A stretch of 64,000 nucleotides of DNA, taken from NCBI GenBank assembly GCA_963931865.1, contig OZ007508.1, forward strand, positions 10,910,781 through 10,974,780, in the 5' to 3' direction. The notes beneath the pieces were generated by a model. It was not told where the DNA came from and searched no databases. It saw only the letters and a list, made by a program, of their open reading frames with translations. The translations under genes were made by a program, and so were the position numbers. This stretch comes from Axinella damicornis. Lineage: Eukaryota > Porifera > Demospongiae > Axinellida > Axinellidae. Positions 1-64,000 of the stretch are shown in pieces. Positions within the stretch are counted from its first letter, which is position 1. Each line of letters opens with the position of its first letter.

Positions 1-136
1 GCAGAGTTACATTCTATAATGGGAAACAAACCAAATTTTATCAGGGGAACAGGACAAGTACAATGGAACTACCAGTTTCATGTGATCACAATGTATACAG
101 TCTGAAGATGTTTGAATGCAAGCCGTTTTAAGTTAA

Positions 137-448
137 CCCTTTACCACCCACAGATTATGGAGGTCAGTATTTTAGCACTGGAATTCAAGGCTCTGCAAGG
201 TGAGACCACTGTTTTCTAGGCCCATTTATGCTTAAAACCCGAGATTTGGCCTACCCGGCTCCAACCAAGGGCTGTTCAAAGCTGAGCTCAGACACGGCCA
301 TGCTGTTTGCACCCTCGGGGTACACACACCCACCTCCCCCTGCCCCGCCCTTTCTGCTGGTGCAGAGCCTCCCAAGGACATTGCCGGATGTGACATGATG
401 AAGCTGAAAGTCTCATGATGCCATATGACATCATTGGGTGGGAAAGGG
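137..448. mobile_element. piggyBac-like MITE with TTAA duplication
   Basis: TTAA at 133-136 is followed by CCCTTTACCACCCA, and the other end is TGGGTGGGAAAGGG followed by TTAA (449-452). Inverted ends starting CCCTTT with TTAA duplication are typical of piggyBac. The interior shares sequence with the copy near 61.1-61.3 kb (for example around 297-380). No transposase. Confidence 0.8.
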
Positions 449-1025
449 TTAAACGCGAAGACATAATAATTATTCAAGATGTTAAAAGCGTGAAATGAGG
501 CTACGAAGCCTGGTTTCCACTTCTCATGCTTCTCAACATCTCACTTCTCACTTCGTCGCCTTCTGAATCAGCTCTTCCAAGGGCATGTTACATGTACCGT
601 CTTCTACTAGGAATATGTATCCGCATCATGCCTCGCGTGCACGCTGCATGCGTAACCTAACCATGTGCTTACGAGTATGATTGATCTAGCTGCAGTGAAT
701 TTGAGAGTGTGGAGCTGGAGCTGACATAAACATGTCGATAACACTCACTCGTCGACTCTACATGTAGCTGCTCTAGCTCTGCAAGACCTGAAGGCCCCAC
801 TCGCTTGTACCCTAGCCTCTGGCTACACGTGACTATCGTGGAGTTGCGGTATAAACGATGTCAACTGCACTGACTGTTTGACTCCACATGTAGCTTCTCC
901 AGCTCTGCAAGCCCTTGGAGGCACCGCATGCTCATCCACTGTTCTGAGTCTCAGGGTTGTACTTCTTGTACTGTCTAGCCCTCACGGCAAATTGGCTGGC
1001 AGGAAACCAACATTCCTATCAACAT
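449..1025. other. no gene seen
   Basis: ATF6 downstream intron sequence. A degenerate direct repeat is visible (ACATGTAGCTnCTCnAGCTCTGCAAG near 761 and 887). No coding or structured element found. Confidence 0.5.
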
Positions 1026-1026
1026 C

Positions 1027-2220
1027 AGGGCTGAGCGATTATGCGATCTCTAAGCATCGCGCGATGGTGATTGTGGCAATCACGACCTCGATGTTAGTCA
1101 GCTGCGCAAAAGTGCATATGGGTTTTCTTGAATATACTTAGCAGGACTGTGAATACAATAATCAGGACTATGAATACATAACCACTGGCTTCTGTCAAGG
1201 TTGCATGTAAAACGCGGAACGTGGAATGGAACGGATATAAACTGTCCTAATGAGTCCAATAAGTATGTTAGTTGAGGTGGGCGAGCGAGTTTCACGCAGT
1301 CGAGTCACACGAGTCATGGTGACAATCGTATCCCGATAGAGAGCTCAGCCTAGGTGCCTGGCCACACAAGACTACCGGCAGGTTGTATGCCCTGGATGTG
1401 AGAAGATCACAGTAGACAACAAGATGTTAGTTGACATGACTATGCCATCCGAGTGAAGAAGTAAGTGACGAATAAGCGTGAGCGGGCCAGCATAGCAGTA
1501 CAGCTAGGTCTATAGCACTAGCACGGTACACGTTCATACAGCTTACACTAGTGATGCTGCTCGTGCTTTAATATTAGTCAGGAGACAATACCCCTGCTTC
1601 GCTTCGCGGATCGGTCAACTGCATCCGTGAAGTGAAGCAGGGCTATTGTCTCCTGACGAATTCACTAGTGTAAGCTGTATGAAGGTGTACCGTGCTAGTG
1701 CTATAGACCTAGCTGTGCTGCTATGCTGGCCCGCTCACGCTTATTCGTCACTCGAAGACCGTAATTCTTCACTCGGATGGCATAGTCATGTCAACTAACA
1801 TCTTGTTGTCTACTGTGATCTTCTCACATCCAGGGCATACAACCTGCCGGTAGTCTCGCGTGGCCAGGCGCCTAGGCTGAGCTCTCTCTCGCGATACGAT
1901 TGTCGCCATGACTCGACTGCGCGAGACTCGCTCGCCCACCTCAATTAACATGCTTATTGGACTCATTAGGACATTTTACATCCGTTCCACGTTCCATTCC
2001 ATGTTTCATTCCACGTTCCATTCCATTCCACGTTCCGCGTTTTACACGCAACCTTCTGTCAACTGTGGCTTCTCACCATAGCCTTGTGACTTTGAATGGT
2101 GTAGCTATGCAGATATCCTTCAAACAAAATTTTTCATAATCGCGATATAATCGATAAACGTGATTGATTATATGGATACAATAATCGTGGTGTTGGAAAA
2201 TCCACAATCGCTCAGCCTTA
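1027..2220. mobile_element. hAT-like element hosting a foldback insertion
   Basis: GGGCTGAGCGATTAT at about 1026 is inverted at about 2207-2220 (AATCGCTCAGCC). The terminal regions contain CGATTATCG-like words common in hAT ends. The target duplication is not clear. A separate foldback element (1199-2053) has inserted within it. Confidence 0.55.
1199..2053. mobile_element. 855-bp foldback element with 9-bp target duplication
   Basis: Ends GGTTGCATGTAAAACGCGG and CCGCGTTTTACACGCAACC, flanked by the exact 9-bp repeat TTCTGTCAA (1190-1198 and 2054-2062). Nearly the whole element is inverted repeat: arms of about 400 bp meet at about 1600-1625 around a copy of CCTGCTTCGCTTCGC. Nine-base duplication and long arms fit a Mutator-like (MULE) foldback element. 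No coding capacity. Confidence 0.85.
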
Positions 2221-2652
2221 CATGACATGTTCCGGTACGTACATAATATATGTATACAGTGAGAAATAGATGCCCCATTCAGTTCCTCACGCTAATGTGC
2301 TCGGCAATAATCTTAGCAACCACCCAGAAACGGACTATAAGATGAAAACAAGATCCTACAAAGGTTTACAAATGAACAGGAAGTAAGCAGGTCATTGGGA
2401 AGCAACTATTGGCTAAGCAGGCATATGGGAGGGGGGAGCACCCTGTCAAAAGAATTGGTGCGACCATCAAGATACTTGATCTTGGAAACATGATGCCATA
2501 CTATGTCTCTTGAAAAGCTGTGCTATGGTTAAAACCAGCTACAAGAGGAAATTGAAATCTAGGAGGAAGGTCAAACATGGACGTGGCCGACAACTGCCAG
2601 CCTTGTCCCCTGAACATTGCTCCAGTCCCCTAAGCCCTAATACCATATGTAC

Positions 2653-2760
2653 CTCTTTCTCTAGTAGTGACACTTGACTTCTCAGCACATTGTTCTCCCT
2701 GAGCAGAGCAGCGTTCTTCATTGCAGCCTCATTCAGCCTGGCCTCCAGCGACTGTACATA
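2653..2760 (-). CDS. ATF6: ATF6-like exon 7 (leucine zipper)
   Basis: 108 nt, 36 residues: [20 protein letters not shown] and a further 16 ending SLLEKE. Heptad leucines and the YxxxLEARL start of the zipper are visible. Acceptor TCCTGCAG is preceded on the coding strand by about 245 nt of almost pure C/T repeat; donor is GTACAT. The gene continues past the left edge: nothing resembling the next (membrane-segment) exon was found in 1-2652. Confidence 0.92.
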
Positions 2761-5700
2761 CTGCAGGAGGGGGGGGGGGGGGGGAGGGAGGGAGGGGGAG
2801 GGAGGGAGGGGGGAGGGAGGGAGGGGGGAGGGAGGGAGGGGGGAGGGAGGGAGGGGGGAGGGAGGGAGGGGGGAGGGAGGGAGGGGGGAGGGAGGGAGGG
2901 GGGAGGGAGGGAGGGGGGAGGGAGGGGGGAGTGAGGGAGGGAGCAAGGGGGAGTGAAGAGGGAAGAGGGAGGGATGGGTGAAGGGAGGGGAGGGTGGGGG
3001 GAGGGAAGGGGGGATGACAAAGCTTCTGTAGTGCTACTAACTCAACAGCCAGAACATGACAGCAACATGCACCATGACCTACAGTACAATGATATTCACA
3101 AGTACCCATCCTGTCTCCACTTGAAAGCAGTGGTGGTTCCACCCCCCCCCCCCCCCCCCCCCCCCCACACACACTATTGCCAACCTAATGTGTTTGCAGA
3201 CAACCTGCCACAGTGTAGGGTTATGGTTATGGGTCATGTGTAGTGCTTGTGCAGATGACCTAATGGCTGTTACCCATAGCAAGAGATTCAGAGCAGCTTG
3301 TCCTCCACTGTTCCATAAGGTGGCATGCCATCATCATCAATCCCATCTGTGACATCACAGACATGTATATCTATACCATAATAATGGCAGCACTATAACA
3401 AGTGACGGTACACTCAGCATCACCTATATATCTATTTTTTTCCTTCCTGTCAAGTCCATGTGAAGTGTGCAGCTGGACAGTTAAGATTAAGATTGCTTCA
3501 GGTCTTTTAGTGATTGGAAACAAGCTGCCAAGCACATGATGGTCACACTGTAAGTACATGGTTAGACTTGCAAATTCACGATCAGGAGCAGAAGTAACAC
3601 CAATGCGATGCTGACAATGAACAGAAAAGCCAGACGGGAAGCTGACAAAGACATATGTAGCAGATGAAAGGCAAGTGAATGAATGAGCCCTCCAGGAGAG
3701 GTAGTAGGCAAGTAAACTAAACCAATTCCTGGTTGTATCGGCTTGTGTGGGAAGGTGGCTACATGTACATTTATACAAGGTGCATGTGCACACACACTAT
3801 GTCACAACCTCCTTTTTCTTCTGACGAGAGATTGAGGCAGATTCCCTGTTCTTCATCATCCGTTGCTGCTTCCTGGTCAGTTTCGACTGCAAGAGGGAGA
3901 CACAATACACATGTTACACACGACCACAGCGGTTCCTATGGCCACAGTGGTACCTACAGTGTACTTGGCGTCAGCATTCTCCCATTCTAAATGATGGGTC
4001 TCAGTTAGATCCGTGTTTAATACATGTATCGAGCCTACCTGAGAGAAGGATGCAGGAACGTGGAACGAAATGGAGACAATGGACTGTTTTCCTCTAATGT
4101 GACTTCCTGTGTACTAATTAATCAACATTGCTGGATTGTCCTCATTTTCACCTACAGTAGCGGTCAGAAAAAAGTTCCCGTTCCGTTCCAGAATTACGAG
4201 CGTAATACGCTAGACAGTAATAAAGATACGGCAACGGAACGGAAGTCAAGCGTTATTACGGAAACGCTACGTAATTGCGCTCGAGCACTTCCGTAATTAC
4301 TGTACGTGTGTTTTGACAGCTTGTGTGTTTTGACAGCTGACTTTGCGTGCACTACTAATTAGTCCTTTGACACTCGAGAGCAGTCATAACAAGGATCTAC
4401 CATGGCTTCGAGGAAGACAACGGACCTCCCCATCTGAAGTGAAAGCCGGAACGCGGAACGGAAGTAAAATGCGGGCCGCGCGCTATATATATCATCACCG
4501 TACGCGGGGCGTCTTTATTCACTGGACTGGTGGACTGGACTGGACTCACCCAAAAATCTGTAAGATGACTTTTTCAGTGTAGGACAGAAGCTAAGCATAC
4601 TTATTTATTCACTAAAGTTGCTTGCATAGTAGACTAGTCTGCTTTAGTGTCTTCCCTCGAGTCGGTAGAGGTCAAAGGTCACGTGCATATTTAATGAGCT
4701 TCAATGAAAAGATTAGAAGAGCATTTATTTTACCGCAGACATCGAACTCCAGCCTTTCGCTGAAGCATAGAAACAGAAAATAATATTTCTCTATCATCCA
4801 CGACTGACTGAAGCGCATTTTGCTGGAGCTCATTAAATATGCACGTGCATGTGCTTCATACCGTAATAGCGCGATTACGGAACGTAAAAATTGAACGTAA
4901 AAACGGAACGATTACGAAACGCGAACGTTTATTAGCGTAGTACGCTCGCAATACCGGAACGGAACGGGAACTTTTTTCTGACCGCTACTGTAGAATATGT
5001 GCTGTATGAGGTACATTGAGTGATATCTCAAGTTTGAGTGCATTTGCCTGTTCGGTATGAGCCAGTGAAATTTGTGGGAGTCTGTAAACACTGGACTGGA
5101 CTGGACTAGACTGGAATACTGGAATGACCTTTGAACCCCAAAAGTGATGTAATTTCAAGGGAAATTCCCTTGAGCATGCGCTTTCCGGAATAATCTTCGT
5201 ATTCTACACGGGACTGTCACATATACGTTGTACAGCGCAATATAGCGCAGCACACAAGACTACGACTAGCGTGGGGCTCGCTCACGCTCGCCCAATTAGT
5301 ACACAGGAATTGACATCAAGTGGAAAATGGTCAATTGCCATACAAAGCTAATGTGTGATTGGGAGCTTGGACGATGCATGCTCACGGTACCAGCCATGGT
5401 GAAAACCCGGACTGGACCATGGACCAGACCGTGGACCGGACCGGACCAACCGGAAGGAGTAATATTAGCATTTCCACATGTAGAGAAAATAGTTTGGTGA
5501 ATTCCACAGTAATTCTTTGGATCGTGAACTAGCCATTGCCTCCTGCAGGGAAGTCAGAGAACAGTTTAGTCTTGCGAGTTGGCTGGGTTGCACAGTATTT
5601 TGAAGCCACGAAGCTTTAGCAAGGTAGCCGCATGGGTCCAAATCTGCAATGACCCCAATTTCCAAGAATGACTTGAAGGAGGAAACCAGGCATTCGTTGG

Positions 5701-8700
5701 CGTTTCATGGTGTTTGGGAAGTCAGAGAGCTGAGCCAAGAAAGTGTGAGTAATATTATACTACATGTACATGTTCCGCGCAATTTAGGAATTTGCGCAAT
5801 CTCGAGATTGCGCAGCGCATTCTCGGAATCCCGAAATTGCGCGGAACATACATACAAAGAGCATCGAGTACTAGTCCGTGAGACTCGCCCCCTGCTCTGC
5901 TTAGTTATATATAAGCTTGCAATGCTTAGTACAAATATGCATTAGTGATACAGCCAGTACCTTCGCTGAAGCTCCATGAAACTCCTCCAGCAGCTGCCTG
6001 TAAGTGCTACATGTTATTAGTTGAAGTTTGTGCAAAACATCCAGCAATGTCGCCCTACAATAATGATATCGCTATTTCACTTCCGGTCGGTCCAGTCGGG
6101 TCCGGTCTGGTCCAGGTTTTCACCACGGCCCACGGTACCAGCTACATGTATGTACAGTGTACTACTTGCATTTTCTTGATGAGACCATTATCGATTCCTT
6201 TAAACTACGCATATACGTACACAATCATATCAGCCCACATTCTGTTTTCCACATGTAGATGCCACATCCAGTACTATTGTAGCTTACCTACAGCATAAAT
6301 CACTACACACAATTGCACAAGTTAAAATTACATACTGAATCTGTTCCGAGTCCTGAGTCAGGGTGCGGTCTCTTCAGCCCTATACATGTAGCTGGGAGTT
6401 CCTGCTTGATTACTTCAGGTGGTGTAAAGGTAGGAGGAAGCTGCAGGTATCGGGAAATGGTACGTACATGATGATACGTACGGTCCAGTTAATGTTTCAT
6501 TGAAATGCAGCTATTGTCCCGTAGTTGTTATACAAGTGTACAGTTGTTGTTACATGTATCCACAATGGCGAACATATGCAATACAATTTTCCACTGATAC
6601 AGCATTGAAAGCATAGGTGATCAATAATCGTGGGTCAATTGTGTGCATGAGGGCATGATGCTCCTTTAGAAATACTGTAATGTCTGCAAAAACAAGTTCA
6701 ATGGGATTAAAGTCTGGTGAATAGCGGGGTAAAAACCTGACTAGAGCACTGACACTGTTAATAGCCTCAATAACAGGTGGTGGATTACTGCGTTGTCCAT
6801 GATGACCACACTTTTCTCATTCTCACCAGTAAATGGAAGGAGAATTGGCAACAATGTTGTTTCAATAAAATCCATGAACTTCTCCCCATTAACGCTTTTT
6901 TCTGTAACATAAACATCTTCGACACCATCAGTTGTCATTATATGTACCAATGGCTGAGTAGTGGTGACCACCAATCTTCACAGTAAAATCCTTTGGTGGC
7001 ACCCCTCGCAACCCATATCCATATTTTCTAAGCCCATTTCTTCTGTTACAACCAGTTTCATCCAGCCATACTAACATTTTAGGTTCAAATGCAGTAATTT
7101 CTGCCAAGAATTCCATTCGTTCATCATCACTTTGCTGGAACGCTATGTGGCAGATCTGCTGCCTAGAGAAACCCAGCCTCTTTAAACTCCTACAGATAGT
7201 TGAACAATCGACCAAAGTTCCTGTAGACTGCGACAGCTTGTATCTTAGTTCATGCAGATATACACTAGGCTGTTTGCTCAACAGCTCGATTAAAATCATT
7301 TCATCATACTGGCTCAGAAGAGTATCAGGGCCATTCTTCTTTGGTTTTACAGCTACATCCCCCGTAGAGAGAAATAGTTGGATGTATCATTCCACAGTTC
7401 TGGCGAAGACATGTAGCAGAGTTGCTACCTCATGCTTACTCTTTTGATGAAACAGGCACAGCCACACAATCCTCCACTGTAGGTCTACTGAATATGGTGG
7501 TGGCATAGTAGGTCTGTATCAATTAACTGTCTGCTGTCTCTGTATCAACTGTCAGAACGCGAGGCTACTGCTGTAGTACCAGGAGCGCATGAGCCGCCGA
7601 AGGCGGCGAAGGAGCGTTGAACTAGTAAAGACAAGTTGTATTACCTCACACCTTTTGGTTTATACCGTATATGGAAGACCTTTGCGGTACCGCGAATGTC
7701 AGCTAGCTCTAGTACAACTATGGCTGCACAAAGGCCAATTTGTATTTCACACCTACTTAGCTGGGTTTCACACAAATCCTTACAACTGCGTAGGTAGTGG
7801 CCTCTTGCCATATAAGGTTTAATTTTGGAGGTGTGAGGTACATGTAATACAACACGTCCTAGGGCGGGCATTGGGAGTTCAAAGCTCCTTCGCTGCAGCT
7901 CATGCGCTCCTGGTAGGCATACCCGAATCTATGGAACGTGAAACGAAACGAAACGAAACGAAACGAAACGAAACGAAACGAAACAAAATGAAATGGAACG
8001 GAATAAGGACCGAGCACGCACGTGCACGAATAAGTAGCTACGTACGTACGTACATATACAGGTAGGTAGCTATAGCTAGCTAGCTGTGAGAGAGTGCTCT
8101 TACTTTCGAAGATAAGACTGTGGTGAGAGCCCCTCGAAGGAGTGTGCAGCGGTGTGATTTTCTTCGGGACATGCCACCGAGAGCTGGGAGAGAGTGACAA
8201 GACTTCTGTGGTACCTGTGCAAGCCCAAAAGACTTACATGTACCTCGAATGGGTGTGCAGCAGTGTTGTATTCTTTGGGGACATCCTACCGGCCTGTCAT
8301 GTCGAGAAAGTTAAGAGCTCTTGACAGTGACTTTTGGCAGATTTTGTGCAGCTATACAGTCATGATTGCCCCCTCCCTCTAGATGTGTTGCATGTATGTG
8401 ACCAAAAAGAGTGGCCAGAGGAATCTGATGGTTCGTTCCAGGGTGATGGTGATGGGAGAATGTTGTCATGTCTGGCCATGGGGTGCCCATGCCTCGGCGT
8501 ATTCACTGCATGGTCCTCATGACATGATAGCTAGCTATAGGTTACAGCTAGCCCATTGGATGAGACATGACATGATGTGTGCTTGTGTTGCATTATGTGT
8601 TTGCTGTTGAATGAGCTCTAGCTATGTCAGTCGTGAAACAGCGGAAGTGGGCGTGGCAATATGCATAAAGCCGGCCGAGGCTCGGAACGAGGCCGGGTAC

Positions 8701-11700
8701 GTAGACAATACACCAATACTACCCAGACTACTGTCCACGGAGCTAATAGTTAATAATAGCGGCGATTCCCTCCGTGTGTAGGTCGTCTCGCGCCTTGTTT
8801 CAGAGTGTTGTGCACATAGCTATTATCAAGCTACACAGACGTGATGAGGTAGCTACGGCTGCATGCTTCTATCAAACTGCAAGGTATAGTCACCTGGCCT
8901 CGTTCGGAGCTTCCCGCCCTCGTTTGGAGCTTCCCGCCCCTACAGTGAAAGCTTGAAAGCTCGGAACTGCTGCACGCTGACCGCGGACACAAACGATCCC
9001 ATCTATGAGCTAACTAGCATCGCACACACAGCTTGTAGCTGTACAGGATGCGCATGTGCGTTACTGCTACTCCATTCCATTCCGTTTCGTTTCGTTTCGT
9101 TTCGTTTCACGTTCCATAGATTCGGGTATGCCCTCCTGGTAGTACACAAAACTACTTGTTCAAAATTCTTCCCAAGCACGTATAGGGCCTTAGGGGATCC
9201 CGGGAAGCCATGGTATTATCATGAATAATGTTAACCTCAAACCACTAATTCATTCAACAATATGCTGAGTAAGACAATGGACTTGCAATCTACAATACTC
9301 ACTTGTGAGTTCAAAGTTCAAAGTTGTTCTCTACACATGCACACAAATGAAGAAAATGGCATCGCAGATGAAGCCATAGTCATTGAGTGGGCGGTTTCAA
9401 GTGCCTCGTGAGACTTTTAAAAGCAATGGGGTCGTGCACAGCTCAGCTGCTGTTTTGTGTAAACACCGTTATGAGGGAGTCAGCCAAATTTGAACTAGCC
9501 CAGCAAAGAAGAAGAAATATTTAAACCGATTTGGCGGCTTGCCGACTTTCTGGTGCGGTACTGTTTACCTCATTTTTGTAGCAGCATACTTGATACCTCA
9601 TTTTTGTAGCAGCATACTTGATAGCATTCACTCCGCACTTAGTACACAATTGAGTTCAAAGTTCAAAGTTGTTCTCTATGCATGCACACAAATGAAGAAA
9701 ATGGCGTTGCAGATGAAGCCATAGTTATTGAGCGAATTCTATTAGTTTAGATCCTTCAACGACCGGTCCCTTCGACCAAAAATTATACGAGTGTATTACT
9801 GTAAACTAAATAAATAGCTAGCAGTTTTTGTTTGCACAAATGTCTTCATCAATCAATGCAACATTTAGATCCCTAGGGATCTTCATCAGGCAACAGGGAA
9901 TACAAGTACAAATCGCTTAAATACAGATATAGCAGATGTCTGCTAGATCTGTATTTAAGCGAGCCACTTGTGACTGTTTGTACTTGTATTGCTATTGCCT
10001 GATGAAGATCCCTCGGGATGGAAACGTTGCATTGATTGATGAAGAAGTTTGTGCAAACAAGAACTGCTAGCTATGTATTTAGTTTACAGTACTACATAGT
10101 TATTGAGTGGGTGGTCACAAGCGCCTCTCATGAGACTTCGAAAAGCGATGGGGTCGTGCACAGCTCAGTGTAAAATGCTGCTGTTTTGTGTAAACACGCA
10201 TGAGCACATGGGCTGTAATAGAAATGTCGTCATAGTAGTATTGTAGCCTCTTGATTACAGTAATGTCAATGCCATCACCCATAGTCAACAAACTTTATCT
10301 GACTGTGTTACGAGGGGCAACCACACTCCTGGTAGCCGCGTTGCAAGCGCTGGTCACACAAGCTAGGCATTGCAGTTCATTCCAATTAACGCACATGTCA
10401 CGTGAGGACCATGCTTGGCCGATCGAGTCGGCAATGGCGTCCAAAGGGAAGACAAGAACTTATTACAGAGCTCACAACTTCGCCAGCATACTGAGTTTCT
10501 GCATGTGAGCATCAGTGAATGACGATGTACATGTAGTCAGAATCTTTGCAGGCCATTGCTACATACATGTTACACTCCTGGTAGGGGAAAAATTGTGCCG
10601 CGTAAATAATTAATCCAATATAATATATATAATGTTTGAGTACTTAGGCTTGGCCTACAGAAATTCTGACTACACAGCTGTGATCGCTATCATGCCCTGA
10701 CCTGAATGTAAAAAGTTGGTGTTGAAACTCACCTTGGTGGTGGAGATATGAGCGCTTTTGTCTCGCCGTGGCCGCCATTGCTCGAGCGCTCTCTCCGACT
10801 TCCGGTGGCAGTACCGTTCTTAGGAAAGGCACACGAAGATTCTGACCACACAGCCATGATCGCTGGCGTTCACTGACGCTTATACACCGAAACTCACCGT
10901 GCTGGCTAAGTTGTGAGTGCTGTAATAATGTCTTGTCTTCCTTTTGCTCGCCATTGCTCGCGATCGACTTGAGCGTGGTTGCCACGTGGCGTGTGCGTTA
11001 ATTGGAACGAATTGCAATAGCACGCTTGCGCTACGGCGAGTCGCAACCGGGGTTGCAACGCAGCTACCAGGAGTGCGGTTGCCCCTCGTATAATATAAAT
11101 AATATTACACTCCTGGTAGGGGAAAAATTGTGCCGCGTAATCGAAACTAAATAATTAATTAAATAATCAAACCTCATAGCTCGCAGGAAAGGCCTACAAA
11201 GATTCTGACTACACCGTCGTGATCGCTATCATGCAGTTAGACAAATGCATAATAATTGTGCTGAAACTCACCTTGGTGGTGGAGATACAAGCGCTTTTGT
11301 CGTGCCGTCGGCCGCCATTGCTCGATCGTCCTCTTCAACGTTGGTTGCCAGTACAGTCTTACGAAGGCCCCACAAAGATTCTGACCACACAGCCGTAATC
11401 ACTGTCGTTCACTGACGCTTACACGCCAAAACTCACCGTGCTGGCAAAGTTGTAAGTGCTGTAATAACTTCGTGTCTTCCTTTGGCCGCCATTGATAGCG
11501 ATCGACTGCGCGTGGTTGCCACGTGGCATATGCGTTAATTGGAACCAGCTGCGCTACTCAGCTTGCACTACGGCGAGTCGCAGCCGGCATTGCAACGGCT
11601 ACCAGGAGTGCGGTTGCCCCTCGTTACACTCCTGGTAGGGGAAAAATTGTGCCGCGTAATATAAATAATATATATAATGTTCGAGTACTTAGGCTTGGCC

Positions 11701-14700
11701 TACAGAAATTCTGACTACACCACCGTGATCGCTATCATGCCCTGACCTGAATGTAAAACGTTGGTGGTGAAACTCACCTTGGTGGTGGAGATATGAGCTC
11801 TTTTGTCTCGCCGTGGCCGCCATTGCTCCTGCGCTCTCTTCGACTTCCGGTGGCAGTACCGAAAGGCACACGAAGATTCTGACCACACGGCCGTGATCGC
11901 TGTCGTTCACTGACGCTTACATGCCGAAACTCACCGTGCTGGCTAAGTTGTGAGTGCTGTAATAATGTCTTGTCTTCCTCTTGGTCGCCATTGCTCGCGA
12001 TCAACTGAGCGTGGTTGCCACGTGGCATGTGCGTTAATTGGAACGAAGTACGCGCTATGGCGAGTCGCAACCGGGTTGCAACGCGGGTACTTGAGAGCAT
12101 TCTACTGATCTTCCCTACATATAGCTATCATGGTACTCACGTCATGTGTGATAATTGGAACGAACTGTCACACTTAGCTTGTGCTACCACTTAACCGCCG
12201 CTACCAGGAGTGCGGTTGCCCCTCGTTACACTCCTGGTAGGGGAAAATTTGTGCCGCGTAAATAATCCAATATAAATAATATAAATAATGTTTGAGTACT
12301 TAGGATTGGCCTACAGAGATTCTGACTACACCGCCGTGATCGCTATCATGCCCTGACCTGAATGTAAAAAGTTGGTGTTGAAACTCACCTTGGTGGTGGA
12401 GATATGAGCGCTTTTGTCTCGCCGTGGCCGCCATTGCTCGAGCGCTCTCTTCGACTTCCGGTGACAGTACCATTCTTAGGAACGGCACACGAAGATTCTG
12501 ACCACACGGCCGTGATAGCTGTCGTTCACTGACGCTTGCATGCCATAACTCACCGTGCTGGCTAAGTTGTGAGTGCTGTAATAATGTCTTGTCTTCCTTT
12601 TGGTCGCCATTGCTCGCGATCGACTGAGCCACGTGGCATGTGCGTTAATTAGAACGAATTGCAATAATTAGTTTTGCTACGGCGAGGCAATCACGGGGTT
12701 GCAACGGCTACCAGGAGTGCGGTTGCCCCTCGTTACACTCCTGGTATAGGAAAAATTGTGCTGCGTAATATAATATAATATAATATATATAATGTTTGAG
12801 TACTTAGGCTTGGCCTACAGAAATTCTGCCAACACCGCCGTGATCGCTATCATGCCCTGACCTGAATGTAAAAAGTTGGTGCTGAAACTCACCTTGGTGG
12901 TGGAGATATGAGCTCTTTTGTCTCGCCGTGGTCGCCATTGCTCCAGCGCTCTCTTCGACTTCCGGTGGCAGTACCGTTCATAGGAAAGGCACACGAAGAT
13001 TCTGACCACACGGCCGTGATCGCTGTCGTTCACTGACGCTTACATGCCCAAACTCACCGTGCTGGCTAAGTTGTGAGTGCTGTAGTAATGTCTTGTCTTC
13101 CTTTTGGTCGCCATTGCTCGCGATCGTGGTTGCCACGTGGCATGTGCGTTAATTGGAACGAATTACAATACTTAGCTTGCGCTACGGCGAGTCGCAACCG
13201 GTTGCATCGCGGCTACCAGGAGTGCGGTTGCCCCTCGTATACAAAGCAGAAATAAACATATTAAATAATGTTTGAGTACTTAGGTTTGGCGTACAGAAAT
13301 TCAGACTACACCACCGTGATCACTATCATTCACTGACCTGAATGTAAAAAGTTGGTGTTGAAACTCACCTTGGTGGTGGAGATATGAGCCTGGGGCGTTT
13401 TTAGGAAAGGCACACGAAGATTCAGACCACACGGCCGTGATCGCTGTCGTTCACTGACGCCATAACTCACCGTGCTGGCAGTTGTGAGTTGCAATACCTA
13501 GCTTGCGCTACCAGCAAGTTGCAACCGGTTGCAGCGGCTGCTACCAGGAGTGCGGTTGCCCCTCGTATAATATGTTCGAGTACTTGGGATTGGCCTACAA
13601 AGATTCTGACTACACTGCCGTGATCGCTATCATGCCCTGACCTGAATGTAAAAAGTTGGTGTTGAAACTCAATTTGGTGGTCGAGATATGAGCGCTTTTG
13701 TCTCGCCGTGGCCACCATTGCTCGAGTGCTCTCTTCAACTTCCGGTGGCAGTACCGTTCTTAGGAAAGGCACACAAAGATTCTGACCACACGGCCGTGAT
13801 CGCTGTCGCTCACTGACGCTTGCATGCCAAAACTCACCGTGCTGGCGAAGTTGTGAGTGCTGTAATAATGTCTGGTCTTCCTTTTGGTCGCCATTGCTCG
13901 CGATCATGGTTGCCACGTGGCATGTGCGTTAATTGGAACGAATTACAATACTTAGCTTGCGGTATGGCGAGTCGCAACCGGGGTTGCATCGCGGCTACCA
14001 GGAGTGCGGTTGCCCCTTGTAAGTAGTCAAATATTAATTATTCATTTACATTATTTACGCGGCACAATTTTTCCCCTACCAGGAGTGTAAAGAGAAAGAA
14101 GCAGAGTTCAGACGACGATGATGACAGCTCTAGTGTGACCTGGAGTGCTCTGCAATTATGAGCACAGCAGACTCAGCAGGGTAACTTTGTGATGGTACAG
14201 AACCCCAGTGAAGGTATTACCACTGTTATCAGTGTTGACGCATTCACTACATCTTGTACCAGTACAGCAGCCACTTTCTGATATTGCTTCAAGCCCTCAT
14301 GAAAAGCCTGTTCAGCCCTGGTTGATTTCCATCAACACTAGTGGGAACCAGGAAGAGGTCATTTAACCCAGAGTGGTTCAAAACCTAGAATACTCAGAAT
14401 GAGATCGATGCTGCTTTTTGCTTCCCCTGCAGCGGTAGAGCTGAGGTTACCTTTACTGTATACCGAGGGGCAACCACACCAACCAGTTGCAACTTACCGG
14501 TAGCGGAAGCTAGGTATCGCAACTCATTCCAATTAACGCACATGCCACATGGCAAACCACGCCCAGTCGATACCAAGCAAAGGCGGCCAAATGGAAGACA
14601 AGAAATTGCTGCAGCACTCACAACTGCGCCAGCATGGTGAGTTTCGGCACGTAAGCGTCAGTGAACGACAGCGATCACGGCCGTGTGGTCAGAATTATAT

Positions 14701-17700
14701 ATTTACGTGGCACAATTGTTCCCCTACCAGGAGTGTAATTACACGGCACAATTTTTCCCTTACCAGAAGTGTAATTATGAAATACAGCTGCCACTGGTTG
14801 GATAAGTGTGAATCATGAATCAAGATAGAAACTTCTCACCAAGAACCACTCAATCATTCAACCTGATGATTGTATGTCAGCAACTTATAGAATACAAGAA
14901 AGTATGATAATACAGAAACTCGCCAGATTCAAGAACAGGGCCGGCTGGCGCCAGCTATTTTGGAGTGGTATGGCCACTGCCGAAGGCAGTACATAGGGGT
15001 GTGTAGTGCTGATCAATCAGCGCGAAGTGCGGAAAATTTTTTCACCTTCATTTCAGTTAGCAGGATGAGCTCTCCGTAGCACCTTCGTGCTTTGCACTGC
15101 ACTGCCACTACTTTCCATGGCTGTCTCACTCTTGACGTGGAAAGGAAAATGTAGCTATATACATTACGAGCATCTCGTTGTTCGAAGGTTGCCGTCACGG
15201 CATGTTAGTTCTGTCTTCATTCCGTGTGTAATGGTCTCGTCCCTAGACCATGAAAATCGACGCGATTCGAAACCAGGACTCGTGATAACATCGAACAGTC
15301 TGTCCTGGCCTTATGGTCGCGGCTTCGGCTGGCGGAAGCCTCAAGGAGGAAACTTTGGATGTACACAATGTAGCTAGCTATGCGCTCGTAAGTCAGAATC
15401 CCAGCAACGCCATTTTTCCTCCTCAAAAACTGGTACGGCCATGGCCGTACCGGTGGCGCCGGCCCTGAAGAACCATCTTGAATCTCTGATACAAGTGTGT
15501 GCAGGAAGTGGGAACCTCCCACTTGAGAGATTTCCCTTCCCCTCCTCCCAGTTGAGCCCCCTATCCCTCCCCTCCCACTTCATAATCAGATCCCTTCACT
15601 ACTGACTGACCTTCACTGGGTTGGCCTGTCCCAAGAGGCCTGACTCCACCTTGGTTTCTCCCGTTGACTGCTGCTGGGATAGATGTGAGTACACCACTTC
15701 TCCACTTTTAAGTACCTGCACAAGCCCTATGTGATCGTGAAGTGCAGAGAAAACAAGAAAGGAATAATGACATACATGTACGCAATTTACAATAGGGTAC
15801 CAAAATAATACAACGTGGATATTGGCCCAGCAGGAAGTACATACGTACTTTAGGTATACCGGAGGTACCTGAATCATACACGCATTTAGAACCGGCCCTA
15901 GGCCTAACCTATCTCCCTACTTTCTGCCGGACCAATAACCACTTCGAAAAATAATACTTGCCCTAATCTTTCAAGGGGAAAATGAAACCGAGCAATTCGA
16001 GAATAGAAGGTTATAAGTATTGGAATTAGTTATGGTTGATTAGACCTGAAGTTCCACACTGCCTGCTATGGGTCCTAATTTACTCATATGTCCCTTAACT
16101 TGTGTGTGTCGATCAAAACCAAAACCACAGCCTGCTACATGTAGGTATGGTCCTACGTGACCAAGGAAGGAGCTATTTTACTGTTGAAACTAACCTTACT
16201 TGGTCAAGTTATTACATGTGTACACATGCTCAGTAAATTACGATGAGAATCTTGAGGTTTCACGTAGTTAAGCTTTCAGTCTAGCAAACAGGATCATCAG
16301 TCAGTCAAGGTGTTTTTGCTTCCACCTCAAGATGCAGACACACACCGTTCAGCTTCATGACCAACAGTACTGCTGTTCTGGAGGACGCTACAGCAAAGTC
16401 ATTGTGAATGTCATCGTGGACCTTGCATTGAACTGGTCCAACATATATAGGGACACCACACAGTGAACAGTACTCGTACTGGTGCTTTGTACCAGCTGTT
16501 TCGTGTAGCTTGAACTTTGGATAGCCTTGTTCCCAGGCCCCGCCCAGCTTTTCGTCGCTAAAAGTACGGAAAAACGAGAGAGGGCCTGGGATAATTTATC
16601 ACGTGCGTGACGTCAGGGTAGAGAGAAGGGTAGAGAGAACTTAATTGAACGTGGGCACACTGACCGCAAATATGCAGCACAAAGCCGGCTCATTCAGCGC
16701 TCGACCGTTAGCTGCGTGGAGATCGATGGTAGCCGTGCCTTGGCAGTCTATGTGAACAGTAAGTGTCGAGAACGACTCATACAAACCTGGAAACGGGTCG
16801 TTTTGGCGTTCAATTCGGCCACTTCTCAGCAAGGCCATAGAACAACCGTCATGGCGTCTCACGCAGAACCTGGTGCGATTCCGGAGTCTTCGAGCAGAAA
16901 TAATGCGGCTGCTGTGTAGTACGGGGCAACGTGATAGCGCTGTCAGCGATATAATAGCCTCAAATAAGAACTACACGCACTGGTATAGAATTATATATTC
17001 ATGCATGACTTGCGGTTTTGATCGCCCACACGCAATTAAACGTGACGTTTCTCTGTGACAAAATATCCCAGGCTCTCCCCCTTTTTCTCAATTTTTGTCC
17101 GCGCGTAGGAGAGCCTGGGAACGAGGCTAAACTTTGGAAGTGCTGTAATTGTACATGCGTAAAAACGTGTTGCAGGGTCATATAGTCAAGACTAAATTTA
17201 TACTCTAACAAAAGCCCCCTCCCCACTTTAGGCAGCTTTAGGCAGGATTAGTGTACATACATACTAGTTACTGGTAGTGCCAAACTTGAGGCACTTCCAT
17301 TCTCCACTCCTCTTCCTTCAGGCCCTCGAGGCTGCTTCCCAGTAAGATTGGGGAACTGGTGCTGGGGGGAACCGGACACACTGGTACTAGCTGGGGAGGT
17401 GGAGAAGTCTGGGGGGGACTGAGGGGGTGTGGGGACACCATGGAGATCCTGGAGGAGAGGAAACAGTGACAAACTAGTTGGTTACTCATGTGTTTACACT
17501 CCTGGTATAGGAAAAATTATTGTGCCGCAAATGTCATGTAAATAATTAATAAACGTTTGACTATTTCAGAATGGCCTACAAAGATTCCGACTACACCATC
17601 GTGATCGCTATGATCGATGCATTGACAAAAAATCAAACTAATTGTGCTGAAACTCACCTTGGTGGTAGAGATATGAACACTTTTGTCTCGCCGTTGGCCA

Positions 17701-20700
17701 CCATTACTCGAGCGCTCTCTTTGACTTCCAGTGGAAGTGCAGCCCTCAGGAAAGGCACACGAAGATTCTGACCACATGGCCGTGATCGCTGCCGTTCACT
17801 GACGCTTACATGGCAAAACTCACCGTGCTGGCAAGGTTGTAAGTGCTGTTATAATTTCGTATCTTCCCTTTGGTCGCCATTGCTAGCGTTCGACTGAGCG
17901 TGGTTGCCACGTGGCATGTGCATTAATTGGAACTAACTGCGATACTAGCTTGCGCAAGGTGAGTTTCAGCACAATTATTTTGAGTTTGTGTCACTGCATC
18001 ATAGCAATCACGACGGTGTAGTCAGAATCTTTGTAGGCCATTCAGAAATAGTCAAACGTTATTTATTTAATTAACGAGGGGCAACCACACTTCTGGTAGC
18101 CGTTGCAACGCCGGCTGTGACTCTCCGTAGGTGGTAGAGATATGAACACTTTTGTCTCGCCGTTGGCCACCATTGCTCGAGCGCTCTCTTCGACTTCCGG
18201 TGGCAGTACAGCCCTCGGGAAAGGCACACAAAGATTCTGACCACACGGCCGTGATCGCTCTCGTTAACTGACGCTTAATTACATGGCAAAACTCACCGTG
18301 CTGTCAAAGTTGTGAGTGCTCTTGTCTTCCTTTTGGTCGCCTGAGCGTGGTTGCCACGTGGCATGTGCGTTAATTGGAACGTATTGCAATACTTAGCTTG
18401 CGCTACGGCGCAGGTACTAGGTTGCAACGAGGGTACTTTATGAATGATAGTTGAGAGCACTCTGAAATAATTTCTGATCTTCCCTGTATATACAGTGCAA
18501 CAGAGCAAGAGAGCAAAACTTTTGAAATATCTCAGATTTTACAATAAAGCCATCCTGTCATGTAATTTAGGCATAAAATGATGTACATAATGTATATCAC
18601 TGTTAGCTGAATGAACACTGCTTACACAGGAGGTTCCAGCTTCTTTGTATACCTGCCATACTTAAGAAACGCCACTGACACGTCAGCAAATTTTCGTGAC
18701 GTCACATATTTCTGCCCAAAAGCGCTCTCGTGAATTCCAGGAAGCTCTTATTGCCAGCAGGAGTACTTGAATCACAACTGCAGACCTGCCTGGAAGCCAC
18801 TTTCAAGTGAATCGCGCTAACTGTAAGTGCCGTGGCTGTACTTATATAAACACCGATGACATCACAGAAGGTATGCCCGCCCATGATAGGTCACTAAAAT
18901 GGCTGCAAGTTTTCAGTTTCCACTCAGAAGCGCTTTCATACATTCCAGGAAGGTTCTCGTTCCAAGAAAAGTACTTGAAGCAAAACTATGATCTATCTCA
19001 AAGGCATTTTTGCTGTTAACTTGCTTATCTCCAAGTTTTGTGGCTATCCTATGCTAAACACTTTTGCTCCTAAAAAAAAAGTTTTTATGGGTTTTCCTGA
19101 CAGTGCTTGGGATTGAAGCCTGTTGACTACCTTCCAAATAAACTTCAATGTGAAGGCAACTTTCATATAGCATCTGCGCTCTTATCTTCCAGTAACAGGC
19201 TTATGCCATGCTAAACACTTTTTCTGAATGTGGTGACTGTTGGCAGCCATATTGGTGAGGGGACATCACGTGACACTTAATTAATTTAGGGGAAGCATAA
19301 CAAGTGATGTGTCTCTCCTTTTATGTACTTTGTAAACACATTTGATGTTTGTGTCAAGCACTACAGTTAAAAGTTTCTAAAATCAAAAGTTTTGCTCTCT
19401 TGCTCTGTTGCACTGTAGCTATCATGGTACTCATGTGATGTGTGATAACTGGAACGAACTGTCACACTTAGCTTGTGCTACCATTTAACTGCGGCTACCA
19501 GGAGTGCGGTTGCCCCTCGAATAACATGAGGTACCGGCCCCGTATATATGACCAGACCAGAAATATGTTACACAAGGGGTTGTCAGCTAGACCTCTCACT
19601 ATGTGGCAGTGAGACCACCCCACTACATCTATCTTTGCCCTTAAAGTTAGTACACAATTTATATTAGTCTTATGTAGTACATATTCGGACTTATGGCCAT
19701 CTCACTACGAAAGCCAGTCAATGGTTGAGAGGTCTGGGTTGTCACTGCAATAAGCAATGTAACTACATAGAAAGTTTATCATACACTTTACGAGGGGCAA
19801 CCGCACTCCTGGTAGCCGCGGTTAAACGGTAGCACAAGCTAAGTGTGACAGTTCGTTCCAATTATCACACATCATGTGAGTACCATGATAGCTATATATA
19901 GGGAAGATCACAGAGAGTACCATTCATAGACGCGTTGCAACCCCGGATGCGACTCGCCGCGCCGTAGCGCAAGCTAAGTATTGCAATTCGTTCCAATTAA
20001 CGCACATGCCACATGGCAACCACGCTCAGTCGCAACCAGGAAGACAAGACATTCTTACAGCACTTCACAACTTAGCCAGCACGGTGAGTTTCGGCATGTA
20101 AGCGTCAGTGAACGACAGCAATCACAACTGTGTGGTCAGAATCTTTGTGGGACCTTCGTAACAGCTGTACTGGCAAGAGAGTGATCGAGCAATGGCGGCC
20201 GACGGCACGACAAAAGCGCTTGTATCTCCACCACCAAGGTGAGTTTCAGCACAATTATTGTGTGGTTGTGTCGCTGCATCACGGCGATCACAACGGTGTA
20301 GTCAGAATCTTTGTAGGCCATTCCGAAGTAGTCAAATATTTAATTGTAGTGATGCACTGATAATCAGATCAGCTATTGGTATTGGCCGATAATGACCTTC
20401 CTGCGGGGTATCGGCAACGGTAGATTTGCCGATAACTGGGCCGATAAATGAGGCGTTCGTGTTTATGTATTGGCAGCATGGTAAGTGTAATCATTTAACC
20501 ACTGACTAGGTAAGTATATTCATGAAGCAACAGCGAAAACCCACTGCGTGAGTGTTAAGTGGGAAGCCTTGGCTGTGGGAAGGAAGTAAGCCAAATGGAG
20601 CACCAGCTCAAGGCCCAGGGAGAACACTGGCATTGTGTAACCATGTGTTAGCATTGTCAGCTTACAATATCGGATCGGTTATCGGTATCAGCCTATATCG

Positions 20701-23700
20701 GCCATGAATAATCGGTTATCGGTTAAAATCCCTTATCGGTGCATCACTATTCAATTACATTGTTTATGCGGCACAATTTTTCCCTTGGTCAGATTTCGGC
20801 ACGCACCCTAGCCTCGTTCCCAGGCCTTCCGCACCTCCAGCTTTTGATCGCTTCCAGTATGCAAAAACGGAGGGGGAAGGCCTGGGGAATCTTCTCACGT
20901 GATACGCGGCACAGCTGACGTCACGGATTCTACATGCAGTGGCTTATTTACATTCCCATCCACAGCTACAGAGAAGCTAGAAAACTGAAACAAGTTTCAG
21001 AGAAGAGGTAGGTCCTACCTGTAAAACATATCCAGGTTCGAAGCAAAACCGCTGAGGGATAGCTGTGACACAAGGGGTGAAACTCCAAATAGTGCCGTCT
21101 ATTCGCTCCACGGGAAGATTGCGTCATAGCTGGGCATTTTCACGTTTGTCACTCGGTGGCCTCGAACCCAGGCGCGGAGGGGGAGAAAAGAGCGCCTGGT
21201 ATCCACTGTTTGCGCATGCGCTTAATTATAACATAAAACCACGTGGATTTATGCAGATGACGTCGCAAAATTTTCCAAGCGTAAACAATGACGTCCATAC
21301 CACACAACGAATTCACAAAGACTTGATCGCTCTCACGCTTGGAACTTGGTCGTCATCAATGCCATGAGGGATGAGACTACAATGACTACGCTGTGATCTC
21401 GGGCAAGCTTCATGAACGGTACTAGCTAGCTAATAACACAATGACTTACCAAAACCAGTGCGTAGCCGGAGTCTCTTCGTATACTCACTTCGAAGATGCC
21501 CTCTGCTCGGGTTCGAGCGTCATCGCTGCAAATCCAAGTCGCTGGAGGTACGAAACAGCCTTGTCTAGATCTTCCATAAAATCGCCATTGTGACAATACA
21601 ATCGTGATACGGTACGTACACGTACATGTATCTGACGTCAACAAGCCACGGGAATGACGCGGTATTATCCGGGATTCCCGGAATGTCGGGAAATTAAGCG
21701 CATGCGCAAACAGTGGATACCAGGCGCTCTTTTCTCCCCCCTCCGCGCCTGGGTTCGAGGCTAGTCACTCGGCAGCCCTTTGGAGTCATGCCTTGTAGCC
21801 TGGGTATGCTTCATACGCTCGGTGTAGCTCTCAGTTGGCGCTTGTCCCGTCTTCGTAGGTAGCGCAGAATGCAAGATCGGTCTTGTACATGACTCTGACT
21901 GTTGAGCTGAGGCGTGACGACATATGACGGTCGTGCCGCGTATCACGTGAGAAGATTCCCCAGGCCTTCCCCCTCCGTTTTTGCATACTGGAAGCGATCA
22001 AAAGCTGGAGGTGCGGAAGGCCTGGGAACGAGGCTAACGCACCCCCCACTAAACGTAGCATGTCGTGGGCGTTTTTGGATTTTAATGAGATTGATTGACC
22101 CAAGGATTTATGATTTTCATAGACCCCACCCAGGGCCTCAAGATAACATGCAAATTGGTGGTGTAAGGTGTGCCATCAGTCAGATCTGGCCCAAGTTTAG
22201 GGAAATGCTGGGCGAAAATCCGGCTGACATCCAACTTTGACCTCCGATTGCTGGGCTTGTGGGAGGTCATGAATATCATTAACGGTATTGCCGGAGGGGT
22301 CTCTCCACGTGTGCGGGCCCCACCAAGTTTGGCCGCTGAGGAGCGAATGCTGTGGGAGAGGAGTACCTACGAAAGTGGTGTGCGCTGAATGCATGTAAAT
22401 GTGTTGTCTTGGTGGGAAGAATTCCGTGGTTAAAGGGTTAATAAGCCTCATCAACAGAAGGACGAAGGGCACAGGGCACAAAACCCTAGCCTCTTACAGG
22501 GACCACAAGCAAAAATCATAGAAAGGCTCGTTTTTCCTCAAGGTTACTAGAAAAAAAAAATTGGAATAGCCATCAGTCTGAGAGCTGACACATGCAGCAA
22601 CTGCCGTACTCAGGTCTTGCTCTCAACAAGTGGATAGACTCTGATTGCATCCACTAGCTCGTACTATATAGCTCAACAGGTTGCTTCGTTGGCAGCTAGC
22701 ATACGTTTCGGATCAATTAATGCACAAGCACTTAGTACCCACAAATAATGGTGCATAACTCATTCACAAGTTAAAAATGACATTTACGTCATTTGTCTAC
22801 AAATAAGACTGTTAACTCAGCACAATCCGATTCTTTACATGTGGGCCTGGGTGAAAGGCCACTATGGGCCTAGGCAGGAGGAGGCCATTGTGGCCCTGCA
22901 TATGAGGGCACCGTGGGCCAGGGTAGGAGACCACTGTGGGCCTGGGGTAAGAGGCCACTGTGGGTCTGAGCCCTGAGGCCACCATGAGCTTGAGTACGGT
23001 GGGCCAGGGCATGTGGCTTAAATTGGGCATGAGGCAAAGTGGGCACATGCCACGGTGGCCTCCAGCCAAAGCTCATAGTGCTGCACCCAGGCCCGTGGTG
23101 GTCTCACACCTAGCCTCGTTCCCAGGCGCTTGGTAATTGGGGAGAAGAGCGCCTGGTATCCACTGTTCATGCATGCGCAAGCAGTTCCGCTACATTCTCC
23201 GTATAATTCATCAAGATATGCAAGCTGAAGCAACACGGACAAGTATTCGGTGAAATATACGACTGCAGCATCATGAGAGGCCATGGTTTCGGAGTCTGTG
23301 GACGGCGATACACCGCTTGGAAACGCGAAGCACGATACAGACCCGGTAAGACCACATAGAAAATTCGACCTGGCTGTATGTAATCATACAAACACATTCT
23401 TACCGTTATGTACGTGCTGTATGTACATGTATATTGCTGTCAGTTGTTCGTCCTCAGCACCATTAATATTCCTGGCTTTCCGACCTTACCGAGGGCGTAC
23501 GGCACACCTTGGTTGAACAGAGCTGCGTTTTGTAGATGTAAACGACTCCTGTGTTTCAGTAATGTACAGTCGTGCAACACGGACAAGTATAAAAGTAGTT
23601 TCCAAGTTCCCCACAAAAACCTGGGGAGTCGCGCATGCGCAAACAGTGCGCTCTTCTCCCCAATTACCGAGGCTAGTCTCACACCCAGGTCCATAGTGGC

Positions 23701-26700
23701 CTCCTGCCTAACCCCACGGTTCTTACATACCGAGGCCCACAGTGGCCTTGTACATGTACCCAAGGCCTAGTCAACCCAGGCCCACAGTGGTCTTGCACCA
23801 ATGCTTACGGTGGCCTCAAGCTGAAATAACACCGACGTGCGAGGCCATTGTGTCGAAGTCTGTGGACGTCAATGCGCCACTTCTGCCTTTCCGAAGTGAA
23901 CGCGAAGCACGATACAAACTGTAAAAAACTGTAAGACCCCATAGCCAGATAACTTCGACCTGGCCGTATGTAGCGAACCATAGAAGTACTGGCCGTACAT
24001 ACACTGTAGCTAACCATACAAGTACTTACAGTACATACTTTACAGTACTTTCCAAGTTCCCCACAAAAACCTGGTGAGCCGCACATGCACGAACAGTGGA
24101 TATCCGGCGCTCTTCTCCCCAATTTCTGAGCGCCTGGGAACAAGGCTAGGTGGTCCTCATGTAGCCATTGTGGTCCTGGATACATGGCCACCGTGTGTGC
24201 ATTTAATGAGCTTCAATCAACAATGAACTTCTGAATCAGCCATCGGCATAGATGATGTTTCAGCAAAAGGCCTGAGTTTGGTTTCTAGGAGGCCACCATG
24301 GGTCTGAGTGGGAGGCCCCCGTGGTCTACAATGGCCTCCTACCCAGACCACGGGGGCCTCCCACTCAGACCCATGGTGGCCTCCTAGAAACCAAACTCAG
24401 GCCTTTTGCTGAAACATCATCTATGCCGATGGCTGATTCAGAAGTTCATTGTTGATTGAAGCTCATTAAATGCACACACGGTGGCCATGCATCCAGGACC
24501 ACAATGGCTACATGAGGACCACCTAGCCTTGTTCCCAGGCGCTCAGAAATTGGGGAGAAGAGCGCCGGATATCCACTGTTCGTGCATGTGCGGCTCACCA
24601 GGTTTTTGTGGGGAACTTGGAAAGTACTGTAAAGTACGTACTGTAAGTACTTGTATGGTTAGCTACAGTGTATGTACGGCCAGTACTTCTATGGTTCGCT
24701 ACATACGGCCAGGTCGAAGTTATCTGGCTATGGGGTCTTACAGTTTTTTACAGTTTGTATCGTGCTTCGCGTTCACTTCGGAAAGGCAGAAGTGGCACAT
24801 TGACGTCCACAGACTTCGACACAATGGCCTCGCACGTCGGTGTTATTTCAGCTTACGTATCTCAATGAATTATACGGAGAATGTACCGGAACTGCTCGCG
24901 CATGCGTGAACAGTGGATACCAGGCGCTTTTCTCCTCAATTACCGAGCGCCTGGGAACGAGGCTAAGGACCACCATGCGCCTTGGTAGGAGGCTACCATG
25001 TGCCTTGGTAGGAGGCCACGGTGAGCCTGGGTACATGGCCACCGTGGAACTGGGTAGGAGGCCACCGTGAGCCTGGGTACATGGCCTGCATAAGAGGCCA
25101 CTGTGAGCCTTTTTCTTTACAAACATTTTTCCCAGATGGGCGCCAGGATTGGCAGGAAGCAACTCATGTTTATTTGAAGCCTCTCCTGGGAAGGGAAACC
25201 AGAAAACTTGGAGAAAAACCCTTCCTACGTAGGTGCAATTGGTGGCACTCGAACCTGTGGCCTCTCACACCACAGTCGAGTGCTTTAACCACTAGGCCAC
25301 ACAGTCACACCCTAAAGCCTGGGTACGAGGCCACAGTGGTCTAAGTAAGGAATGTAATCGCTTATACAATTATGCTGACTGAGCACACACGGGAATTTTG
25401 CCAAGTGTCACCAGGCCCCTTTCCGTGTTCCGCACATGGGCCTGGGTATGAGGCTAGGAATGAGGCTCCAGAAAACAAGTTCTCAGGACTGTCTGGAATA
25501 GACCAGATCAATATACATGTACATCAATACATTAAGATTTTAACGTGTGTGTGTGTGTGTGTGTGCGTGCGTGTGTCTGTCTGTCTGTCTGTGCATGACG
25601 GAAGTGGGATGTTCGTGGGGCGGGACTAGACTATAGTGACGCACGACCGTCGTACTTCAATTTATCTACTGAACCTCGAACTCGGCGAAGAATGTTTGTG
25701 GGGCGGGACTAGACTATAGCGATGTGCGACCTTCGTACTTCAATTTAATTACTGAACCTCAAACTCCACGAAGAATGTTCGAGGGAGCAGGGGGATGCAT
25801 GCAATCGGGGAGCAGCAGTTGAAGAGGACGCAATCGGGGAGCAGCAGCCGAAGCGGACGCGATCGGGATCAGCAGCTGAAGCGGACACAATCGAGGAGCA
25901 GCAGCTAGAAGCGGACGCAAACGGGGAGCAGCAGCCGAAACAGACGCAATCGGGGAGCAGCAGCTCTGCACAGAGAGCTGTTCAGCGCCGGATTACTCAT
26001 GGTAGGCGAACGAGGGGGAAGTAGCTGAGCGAGAAAAGCTACTTGTACATGTAAAATGTAGTTTATCCGTCACAATAATAGATGTGGAGGTGCATGGTGA
26101 CTATTCCCATGATCTTATAATTAATATTTCTCATAATATATGCACATGTAAGCTGGTTGGCAATACTTGACTGTACGAAGATCGCATCAAGTAAAATGCA
26201 ACTTTGAGCACATCAAAAGTGGGGAATTGCCCAAAGTGCGCAAATTAAAAAGGTAAAGTCATGACAAGAGTATACTGTACAACATTGTTTGTGCATATAC
26301 AGACAATCATGCGTACCTGTAGAGTACTGTGCAGATCAAAATGACCCCCACCGTTTTCACATAGCTCTGCAGGATGAGAGGAAACATTATGAAAGGGAAA
26401 GACGTCTTCGTTTCTACGCTGGAAAGTCCCGCTGTGCTAAAATCGGTAGGCCCATGCTGTATTAAAATCGGTGGTAGGCCTCATATCAAAGTAGCACACG
26501 GGATATGTGCTCTGCTGAGCACCTCAAGTTTGCTAGTAACTTAATCTATACACATGTATATGCACCAGGCATGATTTCTGTAACACTACAGGCATCACCT
26601 CGACTTACTGAAACCAGCATGTGGAGATTCTCACATACTTTCATCTCAATGTGAGTACGTTAGCTAGTGGATGGCCTCAGTTCCCACTTCATGGAGTGAC

Positions 26701-28031
26701 TAAAAGACAGCAACTACATGTATAGACCCCGATTGAGTTTTGTACAGGGATGTAGTGAGATGGCCATCAATATACGTTCACAATCACTGCCGTACGGCTA
26801 CAGGTGCAACCGGATGTTCTATTTTTAGTACAACTCAAGTATTCCGCCTGCACCACGGGTGCCTATTGAAGTTACACGCTCTTACTCCGGGCAGGCGATC
26901 TACTTATATATGCGCTCTTGATATATATACCACAGTGTGTAGCTAGAAATCAGGCAGAAAGATGCCATAATATAGCCTCAATTTTTGATCACTTGCATGC
27001 AGTAAGTGATCAAACCGGAGGTGAAGAACGACTGGAAATGAGGCTATATGAATGCAATCTCTGAAGTGGACTTCCAAGCAAATGGCACATTTTCATAAGT
27101 CTAAATAGAGCCCACCAAAAACATTTCTGAGGGGGCTACATGGCTATCTATTCTGCATAGGGTGGTTAATTAGCAAGTTTGAAGTCTAAAAGATGTTTAG
27201 TTTGGCACTTAGAGGGCACCAAAAGTGTACTTTTCCTATACGTTACATATGGTTGAGGGTACTTAACCTAACCCCCCCAAGCCTTATGTTGCCCTCTCAT
27301 ACATGTAACTACCAAACTTGGAGGCTTTACAAACTACCCTAAGACCTACATTGTACATGTACATGCACTAAAATAATCAGATCGCCAGCCCCATCAGAAA
27401 ATACTGGCGGGCTGTATTTAGACTTATGCAAATGTGTCATTTGACTGCAATTGGCCATGGTCATCAATCTCTTCAGCTCACTACACACCCTGGCCTTCTT
27501 CCTGGGCTTACTAAGCTTGTAAGCCGTACTCCTGGCCTTAGCCGCCTTACGTTGTACCTGTATGGCTCATGCTCTTTCGCTTTCACAGTTTCGAGGTGGC
27601 ATGCCGTTCGCTCGGCAGCTCAACAAATGATCCTTTTGAGATGTCACAGAGCCATGTATACGGCCAACTCAGCAACTTCCCATACTATTATTTGGAAGTT
27701 GAAGATTTAAATCCGGCTACACGGTTCACATTTCAATTTTGATGAGACAAAATAAACCTACCTTTTACATCTGGCACGTGTACCTTTGCCCAAAGCTCAT
27801 CGGACAGATAGAGTTCATCCAAGACATTGGCATCAAACAGGGGGGCCTGCATGAATGCATAGAAGCAATACGATACGTACGTATGTACCTCCCACTTGAC
27901 ACAGTGAGATATCCATTCACTTCCTACAAGTCAGTTCATGGCTTGTTAACTGAACTCACATCCAGTTCAGGACAGTTTTCAAGGCACTCCGCAATGTCAA
28001 GATCCAAATCGCACAGTGTGTCAGTAGCCAT
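2653..28031 (-). CDS. ATF6: ATF6-like bZIP transcription factor, 7 coding exons, 3' part off window
   Basis: Spliced gene on the minus strand, exons (high to low) 28031-27960, 27846-27762, 26366-26317, 17448-17272, 15715-15611, 3886-3809 and 2760-2653. All junctions are GT/AG and all phases match, giving 225 codons. The product has an acidic N-terminus ([17 protein letters not shown]), a Pro/Ser-rich middle ([13 protein letters not shown]), a basic region with [15 protein letters not shown], and a zipper with YVQSLEARL and LLRENNVL. The KNRESA-x6-KKKEY signature is that of ATF6, the ER-anchored unfolded-protein-response factor whose cytosolic half is released by Golgi proteolysis; CREB3/OASIS and XBP1 basic regions differ. 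The membrane segment and lumenal stress-sensing domain are not in the window, so anchoring is inferred from the family. Introns 4 and 6 are about 9 and 11.7 kb, filled with mobile elements. A 5'UTR intron is likely because TTGATTGCAG lies just before the ATG. Confidence 0.92.
2765..3010. repeat. G-rich minisatellite (15-bp unit)
   Basis: About ten copies of a 15-bp unit (six G, A, GGG, A, GGG, A) followed by degenerate GGGA sequence. On the ATF6 coding strand this is a C/T tract directly before the exon 7 acceptor. The G strand could form quadruplexes. ORFs of Pro/Ser or Gly/Arg/Glu repeats here are artefacts. Confidence 0.95.
3142..3166. repeat. poly-C tract (25 C)
   Basis: Uninterrupted run of 25 C followed by ACACACACA. 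Flanking 3011-3141 and 3167-3808 show no gene or element that I recognise. Confidence 0.9.
3809..3886 (-). CDS. ATF6: ATF6-like exon 6 (bZIP basic region)
   Basis: Acceptor CTCTTGCAG; donor GTTGTG, which is weak. 78 nt encode 26 residues with [18 protein letters not shown] followed by KKKE, the DNA-contacting basic region. The invariant Asn and Arg of bZIP proteins are in place, and RMMKNRESA closely matches the ATF6 form RMIKNRESA. This exon decides the family assignment. Confidence 0.93.
4155..4990. mobile_element. mariner-type MITE, 836 bp, TA duplication
   Basis: TA (4153-4154) then CAGTAGCGGTCAGAAAAAAG at the left, with the inverse ending GACCGCTACTG then TA (4991-4992). Ends starting CAGT with TA duplication are typical of Tc1/mariner. 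The terminal inverted repeats continue as GTTCCCGTTCCGTTCC. A second inverted pair (GTCACGTGCATATTTAATGA near 4677 and its complement near 4830) is internal. No transposase. Confidence 0.85.
5395..6133. mobile_element. 9-bp-TSD element carrying a degraded exon (CCGGACC family)
   Basis: Flanked by GGTACCAGC (5386-5394 and 6134-6142). Termini contain GGTGAAAACCCGGAC and its inverse GGTTTTCACCACGG plus repeated GGACCGGACC words. The interior (about 5480-5720) is homologous to the exon-like part of the copy at 60426-60928 but has stops and an insertion after GTAGAGAAAATAG. Nine-base duplication suggests a MULE-type element. Confidence 0.85.
6560..7470 (-). pseudogene. Tc1/IS630-type transposase (DDE_3), broken
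   Basis: Read on the minus strand, consecutive pieces give [22 protein letters not shown], helix-turn-helix-like [12 protein letters not shown], then MLVWLDETG (first catalytic Asp), [28 protein letters not shown] (second Asp) and [10 protein letters not shown] (catalytic Glu). This is the DDE superfamily endonuclease of Tc1/IS630 elements, which move DNA by cut and paste. Breaks: a TGA at 7389-7387, a frameshift near 6945 and another near 6785. Ends are unresolved; CAGTTG words near 6540 and 7550 may be remnants of inverted repeats. It sits in intron 6 of the ATF6 gene in the same orientation. Confidence 0.9.
7579..9139. mobile_element. CCAGGAGCGCATGAG MITE, split by a later insertion
   Basis: Left end CCAGGAGCGCATGAG at 7579, right end CTCATGCGCTCCTGG at 7899-7913 (its last 7 bp duplicated at 9133-9139). 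TAGTA flanks both sides (7574-7578, 9140-9144). The original element is about 335 bp; the rest is the inserted element 7916-9132. Internal inverted copies of GTATTACCTCACACC-type sequence are near 7640 and 7830. Confidence 0.75.
7916..9132. mobile_element. 1217-bp TIR element with 9-bp duplication, nested
   Basis: Ends GGCATACCCGAATCTATGG and CCATAGATTCGGGTATGCC, flanked by the exact repeat CTCCTGGTA (7907-7915 and 9133-9141). Inside each end lies a tandem run of AACGA pentamers (about 9 copies left, 5 right). The 1-kb interior has two diverged copies of GTGTGCAGCnGTGTTnTTT (near 8141 and 8254). No recognisable protein. MULE-like by duplication length. Confidence 0.85.
9310..10205. repeat. 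partial tandem duplication, second copy split by a palindromic MITE
   Basis: The segment from GTGAGTTCAAAGTTCAAAG (9305) to GTTTTGTGTAAACACC (9467) recurs at 9651-9735 and, after an interruption, at 10094-10205. The interruption (about 9780-10092) is a MITE whose 90-bp arms share GTAAACTAAATAAATAGC and TTGCCTGATGAAGATCCC. CATAGTTATTGAG flanks it on both sides. A 27-bp direct repeat (ACCTCATTTTTGTAGCAGCA) is at 9568-9622. Confidence 0.75.
10309..14095. mobile_element. array 1 of the CACTCCTGGTAG modular element (about 8 units)
   Basis: One partial plus-oriented unit (10309-10568) followed by minus-oriented units at about 10569-11092, 11105-11622, 11625-12225, 12227-12731, 12734-13237, 13265-13563 and 13564-14017, ending with an inverted end at 14058-14093. 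One end reads TTACACTCCTGGTAGGGG then AAAAATTGTGCCGCGTAA; the other is CGAGGGGCAACCGCACTCC then TGGTAGCCGCG. Full units are 504-601 bp. Each contains two ATG-GGTGAGT modules (see findings). No transposase. Unit 11625-12225 carries an extra 130-bp segment, itself a diverged copy of the end-proximal region. Confidence 0.9.
14096..14450 (+). pseudogene. zf-TTF hAT-type transposase N-terminal fragment
   Basis: Pieces in different frames read [33 protein letters not shown] and [10 protein letters not shown] followed by [10 protein letters not shown]. The RSFNPxWF-x(n)-DAAFCFPC motif is the TTF-type zinc finger at the N-terminus of hAT-like (ZMYM1/DUF4371) transposases. Stops at about 14158 and in the finger region, plus frameshifts, show it is dead. 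It directly abuts an array-element end on the left and a second array fragment on the right (14463). Confidence 0.6.
14463..14775. mobile_element. array-element fragment, plus orientation
   Basis: CGAGGGGCAACCACACC end at 14463, module A with ATG and GGTGAGTTTCGGCACG (near 14637), then at 14700 two consecutive copies of the other end (GGCACAATTGTTCCCCTACC and GGCACAATTTTTCCCTTACC). Module B is missing. Confidence 0.8.
14938..15466. mobile_element. 529-bp MITE with AGGGCCGG ends
   Basis: AGGGCCGGCTGGCGCCA at the left and TGGCGCCGGCCCT at the right. The target duplication is unclear (AAGAAC occurs on both sides but offset). No coding region recognised; several overlapping ORFs have no family resemblance. 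Confidence 0.65.
15611..15715 (-). CDS. ATF6: ATF6-like exon 5
   Basis: Acceptor CTTGTGCAG, donor GTCAGT, 105 nt, 35 residues ([16 protein letters not shown] and onward), phase 0 at both ends. It joins exons 4 and 6 in frame. The sequence is Gln/Ser-rich with no recognisable fold, as usual just upstream of the bZIP in this family. Confidence 0.82.
15716..16512. other. intron sequence, nothing recognised
   Basis: ATF6 intron 4, from exon 5 to the next mobile element. No ORF with family similarity, no inverted repeat longer than about 12 bp noticed. Confidence 0.5.
16522..17129. mobile_element. TAGCCTCG-family element, 608 bp, 9-bp duplication
   Basis: Starts TAGCCTTGTTCCCAGG, ends CCTGGGAACGAGGCTA, flanked by AACTTTGGA (16513-16521 and 17130-17138). 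Each end folds on itself (GTTCCCAGGCC pairs with GGCCTGGGA at 16584). Inside are ATCACGTG, TGACGTCA (16608-16615) and an ATG-led open frame at 16851 ([20 protein letters not shown]) with a possible donor after GCGGCTGCT. Likely Mutator-like, non-autonomous, with possibly captured host sequence. Confidence 0.85.
17272..17448 (-). CDS. ATF6: ATF6-like exon 4 (Pro/Ser-rich)
   Basis: Acceptor CTCCTCCAG, donor GTAACT, 177 nt, phase 0 at both ends. It encodes 59 residues starting [20 protein letters not shown], a Pro/Ser/Thr-rich low-complexity stretch. This corresponds to the Ser-rich segment between the acidic domain and the bZIP in ATF6 proteins. Confidence 0.85.
17494..18480. mobile_element. 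array 2a: rearranged modular-element units
   Basis: A minus-oriented unit from TTTACACTCCTGGTATAGG (17494) to about 17955, joined to a plus-oriented module B (17957-18070), a CGAGGGGCAACCACAC end (18077), then a second minus-oriented fragment to 18440. Mixed orientation indicates recombination between copies or hairpin rearrangement. Confidence 0.8.
18493..19415. mobile_element. mariner-type element, 923 bp, inserted in an array unit
   Basis: TA then CAGTGCAACAGAGCAAGAG at 18493, inverse CTCTTGCTCTGTTGCACTG ending at 19415 then TA. The flanks join into the array sequence CCCTGTATATAGCTATCATGG, whose uninterrupted equivalent is at about 12108-12130. Contains TGACGTCA at 18697-18704. Two diverged segments (near 18715 and 18920) share GCGCTnTCnTnnATTCCAGGAAG, so an internal duplication exists. 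No transposase. Confidence 0.9.
19418..20790. mobile_element. array 2b of the modular element
   Basis: End of a minus-oriented unit (19418-19520), then 280 bp of non-array sequence, then a plus-oriented unit from CGAGGGGCAACCGCACTCC (19791) through both modules to 20346. It is interrupted by a hAT-like element and resumes at 20750 with TTATGCGGCACAATTTTTCCC. Confidence 0.85.
20347..20749. mobile_element. hAT-like MITE, 403 bp
   Basis: Ends TAGTGATGCACTGATAATC and TTATCGGTGCATCACTA. Flanks TTTAATTG and TTCAATTA agree at 6 of 8 bases, consistent with an aged 8-bp duplication. The interior repeats TATCGG and CCGATAA words, common in hAT subterminal regions. Confidence 0.8.
21157..21763. mobile_element. 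TAGCCTCG-family element carrying a captured first exon
   Basis: Starts TGGCCTCGAACCCAGGCG, ends CGCCTGGGTTCGAGGCTA, flanked by GTCACTCGG (21148-21156 and 21764-21772). Inner ends contain GCGCATGCGC. On the minus strand it holds an ATG-led exon with a donor (21577-21489). TGACGTCA is at 21633, upstream of that ATG. Confidence 0.88.
21489..21577 (-). other. exon-like ORF inside a mobile element (ATG to splice donor)
   Basis: ATG at 21577 opens [20 protein letters not shown] then LEPEQRASS, ending in phase 2 at a consensus donor AA|GTGAGTAT. The LxPEQRxS ending resembles the short N-terminal exon of RecQ-like helicase genes, where LxxEQ precedes the helicase core; that assignment is only a suggestion. 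It looks like a captured 5' exon rather than a working gene. Confidence 0.45.
22045..22437. mobile_element. piggyBac-like MITE, interrupted copy
   Basis: Inverted and about 85-90% similar by eye to 59142-59520. It ends AAAGGG then TTAA (22438-22441), and continues on the other side of the TAGCCTCG element at about 20783-20808 (TTGGTCAGATTTCGGC). Relative to the 59-kb copy it lacks part of the interior. Confidence 0.8.
22830..23100. repeat. GGCCCACAGTGGCCTC minisatellite
   Basis: Degenerate 20-25 bp unit, GGCCTGGGTnnGAGGCCACnGTG. The same unit recurs at 23676-23830, 24160-24190, 24280-24365, 24966-25100 and 57730-58280, so it is a dispersed minisatellite broken up by insertions. Confidence 0.85.
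23111..23675. mobile_element. TAGCCTCG-family element, 565 bp, 10-bp duplication
   Basis: Starts TAGCCTCGTTCCCAGGCG, ends ATTACCGAGGCTA, flanked by GTCTCACACC on both sides (23101-23110, 23676-23685). The ends include GGTAATTGGGGAGAAGAGCG and GCGCATGCGC. Carries an ATG-led exon with donor at 23283-23345. Confidence 0.88.
23283..23345 (+). other. exon-like ORF inside a mobile element (ATG to GTAAGA)
   Basis: ATG in context GGCCATGG opens [20 protein letters not shown] then P, 21 codons in phase, followed by donor GTAAGACC. Related, decayed versions lie in the palindrome arms (near 23850 and 24815). The family of origin is not recognised. Confidence 0.4.
23818..24854. repeat. near-perfect 1.04-kb palindrome
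   Basis: Arms of 510 bp (23818-24327 and 24345-24854) around a 17-bp spacer. Only a few mismatches were seen (for example GCGCCA against GCACA-type positions near 23875 and 24790), with no net indel. The right arm stops inside the element 24524-24965, whose outer end and duplication are intact only on that side, so the palindrome is an inverted duplication younger than that insertion. Confidence 0.93.
24524..24965. mobile_element. TAGCCTCG-family element, 442 bp, 9-bp duplication
   Basis: Starts TAGCCTTGTTCCCAGGCG, ends CGCCTGGGAACGAGGCTA, flanked by AGGACCACC (24515-24523 and 24966-24974). Most of it is duplicated, inverted, in the left palindrome arm. Interior is related to 23111-23675. 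Confidence 0.88.
25105..25312 (-). mobile_element. tRNA-derived SINE
   Basis: On the minus strand the head reads GGCCTAGTGGTTAAAGCACT (box A) and then GGTTCGAGTGCC (box B), separated by the spacing of a tRNA gene. It is followed by a body with CCTACGTAGGAAGGGTTTTT, a motif style seen in invertebrate SINEs, and an A-rich tail (GTAAAGAAAAAGG). The cloverleaf is not intact, so it is a SINE rather than a tRNA gene. Confidence 0.8.
25544..25596. repeat. GT and CTGT microsatellite
   Basis: (GT) repeat running into (CTGT) repeats. Confidence 0.9.
25793..26040. repeat. GAGCAGCAGCCGAAGCGGACGC minisatellite and flank
   Basis: Six degenerate units of about 27-30 bp (25800-25970), then AGAGAGCTGTnnAGCGCCGG. 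The same end sequence with one unit recurs at 45857-45965, so it is a dispersed element with a variable-number repeat. In the surrounding 25600-26316 two copies of GGGGCGGGACTAGACTATAG (25617 and 25699) form an 80-bp direct repeat. Confidence 0.85.
26317..26366 (-). CDS. ATF6: ATF6-like exon 3
   Basis: A 50-nt exon between acceptor CATCCTGCAG and donor GTACGC. Its first two bases complete the codon opened by exon 2 and it ends in phase 0. It encodes [17 protein letters not shown]. No domain is recognised; it is called because phase and splice sites fit the only open path to exon 4. Confidence 0.75.
27589..27742 (+). other. possible terminal exon, fibronectin-III-like end (weak)
   Basis: After a good-looking acceptor (CTTTCGCTTTCACAG) an open frame of 50 codons runs to TGA at 27740-27742 and ends with [18 protein letters not shown]. 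That ending resembles the last strands of a fibronectin type III domain (LxPxTxYxF). It lies antisense inside the ATF6 intron, next to exon 2, with no partner exon seen. It may be chance. Confidence 0.2.
27762..27846 (-). CDS. ATF6: ATF6-like exon 2 (acidic region)
   Basis: Acceptor TTCATGCAG, donor GTAGGT. 85 nt encode [19 protein letters not shown] and onward, ending in phase 1. Hydrophobic residues alternate with acidic ones, continuing the activation domain. The extra base joins exactly with the first two bases of exon 3. Confidence 0.88.
27960..28031 (-). CDS. ATF6: ATF6-like coding exon 1 (start codon, acidic domain)
   Basis: Starts with ATG at 28031 in the context GAAATGG and encodes 24 residues, [16 protein letters not shown] and onward, ending in phase 0 at donor GTGAGT. 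The residues are rich in Asp, Glu and Leu, as in the transactivation domain of ATF6. An acceptor-like TTGATTGCAG directly precedes the start codon, suggesting a non-coding exon further upstream (not located). Confidence 0.88.
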
Positions 28032-28156
28032 TTCCTGCAATCAAAGTGAGGTCACTGATAAAATAATGAGCTGGTGGCATTGCTACAAAAACAATCTTGA
28101 CCTGCTTGCAAATTGGGCACCAACCCATACATTTGTACCTTGTGCAAACTACATGT

Positions 28157-28191
28157 TAGTCTCGTGCCCAGACCCTCTGGGAACGAGACTA
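28157..28191. mobile_element. 35-bp hairpin element with perfect 9-bp duplication
   Basis: TAGTCTCGTGCCCAGA, a 3-bp loop, then TCTGGGAACGAGACTA, flanked by ACTACATGT (28148-28156 and 28192-28200). It is the smallest member of the TAGCCTCG family seen here. Confidence 0.85.
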
Positions 28192-28310
28192 ACTACATGT
28201 ACACTGTAGCTGTGTATGAATATTAGAACTAGAACAACATGGGACTAACTGAAGACTTTTTCATGTATTGCATATACCAGTGATGATTCATCTGACTTCA
28301 TGGGAAGCAG

Positions 28311-28568
28311 ATCAAGGTTATTATTAATTATCACTTGGCTACCAAGTTAGCTCGTGAAGCTTTTTTTGGTGACAATGTCCTCTCCTCCTGCACCGTGATG
28401 GGATGCAGGGAGTATAACGGACTACCAATCAGCGAACTAAACCTCCTGAAACAAACGATCTTCAACAATCTTCCGAAGTACTGGACAAACCCAGTGGAGT
28501 TTGAGCCAGTGTGGGCTGCCTGTGCTGAATCAATCGGGCAAACTTGCAAGCGACTTCGCCGGCCTTGA
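28311..28568 (+). CDS. BEN-domain protein, last exon (partial)
   Basis: An open frame of 85 codons plus TGA, probably after an acceptor at GGGAAGCAG. Key stretches are HLATKLAREAFFGDNVLSSC, GLPISELNLLKQTIFN and ESIGQTCKRLRRP. The pattern (LAxxxFGxxVL, S/T-V-GC, a central GLP, a late FEPVW and a C-terminal IxQxCKRLR) is that of the BEN domain, a DNA- and protein-binding module of chromatin factors that also occurs in mobile elements. No upstream exon was found, and the minus-strand ATF6 exons lie just to the left, so this could be the end of a short host gene, a retrotransposed piece or part of a transposon. A weak in-frame extension exists 5' of 28311. Confidence 0.55.
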   Translation: MKVIINYHLATKLAREAFFGDNVLSSCTVMGCREYNGLPISELNLLKQTIFNNLPKYWTNPVEFEPVWAACAESIGQTCKRLRRP

Positions 28569-29090
28569 CTAACATACATGTACTTAAGATCACCTGTTAC
28601 ATTCCAGTAAATATTTTGTAAGCTTGTTTCACTTATCATGACAATTTTTCAGTAGTTATAACAAAATTACATGACAAAAGAATACAAATGTTAGTAGCCA
28701 GTTGCAGCTCCTGAAACTTCTATAACCTTAGGAATCACTTTACGCAAATGTGGAGTACTGACAGAAATGAAAATACTCTTGGCTGAGTCATGTGCCAGCT
28801 ACGATTTCATTGGAACCGCTCACATTCCTGCAGAGGCCACAGAATTTGGCCCAGAGAGACAAGACTCTTTTTCCACACCGTGCTTCTGGCCACACCCCCC
28901 CCAAACCAGAAAAAGCATTTGGCCTGCGAGACTAATCCAAGCTGGGGTTGGTTTGGGTCTGGGACTGAGAGTACACCAGCAGATAAATGAAAACCTGTTC
29001 ATAGTGACCAGACCATCCTTTCAATGAAAGGGTCGAGCTAGTCTAACAAGCTAGCCGTCCACTTTCTCCACCACATGATCACTTTCAGTA
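28569..29090. other. intergenic, nothing recognised
   Basis: Between the BEN exon and the next MITE. ORFs on both strands lack family similarity. Confidence 0.45.
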
Positions 29091-29092
29091 TG

Positions 29093-29437
29093 CGTGCACG
29101 GAGAAAGAAGGCCTAGAAACTTTGGACCACTTTACTCGGTACGAAAGAATGCAATTAAGCTTAAGTCATGTCCGTTTACGTCATCCTATTAGTGTGACTG
29201 CAGTCAGTCGATTCCGGCCGCTAACCTCGTTGGCTGCTCATAGTTCTGTCTGTTTGGTCATTGTGCAGGAGAGCAGCAAACGCAGGCAAATTCAGACAGT
29301 CCTCAACACTTGTACCGAGCAATTTGAAAGGTCACCACGTGACAGCTGCAATCTGACTGGCTCCACCTGATTTCGAGTAGAGCCCAAGCAAAGTGGTCCA
29401 AAGTTTCTAGAACCTCCTTTCCCCGTGCGGTCACACG
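29093..29437. mobile_element. TIR element, about 345 bp
   Basis: GCACGGAGAAAGAAGGCCTA and GAAACTTTGGACCACTTT at the left, inverse AAAGTGGTCCAAAGTTTC and CCTCCTTTCCCCGTGC at the right. Lies in the interval between the ATF6-like and DIS3L2-like start codons. Confidence 0.75.
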
Positions 29438-29620
29438 AGTTGATCCGTGCTGGGGAAAATTCGAGGGGCTAGCCCACTAGACTAGGGTCCAGCAAGCGAG
29501 ACTACCCCCAGTACCAGGTGAGCTTACACAGCACACAAAGCTATAATTGCTTGTACCCACACACTATTTTCCATGAAATGGCGAGGAGCGTGGGTATATT
29601 CATTGGCAAATTGGAAACAC

Positions 29621-29722
29621 TAGCCTCGTTCCCAGTCCCACGCCCAGCTTTTCGTCGCTTGCAGTACGGTAAAGCGGGGTGCAAGCGACGAAAAGCTGGG
29701 CGTGGGACTGGGTACGAGGTTA
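29621..29722. mobile_element. 102-bp hairpin element with 9-bp duplication
   Basis: TAGCCTCGTTCCCAGTCCCA to the inverse ending ACGAGGTTA, arms of about 40 bp containing AGCTTTTCGTCGCTTGCA. Flanked by TGGAAACAC (29612-29620 and 29723-29731). TAGCCTCG family. Confidence 0.88.
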
Positions 29723-30200
29723 TGGAAACACTGTAGTACCTTCAACGAGCATTATGCTATTAGCAAATTATGTGTACATCATTGGTGATCTGCGGTTTAT
29801 GACAGCGAACTACCACTCTATAGCTGATACAACTTCACCTCCAAGCCTCCTCCGGAGTCTTTCAGGAGTGAAGAACACGTCAGTTCAGTGACCTTAACTG
29901 GGGCGCCGGGCTAGGCTAGGCTAGACAACTTAACTGTGACCGTCACACGGCACGTGCACATCATACCACAATTAGTTACTAATTAGTTACGTCACAAGCG
30001 TAAGCTTACTGGTGATCTTTAATTAGAGAAGAGTAGCCTGCTATCTTGGCCGTTGATATTCTATGCTGAAACTAACAGCCTGCCTGCATAAGTTTGTCCT
30101 CTCGAACCATAGCAATGTGTACTGGAAATCGGCAGGCAGAAGACTGAGATCCGTGACCGTTTCTTCTGGAGCTAGGGGCCGAACACCTGCACCACGTGCA

Positions 30201-30312
30201 ATGGCAGCATATAACCCTCGCTATACGACCAGTGCAAAACCAAGTCCTCGCAGAGGTTATTCTCCAAGCACGTTGCGAGAAGAGGCCAGTAGGAGAGGAC
30301 AAACGAGAGCAG
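30201..30312 (+). CDS. DIS3L2: DIS3L2-like exon 1 (basic N-terminal tail)
   Basis: ATG at 30201 in a strong context (GCAATGG) opens [20 protein letters not shown] and onward; donor GTTTGT, phase 1. An in-frame upstream ATG at 30063 would add 46 residues; I prefer 30201 for its context and because the extension is not recognised. The exon is placed by its phase fit (one base plus two) with exon 2 and its basic character. Confidence 0.75.
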
Positions 30313-30393
30313 GTTTGTTGGCTGCCATTAAAATAGGGTGGGGTGATGGTTGAAGCCCTTGCAAACCTTGGACGTTTAGCATCTATCAGATGC

Positions 30394-30442
<49 letters not shown>

Positions 30443-33400
30443 ACCCCCCTCCCCCCCCTCCCCCTCCACACACACATGCACACGCACAAAAGCAGTAGCA
30501 GAAGAATCCCCCTGCTCCACCCCGACTAAATATCAAAGTGCCCATACCTGGACACCCCTTGCTGCAGATTGTCCCCCACCCTGGTGTTAGATACAGTGCA
30601 TTTTTGGATGCTCTGCAAGGTGCTTCTGAAGCACTGGGTCTCCCAGAGCTCTAAACTCAGGAATTGCCTTGAAAGTGCCTTTATTCGAACCCTGAGATTG
30701 GTTATTAGCATCCCTCAAAATGCAATATTTTGCCGTCCGCATAAAACAATGCAGTCTATCGTTGCATCAAGTCACTTGCAATATAACTCTTGCCTACGTT
30801 TATCGAGCGAAGTGTCAATGGTTGGCTGAATGCCAGAATGAAGCTTGTCCTAGCTAAAGTACTATTTGCTGTGTGTAGAAGAAGTGGTATGCAATCTCAC
30901 TTCTTGTTCAGTGTGGTCCAATTAGAAACAGTCAAATTCTGAGCATTGTTGGCAAACTGAGCCAAATAGGCAACATGGAAGGCACAGGCAGGCATTTCAT
31001 TTGTTTTACAGAATACCCTATGTACTTCTACTTGTATATAGAGTGCATTGTTATGATGGTCATGCCTATAAAATCTATTATAGCCTGATTGCGCTGAGGC
31101 TGAGATGCTGTACTTGCAGCGCTAGGTGTTATCCCAGTGTATCCAGCAACAGAAACATCAGAAGTAGTGCAACAAGAACAGTTAGCCAGCTAAAACAGTC
31201 TCAGTTAGTGTGTGGGCCTCGATCAGTATCTATGGCCTCAGCCATCTATGCCCCCCCCCCCCCCCCCCCTCGCCTATGTATACGCCCCGGTTACTCACTG
31301 TTACTTAAGCTTACACCTGTTATGAAGGAGACTCCTGAACTCGGAAAGTCCATGGAAAGGGAGGGATGACACATTATAAGCTACAGGAATGGTGACATCT
31401 GCTGCCTTGTGTGTATAATAATGCTGTGCCAGTCTGAGTAGCTACATGTACCAGCAGGAATCTATATACTGAGTACATGTAGCTACCAGCAGGAATCTAG
31501 CCTGGCCCCACTCTATCCACCCTAACCTCATTCATACCCATGCCTTCTCACCACAGTGTTTATGACCATGCCTGAGAGCTGGAAGTTAGTGAGCAAATTG
31601 CCCATTTCTATAACACCTTACAGCCAATTTTAGGAATTAATTTTCAGTCCACCTGGGTACGAGGCCAGTCCCAATCCAGTCCTTGTTTTATCAACTGACC
31701 CTCCCCCAAATGTTCAGTCCTACATGTAGATGAAACCCTGCTAATCGATCAGTTTGCCAATTTCTCTGTGTCTCTCTGCAGGAGGAGGAAGTGCTACTCC
31801 ATTGGCTCATCAACCGAGAGTACACAGAGAAAACATTTTCGTAAAGAAACTGGATCCGGTGAGTGTTGGGATAGAATTTTGACAGTCTGTTCTGATGTTG
31901 CTACCTTACTTGGGAATCAGATATTCCAAACAAGATGCTATTGCTACTTTCACATCAACTTGCAGTGCAAGTGTACATGTACATGTAGCAACTGATGTCA
32001 TGAGCTGGAAGCAAATTACCTCGCACGATTTACTGCGGCTACTATTCAAGCGCAGCCACTAATCAAAAGTGGCATTTATTAAACTCAGCATGAACAGTAA
32101 GGAAGTGGGGAAACGGATTGGAGCACCGTGTATGCACAAGGAAGCTTGAAGTTTTGCTTCAGCCCAGTGTGGTACCATCGTAATCAAAAATTAATGTCAA
32201 AGCCATTACTGTCGCGAAATATTTCGCCCATCACACATTGCTCGCCCCCCATGCCTTGACCTCAGCAAATGTCTTAGACAGCTCTTGGGGTACATAACCA
32301 ACAATCTGTTCTCCTCTCTTCACACTCACAGCAAAACAGTCATGGTCGCCTCCCTCATTGAGCGCTAGACAAAGCGCTTCGATTGATCGCCCTTCATGAT
32401 GAACAGTCTCACCACAAAACCATCTTTATCTGCCGTATCCTGCGATCAAACGCCACCCTTGATTAGCGCCCTCGAATAATAGCCACACCTCCAGAAGGGC
32501 TGAATGAAATAAACGCCGCCCTCGTTTAGTAGCTGTTGCTAGTATTCAACTGGAATAGCATGTGAGCAACCTCATGGATGGCAAGGCTAGATTTGAAGCC
32601 ACTTGTTTGCTTCTGTTACAATGCAGCCTTATGAAGAGTACTGGAGCAAGGAGTTGGTTCAGCAGGGATTGAAGAGAGGTGAACTTATTCAGGTATGTAC
32701 AAGTAAGTGTGTGTGATGCGTACGTACTGCACATACCTGCAGTAATACTACATATGCGCAACAATAGCATGTACACTGTACATGTAAAGTCGGCTAGCTA
32801 GTGCACATGCATTACCAACCAGATGCCGGTCTTTCACTATAGTAAAACATACGTAAATGTTCACTTCTCTTGGGTTTTTGTGCTCTAAACTGCACACAGT
32901 ACTGTACAGTACCAAGAGTTCATGAACTCTTGACAGTACAGTGACTCAGCCATCCTGAATGCATCGATGCCTAATCTAGCCGACTTTACATGTACAGTGT
33001 ACATGCTATTGTTGCGCATATGTAGTATTACTGCACTCGTATTTGACCAAGTTGATCCGCAATGTTAACCTGCTCTGGTGGAACAGTCCTTCAACACTGG
33101 ATTTGGAGGCTGCCTGCTATCCCTTCTTGATGTCCTATTTAGGGATGGCCAAGGAATTTTCGAATTTACCATACTGATGCACTAGCAGGAAAACGGCAAA
33201 AGAAGCTACAAAGGCCCAAACCAAGCATGCAGACAGAATGACACTGCCTAGCAGTTCACAAAAACACTCTTAAACGTACCTGAGAGTACGCGGGAGTCGA
33301 GAGACAAGTCGCTGTAAAATTCCGATTTCGTCATCTTCTTCTTTCTTCTTCTTCTTCTTTCTCATAGTCAAGCATAGCTCACCAACGGAAGGAGTCCTTG

Positions 33401-36400
33401 AACTGATTTAAGCACAGAACAACACCGCTTTCTCTGCAGTAGAGTCTTTGCGTCCGTATGTCTGCAAACTGGCAAGAACAGCAGTTTTGGTTAGCTGTCA
33501 TTCGACGAAATTGTAGCACGACACCATTTTGAGGCAGCCAGAGGTCACGCGTTCGGCCAATTGCGCATGCGCATTTCACATGCAAGCGCATGTTGTGTTC
33601 TTTTTGCTTGTGATAGCTGCGTTTGAGACACTTACTGAATCCTTGTCAATCCGTCATCTGGTGGCTCACTACCGCTGAGAGGAATTTCTACCAACCTGGA
33701 TCTATCGTGGCTGTGCCATCATGGGGGCGTGGCTTTCTTTTTCATGACGTAGCTACAGTGCAGAACAAGACTGTACTTGTACCAATACTGAACCAGAACT
33801 GTGGAGTTTTAAACTATTATATGGAGCCATTGCATGTACGTGACCTATAATTATGACTGCCATCAAGCTCTCTGATCTGATGAAGGGTGAACGCCCACCA
33901 CAGACTTGTAGCTGATGACAAGAGCAACGTGCGTAGAACAATATTATTAATGGAAGCAACAAAGCCTGCTCAATGCCCAGCAGAAGGTCCACATCCATCA
34001 CTGCCATCATGAGAGACTGTCATAGCTTTCCTTTGCTGACATTGTGATTAGGTACATGTAACAACACCTTAAAATCTGGCATAGCTACATCCAGTACCCC
34101 TGTACCCAATGCCTGTACCCTTATGGTGATGTTGCACATACCATGACTAATAAGCTACGCATTTCATGCGCTCAAAAAAAGTGCACAAACTAGGGGCAAA
34201 AAATGTTTCCCCAAAAATTCTAGGAGATTTAGTGATGGCCTGTCACATTCCATGCACCTCATGAAAAACCTAAGAAACAAGAGGAAATGCCATTAACCAG
34301 CCTCAGTCCCATCCCATCCCTAAATTCTACATTTTTTTAATAAATGGGATGGGACTGAGGCTGGTTAATGGCATTTCCTCTTGTTTCTTAGGTTTTTCAT
34401 GAGGTGCATGGAATGTGACAGGCCATCACTAAATCTCCTAGAATTGTTGGGGAAAATTTTTTTGCCCCTAGTACGTATACGTAGGTTAAATTTGCATGAG
34501 CAGAAAGGGTTCAGTGGGTTACATGTAAGTGTAAATGTTATATGGATGCGTGCGCCTCTAGGCATGACATGCGCCGATGGTTGTTGTTGTTGACTTTGCA
34601 CACTCACACATGCAACTACTCGATCATGCACGTGCAGCTACTCAAGCACGTGCTCAAGGTTGATGGTTAACAGTTCATAAGCAAATTGGCCTTTTACTTA
34701 CATCGATACAAATAAGTGTATGCTATAACTTGAAACATCAGCACCAATTCTGATACCAGCATTGGTGGTATGTACGTACTGTACGTGTACCCCACCCTTT
34801 ACCTTTGCAGTCCATAGTCTTAGACAACGAAATGAAATAAGAGGTCACTCGACTGAGCTACACGCAGCACAGCTAGTTTAATTTTCCGTTTGATAAAACC
34901 TTGCCACATATGTAGTGTGTATATCCCCATTCCCACTGGTGTACCAGTCCTTGCTTCAGATTTTACAGTATTGAGTGTACTGCTTGTATTGACAGGGAGT
35001 GCTGCGCATCAGCCAGAAGAACTATGAGGAAGCCTTCATTGATGATCCGGTGAGTCACATTGATTGCTGTTTTAAATTTGCTTGATTGATCAACTGATTG
35101 ACTGACTGGCCATGCTGTACACCTACATACCCCTGTGTCCAGGAGGGAGGGCCAGACTACTATCTTCTGGGCATGAAGAGCAGAAACAGGGCCTTCCAGA
35201 ATGATGTGGTGATGGTGCAGGTGCTGCCCAAAGAGCAGTGGACTGTGAGCGACGCGTATGTAGTCATGCTTACTCCATCCGGTTATAGGCTGCATACGAC
35301 ATTGTCCACTGGGTATAAGGACAATGAGGCTTGTATTTACATCCCACATTCCAATTTAATGCAGACACCAATGCAGTCATAGTCTTGTTCCCGCGCTGCG
35401 CGAGAGGACTAAATGCTTTCCTTACTCTTGCGTGGGCTGGGAATCGCCTAGTTTATGATGCTATATAACCTGTGGCAAGTGTTCATATTGTTACCGTAGA
35501 GTTTCGTATCAAGCGCCCACCATGTATAAAGCGCCCACCCCCCTCTTCACGCGAAAGTTACTGCACAGGGTTCAAAAGCAGTGTAGTAAGGGCCCACCCA
35601 TCACAATAGTCTTGAGCAGCATTCTTAACCTTTGGGTAAGGTTGTGCATTCCAGAAGGCCAATTTAATAGTGAAGTATGAACTATGGCATGCTTTCTCTG
35701 TCAAGCATTTCTTCTCAAGGACTTCTCAGAGACACACGACCAATTTTCCTTATGTGAAAAATGGACTTACACATGTATGTATATATTCATAGCTGGTTAT
35801 TGATATTCACAGCTTACCACAGTGCTGAATGGGTGGGCGGATACTACTTGCCTAAGTACGTAAGTAGTTGGCTGTGGTTTTGATGGCACACCAGGGACTT
35901 GCGTAATAAGTTGTAACATCGTCAGTTGTCATTGCCATGTTAGGTACATGTAGATTAACATTGTAATATATCCCACAACATATATGCTTGATTGCTTGAT
36001 CGTTCTCTGCTCGGTTTCAAAGGACAAAACTCTTTTGTATCCGATAAAATTTGTTGTTCAGCTCCTAAAAGAAAGTTGATTGCTTGCATGATTCTATTTT
36101 TGATCCTGTTTCTTTAACATGTATATGTTGTGAACACCTGACCGGTTTATAAACAGGCCGCCAGTTTATAAACGGGTCGTCTGGTTTGTAATCCGCTTGG
36201 CCTGCTTTCGATAAACACATGGAAACAACTCCGGTTTTTAAGAACTGGGCCGAACGGTTTATAAACTGGCCGATAGTGATGTACTGCAGAAATGGCTCCA
36301 TGCTGACAGTAGTATCTGGTAGCTTCACTATTGCTCCCGCACGCGGTTCATCACTGACCGTTGACCTCCAAGCTGTCCAGTGTACGCGCGACCCACTTTC

Positions 36401-39400
36401 TGACCGCGCCGGCTAATTGACCCGCTTCCTAACCACGCTCGCCGGCTTACTGACCCACTTTCAGACTCCGACCGGTTTAAAAGCGGGCTGACCGGTTTAT
36501 CATTAGGTTGAACAGCAAACGGGTCAAAGGTTTGAAATTGGGTGGTAACATATACTCCTACCCATTGGAGCAAGACGGCACTCATCAAATCAGCTATCAG
36601 TGGACAAACATCGTCATACATAATTATATGACAGGTTGTCTCTGTCTAACAGCCTGTTGAGGCGTCTTTGTTTGATATCTAAGAGGTCAAAGTTCACATG
36701 CGTGTTTAATGAACTTCAGCAAAGGTTGCTACATGACTGAACCCTTGTGGGTGGTGAAATAAGCTTGAGGGTTAAACCAGGGAATGGCTGGGGACAGTGG
36801 TGCAGAATGGGACCAGAATCTCGGTGGAGCTCATTATGGATGTACATGGAAAAGGCAGTGCGGAGACGGCTGTCAAGTGAATTACTTAAGGAAACAGTGG
36901 CATTATGATTGCGGTTAGTATATAAAGTGCAGGTTGTTCAAACAAATCTCTGTTTCAAGTGTATTGTAATGGCAGCTGAGTCCCCGTCCCCTTTGCTGTC
37001 AGTTTTACTTGTACCCGGTTCGAGTTCCTCCCAGAGTGGTGAGGCCAGTGGGATGCAAGGACTATCGGGTCTTAACATTGCCTTAACATTGTGCAACACG
37101 GGATTTTGGTCTCGAAGTCTAGTGTGCTGCTGGGGTCACGCTTGCCCAGCCCGTGAGTGGTTCCTCAAGTTGCAAGCCCTACCTTACATGTAGGTGAGCT
37201 AGGCCGTTCATTGCTCATTGTTGTTTTCTTGTTTGGGGCTGCTGAGAACTGATGTTAGCTGTGCTCGCGTAAGGCTGCTAGCTAAGTTTGGCGTGCAGGT
37301 TATACAGTAGCAAGCAGCGTAGTATCTGTGGAGCAATGGCAGCAAGGCAGCGTTTGCAGCAATCAGTGTGTCTGTACATACGTATTCAGTGAGTATTGGT
37401 GTACAGATACCTGGTGCATGTACAGATACCTGCATGCACAGCAAGCAACAGATGTAGCATACAGCGTATTCAGTGAGTAACGGTTTTGGGTATATGCACA
37501 GCATGTAGCTCAAGTGCATATATACAGTGAGTATATTGCAAGCAGTATATATATTTACACAGTAAGCAGCAAATACAGATGGTAAGTCCATGCAGCGAGT
37601 GGCATATAAATAAGCAAGCAAGACGTACAAGCATATGCAGCTAATAATGCAGTTAAACTAGCAGTCACATGGCATGCATGCATGCAGCATACGTCATGTT
37701 ACACTCCTGGTAGGGGAACAATTTCAAGCACTTTCAGCTACAGGCAGTATGGCTCCCACGGTGGGGACTATGGCCCACATTCAGACAGCAAGCTGAGGAC
37801 TGCAGAAAGCAAGCTCAGGGCTACAGATAGCAGTCCCAGTGGGCATATTTTTAGGGAAAGGTCTGGTGCCCCTTCTGGCCAAGCTGCATGAAGTCAGTGG
37901 GCGGGGAAAGGTGGTGTCCTCTTCCCCAACTGACATAGGGCGGATGTACTGGTATGTGTGCTAAAAGTCTCATGACGCCATATGACGTCATTGGGTGGGA
38001 AGGGGTTAACTTAAGGAGATAAATCTTAGCACTGATGCTGTCAGGCACTTAATTATATCAGGTGACCTGTAGGCCACTAGCCTCATTCCCTGCTATGGCC
38101 ATTGCCCAGTTTTTCGTCGCCTACAGTATCGAATTTTTGTGGGAGAGCCTGGGAACAAGGCTATAGTAAGCCGCACTGTTGGCTGTGTGTGTATTTTGCA
38201 CATGTCACACAATTATTATTGATGACAACCTATTATGTCTGTTTATCCGATAGTTTATGTCCTATTATGTCTGTTTATCCGATAGTTTGAGGACCAGGCA
38301 AAGTTGCTACTTTCCTCTGGTACGGAGACAGCAGGCATTGACAGTAATCTGACAGCAGCTGATCCACAGACACCTTGTTCAACTGACTCCCAGAGCAGTG
38401 ACACTGCTGGCCAACTAGGGACACATGGACAAAGAGTTGATGGACAAGGAGTTGATGACGCCGAGGGTGAAACTATGAAAGTGGTTCAGTCACAACTGGA
38501 CCAGTTGAATCTAGGAGAAGTGTCAACCTCACGTGACACCTGCCAGTCCGCTACATCTGAGGCTTCATCCATGTCTGCACCTTTGGTCTCCCCAGCTGAC
38601 CAACTAAGCAGTGAGACTACTCCCATAAGTGAGACGTTGATTGACCGGTTATATGCTGTGACCTCAGAAGGGAAGCACGCTTGTGCCAGAAGTGATAAGA
38701 AGAACAGGGAAACGTATCTGTACAGGCGGACTGCCAAGGTGTGCGTGCACCTGAACGTGAATGCTATCTTTTACAGAACTTGTAATTAGCATGCCTAATT
38801 AGTAGGAGGTCCATGGACTCCATACTCATCAGTGCTGGAGCTACTGGTCAGCACCGAATGTTTTGCAGTACCGCTAGTCTAAGACTGAATTGACTGTACT
38901 CAGTATATGTTCCATGTGTATGCATGGCTACTGTTAGTTGAAGGCCCATCCTTTTCCTGTTGACAGGTTGTATACATTGTGGAAACTGGACACTGCCGAG
39001 CATGTGCTGGCTATTTGAGGTTTTTCCATCAGGTGAAGTGCATCTACATCCCCAGGGCAATGTGTATGCATTCATGGGCAATATAAGTAGTTCATATGTA
39101 ATGGACTTTGCATATTAGTACTTGCAGATTACAAGCAAGGTAAATATATAGATGACGATAGAGGTTTAATTGATAGATAAAGGAACAAACCATAGTGCCA
39201 GAATATATTACATGACTGCACGATGAAGAAATGTAAACTCCATGTAAGGGGTTTGCTAACAACTGAAAGATTCTTGACCCTTGTCTTAGCTACGTATGAC
39301 TACAGTCTATGGAGTGACATCCCCATTGATGTGTTGCCACGGTTACTTCATTGCAGGCGATGGGAGTAGCTCTGTTCTCTCCAAAGGATAGCAAACTACC

Positions 39401-42400
39401 ACGTGTTGTTTTGCCGTTGACTGACTGCCCTCCAGGTAATGGAAGTTGAACTGTGAGTAGCAGTCTTGTTCTATGCAATATATATATAGGTTAGACGATG
39501 AAGCCGAGGGGTCTACGGAATTTAGAGCCCCGTGGAAACTATAGACACCTGCGCACAAAGCGCAAGGGTGTCTATAGGTTTCCAAGGGGATCTAAATCCT
39601 GTAGGCCCCGAGGGTTTCATCGTTTAAGGTGTTTGTTTATACTATACAACTGGCAACCAATCAAACCACTGTCTGTATTAGCAACTGAAACAGTTAGCAA
39701 CCGTTCAGTCAGAAAGACTTTGCGCAGAGATGGGCGAGTTTTATTGCAACTGCTCTTGCCATCCGCTACTCTGCTTACTCGTGCGTTGTGTTTGGGACTA
39801 CGTAGCTGTGACTCCAAAGCGGAATCAGACTCTGGGATTGCAACAATCAAATCACTGTCTGTATTAGCAACTGAAACAGTTAGCAACCGTTCAGTCAGAA
39901 AGACTTTCCGCAGAGATGGGCGAGTTTTATTGCAACTGCTCTTGCCATCCGCTACTCTGCTTACTCATGCGTCGTGTTTGGGACTACGTAGCTGTGACTC
40001 CAAAGCGGAATCAGACTCTGGGATCGCACCAATCAAATCACTGTCTGTATTAGCAACTGAAACAGTTAGCAACCGTTCAGTCAGAAAGACTTTGTGCAGA
40101 GATGGGCGAGTTTTATTGCAACTGCTCTCACCATCCGCTACTCTGCTTACTCGTGCGTCGTGTTTGGGACTACGTAGCTGTGACTCCAAAGCGGAATCAG
40201 ACTCTGGGATCGCACCAATCAAATCACTGTCTGTATTAGCAACTGAAACAATTAGCAACTGAAACAGTTAGCTACCGTTCAGTCAGAAAGACTTTGTGCA
40301 GAGATGGGCGAGTTTTATTGCAACTGCTCTCACCATCCGCTACTCTGCGTACTTGTGCCGCCGACCAAGTCTGGCTACAGCTCTCGCACGCAAGACTGAA
40401 TCATGAACTGTACATTGTGACACTGTAACTACATTAATGAAAAATTTATTGGTGTATAAGTGATTACACTCCTGGTAGGGGGAAAATTGTGCCGCGTAAA
40501 TAATTAATAATTATAATGTTCGAGGGGCAACCGCACTCCTGGTAGCTGCGGTTAAGACGGTAGCACAAGCTAAGTGTGACAGTTCGTTCCAATTATCGCA
40601 CATCACGTGAGTACCATGATAGCTATATATAGGGAAGATCCATATTATTTAGAGTGCTCTCAAGCACCATTCATAAAGTAGCCGCGTTGCAACCTGCCGT
40701 AGCGCAAGCTAGCTAAGTATTGCAACTCGTTCCAATTAGCGCACATGCCACATGGCAACCAAGCTCAGTCGATCGAGCGCAAGCAATGGCGACCAAAAGA
40801 AATACAAGACATTATTACAGCACTCACAACTTAGCCAGCACGGTGAGTTTCAGCACGTAAGCGTCAGTGAACGACAGCGATCACGGCCGTGTGGTCAGAA
40901 TCTTCGTGTGCCTTTCCCGAGGGCTGTACTGCCACCGGAAGTTGAAGAGAGCGTTCGAGCAATGGTGGCCAACGGCGAGACAAAAGCGTTCATATCTCTA
41001 CCACCAAGGTGAGTTTCAGCACAATTATTTTGATTTTGTGGCACTGCATCATAGCGATCATGGCGGTGTGGTCAGAATCTTTGTAGGCCATTCTGAAATA
41101 GTCAAACGTTTATTATTATCGAGGGGCAACCGCACTCCTGGTAGGCGTTGCAACCCCGATTGTGACTCGCTGTAGCGCAACTGGTACTGTGTGGTCATAA
41201 TCTTTGTGGCAACGAAAGTTGAAGAGCGCTCGAGCAATGGCGGCTGAAGGGAAGACAAAAGCACCCACAACTCCACGATGAATTTCAGCAACAAAATTGT
41301 ACGGTTGGGTCACTGCATGATAGTGATCATGACAATTTAGTCAGAACCTTTGTAGGTCCTTCCTGCGGGCTGGGAGGTTATTTATTTGTAGCGATCACGA
41401 TGGTGTAGTCAGAATCTCTGTAGACCTTTCCTGCGTACTGTGAGGTTTGATTATTTAATTAATTAGATTATTTAGGCGGCACAATTTTTCCCCTACCAGG
41501 AGTGAAACGAGGGGCAACCGCACTCCTGGTAGCCGTTGCAACGCCGGCTGCGACTCGCCGTAGCGAAAGCTAAGTATCGCAGTTAGTTCCAATTAACGCA
41601 CATGCCACGTGGAAACCACGCTCTGTCAATTGCTAGCAATATTAATGGCAGCCGAAGGGAAGACACGAAGTTATTACAGCACTTACAACTTTGCCAGCAC
41701 GGTGAGTTTTGGCATGTAAGCGTCAGTGAACGACAGCAATCACGGCCATGTGGTCAAAATCTTTGTGTGCCTTTGCTAAGAACGGTACTGCCACCGGAAG
41801 TCGGAGAGAGCGCACGAGCAATGGCGGCCACGGCGAGACAAAAGCGCTTGTATCTCCACCACCAAGGTGAGTTTCAGAACCAAAATTGTACGCTTGGGTC
41901 ACTGCATGATAGTGATCACGGCGGTGTAGTCAGAATCTTTGTAGGCCATTCCTAAGGTAGTCAAAGGTTAATTATTTATTTAGATTGCATTACATTACGC
42001 GGCACAATTTTTCCTCTACCAGGAGTGTAACGAGGGGCAACCACACTCCTGATAGCCGTTGCAACGCCGGCTGCGACTCGCCGTAGCGAAAGCTAAGTAT
42101 CGCAGTTATTCCCAATTAACGCACATGCCACGTGGCAACCACGCTCAGTTGATCGCTAGCAATGGCGACCAAAGGGAGGACACGAAATTATAACTGCACT
42201 TACAACTTTGCCAGCACGGTGAGTTATGGCATGTAAGCGTCAGTGAACAAGCAGCGATTACGGCTGTGTGGTCAGAATCTTTGTGGGCCCTTCGTATGAC
42301 TGTACTGGCAACCAACGTCAAAGACAACGATTGAGCAATGACGGCAACTCCGCGGTTGCCTTGCAGTAGCGCAAGCTAATTATTGCAATCCGTTCCAATT

Positions 42401-45400
42401 AACGCACATGCCACGTGGCAACAACGCTCAGTCGAATGCTAGCAATGGCGACCAAAGGGAAGACACGAAATTATAACAGCACTTACAACCTTGCCAGCAC
42501 GGTGAGTTTCGGTATGTAACCGTCAGTGAACAACAGCGATTACGGCTGTGTGGTCAGAATCTTTGTGGGCCCTTCGTATGACTGTACTGGCAACCAACGT
42601 CGAAGAGAACGATCGAGCAATGGCGGCCGACGGCACGACAAAAGCGATTGTATTTCCATCACCAATGTGAGTTTCGCCACAATTATTGTGTGGTTGTGTC
42701 ACTGCATGATATCGATCACGATGGTGTAGTCAGAATCTCTGTAGACCTTTCCTGCGTGCTTTGAGGTTTGATTATTTAATTATTTAGATTATTTACGCGG
42801 CACAATTTTTCCACTACCAGGAGTGTAACGAGGGGCAACCGCACTCCTGGCAACCACGTTGCAACTGGTTGCAATTCGCTGGACGCGCTCATTCCAATTA
42901 ATGCACATGTCACGTGAGGACCGTGCTCAGTCGTCGATCGCGATGTCGAGTCAGCAATGGCGTCCAACAGTAAGACAAGAGCTTATTACAGTGCTAACAA
43001 CTTCGCCAGCACGGTGAGTTTTGGCATGTAAGCGTCAGTGAACGATAGCGATCACGGCTGTGTGGTCAGAATCTTTGTGGGGCCTTCATAAGACTGTACT
43101 GGCAACCAACGTCCAAGAGAGCGATCGAGCAATGGCGGCCGACGGCATGACAAAAGCGCTTGTATCTCTGCCACCAAGGTGAGTTTCAGCACAATTATTT
43201 TGATTTTGTGTCACCGCATCATAGTGATCACGACGGTGTAGTCAGAATCTTTGTAAGCCATTCCGAAGTAGTCTAACGTTTATTACCGTAGTCTCTCGAA
43301 AATACGCCCATGGGCGATGAATTTAGAATCTGCTCAAAGAGGGGGATGGGCGTATTTTCGAGGACCCCTCTCCCGAAAATAGGCCCACCCTTGACTCGAA
43401 AGTAGGCCCACCCAATTCGAAAGTAGGCCCACCCAAGTACATGCGTATACGAGTGCAATACTGCAACAGTCACTCTAGCAAGGCTTAACTACTACTATAG
43501 TCCTGGAGTTTCTTGGTGAGCAGGAACAATCTCTTCGTGTGAGTAGCTACAGGAACAGCAAACAAGACACAGCAGGACTGCTTGAATGACGTAGAGTGCG
43601 CAGACTATCTTCGGGACTTGCCGATTGCTGCTGCTTCCTAGATTGCACACGCGAAGACACAAACATGCAATGCACAGATGCAATGCACAGCACGTGCACG
43701 GTCTCATGTCATGCATTCAGTACACAGCTGATTATGCAATGGCATGCAACATAATGAAATTCATTGCAAATAGTACCGATAGCCAGCCTTCATTTCTTAG
43801 TCCAACCTCTTTGACAGTGCTTCTTCCGGAGCTATTCAAGTGCTTTCCTGTTTGAGCTAATAGGGTGGGCGTACTTTCGAGTAATGAATGACCCTTTGCA
43901 ACAACTTGTTGCGAAAAAGGGGGGTGGGCGTATTTTCGAGGGTGGGCGTATTTTCGAGAGACTACGGTATTTAGATTAGAATAGATTACATTACGCGGCA
44001 CAATTTTTCCCCTACCAGGAGTGTAATGAGTACTTAGGATTGGCCTGCATAGATTCTGACTACACAGTTCAATTGCAAGATCTTGAAAACCTCTGTGCCC
44101 ACAAGGTGAGAGTACTACTCAGTGGTACATCTGGTCGGGCAACTCACTGTTCAGAATGTTGCCTCAGGTCTTCCTCTCACCTTGTGGGTACTCTGATTGC
44201 AGCCACCAACTAGTACTCACAGCTAGCCTTGGCCCCAGGTTGCTATCTTCCTGCTTGACCCAATCAACACACGTGTGTGACTGCTTACGATAATCAAAAC
44301 AAGCAACACCAGTGTCCGAATTATTTCAGCCACTAACTGGCGAAGTGCACTATTTGAGGCTTCCTGTCTGTAATTCCTAGTTAAAACGAGAAGAGCAACT
44401 ACCACTTGTTGTAGCAAACCTCTCCACTGCCGTATCCCACTATGTACATGTAGGGTCATCTTGGCCGCAACGGTACACATGTACCCAGGTTTCTGGAGTC
44501 CTTGCAATTTTCAGGTGAATGCAAACACCGGAAGTCACATGAATGCGTGAGTTCTGAATGCTCGCGTCAGCAATGAGGACTTACGCCGGGTCCTACAGTG
44601 GCATTTTGTACACCAATCAGTGGTGTAGATCCAGAAAGCTGACTAAGAAGTAGACATTGGGGACTTTGTGATCGAATCACTTGCTAACTTCCTGCGGTGT
44701 AACATTAGACTTGCATAGTCATGATCATAAACGGAGTATGTCACGGACATTGCAACTGAGTCTAGATCCTAGAGGGCTACTGTGCGTAGCTTGCATGCAT
44801 CATGACAACTGTTGTCGCGTGACTTCCGCGCTACAAATTCAGTTGCAAGATATTGAAAACCTCTGTGCCCTCATTTATATGTGCCAACTTCCTAATGCAT
44901 TTGTTTTCATTGCTGCTGCTACTGGTGATTAATGGTTGTTGCTCCCCTGTAGATTACTGTCAGAACCCCAATAAGTACAAAACCACGATGTTCATCTGCA
45001 GAATTCAACAGTGGCCACTAGACTCTCCTTTTCCAAATGGGTACGTGTCTACTATGACTTACACACTCAGGGTATAAAATACTGTGTGTCCTCTTATTGG
45101 GGCGAGCCTGAGCGAGCCCCACACTAGCGTGACTTCATTGCGCTGTGTGTGTGTATGCTTGCTTGCTTGCGTGGATCTTGCAATTACTGTAAATTTTAAA
45201 TCAGCGAATTTCACTTGCACGTGCACAATAATTCAACGACCTCTAGCTAGCTACACACCTCCTCAATGCAAGGAATCGTGAACCGTCTAGCTACCTGTTC
45301 GACGAACAATGGCGACAACAAAGACGGAGAGACCATTCGTGGACATTGGCTAGAGCACCACATTCTGCCTCCTCGGTGGTGACACTCGGACAAAGACGGT

Positions 45401-48400
45401 GCCTGCTCGTAGGCCTACCGCCATGGCCAGTGATGTTGCTGCTAGACTGCTTCAGCTAGCTATAAACGCTAACCTGACTCACAGTTGCTGTGATGTGTAC
45501 GAGTGTATTTTAGTTCTGTGGCCTATATATGCTCATTGCCCAGTCACATTCTGATAACAGTCATGTGAATGCAACTGCTCCTTACATGTCCCGGTGCATG
45601 CTCTTCACTCAGGCTCGCCCTCCAATGTCCTGCATTCCACTAGTATATTATGTTTATATGTATGTGCGTAATATTGTCCCATGCACAGCAGTACTCAGTA
45701 AGGTACATGACACAATTAGGTGCTTGGAAAATGTATAGGTTAGTCAATCAGTCCATGGAACTGCTAGATTTAGGCTATAGTATTCCAAGCACCTGTGAGG
45801 ATGGTAAGGGCATATGTGGCCTTCATAGTCTGATAGGACAAGATCGATGTACATAGCAGCAGCTGAAGCGGACGCAATCAGAGAAAAGCAGCTCTGCATA
45901 GAGAGCTGTCTAGCGCCGGATTACTCATGTAGGTGAACGAAGAGGTAGTAGCTGATCGAGCAAAGCGAACAAAACTACTTGTATCACTCACTAAAGCGAA
46001 CAAAACTACTTGTATCACTCACTAATATTGAGCTTTTATTGGTATACATTCCCACTTTGTCAACTTCTTGCTTTGTCAATTTCCACTGTCAAATTACTCT
46101 AATTTGGTGAATGTGGACAAAGTGGGAGTTGACAAATGATAAGTTGACAAAGTGGGAGTAAATTGACAAAGTGAAATTGATGAAGCAGGAATTGACAAAA
46201 TGGGAATTGACCAAGTGAGAATAAATTGAGGCAAACAACAGACGTGCATGTTAGTAGCTACGTAGCAGAGGTACTATGGTTCCTTAATTATGGGGCTTAA
46301 CCCATGAACAGATCTCTAGAGATCTTTTTTGTCTCGGCACCGAAGTGCCGAGACACAGTGCTGGATGCGTAGGTACGTATGTACGTACGTCGCTTTTCGC
46401 AATGCGCCCGCGCAAGTGCAGCAACCTGCTTTACACTCTTAATAGGATGTCAAATGTGTTTATATATAGCCTGGAGTAGATCTCAAAAAGTAATTATGGG
46501 TTTTGCTTGGCTGCTCATGAATCCATTCAAAGACTGACGCTGACTTCAGCTGAAAGTCTCATAGCTAACAGAATTTGCAGTCATAAAAGGGTTAAACAAC
46601 TGCCATGTCCTCTGCATATTGCATGATTGTAGCTGATACCAAGTCGTGCTGAGATGCATCAAGTCTTTTAAAGACTCACTTGTTATACATATTTCTGGTT
46701 TTCAGTTCCCAACTTCCGGGTCCCACACTTGCCCATGCAGCCATCCTTTACATCTCTGTGAATCTAAGCACACACACCCACTAAGGGGTATTCAATAGTA
46801 GTGCTGGGCGATATTGTGAACTTAATATTGCCGAATATTATATCGATATATTGGGTAATGGATTGGATTGGTATCCAGTAGCATACTGCTCACACAACTG
46901 TACATTTTCACATGCATGTAACGATTGACCAAAACTGGAACACCGCATGTGAAAGATATGCACTCAATAGTGGATTCAATATCGGTTTAAAACGATATAT
47001 CGACTTTAAGGTCGCGGGCTAGTCGCGTATTAATTCAATTAGCGTACTACGTGGGGTATTGTTTTCCAGCTGCACTGTCAATTTTCGTGAACCTTTTGCG
47101 GAAGTCAATTAGACATTGTGGAAAGTGTAGAGGCAGCCAGTGCGTGCCAAGGTGTCGTTGTACGTTATGTGGGCGAAGTCTCTGGCTAAAGCTGTTGTTG
47201 TTCGGGCGAAAGTTATTTGAACCACAGCCCAGTTTGACTGACGGAAGGACACCAATCCAAAAGAGAGATCCAGGATGTCCAGCAACTGTACTTTGCGGGT
47301 ACGTATAGTTTTTGTCTAACCGCTGAACATAGTGGCAGTACAGAGCCAAGTGTAGCCTAAAATGTGTCCTTGAAGGTGATTCTTGCTTGTACTCGAGCGT
47401 CCTGCTCTGGATACAAAGCAGCTGTCCGTCTAAACTATATGTACCCGCATTCTACGAGAGTGGTACTCATGAGCTGTGGTAGTCATGAACCTGTCAGGTA
47501 TGTTTCTGATTTTATTCTGTGGTTTAAAATTGTTAGTAGCTTGTGTGAGGCTGCCTCCATGTGTTAGTATAGTGCTTCAGGCTGGTATTCTATTTAGTGC
47601 GCGCCGCTCTGCGCAATGCGCCGAAGACTAGCCCGCGACCTTAAGGTTACGGGATACTCGTGCGCGCGCTGTCCGAAATGTATAGGGAAATGCATACTTA
47701 AGCTCGCTAACCAAAAATCTCGAGTACGATGAGCGTGAGCAACTTGATTCTGGCGGTGGAGGTGCGCTGTCACAAGATGCAGGGCATGACGGAAGCTTTT
47801 ACGGATACGCTGTATAGCCGTGCAAAAACGAGCAGTTTAGTTCACCAAAAAGCCGTATTTACCGCTTTTCTCGAGCGAGACAGCAGATAAGTTTGCCAAG
47901 GATTATGCTATCAAAAAAAGCTTCCGTCATGCCCTGCACCTTGTGACAACGCACCTCCAACGCCAGAATCAAGTTGCTCACGCTCTTCGTACTCGAGATT
48001 TTTGGTTAGCGAGCTTAAGTATGCATTTCCCTATACATTTCGGACGGCGCGCGCACGAGTATCCCGTAACCTTAAGTAAGCCATAATATTGATATTGATG
48101 TTGGGTACATAGATGGACGATATACCGTAGTCGCGCGTCATTAGGCGCATGTGCCTATAACTCCACAGGAAGGAATATTATGCGCGCCTATAAGCGAGAT
48201 GCGCCTAATAACGAATATTTTAATAATGACATTCCTCGAATAGGAAGTGTGCTTCAATTGGAATTATAGCTGTTTTCCACTCTGTACTACATGTACTATG
48301 ATCGAAAACGGCAGAGTTTCTGCAAGAAGACTGCAGCGCTTAACAGCGAGTACCTGGGACGAGAGTTGAAACTGCGCCTAACAGCGAATATGCGCCTATA

Positions 48401-51400
48401 AGTGAGATGCGCCTAATAACGCGCAACTACGGTATTGCAAAATCGATATATTGTCCCAGCTCTATTCAATAGTCATGGCTCTCGACCAATCACCGTCCGT
48501 CTGTCTGAGAAAAAGCTTTACTGCCAGAATTGGAGGCCCTACAAGGCAAGAGGACTATTTTCTCAGCCCATTCGTGGAAAGGAGGAGAGAAATGGCTCAC
48601 CTGCCTCCAACCAAGGGCTTTTCATGGGTTACGTACCTGCACAACTCCTGCTGACCTGTTTGTTCAACTTGACAGGCCTACAATTGAGAGTCCAAGGCTC
48701 ATTGGGATTAGGCCTGCAGAAATTATGCTCGGAATAATTAGGCATAGGGGAATAATGCGGAAAAGATATATGGGAATTATTGGCACGTGCATGTAGTAGA
48801 TGGACTCGGAGAGTGACGAACCAGGGCCTAGCGGACTGCCAGGCAGTAGCAGTAAGCCTGTCGTTGAAATAGATTCAGGGGAAGACACCAGTGTAGAGTC
48901 CTAGCTCTCTGCTAGGGAAGCTGCGAGCTCCTAGGCCCTCAGACTTCGCACGAAAGAGAAAATTGAAGACGAAACCTGGCAAACGCCGTCGCCGTTATCC
49001 CCCAAGACTATTCACAATTCCATGAGTGTCACACCATCCCAAAGATTGTCACAGTATCCAGAGGAACCTTTGACAGTCTCTTCAGGTAAGTTATTGTTAT
49101 TTTGTCGGGCTTGTCAAGAGTAATAATTCATATGCTACTAGGGAAGACCTTGGGCTCAGTCATTGAAAACCATATCAAGCATTCCAGGAAGCACACAATT
49201 GGCAAAGAGATGCTATAGGTCGTAACAGCAGCGTGAGAGACATTGCACTGAGAGAGTTCAATGAGAAAGAGTATTTAGCCGGAGAACAACTACCTGAGGA
49301 ACAGCAGGTATTTAGTGTGAAGGTAATATCAACTTTCCTGAAAACTGACATACCCATCAACATCTTTCAATCCCTGCTGGAGGAGACTGGTTTACGGTTG
49401 GCAGGGCATCGGGTTATGTCTGACTTGATTTCATTTGTGCATCAGGAAGAATTGAAGAGAGTGAGAGATGAGGTACACAGACGTAATGATGGAACGACGC
49501 ACTTGGGAGAGGCTATGGCTGTTATACTTCGGTTTGTTGATGAACAGTGGGAACTCCAGCAGCGTCTAATTCATTTTGTCAAAGGAGAAGAAGTTGCACA
49601 TCAGCTCATATCTGTTCTTTAGATGGAGTGTCAAGTTGCCGCAATGCATGATAGAGCGTCTGTCAACAATCTTGCAATGACAATTCGTGTCGTATTTCCT
49701 CACTTGCGTGACATTGGATGCTTCAGTACACAATCGACAATGCTGGTGATCGCTTCAACATTCCAACTCTCAGTGAATTCACTACCTCCTGGATTACCCT
49801 CTTCTCCCATAGCCCTAAGGCTCGTCTACTCTGAAGAGAGCGTACCGGCATGGCTATGAAGTCAAGACAAGGTGGTGGAGCAAGTGGGAGATAATGAAGC
49901 AGCTTATGGAGATGTTTGGAGATGTACAGCCGTTTCTGGAATCAATGGAAGATGCTGGGCTATAGCCACCTGCAAGAAAGTGCTGGCCATTCTGAACGAT
50001 CCCAAAAAGACGGTCCCCACTGATGCTTGAGTTGGCTGCAACAGTGAATGCTGGGCTACCATTTGTGCAGACAACATACACCCATGAAGGAGGTGGTCCC
50101 TTGACTCTTGTGTGTTAATATGAGACATTAGACAAATGGATGCAAGCAATTCGAATCTCCCACCTCCCAAACGTCTCCCGAATCACACAAATGCTATCCA
50201 ACAAACAACCCAATGGGGCAAATAATTTGTAAAAACAGTTAGTTTAGTATGCCAAACCAAATCCTGTGTGAAGCCTGGGTATGAATATTTTCAGAGTGAA
50301 TTCCATGGACCTCTTCACGTATTCCCCTTTCTCCTTTCTAAATGATACCCAGATTCTCAGTGGCTTAAAAGCTGAATTGCCCCATTACCTTGCTAGTGCT
50401 GCTGATGTAGCAGAAGATGTTGAAGTTGTAGACTGGTGGAGTCGACATTCCAAACCAAGTGATCACACGCTATCCGTTCTGTTCTCCTTGTACAGCCGAA
50501 CTCCGCTGCAGCAGAAAGGGTGTTCTCGATTCTCAATAACACATTTTCTGATCGTCAACTTGAAGACTACATTGAATCTTCCATCATGCTACAATATAGC
50601 TAGCACTAGGCTGCTATATATACGATTATACACTGTTTGTGTGCTAAATGTGTATTACAGTCTTGTTACACTTTCTATTTGTTGGCCATGCATGAGCATA
50701 ATTGCAGGAAAAAAGACATTATAGAAAATTGTGAGCATAATAACTGAAGGTGATGAGAACAGAATCATCAAATTCTTGCAAAGCTACGTAGCCCAGTCTT
50801 TAACTGCTATTTTTCTGTTTTCTGCTACATTGCTCAATGAGATACATACGCTGCCTAGCTAGGCCACTCTATAATGCTGGTAAACACGCATAAGCCGATT
50901 GACTTCACCGACGCCGTGCATGCCGCACTATACTATGCAATTAAGTATCGCGTGCACCGCGGGACTTTACCGCGAAAGAAATATATATTAACAGAAACCG
51001 CACGGGGAGATGGAATTACGGTACTGAGACTGCAGGAGATGAGGAAACGAGTTTATGAGACTTGCATGGCTTTTCATTAGCTTCCCAGAAATTTCACACC
51101 CCCTTGAGTCCATGTGTTATTGTATAAACATTTGTACCAGTGCAAATCTCCAAGTTGATGGCAAATGGACAACATCAAAGTTTCAGCAAAACCAAACTGC
51201 TTGATAATGCCCAAAAGCTCTGTTTTCAGGCCCTTTACAATACTGAAAGTTTGGCCCAAGCCTCTTCCACACTCTTGCCCTGTCATGCTATAATTGGTCC
51301 CCACCAAAAGCAGTCCTCTGGACTGTCCACGGCAGAATGATTGGTCCCTCCAGGGGACCATCCATAGCACTGTAAGCAGTCCCCACTTACCGTAATTGGT

Positions 51401-54400
51401 CCCACTAGTTGTTCACTAGCCCAAGTCATGAATATTCACTGGAGGGTCAAACCCAGATAGAATGATGCACTATGCTATGCAAGTGAGCTGTTCAGTATCA
51501 CCACTATATGATTGGCTCACCACATACGTACGTGGTGACTCTAGAGGTACATGTATATCCATGCACTCCATGCGTTATTTTGTTTATGCCTTTACGAGAC
51601 CACACTCCTGGTAGCCGCGTTGCTACCGGTTGCAACTCGCTGGACCCGCAAGCTAGGTATTGCAGCTCATTCCAATTAACGCGCATGTCACGTGAGGACC
51701 ATGCTCGGTCGATCGATTGATATCGAGTCAGCAATGGCGTCCAAAAGTTACACTCCTGGTAGGGGAAATATTGTGCCGCGTAATTACACTCCTGGTAGGG
51801 GAAAAATTGTGCCGCGTAAATAATCTATTACACTCCTGGTATAGGAAAAATTGTGCCGCGTAAATAATCTAAATAATAAACGTTTGACTACTTCGGAATG
51901 GCCTACAAAGATTCTGACTACACCGTCGTGATCGCTATGATGCAGTGACACAACCACATAATAATTGTGCTGAAACTCACCTTGGTGGTGGAGATACAAG
52001 CGCTTTGTTGTGCCGTTGGCCGCCATTGCTTGATCGCTCTCTTAGACGCTGGTTGCCAGTACAGGATTACGAAGGCCCCACAAAGCTTCTGACCACACAG
52101 CCGTGATCGCTGTCGTTCACTGACGCTTACATGCCAAAACTCACCGCGCTGGCGAAGTTGTTAGCACTCTAATAAGCACTTGTCTTACTTTTGGACGCCA
52201 TTGCTGACTCGACATCTCGATCGACGACTGTACTGATCGACTGAGCATGGTCCTCACGTGACATGTGCGTTAATTGGAATGAGCTGCGTTGTGCGTCCAG
52301 CGAGTTGCAACCGGTTGCAACGCGGCTACCAGGAGTGCGGTTGCCCCTCGAATAATGTAAATAATAAACGTTTGACTACTTCGGAATGGCCTACAAAGAT
52401 CCTGACTACACCACCGTGATCGCTGTGATGCAGTGACACAACCACATAATAACTGTGCTGAAACTCACCTTCGTGGTGGAGATACAAGCGCTTTTGTCTC
52501 GCCGTGGCCGCCATTGCTCGAGCGCTCTCTCCGACTTCCGGTGGCAGTACCGGTCTTAGGAAAGGCACACAAAGATTCTGACGACACGGCCGTGATCGCT
52601 GTCGTTCACTGACGCTTACATGCCAAAACTCACCGTGCTGGCGAAGTTGTGAGCGCTGTAACAGTTTCTTGTCTTCTCCTTGGGCCGCTATTGCTGACTC
52701 AGCTCAATCGATCGACCGACCGAGCGCGAGCATAGTCCTCACGTGGCATGTGCATTCATTGGAATGAGTTGCAATACCCGACTTGCGCTACCGTCGAGTT
52801 GCAACCGGTTGCAACGCGGCTACCAGGAGTGCGGTTGCGTAGGTTTATATAATCCAACATAATATAAATAATGTTTGAGTACTTAGGGCTTGGCCTACAG
52901 AAATTCTGACTACACCGCCGTGATCGCTATCATGCCCTGACCTGAATGTAAAAAGTTGGTGTTGAAACTCACCTTGGTGGTGGGGATATGAGCGCTTTTG
53001 TCTCGCCGTTGGCCGCCATTGCTCAGTTCTTAGGAAAGGCACACGAAGATTATGACCACACAGCCGTGATCGCTGTCGTTCACTGACGCTTATATGCCGA
53101 AACTCACCGTGCTGGCTAAGTTGTGAGTGCTGTAATAATGTCTTGTCTTCCAGTTGGTCGACATTGCTCACGATCGACTGAGCGTGGTTGCCACGTGGCG
53201 TGTGCGTTAATTGGAATACTTAGCGAAATGAGCTTGCGCTACGGCGAGTCGCAATTGGGTTGCATCGCGGCTACCAGGAGTGCGGTTGCCCCTCGATAAT
53301 CTAACCTAAATAATGTAAATAAATAACGTTTGACTACTTAGCAATGGCCTGCAAAGATTCTGACTACACCGTCGTGATCGCTATCATGCACTGTCCTCAC
53401 CGTACAATTTTGGTGCTGAAACTCATCTTGGTGGTGGAGATACAAGCGCTTTTGTAGTGCCGTCGGCCGCCATCGCTCGATCGCTCTCTTCGAAGTTCGT
53501 CGCCAGTACAGCTCTTACGAAGGCCCCACAAAGATTCTGGCCACACAGGTGTGATCGCTGTCGTTCACTGACGTCTACATGCCGAAACTCACCGTGCTGG
53601 CTAAGTTGTGCGTGCTGTAATAATGTCTTGTTTTCCTTTTGGTTGCCATTGCTCGCGATCGACTGAGCGTGGTTGCCACGTGGCCTGTGCGTTTATTGGA
53701 ACGAATTGCAATACTTAGCTTCGCTATGGCGAGTCGCAACCGCGTACCGGGGTTGCAACGCGGCTACCAGGAGTGCAGTTGCCCCTCGTAAGACAAGAAC
53801 TTATTACACTGCTAACAACCTCGCCAGCACACTGAGTTTTTGGCATGTAAGTGTCAGTGAACGATAGCGATCACGTCTGTTTGGTCAGAATCTTTGTGGG
53901 GCCTTCGTATTGCTGTACTGGCAATCAACGTCGAAGAGAGCAATTGAGCAATGGTGGCCGACGACACGACAAAAGCGCTTGTATCTCCACCACGAAGGTG
54001 AGTTTCAGCAAAATTACTTTGTGGTTGTGTCACTGCATCATGGCGATCACGGCGGTGCAGTCAGAGTCTTTGTAGGCCATTCCGAAGTAGTCAAACATTT
54101 ATTATTTATTACACTCCTGGTAAGGGAAAAATTGTGCCGCGTAATATAATTAATATAATCCAATATAATATATATAATGTTTGAGTACTTACGATTGGCC
54201 TACAGAGATTCTGACTACACCGCCGTGATCGCTATCATGCCCTGACCTGAACGTAAAAAGTTGGTGCTGAAACTCACCTTGGTGGTGGAGATATGAGCGC
54301 TTTTGTCTCGCCGTTGGCCGCCATTGCTCGAGCGCTCTCTTCGACTTCCGGTGGCAGTACCGTTCTTAGGAAAGGCACACGAAGATTCTGACCACACGGC

Positions 54401-57400
54401 CGTGATCGCTGGTGTTCACTGACGCTTATACACCGAAACTCACCGTGCTGGCTAAGTTGTGAGTGCTGTAATAATGTCTTGTCTTCCTTTTGGTCGCCAT
54501 TGCTCGCGATCGACTTGAGCGTGGTTGCCACGTGGCGTGTGCGTTAATTGGAACAAATTGCAATACTTAGCATGCGCTACGGCGAGTCTTAACCGGGGTT
54601 GCAACGCGGCTACCAGGAGTGCGGTTGCCCCTCGTAATATAATATAATCCAGTATAATCCAATATGATATATATAATGTTTGAGTACTTAGGCTTGGCCT
54701 ACAGAAATTCTGCCTACACCGCCGTGATCGCTATCATGCCCTGACCTAAATGTAAAAAGTTGGTGCTGAAACTCTCCTTGGTGGTGGAGATATGAGCTCT
54801 TTTGTCTCGCCGTAGTCGCCATTGCTCCAGCGCTCTCTTCAACTTCCGGTGGCAGTACCGTTCTTAGGAAAGGCACACGAAGATTCTGACCACACGGCCG
54901 TGATTGTTGTCGTTCACTGACGCTTACATGCCCAAACTCACCGTGCTGGCTAAGTTGTGAGTGCTGTAGCAATGTCTTGTCTTCCTTTAGGTCGCCATTG
55001 CTCGCGATCATGTTTGCCACGTGGCATGTGCGTTAATTGGACCGAATTACAATACTTAGCTAACTTGCGCTACGGCGAGTCGCAACCGGTTGCATCGCGG
55101 CTACCAGGAGTGCGGTTGCCCCTCAATTATTTAATGATTTATGCGGCACAATTTTTCCCCTACCAGGAGTGTAATACATTGTTGCCATGAAAGCTGGTTC
55201 TGTGTGAATAGCCTGGGGGAACTCAATAGTTCATATATAAGTTAGACACTGGGACCAAGGGATCTACGCGATTTAGAAACCCGAGGGCCCTTGGCTGTAG
55301 CGAGAGTGCTACTAAGGTCCCGAGGGTTTCTAAATTGTGTAGATCCCATTGGTCTCAGTTTCTAACCGATTTAGAGTATAGCAACGGTAACTACGCTAGC
55401 GCTTCAGTTTTCAATAAAATAACCTATGAGTCAGAGGTCCTTTTCGACTAAATATCAAACTGGCTACGAGTACAAGGCAGGTACTAGCTCTGACATACCG
55501 TAGTTGCCGATTATTTCGCGTGCCAAAAATTTCGCGGTCTAGCCACTAAACGTGACACACAAATATTTCGCGGTGGGAAATTTTCGCTGATTACTTCCGC
55601 GAAAAAAAAATCCGCTCGTAATAACTTACTATTGACACATGCGATCGTGCTGATGGAACTGTGTACGCGTGGCTACCACGTCTACAGCGAAGCAACTGCC
55701 GGGGAAGAGCTACTGTGTGAGCGTGAGCCCAGGAACACGAAGGACAGTAACTGTTATGCCTAGCGCTAGCTGTGGAAATATATTTCGCGGGTTTAATATT
55801 CGCAGTCTTAGTTCATCCGCGAATACCGCGAAAATTTCCCCACCGCAAAATTAACTGCAACTACGGTAGAAAGTGACTTGTGCACATGAGCAGTCATATG
55901 GCTCCACCCCTCAATTTGGTTCCACCCACCAGTGCTGTCATTGACCGCTTATCCTTCAAGCTCTAGCTCATTTACTGATGTAGCCGTTAACAAGACCGTA
56001 CACGGAGAAGTACACAAACATGTGCACTGCCTATAATTGTAAAGCAGCTATATACGTACGTAGTTGCCATGGATTCAAAAGTTGTCAGTAAACAGGGGCT
56101 CAATAGAAAACCCCGTACATGGTTTTCTATTGAAGACGAGGTTTTCTGTGGGATTTAGATACGTACCTCGCAGTGAGTAATCTGATTTGTGGAATTGGTA
56201 CAACTAGTATATCAGTTGACCAGTAGCGACAATGAATCATTGTGCTCCTCCCCAGCTCACGAAACATCTCCAGTCACATTGTCACCTCCAATATCCTCAA
56301 GGCTTCGTGCCAGAACTAAGAAGTAGCTAACTAAGGCAGCTAAGAATCTTTAGCTGACCTTCAGCATTGTACAGTCAGTTTGCTCTCTTGTGTACCACCC
56401 TCACTACCATCACATACATGTACTCTGCTGTGAAGCAATAATAATAATAATAATAATAATAGTATACATACTCAAAGGATTTAGAAACCACGCTTTTGAA
56501 CATTGCAGCATTCACCCTCTCTACATGTATGTACTGCTCTCCCAGCACCCTGATGCGTAGCCTGGGGGAGGCAGGGGAGATTGAGCCAGAGACTGAGTCG
56601 TTTCTTCTTGAAAATGAGATAGACTCAGGAGACTTTCCCTCAGAGGCCCTCGACTGTCTGCCAAAGAGCCTTCCCTGGACTGTACCCAAGGTCTGGTAGC
56701 TACTCTTACTGTTGCTTTTTATGCATGTGTAGTAATATAATGAGCATGCTGTGTGCTGATGAAGTGCTTAGGTTGGTAGTGGGTTAGTGTTAGCCTCGTT
56801 CCCAGCCTCCCCAGGTTTTTTGTCGCATACGGATCCGTAAGGAGCCTGGGAAAGAGGCTAGGTTATAGAATATTACTGGTAGCATGAAGGTTTTCCTCTC
56901 TCCCATAACTTATTAACACCTGGGATGACAGACGCATCTTGTGGTATAGTAACGTCACAACCTCCGTAATTGCATATGGGAGGAGCCTGGGAACGAGGCT
57001 AGGTTAGTATAATACCGGTGTTTTCCTCTCTCCCAATACGTAACACCTGGGATGACAGACACATCTTGTGGTATAGTAGCATCACAACCTCCGTAATGGC
57101 AATATCTTGCTTGCCAGACTAGCTGTTTACCAATTGCATTTTTCCAGGAGGAGGAGAGGAAGAGGAGGGATTTTCGGAAGGAGTGTGTCTTCTCCATTGA
57201 CCCAGCAACTGCTAGGGTAAGTATTCATTTGTCTATCACTTGAATGATGGTACCCGGTAGTACGTATCTTACATGTGGTTACATGACAGCTATGTTCCCA
57301 GTAGGATCTTGATGATGCCCTCCATGTGAAGAAGCTGGATGAAAGTGAGCCAATAATAACGATTGCAAAAGCCCTAGATATAGATGAGCATGGTCCTCAC

Positions 57401-60400
57401 GTGACATGTGCGTTAATTGGAATGAGCTGAAACGCCGCGACCAGCGACTTGCAACGCAGCTACCAGGAGTGCAGTTGCCCCTCAAAAGTGAGCTGCAAAA
57501 GCCCTAGGTACATAGATGAGACCACATTCCAATGACTACATCAAGGCCAGGGAAGCACCCTAGTACAAACACTATGCTATTTCTATGGGTGGAGGAAATA
57601 CAAAGAAAAAAGCATTTTGCTGATACTAAGAGATAGCTTTCTACTTGAGAAATATATATTGAAGCTTTTACTTGGAACACACAGGTTGCACTTCTACTCT
57701 TAGGAAGTTCTCTAGCTTCCAGTTGCCTGTAGTCCCACAGCGGCCATGTACCATGCTCCCGTGGTGGGTTCCTACTCAGGCCCATCGTAGCCTGCTACCC
57801 ATGCCCATGTACCCAGGCTCACGGAGGCCACATACCCAGGCCCATTGTGGCCTCATGCCTCTTACCCAGTCCCTCGGTGGCCATGTACCCAGGCTGATGG
57901 TGGCCTCCTATCCAGCCCTGTGGACCTCGGTGAGAGGCCACTGTGGGCCTGGGTATGAGGCCACCGGGGGTCTGGGTATAAGGTCGCCGTGGACCTGGGT
58001 TTAGGCGGCATAGATGCAAGACCAACAAGGGCCTGGGTAGGAGGCCACCGTGGGCCTGCTCAGGTGGCCCATGGTGGCCTCTTATCCATGTCCACTGTGG
58101 CTTCATACACAGAACCACAGTGGCCTCATACCCAGGCCCACTGTGGCCTCATACCCATGCTCACGGTGACCTCTTATGCAGTTCGACGGTAACATCCTCC
58201 TACCCAGTTCCATGGTGGCTATCCACCCAAGATCACGTTGGCCTCCTCCCCAGGTGCATGATGGCTTTCCATTCAGGGGGTTGCAGTGGCAATACACATG
58301 TGTACATTAATGGATGAACTGCATGTACCCGGTACAAACTAGTGGATGCAATTAGGGTCCAGATACATGTCATTTTCCTAGCCTCGTTCCCGGGCTCCCT
58401 CTGTATTTATCATCGCCATGCACGCAAGGGGAGCCTTGGAATGAGGCTACATGCCACACAAACTGCAAACAAGTTTCCAACCAGGAATGCAGTTCATACT
58501 CCAAAGGAATGCTGGCTGAACTTGCACAATCCCTGTTTAGTAATAGCATTGCCACCAGTCCAGTCACCAGTTAGAAAACATGGCTCTGTTAAGAGCCAGA
58601 TATGGTGTACGTAGGAGGTATCATAGTGTTTGTAACTTGCAACGTCAGTAAGTTTGAATGTTATATTGTACCTGTCTCTGTTTCCCATAAGATGTATATG
58701 AAGTTGGTGTGCACATAGCAGATGTGAGCTACTTTGTTGAGGCTGGCACTAGCCTCGATACAGTAGCCCGTCAGAGGGCCACCAGTGTCTACCTGGTGCA
58801 GCGGGTAAGTTAAGATTGAATTGTTTTCCCTATATCCCTCCATGTGTATCTCTCTCCATTCTCTAGTTGAGTAACTACGTCCAAATGCAGAGCTCAGTTG
58901 CAACTATGCTGTGCATCTGAGCCCTCACCCTAATAATTGCATTACAAATTCCACCTTGAAGTAATTCTTCTGTTCTCTAGGTGATCCCCATGCTCCCCCG
59001 GTTGTTATGTGAACAGCTGTGTAGTCTGAATCCTGATGAGGTGGGCTACTTGTCTGTGTATGGTAATTATTGTACCTAAGTGGTGATGATTCAATCATGT
59101 TGGGGGCAAGCTGAGCAACCTCATGGGCAGACACTACTTAACCCTTTAACCACCGAATTCTTCCCACCAAGACAACACATTTTCATGCATTCAGCGCACA
59201 CCACTTTCGTAGGTACTCCTCTCCCACAGCATTCGCTCCTCAGCGGCCAAACTTGGTGGGGCCCGCACACATGGAGAGACCCCTCTGGCAATACCGTTAA
59301 TGATATTCATGACCCCCACAAGGCCAGCAATCGGAGGTCAAAGGTGGATGTCAGCCGGATTTTCGCCCAGCATTTCCCTAAACTTGGGCCAGATCTGACT
59401 GATGGCACACCTTACACCACCAATTTGCAGGTTTTCTTGAGGCCCTGGGTGGGGTCTATGAATATCATTAGAATCAAAAATTCTCGGGTCAATGAATCTC
59501 ATTAAAATCAAAAAACGCCCGCGACAGGCCGAAGGGGGTGCTGTCGCCCCCCCTTCGAAACCCCCCCGCTTGTACGTTTAGTGGGGGAGGCGCGCCGAAA
59601 TCTGACCAAATTTTTGAGTTCGTGCCTGAAAGTCATCCCTAGGCCCTCTGAAGACTTTTTGGTCTCTTTTTGGACTGGCGAGAAGCCCTACAAGTGCATA
59701 GGGTCTAAATGACGCCTATAGACGTCATTGGGGCTTAAAGGGTTAAGGTTACGATGTACAATTCGATAAACGTTTTTGCTGGTAACTTTGCCGCTTTATA
59801 TCTCAGGACCTATAACAGATATCAATCCGAAACAAGTTGCATTCCAACATTCCAACACCACATGAAAGAAGTATGCCTCAAGGCATTTGGACCTAGGCAA
59901 TTAGACTCACTGTTCAAGCGCTTTTGCGCCAAATTACTGAGAGGCAGACGGTAGCCCAACCCTCAAAAATTCTCCAGTACTAGTACACAGTACTTGCTAG
60001 GTCGTGACGAAGAGATATTCGGTGATCTGTGTATATTTTTAGCTATATGTACAAAAACTTACTGGTTCAACCAAGATGAGCATTCTGTAGGCATGCATAA
60101 CCTCTGTTTTATGCCCCAATTTCGTGCTTCGTGCCGCCCTGCGCAAAACATCAGGCTACATGTGCAGCAAGTCAAAATTCAAGAGAAACAATTTCCCTTT
60201 GTTACGAGGAGCAACCGCACTCCTGGTAGCCGCGTTGCAACCCTGGTTGCGACTCGCCGTAACGCAAGTGCAATTCGTTCCAATTAACGCACATGCCACG
60301 TGGCAACCATGCTCAGTCGATCGCGGGCAATGGCGTACTGCTTCCGCTATGAATAACATTATCTGGTTGTTTTATGTAAACAAACTGACAGCTGCCTCCT

Positions 60401-63400
60401 AATTGTTCATCATAAGTAGGTTACCTGCCTTGGTGAAAACCCGGACCGGACCGGACCGACCGGAAGTGAAATAGCAGTAGAGCGACTTAGCGCTAGCTGA
60501 ACGACTCAATTACACGTAGCACAAGCAGACAATTGCCGGAGGAGTTTCGTGGGACCCGAAGAGCTTCAGCAAAGGTAAAGTCTGTATTGCTACTGCGTTT
60601 GTAGTTAGCGTTGCGTTTATGTCAAGCTTATAGCTAGTAAGGGGCGATCGCGAGTCTCACGGACAGTAGAATAACTAGTACTCGAAGTATAGATTACTCA
60701 CACTCGCTTGGCCCAGCTCTCTGACTTACCTATAGCACCGTGAGACGCCAACAAATGCCTGGTTGCCTCCTTCAAGTCGTCCTCGAATTTGGGGTCGTCG
60801 CTACTGTACCGGCAGACTTGGACCTGCGCGGCTACCTCGCTAACGCTTCGAGCTATTTTCTCTACACGTGCAGACACTAATTACTTCCGGTCGGTCCGGT
60901 CCGGTCCGGGTTTTCACCACGGCCTATGTAGGTTACCATGTACATGTACAAGTTGGAGGCAGCTGCCAGGTTGTTTACATAAAACAACGAGATAACATTA
61001 TTCATAGCAGAAGCGGTACATATTAACCACAGACGTAATGAGGCCTTAAGTTAATTAACCCTTTAGGGCCCATAGCGCCAAATGTCGTCATAATACTTTC
61101 AGCTTCATAATGTGACTTCTGGCAATGTCCTTGGGAGATAGGTTCTGCAACAACAGGAATGGCAGGACAGGGGGAGGTGGGTGGGTGCACCCGGAGGGTG
61201 CAAACAGCATGGCCGTGTCTGGGCTCTGCTGTAGAAAGGTCTTGGTCGGCACTGAGAGGGCCATTTCCATCGTTTTTGGCATAAATGGGGTCAGAAAGTA
61301 GCCGTCTGGCTTTGTAGGGCCTCCATTTCCAGCATACGTACATCGCACGTTTTTCAGTTACAGCGGGTTGCCATTTCTCGGGAGGCTTGATTGCAAGTCC
61401 ATTAATTGGTGGGTGTGGTTGAGTCACATATACGCTTAGTATAGCTGAAATTACCTGTGTGAGCAGTTTCAAGCCCAGCAACGCCAGGGAACAGAAATTA
61501 GGGTATGTTTAAGTGTTCTATAGACTGAAAATGACCTAGAGAAAAAAAATTGGGCCCTAAAGAGTTCAAATTTTACGAAGGGAAATTGTTTCTCACGTGT
61601 TTTGACTTGTTGCACGGGTAGCCTTGTGTATTTTGCAGGGCGGCATGAAAAGAAATCACGAAATTTGGGCACGAAACGAAGATTATGTATGCCTAGAGCA
61701 TGCTCTTCTTGGATGATCCGGTAAGTTTTTGTTCACATAGCTAGAAATATACACAGATCACCGAATATCTCTTCATCACGACCTAGCAAATACTGCGTAG
61801 TAGTGCCAGAGAATTTTTGCCATGTCCTACGGCTGGCATTGGGAGTTCAACGCTCCTTCGCCACCTTCAGCGGCCCATGCGCTCCTGGTTGTGCATGGTG
61901 TGCCCGCTAGGCTGCTTCAGCCACTTCCTGCGATGTAATGCTTGATGTTTTGTAGTTGTACTCACTCGAGCTCCCCCATAATGTCATTCATTTGTTTAGT
62001 TTAGTGAAGAGACTGAGTGTGATGACAAGTCTCCCTTCATTGGTATACATATTGTGTTGGCTAGTGGTGCTTTGAAGTTAAATACAATGAATACCCTCTT
62101 CCCCCTGCTCCCCTGCAGGAAAGGCTTACATTCTCCGTTGTATGGACAATGACAAGTAAAGGAGAGGTATGTATATTCAGTGTGGTTGCACGTGTGGATA
62201 CTTACATCCGTATGTGAGCAACATATTTGGTGGAGGTACGTATAAGCATTCAACCGGTAGTACGTATGCAATTACCATCAGCTAAGAACTATGGATGCCT
62301 TTGAATTAATTAGACTTTCATCAGCTCCTGGGGAAGATGGGTGTCACCCATAGGATGGCTATGTGAAACAATACTAGGTATGCCACCTTCTCAGAGAACT
62401 TATTTTGTAAGCTTTCTAGAGCTCATGAAATGCTAGCCTCGTTCCCAGGCTGTGTGAGTGGCCTGGGAACAAGGCTAATGAAACGCGTAACTTAATACAA
62501 ATGTAGTAGGTGCAACGTCAACTTAAGGGTATGGGCAGCTACTGGACATATGTTTGCCCTGATGTTGGACTGTATTATCTCGCTACGTACTTATTCACGG
62601 AGGGGTGGGGCATACAACCTTCATCAGAGAGCTTGATGGTAGTCATGTGGTCACACGCTTGCAGTGGCTCCAAGTTTATGACTAGAACTCCACAATTCCA
62701 GTCAGTAACGTTCACAGGCTCCGCACTGTAGTTGTGAAAGCCACGCCTCCATGATGGCAAATCATGATACGTACTTACATGTAGATCTGTACAAGGTTAG
62801 GTTGGTGGAAATTCTTAAAATGCAATCATAAAAACAGAGCATGCATTTCCATGTGAACTGTGCATGCGCTATAGCCGTGACTGTGAACCTTGACCTTTTG
62901 TTGGCAATGTCTTCAAATTTGTCAAGCCTGCCACTCTTGCCTGTTTGCAGACAAAAGTCACAGCAACTACTACAGCAAAATTTTCGCCTACATGTTTCTC
63001 GACTCCCACAAACTATTCACAGTAGTTCAGTAAGCTGCTAGGCAGTATCATTCTACCTACATGCTTGGCTAGGGTTTGTAGCTTGTTTGGTCATTAGCCC
63101 ACTAGAACATCATAAAAAAGTTCTTTGGTCATCCATGATGAACACCACCGCATTCTCTGATGAAACGATTTTCCATGTTGGAAATATCCATGACTGTAAT
63201 TGCCACCTCAGAGAAGACTAGTGATCAACCCCACCACATGGTTTTGAGATTGTAAAACATGCTGCATACCTACATACGTAATTCCGTGTACACACATTTC
63301 CGCCAGTTTGTGGTGCAGAGCACGTGTTCTTTGCATGTGTGTGCATTAATTTAGTCTTCAGATAATGATTCTGATTCTGTTTGGATTTTTGCGCAGTTCA

Positions 63401-63606
63401 TATCGGAGTGGATGGGCAGATCTCTTATCCGATCTTGTGCTAAACTGAGCTACGACCATGCCCAGGTAGCTATAGTCAAAGTGTACACTTCCACTTTTTG
63501 TTCATTACCACTTGAAGAATAATCCGGTAGGTTTGATTTATTATACAGCAAATGATTGATCATCCTTACAAAGAATGGGAAGAGGATGAGCTACCACCCA
63601 TAGCAG
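30201..63606 (+). CDS. DIS3L2: DIS3L2-like 3'-5' exoribonuclease, 17 exons, 3' part off window
   Basis: Spliced plus-strand gene: 30201-30312, 31782-31858, 32627-32692, 34996-35049, 35143-35244, 38286-38738, 38967-39032, 39357-39435, 44953-45040, 56546-56690, 57148-57216, 57305-57344, 58692-58804, 58981-59040, 62119-62166, 63397-63465 and 63549-63606. All junctions are GT/AG and phase-consistent (about 566 codons). DIS3L2 is the RNase II/RNB enzyme that degrades oligouridylated RNAs in the cytoplasm. Visible in order: basic Gly/Ser tail, first cold-shock domain ([32 protein letters not shown]), a Ser/Thr insert, second cold-shock domain ([12 protein letters not shown]), and the RNB start with [29 protein letters not shown] and [17 protein letters not shown]. 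The Asp cluster DPATARDLDD needed for Mg-dependent catalysis is intact. The lack of a PIN domain and the [10 protein letters not shown] run argue for DIS3L2 rather than DIS3 or DIS3L1. The remaining RNB and S1 domains are beyond 64000. Confidence 0.96.
30395..30442. repeat. poly-C tract (48 C) in DIS3L2 intron 1
   Basis: Uninterrupted run of 48 C followed by interrupted C runs and CACACACATGCACACGCAC. A second run of 19 C is at 31251-31269. No exon seen between 30313 and 31781. Confidence 0.9.
31782..31858 (+). CDS. DIS3L2: DIS3L2-like exon 2
   Basis: Acceptor TCTCTGCAG, donor GTGAGT, 77 nt with the first two bases closing the exon 1 codon. In the phase that joins exon 3 it reads [20 protein letters not shown] then KKLDP. 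The other frames either hit a stop or end out of phase. Confidence 0.83.
31859..32626. other. DIS3L2 intron 2 with decayed element
   Basis: Contains GCGCTAGACAAAGCGCTTCG and AAACGCCGCCCTCG words (32360-32530) like the interior of the CCGTAG-ended elements, but no clear ends. Otherwise nothing recognised. Confidence 0.4.
32627..32692 (+). CDS. DIS3L2: DIS3L2-like exon 3 (start of cold-shock domain 1)
   Basis: Acceptor TTACAATGCAG, donor GTATGT, 66 nt, phase 0. Encodes [20 protein letters not shown] and two more residues. The SKE-x4-GLKRGxLIQG motif is the conserved entry into the first cold-shock domain of DIS3L2. Confidence 0.95.
32738..33034. mobile_element. TIR element, 297 bp
   Basis: Arms of about 58 bp: TGCAGTAATACTACATATGC through ACATGTAAAGTCGGCTAG, inverted at 32978-33034. 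Target duplication not identified. DIS3L2 intron 3. Confidence 0.85.
33160..34015. mobile_element. dispersed element, inverted relative copy at 62590-63090
   Basis: Shares CTGTGGAGTT, GGCGTGGCTTTC, TGTGCATGCGC-type and AGGCAGTnTCATTCT segments, in the same order but inverted, with 62590-63090. Contains a CTT microsatellite (33337-33362). No coding sequence recognised. Confidence 0.65.
34190..34471. mobile_element. near-perfect hairpin MITE, 282 bp
   Basis: Arms of about 130 bp: CTAGGGGCAAAAAATG through GGAAATGCCATTAACCAGCC and GGGATGGGAC, inverse to 34471. The centre near 34331 is A/T-rich. Very few mismatches, so it is young. In DIS3L2 intron 3. Confidence 0.88.
34996..35049 (+). CDS. DIS3L2: DIS3L2-like exon 4 (cold-shock domain 1)
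   Basis: Acceptor TTGACAG, donor GTGAGT, 54 nt, phase 0, encoding [18 protein letters not shown]. It matches the beta-strand GVLRI and the FxEAFI segment of the family. Confidence 0.95.
35143..35244 (+). CDS. DIS3L2: DIS3L2-like exon 5 (cold-shock domain 1)
   Basis: Acceptor TGTGTCCAG, donor GTGAGC, 102 nt. Encodes [20 protein letters not shown] and on through [14 protein letters not shown]. The SRNRAxxxDVVxVxxLP core is typical of RNB-family cold-shock domains. Confidence 0.95.
35491..35600. mobile_element. solo end of a CCGTAG-type element
   Basis: TACCGTAGAGTTTCGTATCA followed by AAGCGCCCACC repeats. A possible remnant of the other end (GGGTGGGCGG) is at about 35828. In DIS3L2 intron 5, which otherwise shows nothing recognised up to 36120. 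Confidence 0.45.
36135..36530. repeat. degenerate GACCGGTTTATAAACGGG repeat cluster
   Basis: At least eight diverged, both-strand copies of ACCGGTTTATAAACnGGCCG over 400 bp. Could be subterminal repeats of a transposon. Region 36620-37690 to the right holds short AGCATATACAG-like repeats and no gene. Confidence 0.6.
37736..37891 (+). other. possible short coding fragment in DIS3L2 intron 5 (weak)
   Basis: After CACTTTCAG an open frame of about 50 codons to TGA contains [20 protein letters not shown] and is rich in Ser, Gly and Arg. It sits between a solo array-element end (TTACACTCCTGGTAGG at 37699) and a TTAA-element end near 38010. No family is recognised; captured or degraded transposon coding sequence is possible. 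Confidence 0.2.
38078..38163. mobile_element. 86-bp TAGCCTCG-family hairpin element
   Basis: TAGCCTCATTCCCTGCTATG to GCCTGGGAACAAGGCTA with CAGTTTTTCGTCGCCTACAG in the loop. Flanking duplication decayed. Confidence 0.75.
38286..38738 (+). CDS. DIS3L2: DIS3L2-like exon 6 (long Ser/Thr/Asp linker)
   Basis: Acceptor TTATCCGATAG, donor GTGTGC, 453 nt, 151 residues, phase 0. The middle is Ser/Thr/Asp/Gln-rich and looks disordered; the end (RRTAK) leads into the conserved VVYIVE strand. Family members carry a variable insert at this place between the halves of the cold-shock region. The preceding 30 nt contain a short direct repeat (TATTATGTCTGTTTATCCGA twice), so two near-identical acceptors exist; the second keeps the frame. 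Confidence 0.85.
38967..39032 (+). CDS. DIS3L2: DIS3L2-like exon 7
   Basis: Acceptor TGTTGACAG, donor GTGAAG, 66 nt, phase 0, encoding [20 protein letters not shown] and HQ. It corresponds to the KVVYILE-x5-RAATGFL segment of vertebrate DIS3L2. Confidence 0.93.
39357..39435 (+). CDS. DIS3L2: DIS3L2-like exon 8
   Basis: Acceptor CATTGCAG, donor GTAATG, 79 nt, ending phase 1. Encodes [20 protein letters not shown] then LTDCPP. The FSPxDxxxPRxxxPLxDCP run is a DIS3L2 hallmark between the two cold-shock domains. Confidence 0.95.
39493..39630. mobile_element. hairpin MITE (GATGAAGCC ends)
   Basis: TTAGACGATGAAGCCGAGGG at the left, inverse CCCGAGGGTTTCATCGTTTA at the right, with TCTATAG-type inner arms. 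A relative with the same layout (GTTAGACACTGGGACCAAGG) is at 55242-55370. Confidence 0.75.
39659..40400. repeat. 186-bp tandem repeat, about 3.9 copies
   Basis: Units begin AATCAAAnCACTGTCTGTAT at 39659, 39845, 40031 and 40217, each exactly 186 bp and nearly identical. As 186 is a multiple of three, frames stay open through the array (254 codons plus strand). A 28-bp internal duplication (TTAGCAACTGAAACA) marks the last unit. In DIS3L2 intron 8. Confidence 0.92.
40463..43285. mobile_element. array 3 of the modular element, plus orientation (5 units)
   Basis: An A-end (40463) then units starting with CGAGGGGCAACCGCACTCC at about 40519, 41119, 41508, 42031 and 42829. Each has module A (ATG, GGTGAGTTTCGGCATG) then CCACCGGAAGT, then module B (ATGGCGGCC, CCAAGGTGAGTTTC). 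The unit 42031-42826 holds an internal partial duplication beginning at 42352. The last unit is interrupted by an element and ends at 44026. Confidence 0.92.
43286..43967. mobile_element. CCGTAGT-ended element, 682 bp, TA duplication
   Basis: TA then CCGTAGTCTCTCGAAAATAC at 43286; inverse GTATTTTCGAGAGACTACGG then TA. Interior ends repeat GGGTGGGCGTATTTTCGAG. Inserted in the last unit of array 3, which continues at 43970-44026. Confidence 0.9.
44027..44952. other. DIS3L2 intron 8 remainder
   Basis: A 40-bp stretch (CAATTGCAAGATCTTGAAAA and on) at 44068 recurs at 44839. An inverted pair CCCACAAGGTGAGAG / CTCTCACCTTGTGGG lies at 44097 and 44172. No coding exon fits. Confidence 0.4.
44953..45040 (+). 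CDS. DIS3L2: DIS3L2-like exon 9 (cold-shock domain 2)
   Basis: Acceptor CCCCTGTAG, donor GTACGT, 88 nt, entering in phase 1 and leaving in phase 2. Encodes [20 protein letters not shown] and [10 protein letters not shown]. It follows a 5.5-kb intron that carries the 186-bp satellite and a mobile-element array. Confidence 0.95.
45041..46298. other. DIS3L2 intron 9, first part: repeats only
   Basis: Holds a single copy of the GAAGCGGACGCAATC element (45857-45965), a 30-bp direct repeat (AAAGCGAACAAAACTACTTG) at about 45963 and 45994, and a degenerate AATTGACAAAGTGGGA minisatellite (46040-46225). No exon seen. Confidence 0.55.
46330..46355. other. perfect stem-loop, 11-bp stem, CGAA loop
   Basis: TGTCTCGGCAC, CGAA, GTGCCGAGACA, preceded by the palindrome AGATCTCTAGAGATCT (46311-46326) and T6. 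Unknown role; could be the centre of a small palindromic element. Confidence 0.7.
47010..47640. mobile_element. TTAA element 1, 631 bp
   Basis: TTAA then GGTCGCGGGCTAGTC, inverse GACTAGCCCGCGACC then TTAA (47641-47644). Contains a Cys-rich open frame (47051-47308; [20 protein letters not shown]) ending near a donor-like GTACGT, possibly captured; not recognised. Confidence 0.85.
47645..48071. mobile_element. TTAA element 2, foldback, 427 bp
   Basis: Shares the TTAA at 47641-47644 with element 1. Starts GGTTACGGGATACTCG, ends CGAGTATCCCGTAACC then TTAA (48072-48075). Arms of about 190 bp. Confidence 0.88.
48125..48432. mobile_element. CCGTAGT-ended element, 308 bp, TA duplication
   Basis: TA then CCGTAGTCGCGCGTCATTAG, inverse AACGCGCAACTACGG then TA. 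Interior repeats GCGCCTATAAGCGAGATGCG and GCGCCTAATAACG. Confidence 0.88.
48800..50606 (+). pseudogene. hAT-family transposase, broken
   Basis: Starts [15 protein letters not shown] (48800, stop at 48902), then after donor-like CAGGTAAG and acceptor TTCCAG reads through [32 protein letters not shown], then in shifted frames [26 protein letters not shown], then RWWSKWE-type, and finally the hAT C-terminal dimerisation block [20 protein letters not shown] and [13 protein letters not shown] (50485-50598). The AAERVFS motif is diagnostic of hAT transposases, which work as oligomers. At least four frameshifts or stops. It lies in DIS3L2 intron 9, same strand. Ends not identified. Confidence 0.88.
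50607..51597. other. intron sequence with an unassigned ORF
   Basis: An ORF of 68 codons (50874-51080; [20 protein letters not shown]) may be coding remnants of another transposon but matches no family that I know. The remainder shows CACTAGnCCAAG and GGTCCC-type words and no gene. Confidence 0.4.
51598..55172. mobile_element. array 4 of the modular element (about 7 units)
   Basis: A plus-oriented half unit (51598-51747), three consecutive A-ends (51748, 51784, 51828), minus-oriented units to about 52352, 52835, 53300 and 53793, a plus-oriented segment with both modules (53795-54110), then minus-oriented units ending near 54632 and 55122, and a terminal A-end to 55172. Open frames of about 110 codons are kept in several units (for example 52845-53171 and 54688-55020, minus). 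Confidence 0.9.
55242..55370. mobile_element. hairpin MITE (GTTAGA ends)
   Basis: GTTAGACACTGGGACCAAGG with inverse CCATTGGTCTCAGTTTCTAAC; inner arms share GATTTAGAAACCCGAGGG. Relative of 39493-39630. Confidence 0.75.
55498..55866. mobile_element. CCGTAGT-ended element, 369 bp, TA duplication
   Basis: TA then CCGTAGTTGCCGATTATTTC, inverse AACTGCAACTACGG then TA (55867-55868). Interior repeats ATTTCGCGG in both orientations. Same ends, different interior from 43286-43967 and 48125-48432. Confidence 0.88.
56435..56461. repeat. AAT microsatellite
   Basis: About nine AAT units. The surrounding 55869-56545 has no other recognisable feature. Confidence 0.9.
56546..56690 (+). CDS. DIS3L2: DIS3L2-like exon 10
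   Basis: Acceptor CTCTCCCAG, donor GTCTGG, 145 nt; the first base closes a Gly codon from exon 9. Encodes [20 protein letters not shown] and on to [16 protein letters not shown]. The [10 protein letters not shown] and CLPxxLPWTxP motifs are near identical to animal DIS3L2. The upstream intron of 11.5 kb is the largest in the gene. Confidence 0.97.
56793..57110. repeat. TAGCCTCG hairpin element plus 120-bp tandem duplication
   Basis: A 69-bp hairpin (TAGCCTCGTTCCCAGCCTCC to GGAAAGAGGCTA, 56794-56862) followed by two copies of a segment with TTTTCCTCTCTCCCA, ACACCTGGGATGACAGAC and CATCTTGTGGTATAGTA (56885 and 57012). The first copy ends with another GGGAACGAGGCTA end, so the duplication included an element terminus. 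DIS3L2 intron 10. Confidence 0.75.
57148..57216 (+). CDS. DIS3L2: DIS3L2-like exon 11 (RNB domain start)
   Basis: Acceptor TTTTTCCAG, donor GTAAGT, 69 nt, phase 0, encoding [20 protein letters not shown] then TAR. The first catalytic Asp of the RNB active site lies in SIDPATAR. Confidence 0.97.
57305..57344 (+). CDS. DIS3L2: DIS3L2-like exon 12 (catalytic DLDD)
   Basis: A 40-nt exon between CCCAGTAG and GTGAGC, ending phase 1, encoding [13 protein letters not shown]. It completes the metal-binding aspartate cluster with exon 11. Confidence 0.95.
57390..57485. mobile_element. modular-element fragment
   Basis: GTCCTCACGTGACATGTGCG and the end GCTACCAGGAGTGCAGTTGC, minus orientation, about 95 bp. 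DIS3L2 intron 12. Confidence 0.8.
57730..58280. repeat. CCCAGGCCCACAGTGGCCTC minisatellite
   Basis: About 24 degenerate units of 20-25 bp, in both orientations (the two orientations meet near 57930), same family as 22830-23100. Confidence 0.85.
58379..58449. mobile_element. TAGCCTCG-family hairpin, 71 bp
   Basis: TAGCCTCGTTCCCGGGCTCC to AGCCTTGGAATGAGGCTA. Flanking duplication not clear. Confidence 0.7.
58692..58804 (+). CDS. DIS3L2: DIS3L2-like exon 13 (RNB core)
   Basis: Acceptor TTCCCATAAG, donor GTAAGT, 113 nt, entering in phase 1. Encodes [20 protein letters not shown] and on through [21 protein letters not shown] and ATSVYL are core RNB motifs. Confidence 0.97.
58981..59040 (+). CDS. 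DIS3L2: DIS3L2-like exon 14
   Basis: Acceptor GTTCTCTAG, donor GTGGGC, 60 nt, phase 0, encoding [20 protein letters not shown]. Nearly every residue is shared with animal DIS3L2. Confidence 0.97.
59142..59742. mobile_element. piggyBac-like MITE, 601 bp, TTAA duplication
   Basis: TTAA then CCCTTTAACCACCGAATTC at the left, GGGGCTTAAAGGG then TTAA at the right. Complete version of the interrupted copy near 22 kb. DIS3L2 intron 14. Confidence 0.9.
60204..60340. mobile_element. modular-element fragment, plus orientation
   Basis: CGAGGAGCAACCGCACTCCT through GCCACGTGGCAACCATGC to GCAATGGCG; truncated in module A. Confidence 0.85.
60426..60928. mobile_element. CCGGACC-family element with 9-bp duplication and an exon-like ORF
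   Basis: Flanked by TAGGTTACC (60417-60425 and 60929-60937). Ends contain GGTGAAAACCCGGACCGGAC and its inverse. On the minus strand an open frame of 49 codons (60877-60730) with [20 protein letters not shown] and [20 protein letters not shown] ends at a consensus donor GTAAGT. Copy at 5395-6133 has the same exon in decayed form. Confidence 0.88.
62119..62166 (+). CDS. DIS3L2: DIS3L2-like exon 15
   Basis: Acceptor CCCCTGCAG, donor GTATGT, 48 nt, phase 0, encoding [16 protein letters not shown], the LTFSVxWTxxxxG strand of the RNB domain. Confidence 0.95.
62434..62477. mobile_element. 44-bp TAGCCTCG-family hairpin with 9-bp duplication
   Basis: TAGCCTCGTTCCCAGGC, 10-bp loop, GCCTGGGAACAAGGCTA, flanked by ATGAAATGC and ATGAAACGC (8 of 9 identical). 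DIS3L2 intron 15. Confidence 0.85.
62590..63090. mobile_element. dispersed element, partner of 33160-34015
   Basis: Inverted, diverged copy; shares CCACGCCTCCATGATGGC, AACTCCACAATTCCAG and CTAGGCAGTATCATTCT with the first copy. Confidence 0.65.
63397..63465 (+). CDS. DIS3L2: DIS3L2-like exon 16
   Basis: Acceptor TTTTTGCGCAG, donor GTAGCT, 69 nt, phase 0, encoding [20 protein letters not shown] then HAQ. WxGRxxIRSCxKLSYxHAQ is conserved in the family. Confidence 0.96.
63549..63606 (+). CDS. DIS3L2: DIS3L2-like exon 17 (last in window)
   Basis: Acceptor TTATACAG, donor GTATGT, 58 nt ending phase 1, encoding [19 protein letters not shown]. It corresponds to the MIExP-KELPPI segment. The next exon is not visible before 64000, so the gene is cut by the window. 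Confidence 0.9.
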
Positions 63607-64000
63607 GTATGTCCATACAGTATAGTGAAGGCATTGGAAGGTATGTCAGGGTGGTACAGAAGTCTAAATATCCAATCAAACTTCAGGAAAGGCACATGAG
63701 GAATCTAACACTGTTGTGCTCTGATGGTTTAATTGTACTTTGGTAATACAGTTACGTGTGTATGTTTTTGTCTTCCCGTTGGCCACCATATCTCTCTTCA
63801 ACCATCGTTGTCAGTATGTGCGTGATGTGCATTATTTGGGGTGATCTGTAATCTAGCTGCCTACGGACAGCTTTGGAATGAGTAAGTACAAATTGGTGAA
63901 TGCCATCAAAGTCTTCTGAAGTAACCACGGATCCTCGAGTGAGAGTAAAACCGGATGTATCAGTTTGTCTCCCGTACCAGTTACTCTACAGTTGCACCTA
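63607..64000. other. DIS3L2 intron 17 start, nothing recognised
   Basis: No further exon matching the expected RNB continuation. A weak relic of the modular element (TTTGTCTTCCCGTTGGCCAC) is at about 63765. Confidence 0.5.

Follow-up and report, generated by a model that had tools for sequence, protein, structure and literature searches.

Gene fragments are commonly captured by Helitrons (PMC4778049), and the closest counterpart to the element described here is HelibatN3 of Myotis bats, a Helitron that took over the NUBPL promoter together with six codons and a splice donor and that trapped exons in cell culture (PMC4778049). Among the non-autonomous Helentrons, elements of the HINE/DINE-1 type combine short subterminal inverted repeats, located about 2-4 and 38-60 bp from the ends in mite HINE families, with internal repeats, a high copy number and a T-rich target with a preference for TT, and rolling-circle copying past the terminator is thought to yield head-to-tail copies (PMC4067079). 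In Helitron2 elements the terminal inverted repeats are asymmetric, 8-15 bp long and situated 0-2 bp (5') and 20-30 bp (3') from the ends; Helitron-1N1_CRe integrates after TTTT and before T/C, and no duplication results (PMC3627910). The Helentron-type Cg_HINE of the oyster spreads tandem repeats situated between two terminal modules, although tandem whole elements are also mentioned (PMC7492417), while the hydra gene of Drosophila has repeated first exons near Helentron-type elements (DINE-1), which flank many of them (PMC2374699).

Within the window, i.e. the whole 64,000-nt stretch of DNA analysed here, we describe a repeated 523-bp unit that acts in the manner of a non-autonomous rolling-circle transposon; the nearest known groups are Helentron/HINE and Helitron2. 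It resembles HelibatN3 in being non-autonomous and in holding a promoter-like region, an ATG and a donor, a design that could trap downstream exons. HelibatN3, however, is of the Helraiser type and contains one fragment captured from a named gene, whereas the unit has other termini, a doubled module and arrays, and splicing is proven for HelibatN3 while the donors of the unit are known from their sequence, together with a measured constraint between copying lineages. The original prediction, which regarded a mobile unit with two tandem mini first exons as a type not previously encountered, was thus too strong in view of HelibatN3; relative to this precedent, novelty lies in the doubled module, in the arrays and in the constraint measured between lineages. 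Among the literature matches listed (titles and abstract openings, with few subscription journals), none besides HelibatN3 concerned a doubled-module element or donor selection.

With HINE/DINE-1 elements the unit shares short subterminal inverted repeats, a high copy number, internal repeats and the T-rich target with its preference for TT, yet 13 and 3 bp separate its arms from the ends and, unlike theirs, its body holds promoter- and donor-like modules. The asymmetric inverted repeats are like those of Helitron2, and T or C follows the element in 39 of 40 cases, as for Helitron-1N1_CRe, but the positions of the arms differ from those in Helitron2, and no 5' hairpin has been demonstrated for the unit. 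Read in the opposite orientation, its 5' arm would fit Helitron2 but its target would not. Overall, short asymmetric arms and an insertion at TT, or between a T-rich stretch and T/C, without duplication agree with the Helentron/HINE-Helitron2 group, while the arm positions (expected at 0-4 and 20-60 bp) and the 3' stem-loop disagree, and because of this misfit we do not file the unit as a member of either family. In contrast to Cg_HINE, whole elements including their ends are repeated head to tail; for Cg_HINE, likewise, no autonomous partner was found. In comparison with hydra, where the exons belong to one gene, the exon-like module is here part of the element itself.

Structure and distribution of the unit

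The coordinates originally predicted for the array element correspond exactly to one full unit (Table 1). This unit belongs to the main array, which covers about 40.5-44.0 kb of the window on the plus strand, and partial arrays were also found at 17.5-18.4 and 19.8-20.3 kb. Within the arrays, units are oriented head to tail and joined either exactly or via short A/T stretches. The window holds 36 occurrences of GGTGAGTTT (0.58 expected) and 29 of AGCAATGGCG (0.14 expected). Directly upstream of the main array lies a 186-bp tandem repeat (39653-40358; 3.7 copies, 94% matches), partly inside a long open frame (39495-40262) with weak, sub-threshold Pfam matches, and adjoined by a foldback with a MITE-like inverted repeat at 39495-39630, recognized by eye.

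Table 1 Features of the unit and of related arrays (window positions unless a locus is given; internal changes are those assigned to internal branches of the unit tree).
Feature	Position	Strand	Remarks
Complete 523-bp unit inside head-to-tail array	41508..42030	+	from CGAGGGGCAACCG to CCAGGAGTGTAA
First unit of the array	40521..41119	+	extra diverged promoter-like segment (CCAAT, CACGTG, TATATATA) ahead of modules A and B
Single-module unit	41120..41507	+	lacks the CCAAT/ATG/donor part of A; its donor B is degraded (GATGAAT)
More units of the same array	42031..43285	+	42031-42348 (partial), 42360-42828, 42829-43285
3' terminus, inverted copy, left edge of array	40464..40499	-	
Outer 3' terminus of array	43991..44026	+	next base T
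Second array of units	10570..14017	-	adjoined by plus-strand pieces
Third array of units	51828..55124	mostly -	one plus-strand piece, 53790-54110
5' terminus CGAGGGGCAACCG with inverted arm CACTCCTGGTAG	41508..41532	+	arm 13 bp inside end
CCAAT box	41589..41593	+	segment CCAATTAAC: zero internal changes in the 171-unit set
CACGTG (E-box-like)	41606..41611	+	1 internal change across 6 sites
Module A, ATG (41645-41647) up to donor	41645..41701	+	57 nt, open in this copy
Module A donor motif ACG/GTGAGT	41699..41707	+	GT = 41702-41703
Module B, ATG (41821-41823) up to donor	41821..41866	+	46 nt, open in this copy
Module B donor motif AAG/GTGAGT	41864..41872	+	GT = 41867-41868
36-bp 3' terminus TTACGCGGCACAATTTTTCC..CTACCAGGAGTGTAA	41995..42030	+	inverted arm CTACCAGGAGTG, 3 bp inside end
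Head-to-tail unit junction	42016..42055	+	arms CTACCAGGAGTG and CACTCCTGATAG flank the 3'/5' joint and fold as hairpin
RepHel leader units	L074:1-3414 (C2:8226700-8230700), L012:7-857, L072:2183-3794, L009		

A search of the genome (226 Mb in 120 contigs), which its transposon types, introns and size mark as probably eukaryotic, located the 5' 25-mer at 5,686 places and a 35-mer of the 3' terminus at 3,468 places, both at ≤2 mismatches, compared with none for the reversed 5' and 3' patterns; an exact 22-mer of the 5' end had no match in genome_contigs or in viral_contigs. Solo copies were picked by the presence of both ends (n = 10), for which three of the loci taken by their 5' end (L041-L049), namely L041, L046 and L047, were excluded because they have no 3' end. 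All ten share the 5' terminus CGAGGGGCAACCGCACTCCTGGTAG and the 3' terminus CTACCAGGAGTGTAA, with single changes in some, as well as the 12-bp asymmetric inverted arms CACTCCTGGTAG and CTACCAGGAGTG, the 3' arm sometimes with single changes.

Of 40 bases following an outer 3' end, 31 were T, 8 were C and one was A, the filter for outer ends being rough, so that a few of these 3' ends are probably array-internal. Upstream of 34 outer 5' ends the sequence is T-rich, with A or T at position -1 in 31. Comparison of array L019 with the closer uninterrupted paralogue of its site revealed a clean insertion between T and T (...ACTTGTT/TATGT...) with neither duplication nor loss; a second uninterrupted paralogue gives the same picture, except that a 9-base gap adjoins the joint. 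The insertion site of L045 sits in a simple repeat. Matching 3-bp flanks in three of the ten solo copies (TTA, TTA, CTT) are probably chance matches in A/T-rich or simple repeats.

At the 3'-5' junction, where the 12-bp arms stand face to face, folding against shuffles gave z values of -1.97 for a 72-nt piece and -1.29 for an 81-nt piece, while the last 46 nt of the 41508-42030 copy, tested for a separate 3' stem-loop, gave no excess folding over shuffles (z 0.22). The unit had no match in Rfam, and a tRNA search found none.

Several other element classes were considered and rejected. A cut-and-paste transposon with the 36-mer as its terminal inverted repeat (TIR) is disfavoured, as the 36-mer mostly marks 3' ends in the loci examined, is often tandem and is absent from the 5' end of solo copies, although inverted 3' termini at the left edges of two arrays (window 40464 and L050 1442) run contrary to this. 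A TIR-bearing MITE disagrees with the asymmetric ends and the lack of a duplication at the one resolved empty site. For a retro-element, a 13-bp direct repeat was seen at a fragment in L047, but the ten solo copies show end matches of ≤3 bp. This fragment (L047:1488-1552) is a 5'-end segment of the element, about 39 bp long, flanked by TTCCTTCTGTTAT, as judged by eye, and is perhaps filler DNA at a staggered break.

The two modules of the unit are homologous

The predicted internal dimer was borne out: the alignment of modules A and B in the 145-unit consensus scored 130, compared with a mean of 38 (sd 5.8) and a maximum of 65 for 1000 dinucleotide shuffles of A. In the consensus of 171 units, 108 of 140 ungapped columns are identical (alignment length 163), and within the 41508-42030 copy itself the figures are 100 of 134 (alignment length 156). 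The modules are therefore homologous throughout, as had been claimed for the whole 145 bp, but gaps of 1 to 9 bases are needed to align them. Some details of the original prediction did not hold for this copy. Its module-A string GCAATGGCGACC is absent from 41508-42030, where module A reads GCAATATTAATGGCAGCC instead, and is found nearest at 40783 and 42159; GGTGAGTTTCGGCATG and ATCACGGCCGTGTGGTCAGAA are likewise missing, and the copy has GGTGAGTTTTGGCATG and ATCACGGCCATGTGGTCAAAA by eye. The quoted module-A strings belong to neighbouring units.

In the consensus, the ATGs of A and B start at positions 132 and 308 and the donor GTs at 189 and 355, and a CCAAT box and CACGTG precede module A only; a further diverged promoter-like stretch stands in front of some units (L048, L060 and window 40521). 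The tail of A, recognized by eye, is kept in two single-module units (L011 and window 41120), which we therefore regard as deletions of the dimer and not its ancestor.

Changes at ATGs and donors between copying lineages

Two sets of units were analysed, the first with 145 of 252 profile matches and a tree built from all columns, the second with 171 of 338 matches, each spanning 270 or more of the 325 body columns, including two newly taken arrays and with a tree built without the tested sites. Terminal branches represent changes after insertion and internal branches changes between copying lineages. By plain retention, GT is kept in 163/171 (A) and 158/171 (B) units, set against dinucleotide values of 0.89 (median) and 0.98 (90th percentile). 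ATG is kept in 156/163 (A) and 170/170 (B), and both ATGs thereby equal or exceed the trinucleotide 90th percentile (0.96; median 0.81). Donors and ATGs mutated as often as neighbouring bases had been named as the observation that would speak against the original prediction. By raw retention the GTs come close to this, and the constraint on the donors emerges only after old and new changes are separated.

Upon this separation, the 24 ATG and donor sites of the 171 units, CpG included, showed 2 internal and 80 terminal changes, compared with means of 53 and 105 for 120 random site sets matched in shape, which were treated alike and equally left out of the tree. The resulting internal-to-terminal ratio of 0.025 was reached by none of the random sets (mean 0.50, minimum 0.18). 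Without CpG sites, internal and terminal changes amounted to 2:70 at ATGs and donors and to 585:1164 elsewhere. The corresponding figures were 3:49 versus 474:876 for the not-C1 loci (p = 1.6e-6), 2:18 versus 243:413 for the C1 loci (p = 0.016) and 0:9 versus 101:172 for the two new arrays alone (23 units; p = 0.03), the Fisher p values serving as a guide only, as sites are not independent. ATGs and donors thus undergo near-ordinary change after insertion and almost none between copying lineages, which upholds the claim that each half of the unit carries an ATG and a consensus donor, both changing far less between lineages than other bases of the unit.

In the first set, non-CpG body sites averaged 3.25 changes per site on terminal and 1.60 on internal branches, compared with 2.67 and 0 for ATG A, 0 and 0 for ATG B, 2.4 and 0 for CCAAT, and 3.8 and 3.0 terminal with 0.22 internal changes for each of the two nine-site donors; GT B alone had 6.0 and 0.5. 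That the ATG of module B is unchanged even after insertion is not predicted by the constraint model. Tree-free counts pointed in the same direction but more weakly, with p from 4e-4 to 0.03 depending on the cut-off: a second allele at ≥5% was found at 0/22 ATG/donor sites versus 103/321 others (p = 4e-4), the same non-consensus base in ≥8 loci at 0/22 versus 89/321 (p = 0.0017), and, with weaker contrast, in ≥3 loci at 8/22 versus 207/321 (p = 0.011). An unguided 9-mer scan of the body found ≤2 internal changes only in TTCCAATTAACGCACA (the CCAAT stretch), the surroundings of both donors and AGCGTCAGT. The ATGs are cold as triplets only, with varying adjoining bases, and no ATG-containing 9-mer is among the coldest.

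Models for the conserved motifs

The CCAAT/E-box, ATG and donor motifs, a predicted promoter and predicted donors, are present in the unit and constrained. We consider it about an even call that the unit is a mobile promoter/ATG/splice-donor cassette on a rolling-circle-like non-autonomous element, internally doubled and arrayed. According to this model, a gene 5' end would have been captured from a host gene and then doubled inside the element, so that the body of the unit would represent two diverged tandem copies of an apparent gene 5' end. The unit would be copied by a rolling-circle process, with arrays arising when copying overruns the 3' end into the next round, and every copy would deliver a putative transcription start and a splice donor. 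The donor motif would be a functioning splice donor; most likely, donors and CCAAT would be kept because a transcript that engages U1 or splicing helps the element to be copied. More tentatively, and short of an even chance, the unit may be a self-propagating, doubled transcription-start/5'-splice-site cassette whose promoter box, ATGs and donors are kept by selection among copying lineages, and which has scattered thousands of first exons, many of them in arrays. If the donor is kept by such selection, engaging the splicing machinery is part of the success of the element, and a genome with thousands of copies would amount to a natural exon-trap experiment. The comparison of changes between lineages with those after insertion also offers a simple test for functional signals in non-coding transposons.

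The chief alternative to a functioning splice donor is that the copying machinery binds the motif. In this possible but rather unlikely explanation, the conserved motifs are recognized by the copying machinery or by a DNA-binding protein of the host, and GGTGAGTTT is merely donor-like. The ATG-containing CAATGGCGGC would then presumably be a YY1-like site rather than a start codon. Such binding would account for constraint without a conserved reading frame and for cold stretches around the donors of about 15 bp, wider than a donor, but each of these stretches has at its centre a donor consensus that follows an ATG.

Single-module copies bear on this question from both sides. Thirty module-like pieces outside the 171-unit set were assessed separately, including a donorless subfamily. 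All 16 B-type single-module copies without an upstream CCAAT have a damaged donor (13 AAG/ATGAAT, one AAG/GTGAAT, one AAG/ATGGAT and one partly missing), and all 16 retain the ATG; those seen all sit in arrays. By their shared changes, these copies appear to descend from one event. Of three CCAAT-bearing single-module copies, two have an intact donor and one a damaged one. The persistence of the ATG in the donor-damaged copies favours a binding site, while the loss of the donor, but not of the ATG, where the promoter is lost argues against it. For the splice-donor cassette, the subfamily can be read either as donor loss following promoter loss or as proof that the donor is dispensable, and that promoterless, donorless copies multiplied, at least as passengers of arrays, counts against a donor needed for copying.

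The same multiplication would suit ordinary captured, functionless DNA, in which a gene 5' end was acquired once and the motifs are shared by ancestry and chance. The commonness of gene fragment capture in Helitrons (PMC4778049) and the unremarkable plain retention of GT also fit this explanation, but sites that mutate near-normally after insertion and not between lineages, a pattern matched by 0/120 random sets, speak against it, and we regard it as unlikely.

RepHel genes and a candidate autonomous partner

The unit could alternatively be the promoter and first exon of the transposase gene of an autonomous partner, with copies budding repeatedly from intact autonomous elements. A genome search with Helitron_like_N indeed gave 53 matches, 51 of them above the Pfam cut-off and some representing two pieces of one element, and the 3' terminus of the unit sits in the repeated leader of a young RepHel family. 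However, the young RepHel gene has its own ATG after this tandemly repeated leader, and no match to the unit modules with E below 0.5 was found in the 4.0 kb upstream. This lends no support to the unit as first exon of the young RepHel family. In the second RepHel family (L071, with a 2239-aa frame), the 12-bp arms were matched only loosely, at 3 edits, and the 5' end of the unit was not found in 988 bp upstream or 2194 bp downstream. Searching twelve RepHel loci (L029-L040, covering 1.5 kb on each side of the Rep domain) as well as L071 yielded no match to the unit at E < 0.27. With no partner bearing the ends of the unit in the parts read of these two RepHel families, a transposase first exon appears improbable.

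The leader of the young RepHel gene is itself a tandem array of ~0.8-kb units with hairpin-like ends (TTGGGGCGAGCC...GCCCCA, ...CGTCTAGT). Pieces of this leader unit lie inside arrays of the element studied here, the 3' terminus of which occurs in the leader, and the two mobile families apparently mingle in common arrays.

Reading frame and further observations

The open frame of the original prediction was found from ATG to GT in most units, but stops occur in 14/157 A and 4/170 B modules, counting only modules with an initial ATG. That the unit holds two genuine coding mini first exons, retained for the sake of their peptides, is very improbable: the open frames and a length of A that is a multiple of 3 in 99/130 ATG-bearing units of the 145-unit set would be in keeping with coding, but B measures 46 nt in 61/145 units and 47 nt in 76/145, so that the downstream frame differs, and since exon length drifts and the greatest variability is not at third codon positions, it is not the peptides that are maintained.

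Elsewhere in the window, an open frame on the minus strand (6928-7386) is weakly similar to the helix-turn-helix of Tc3-type transposases, below Pfam cut-offs, and several 23-bp minisatellites, alike by eye, occur at the distant places 22840-25079 and 57918-58265.
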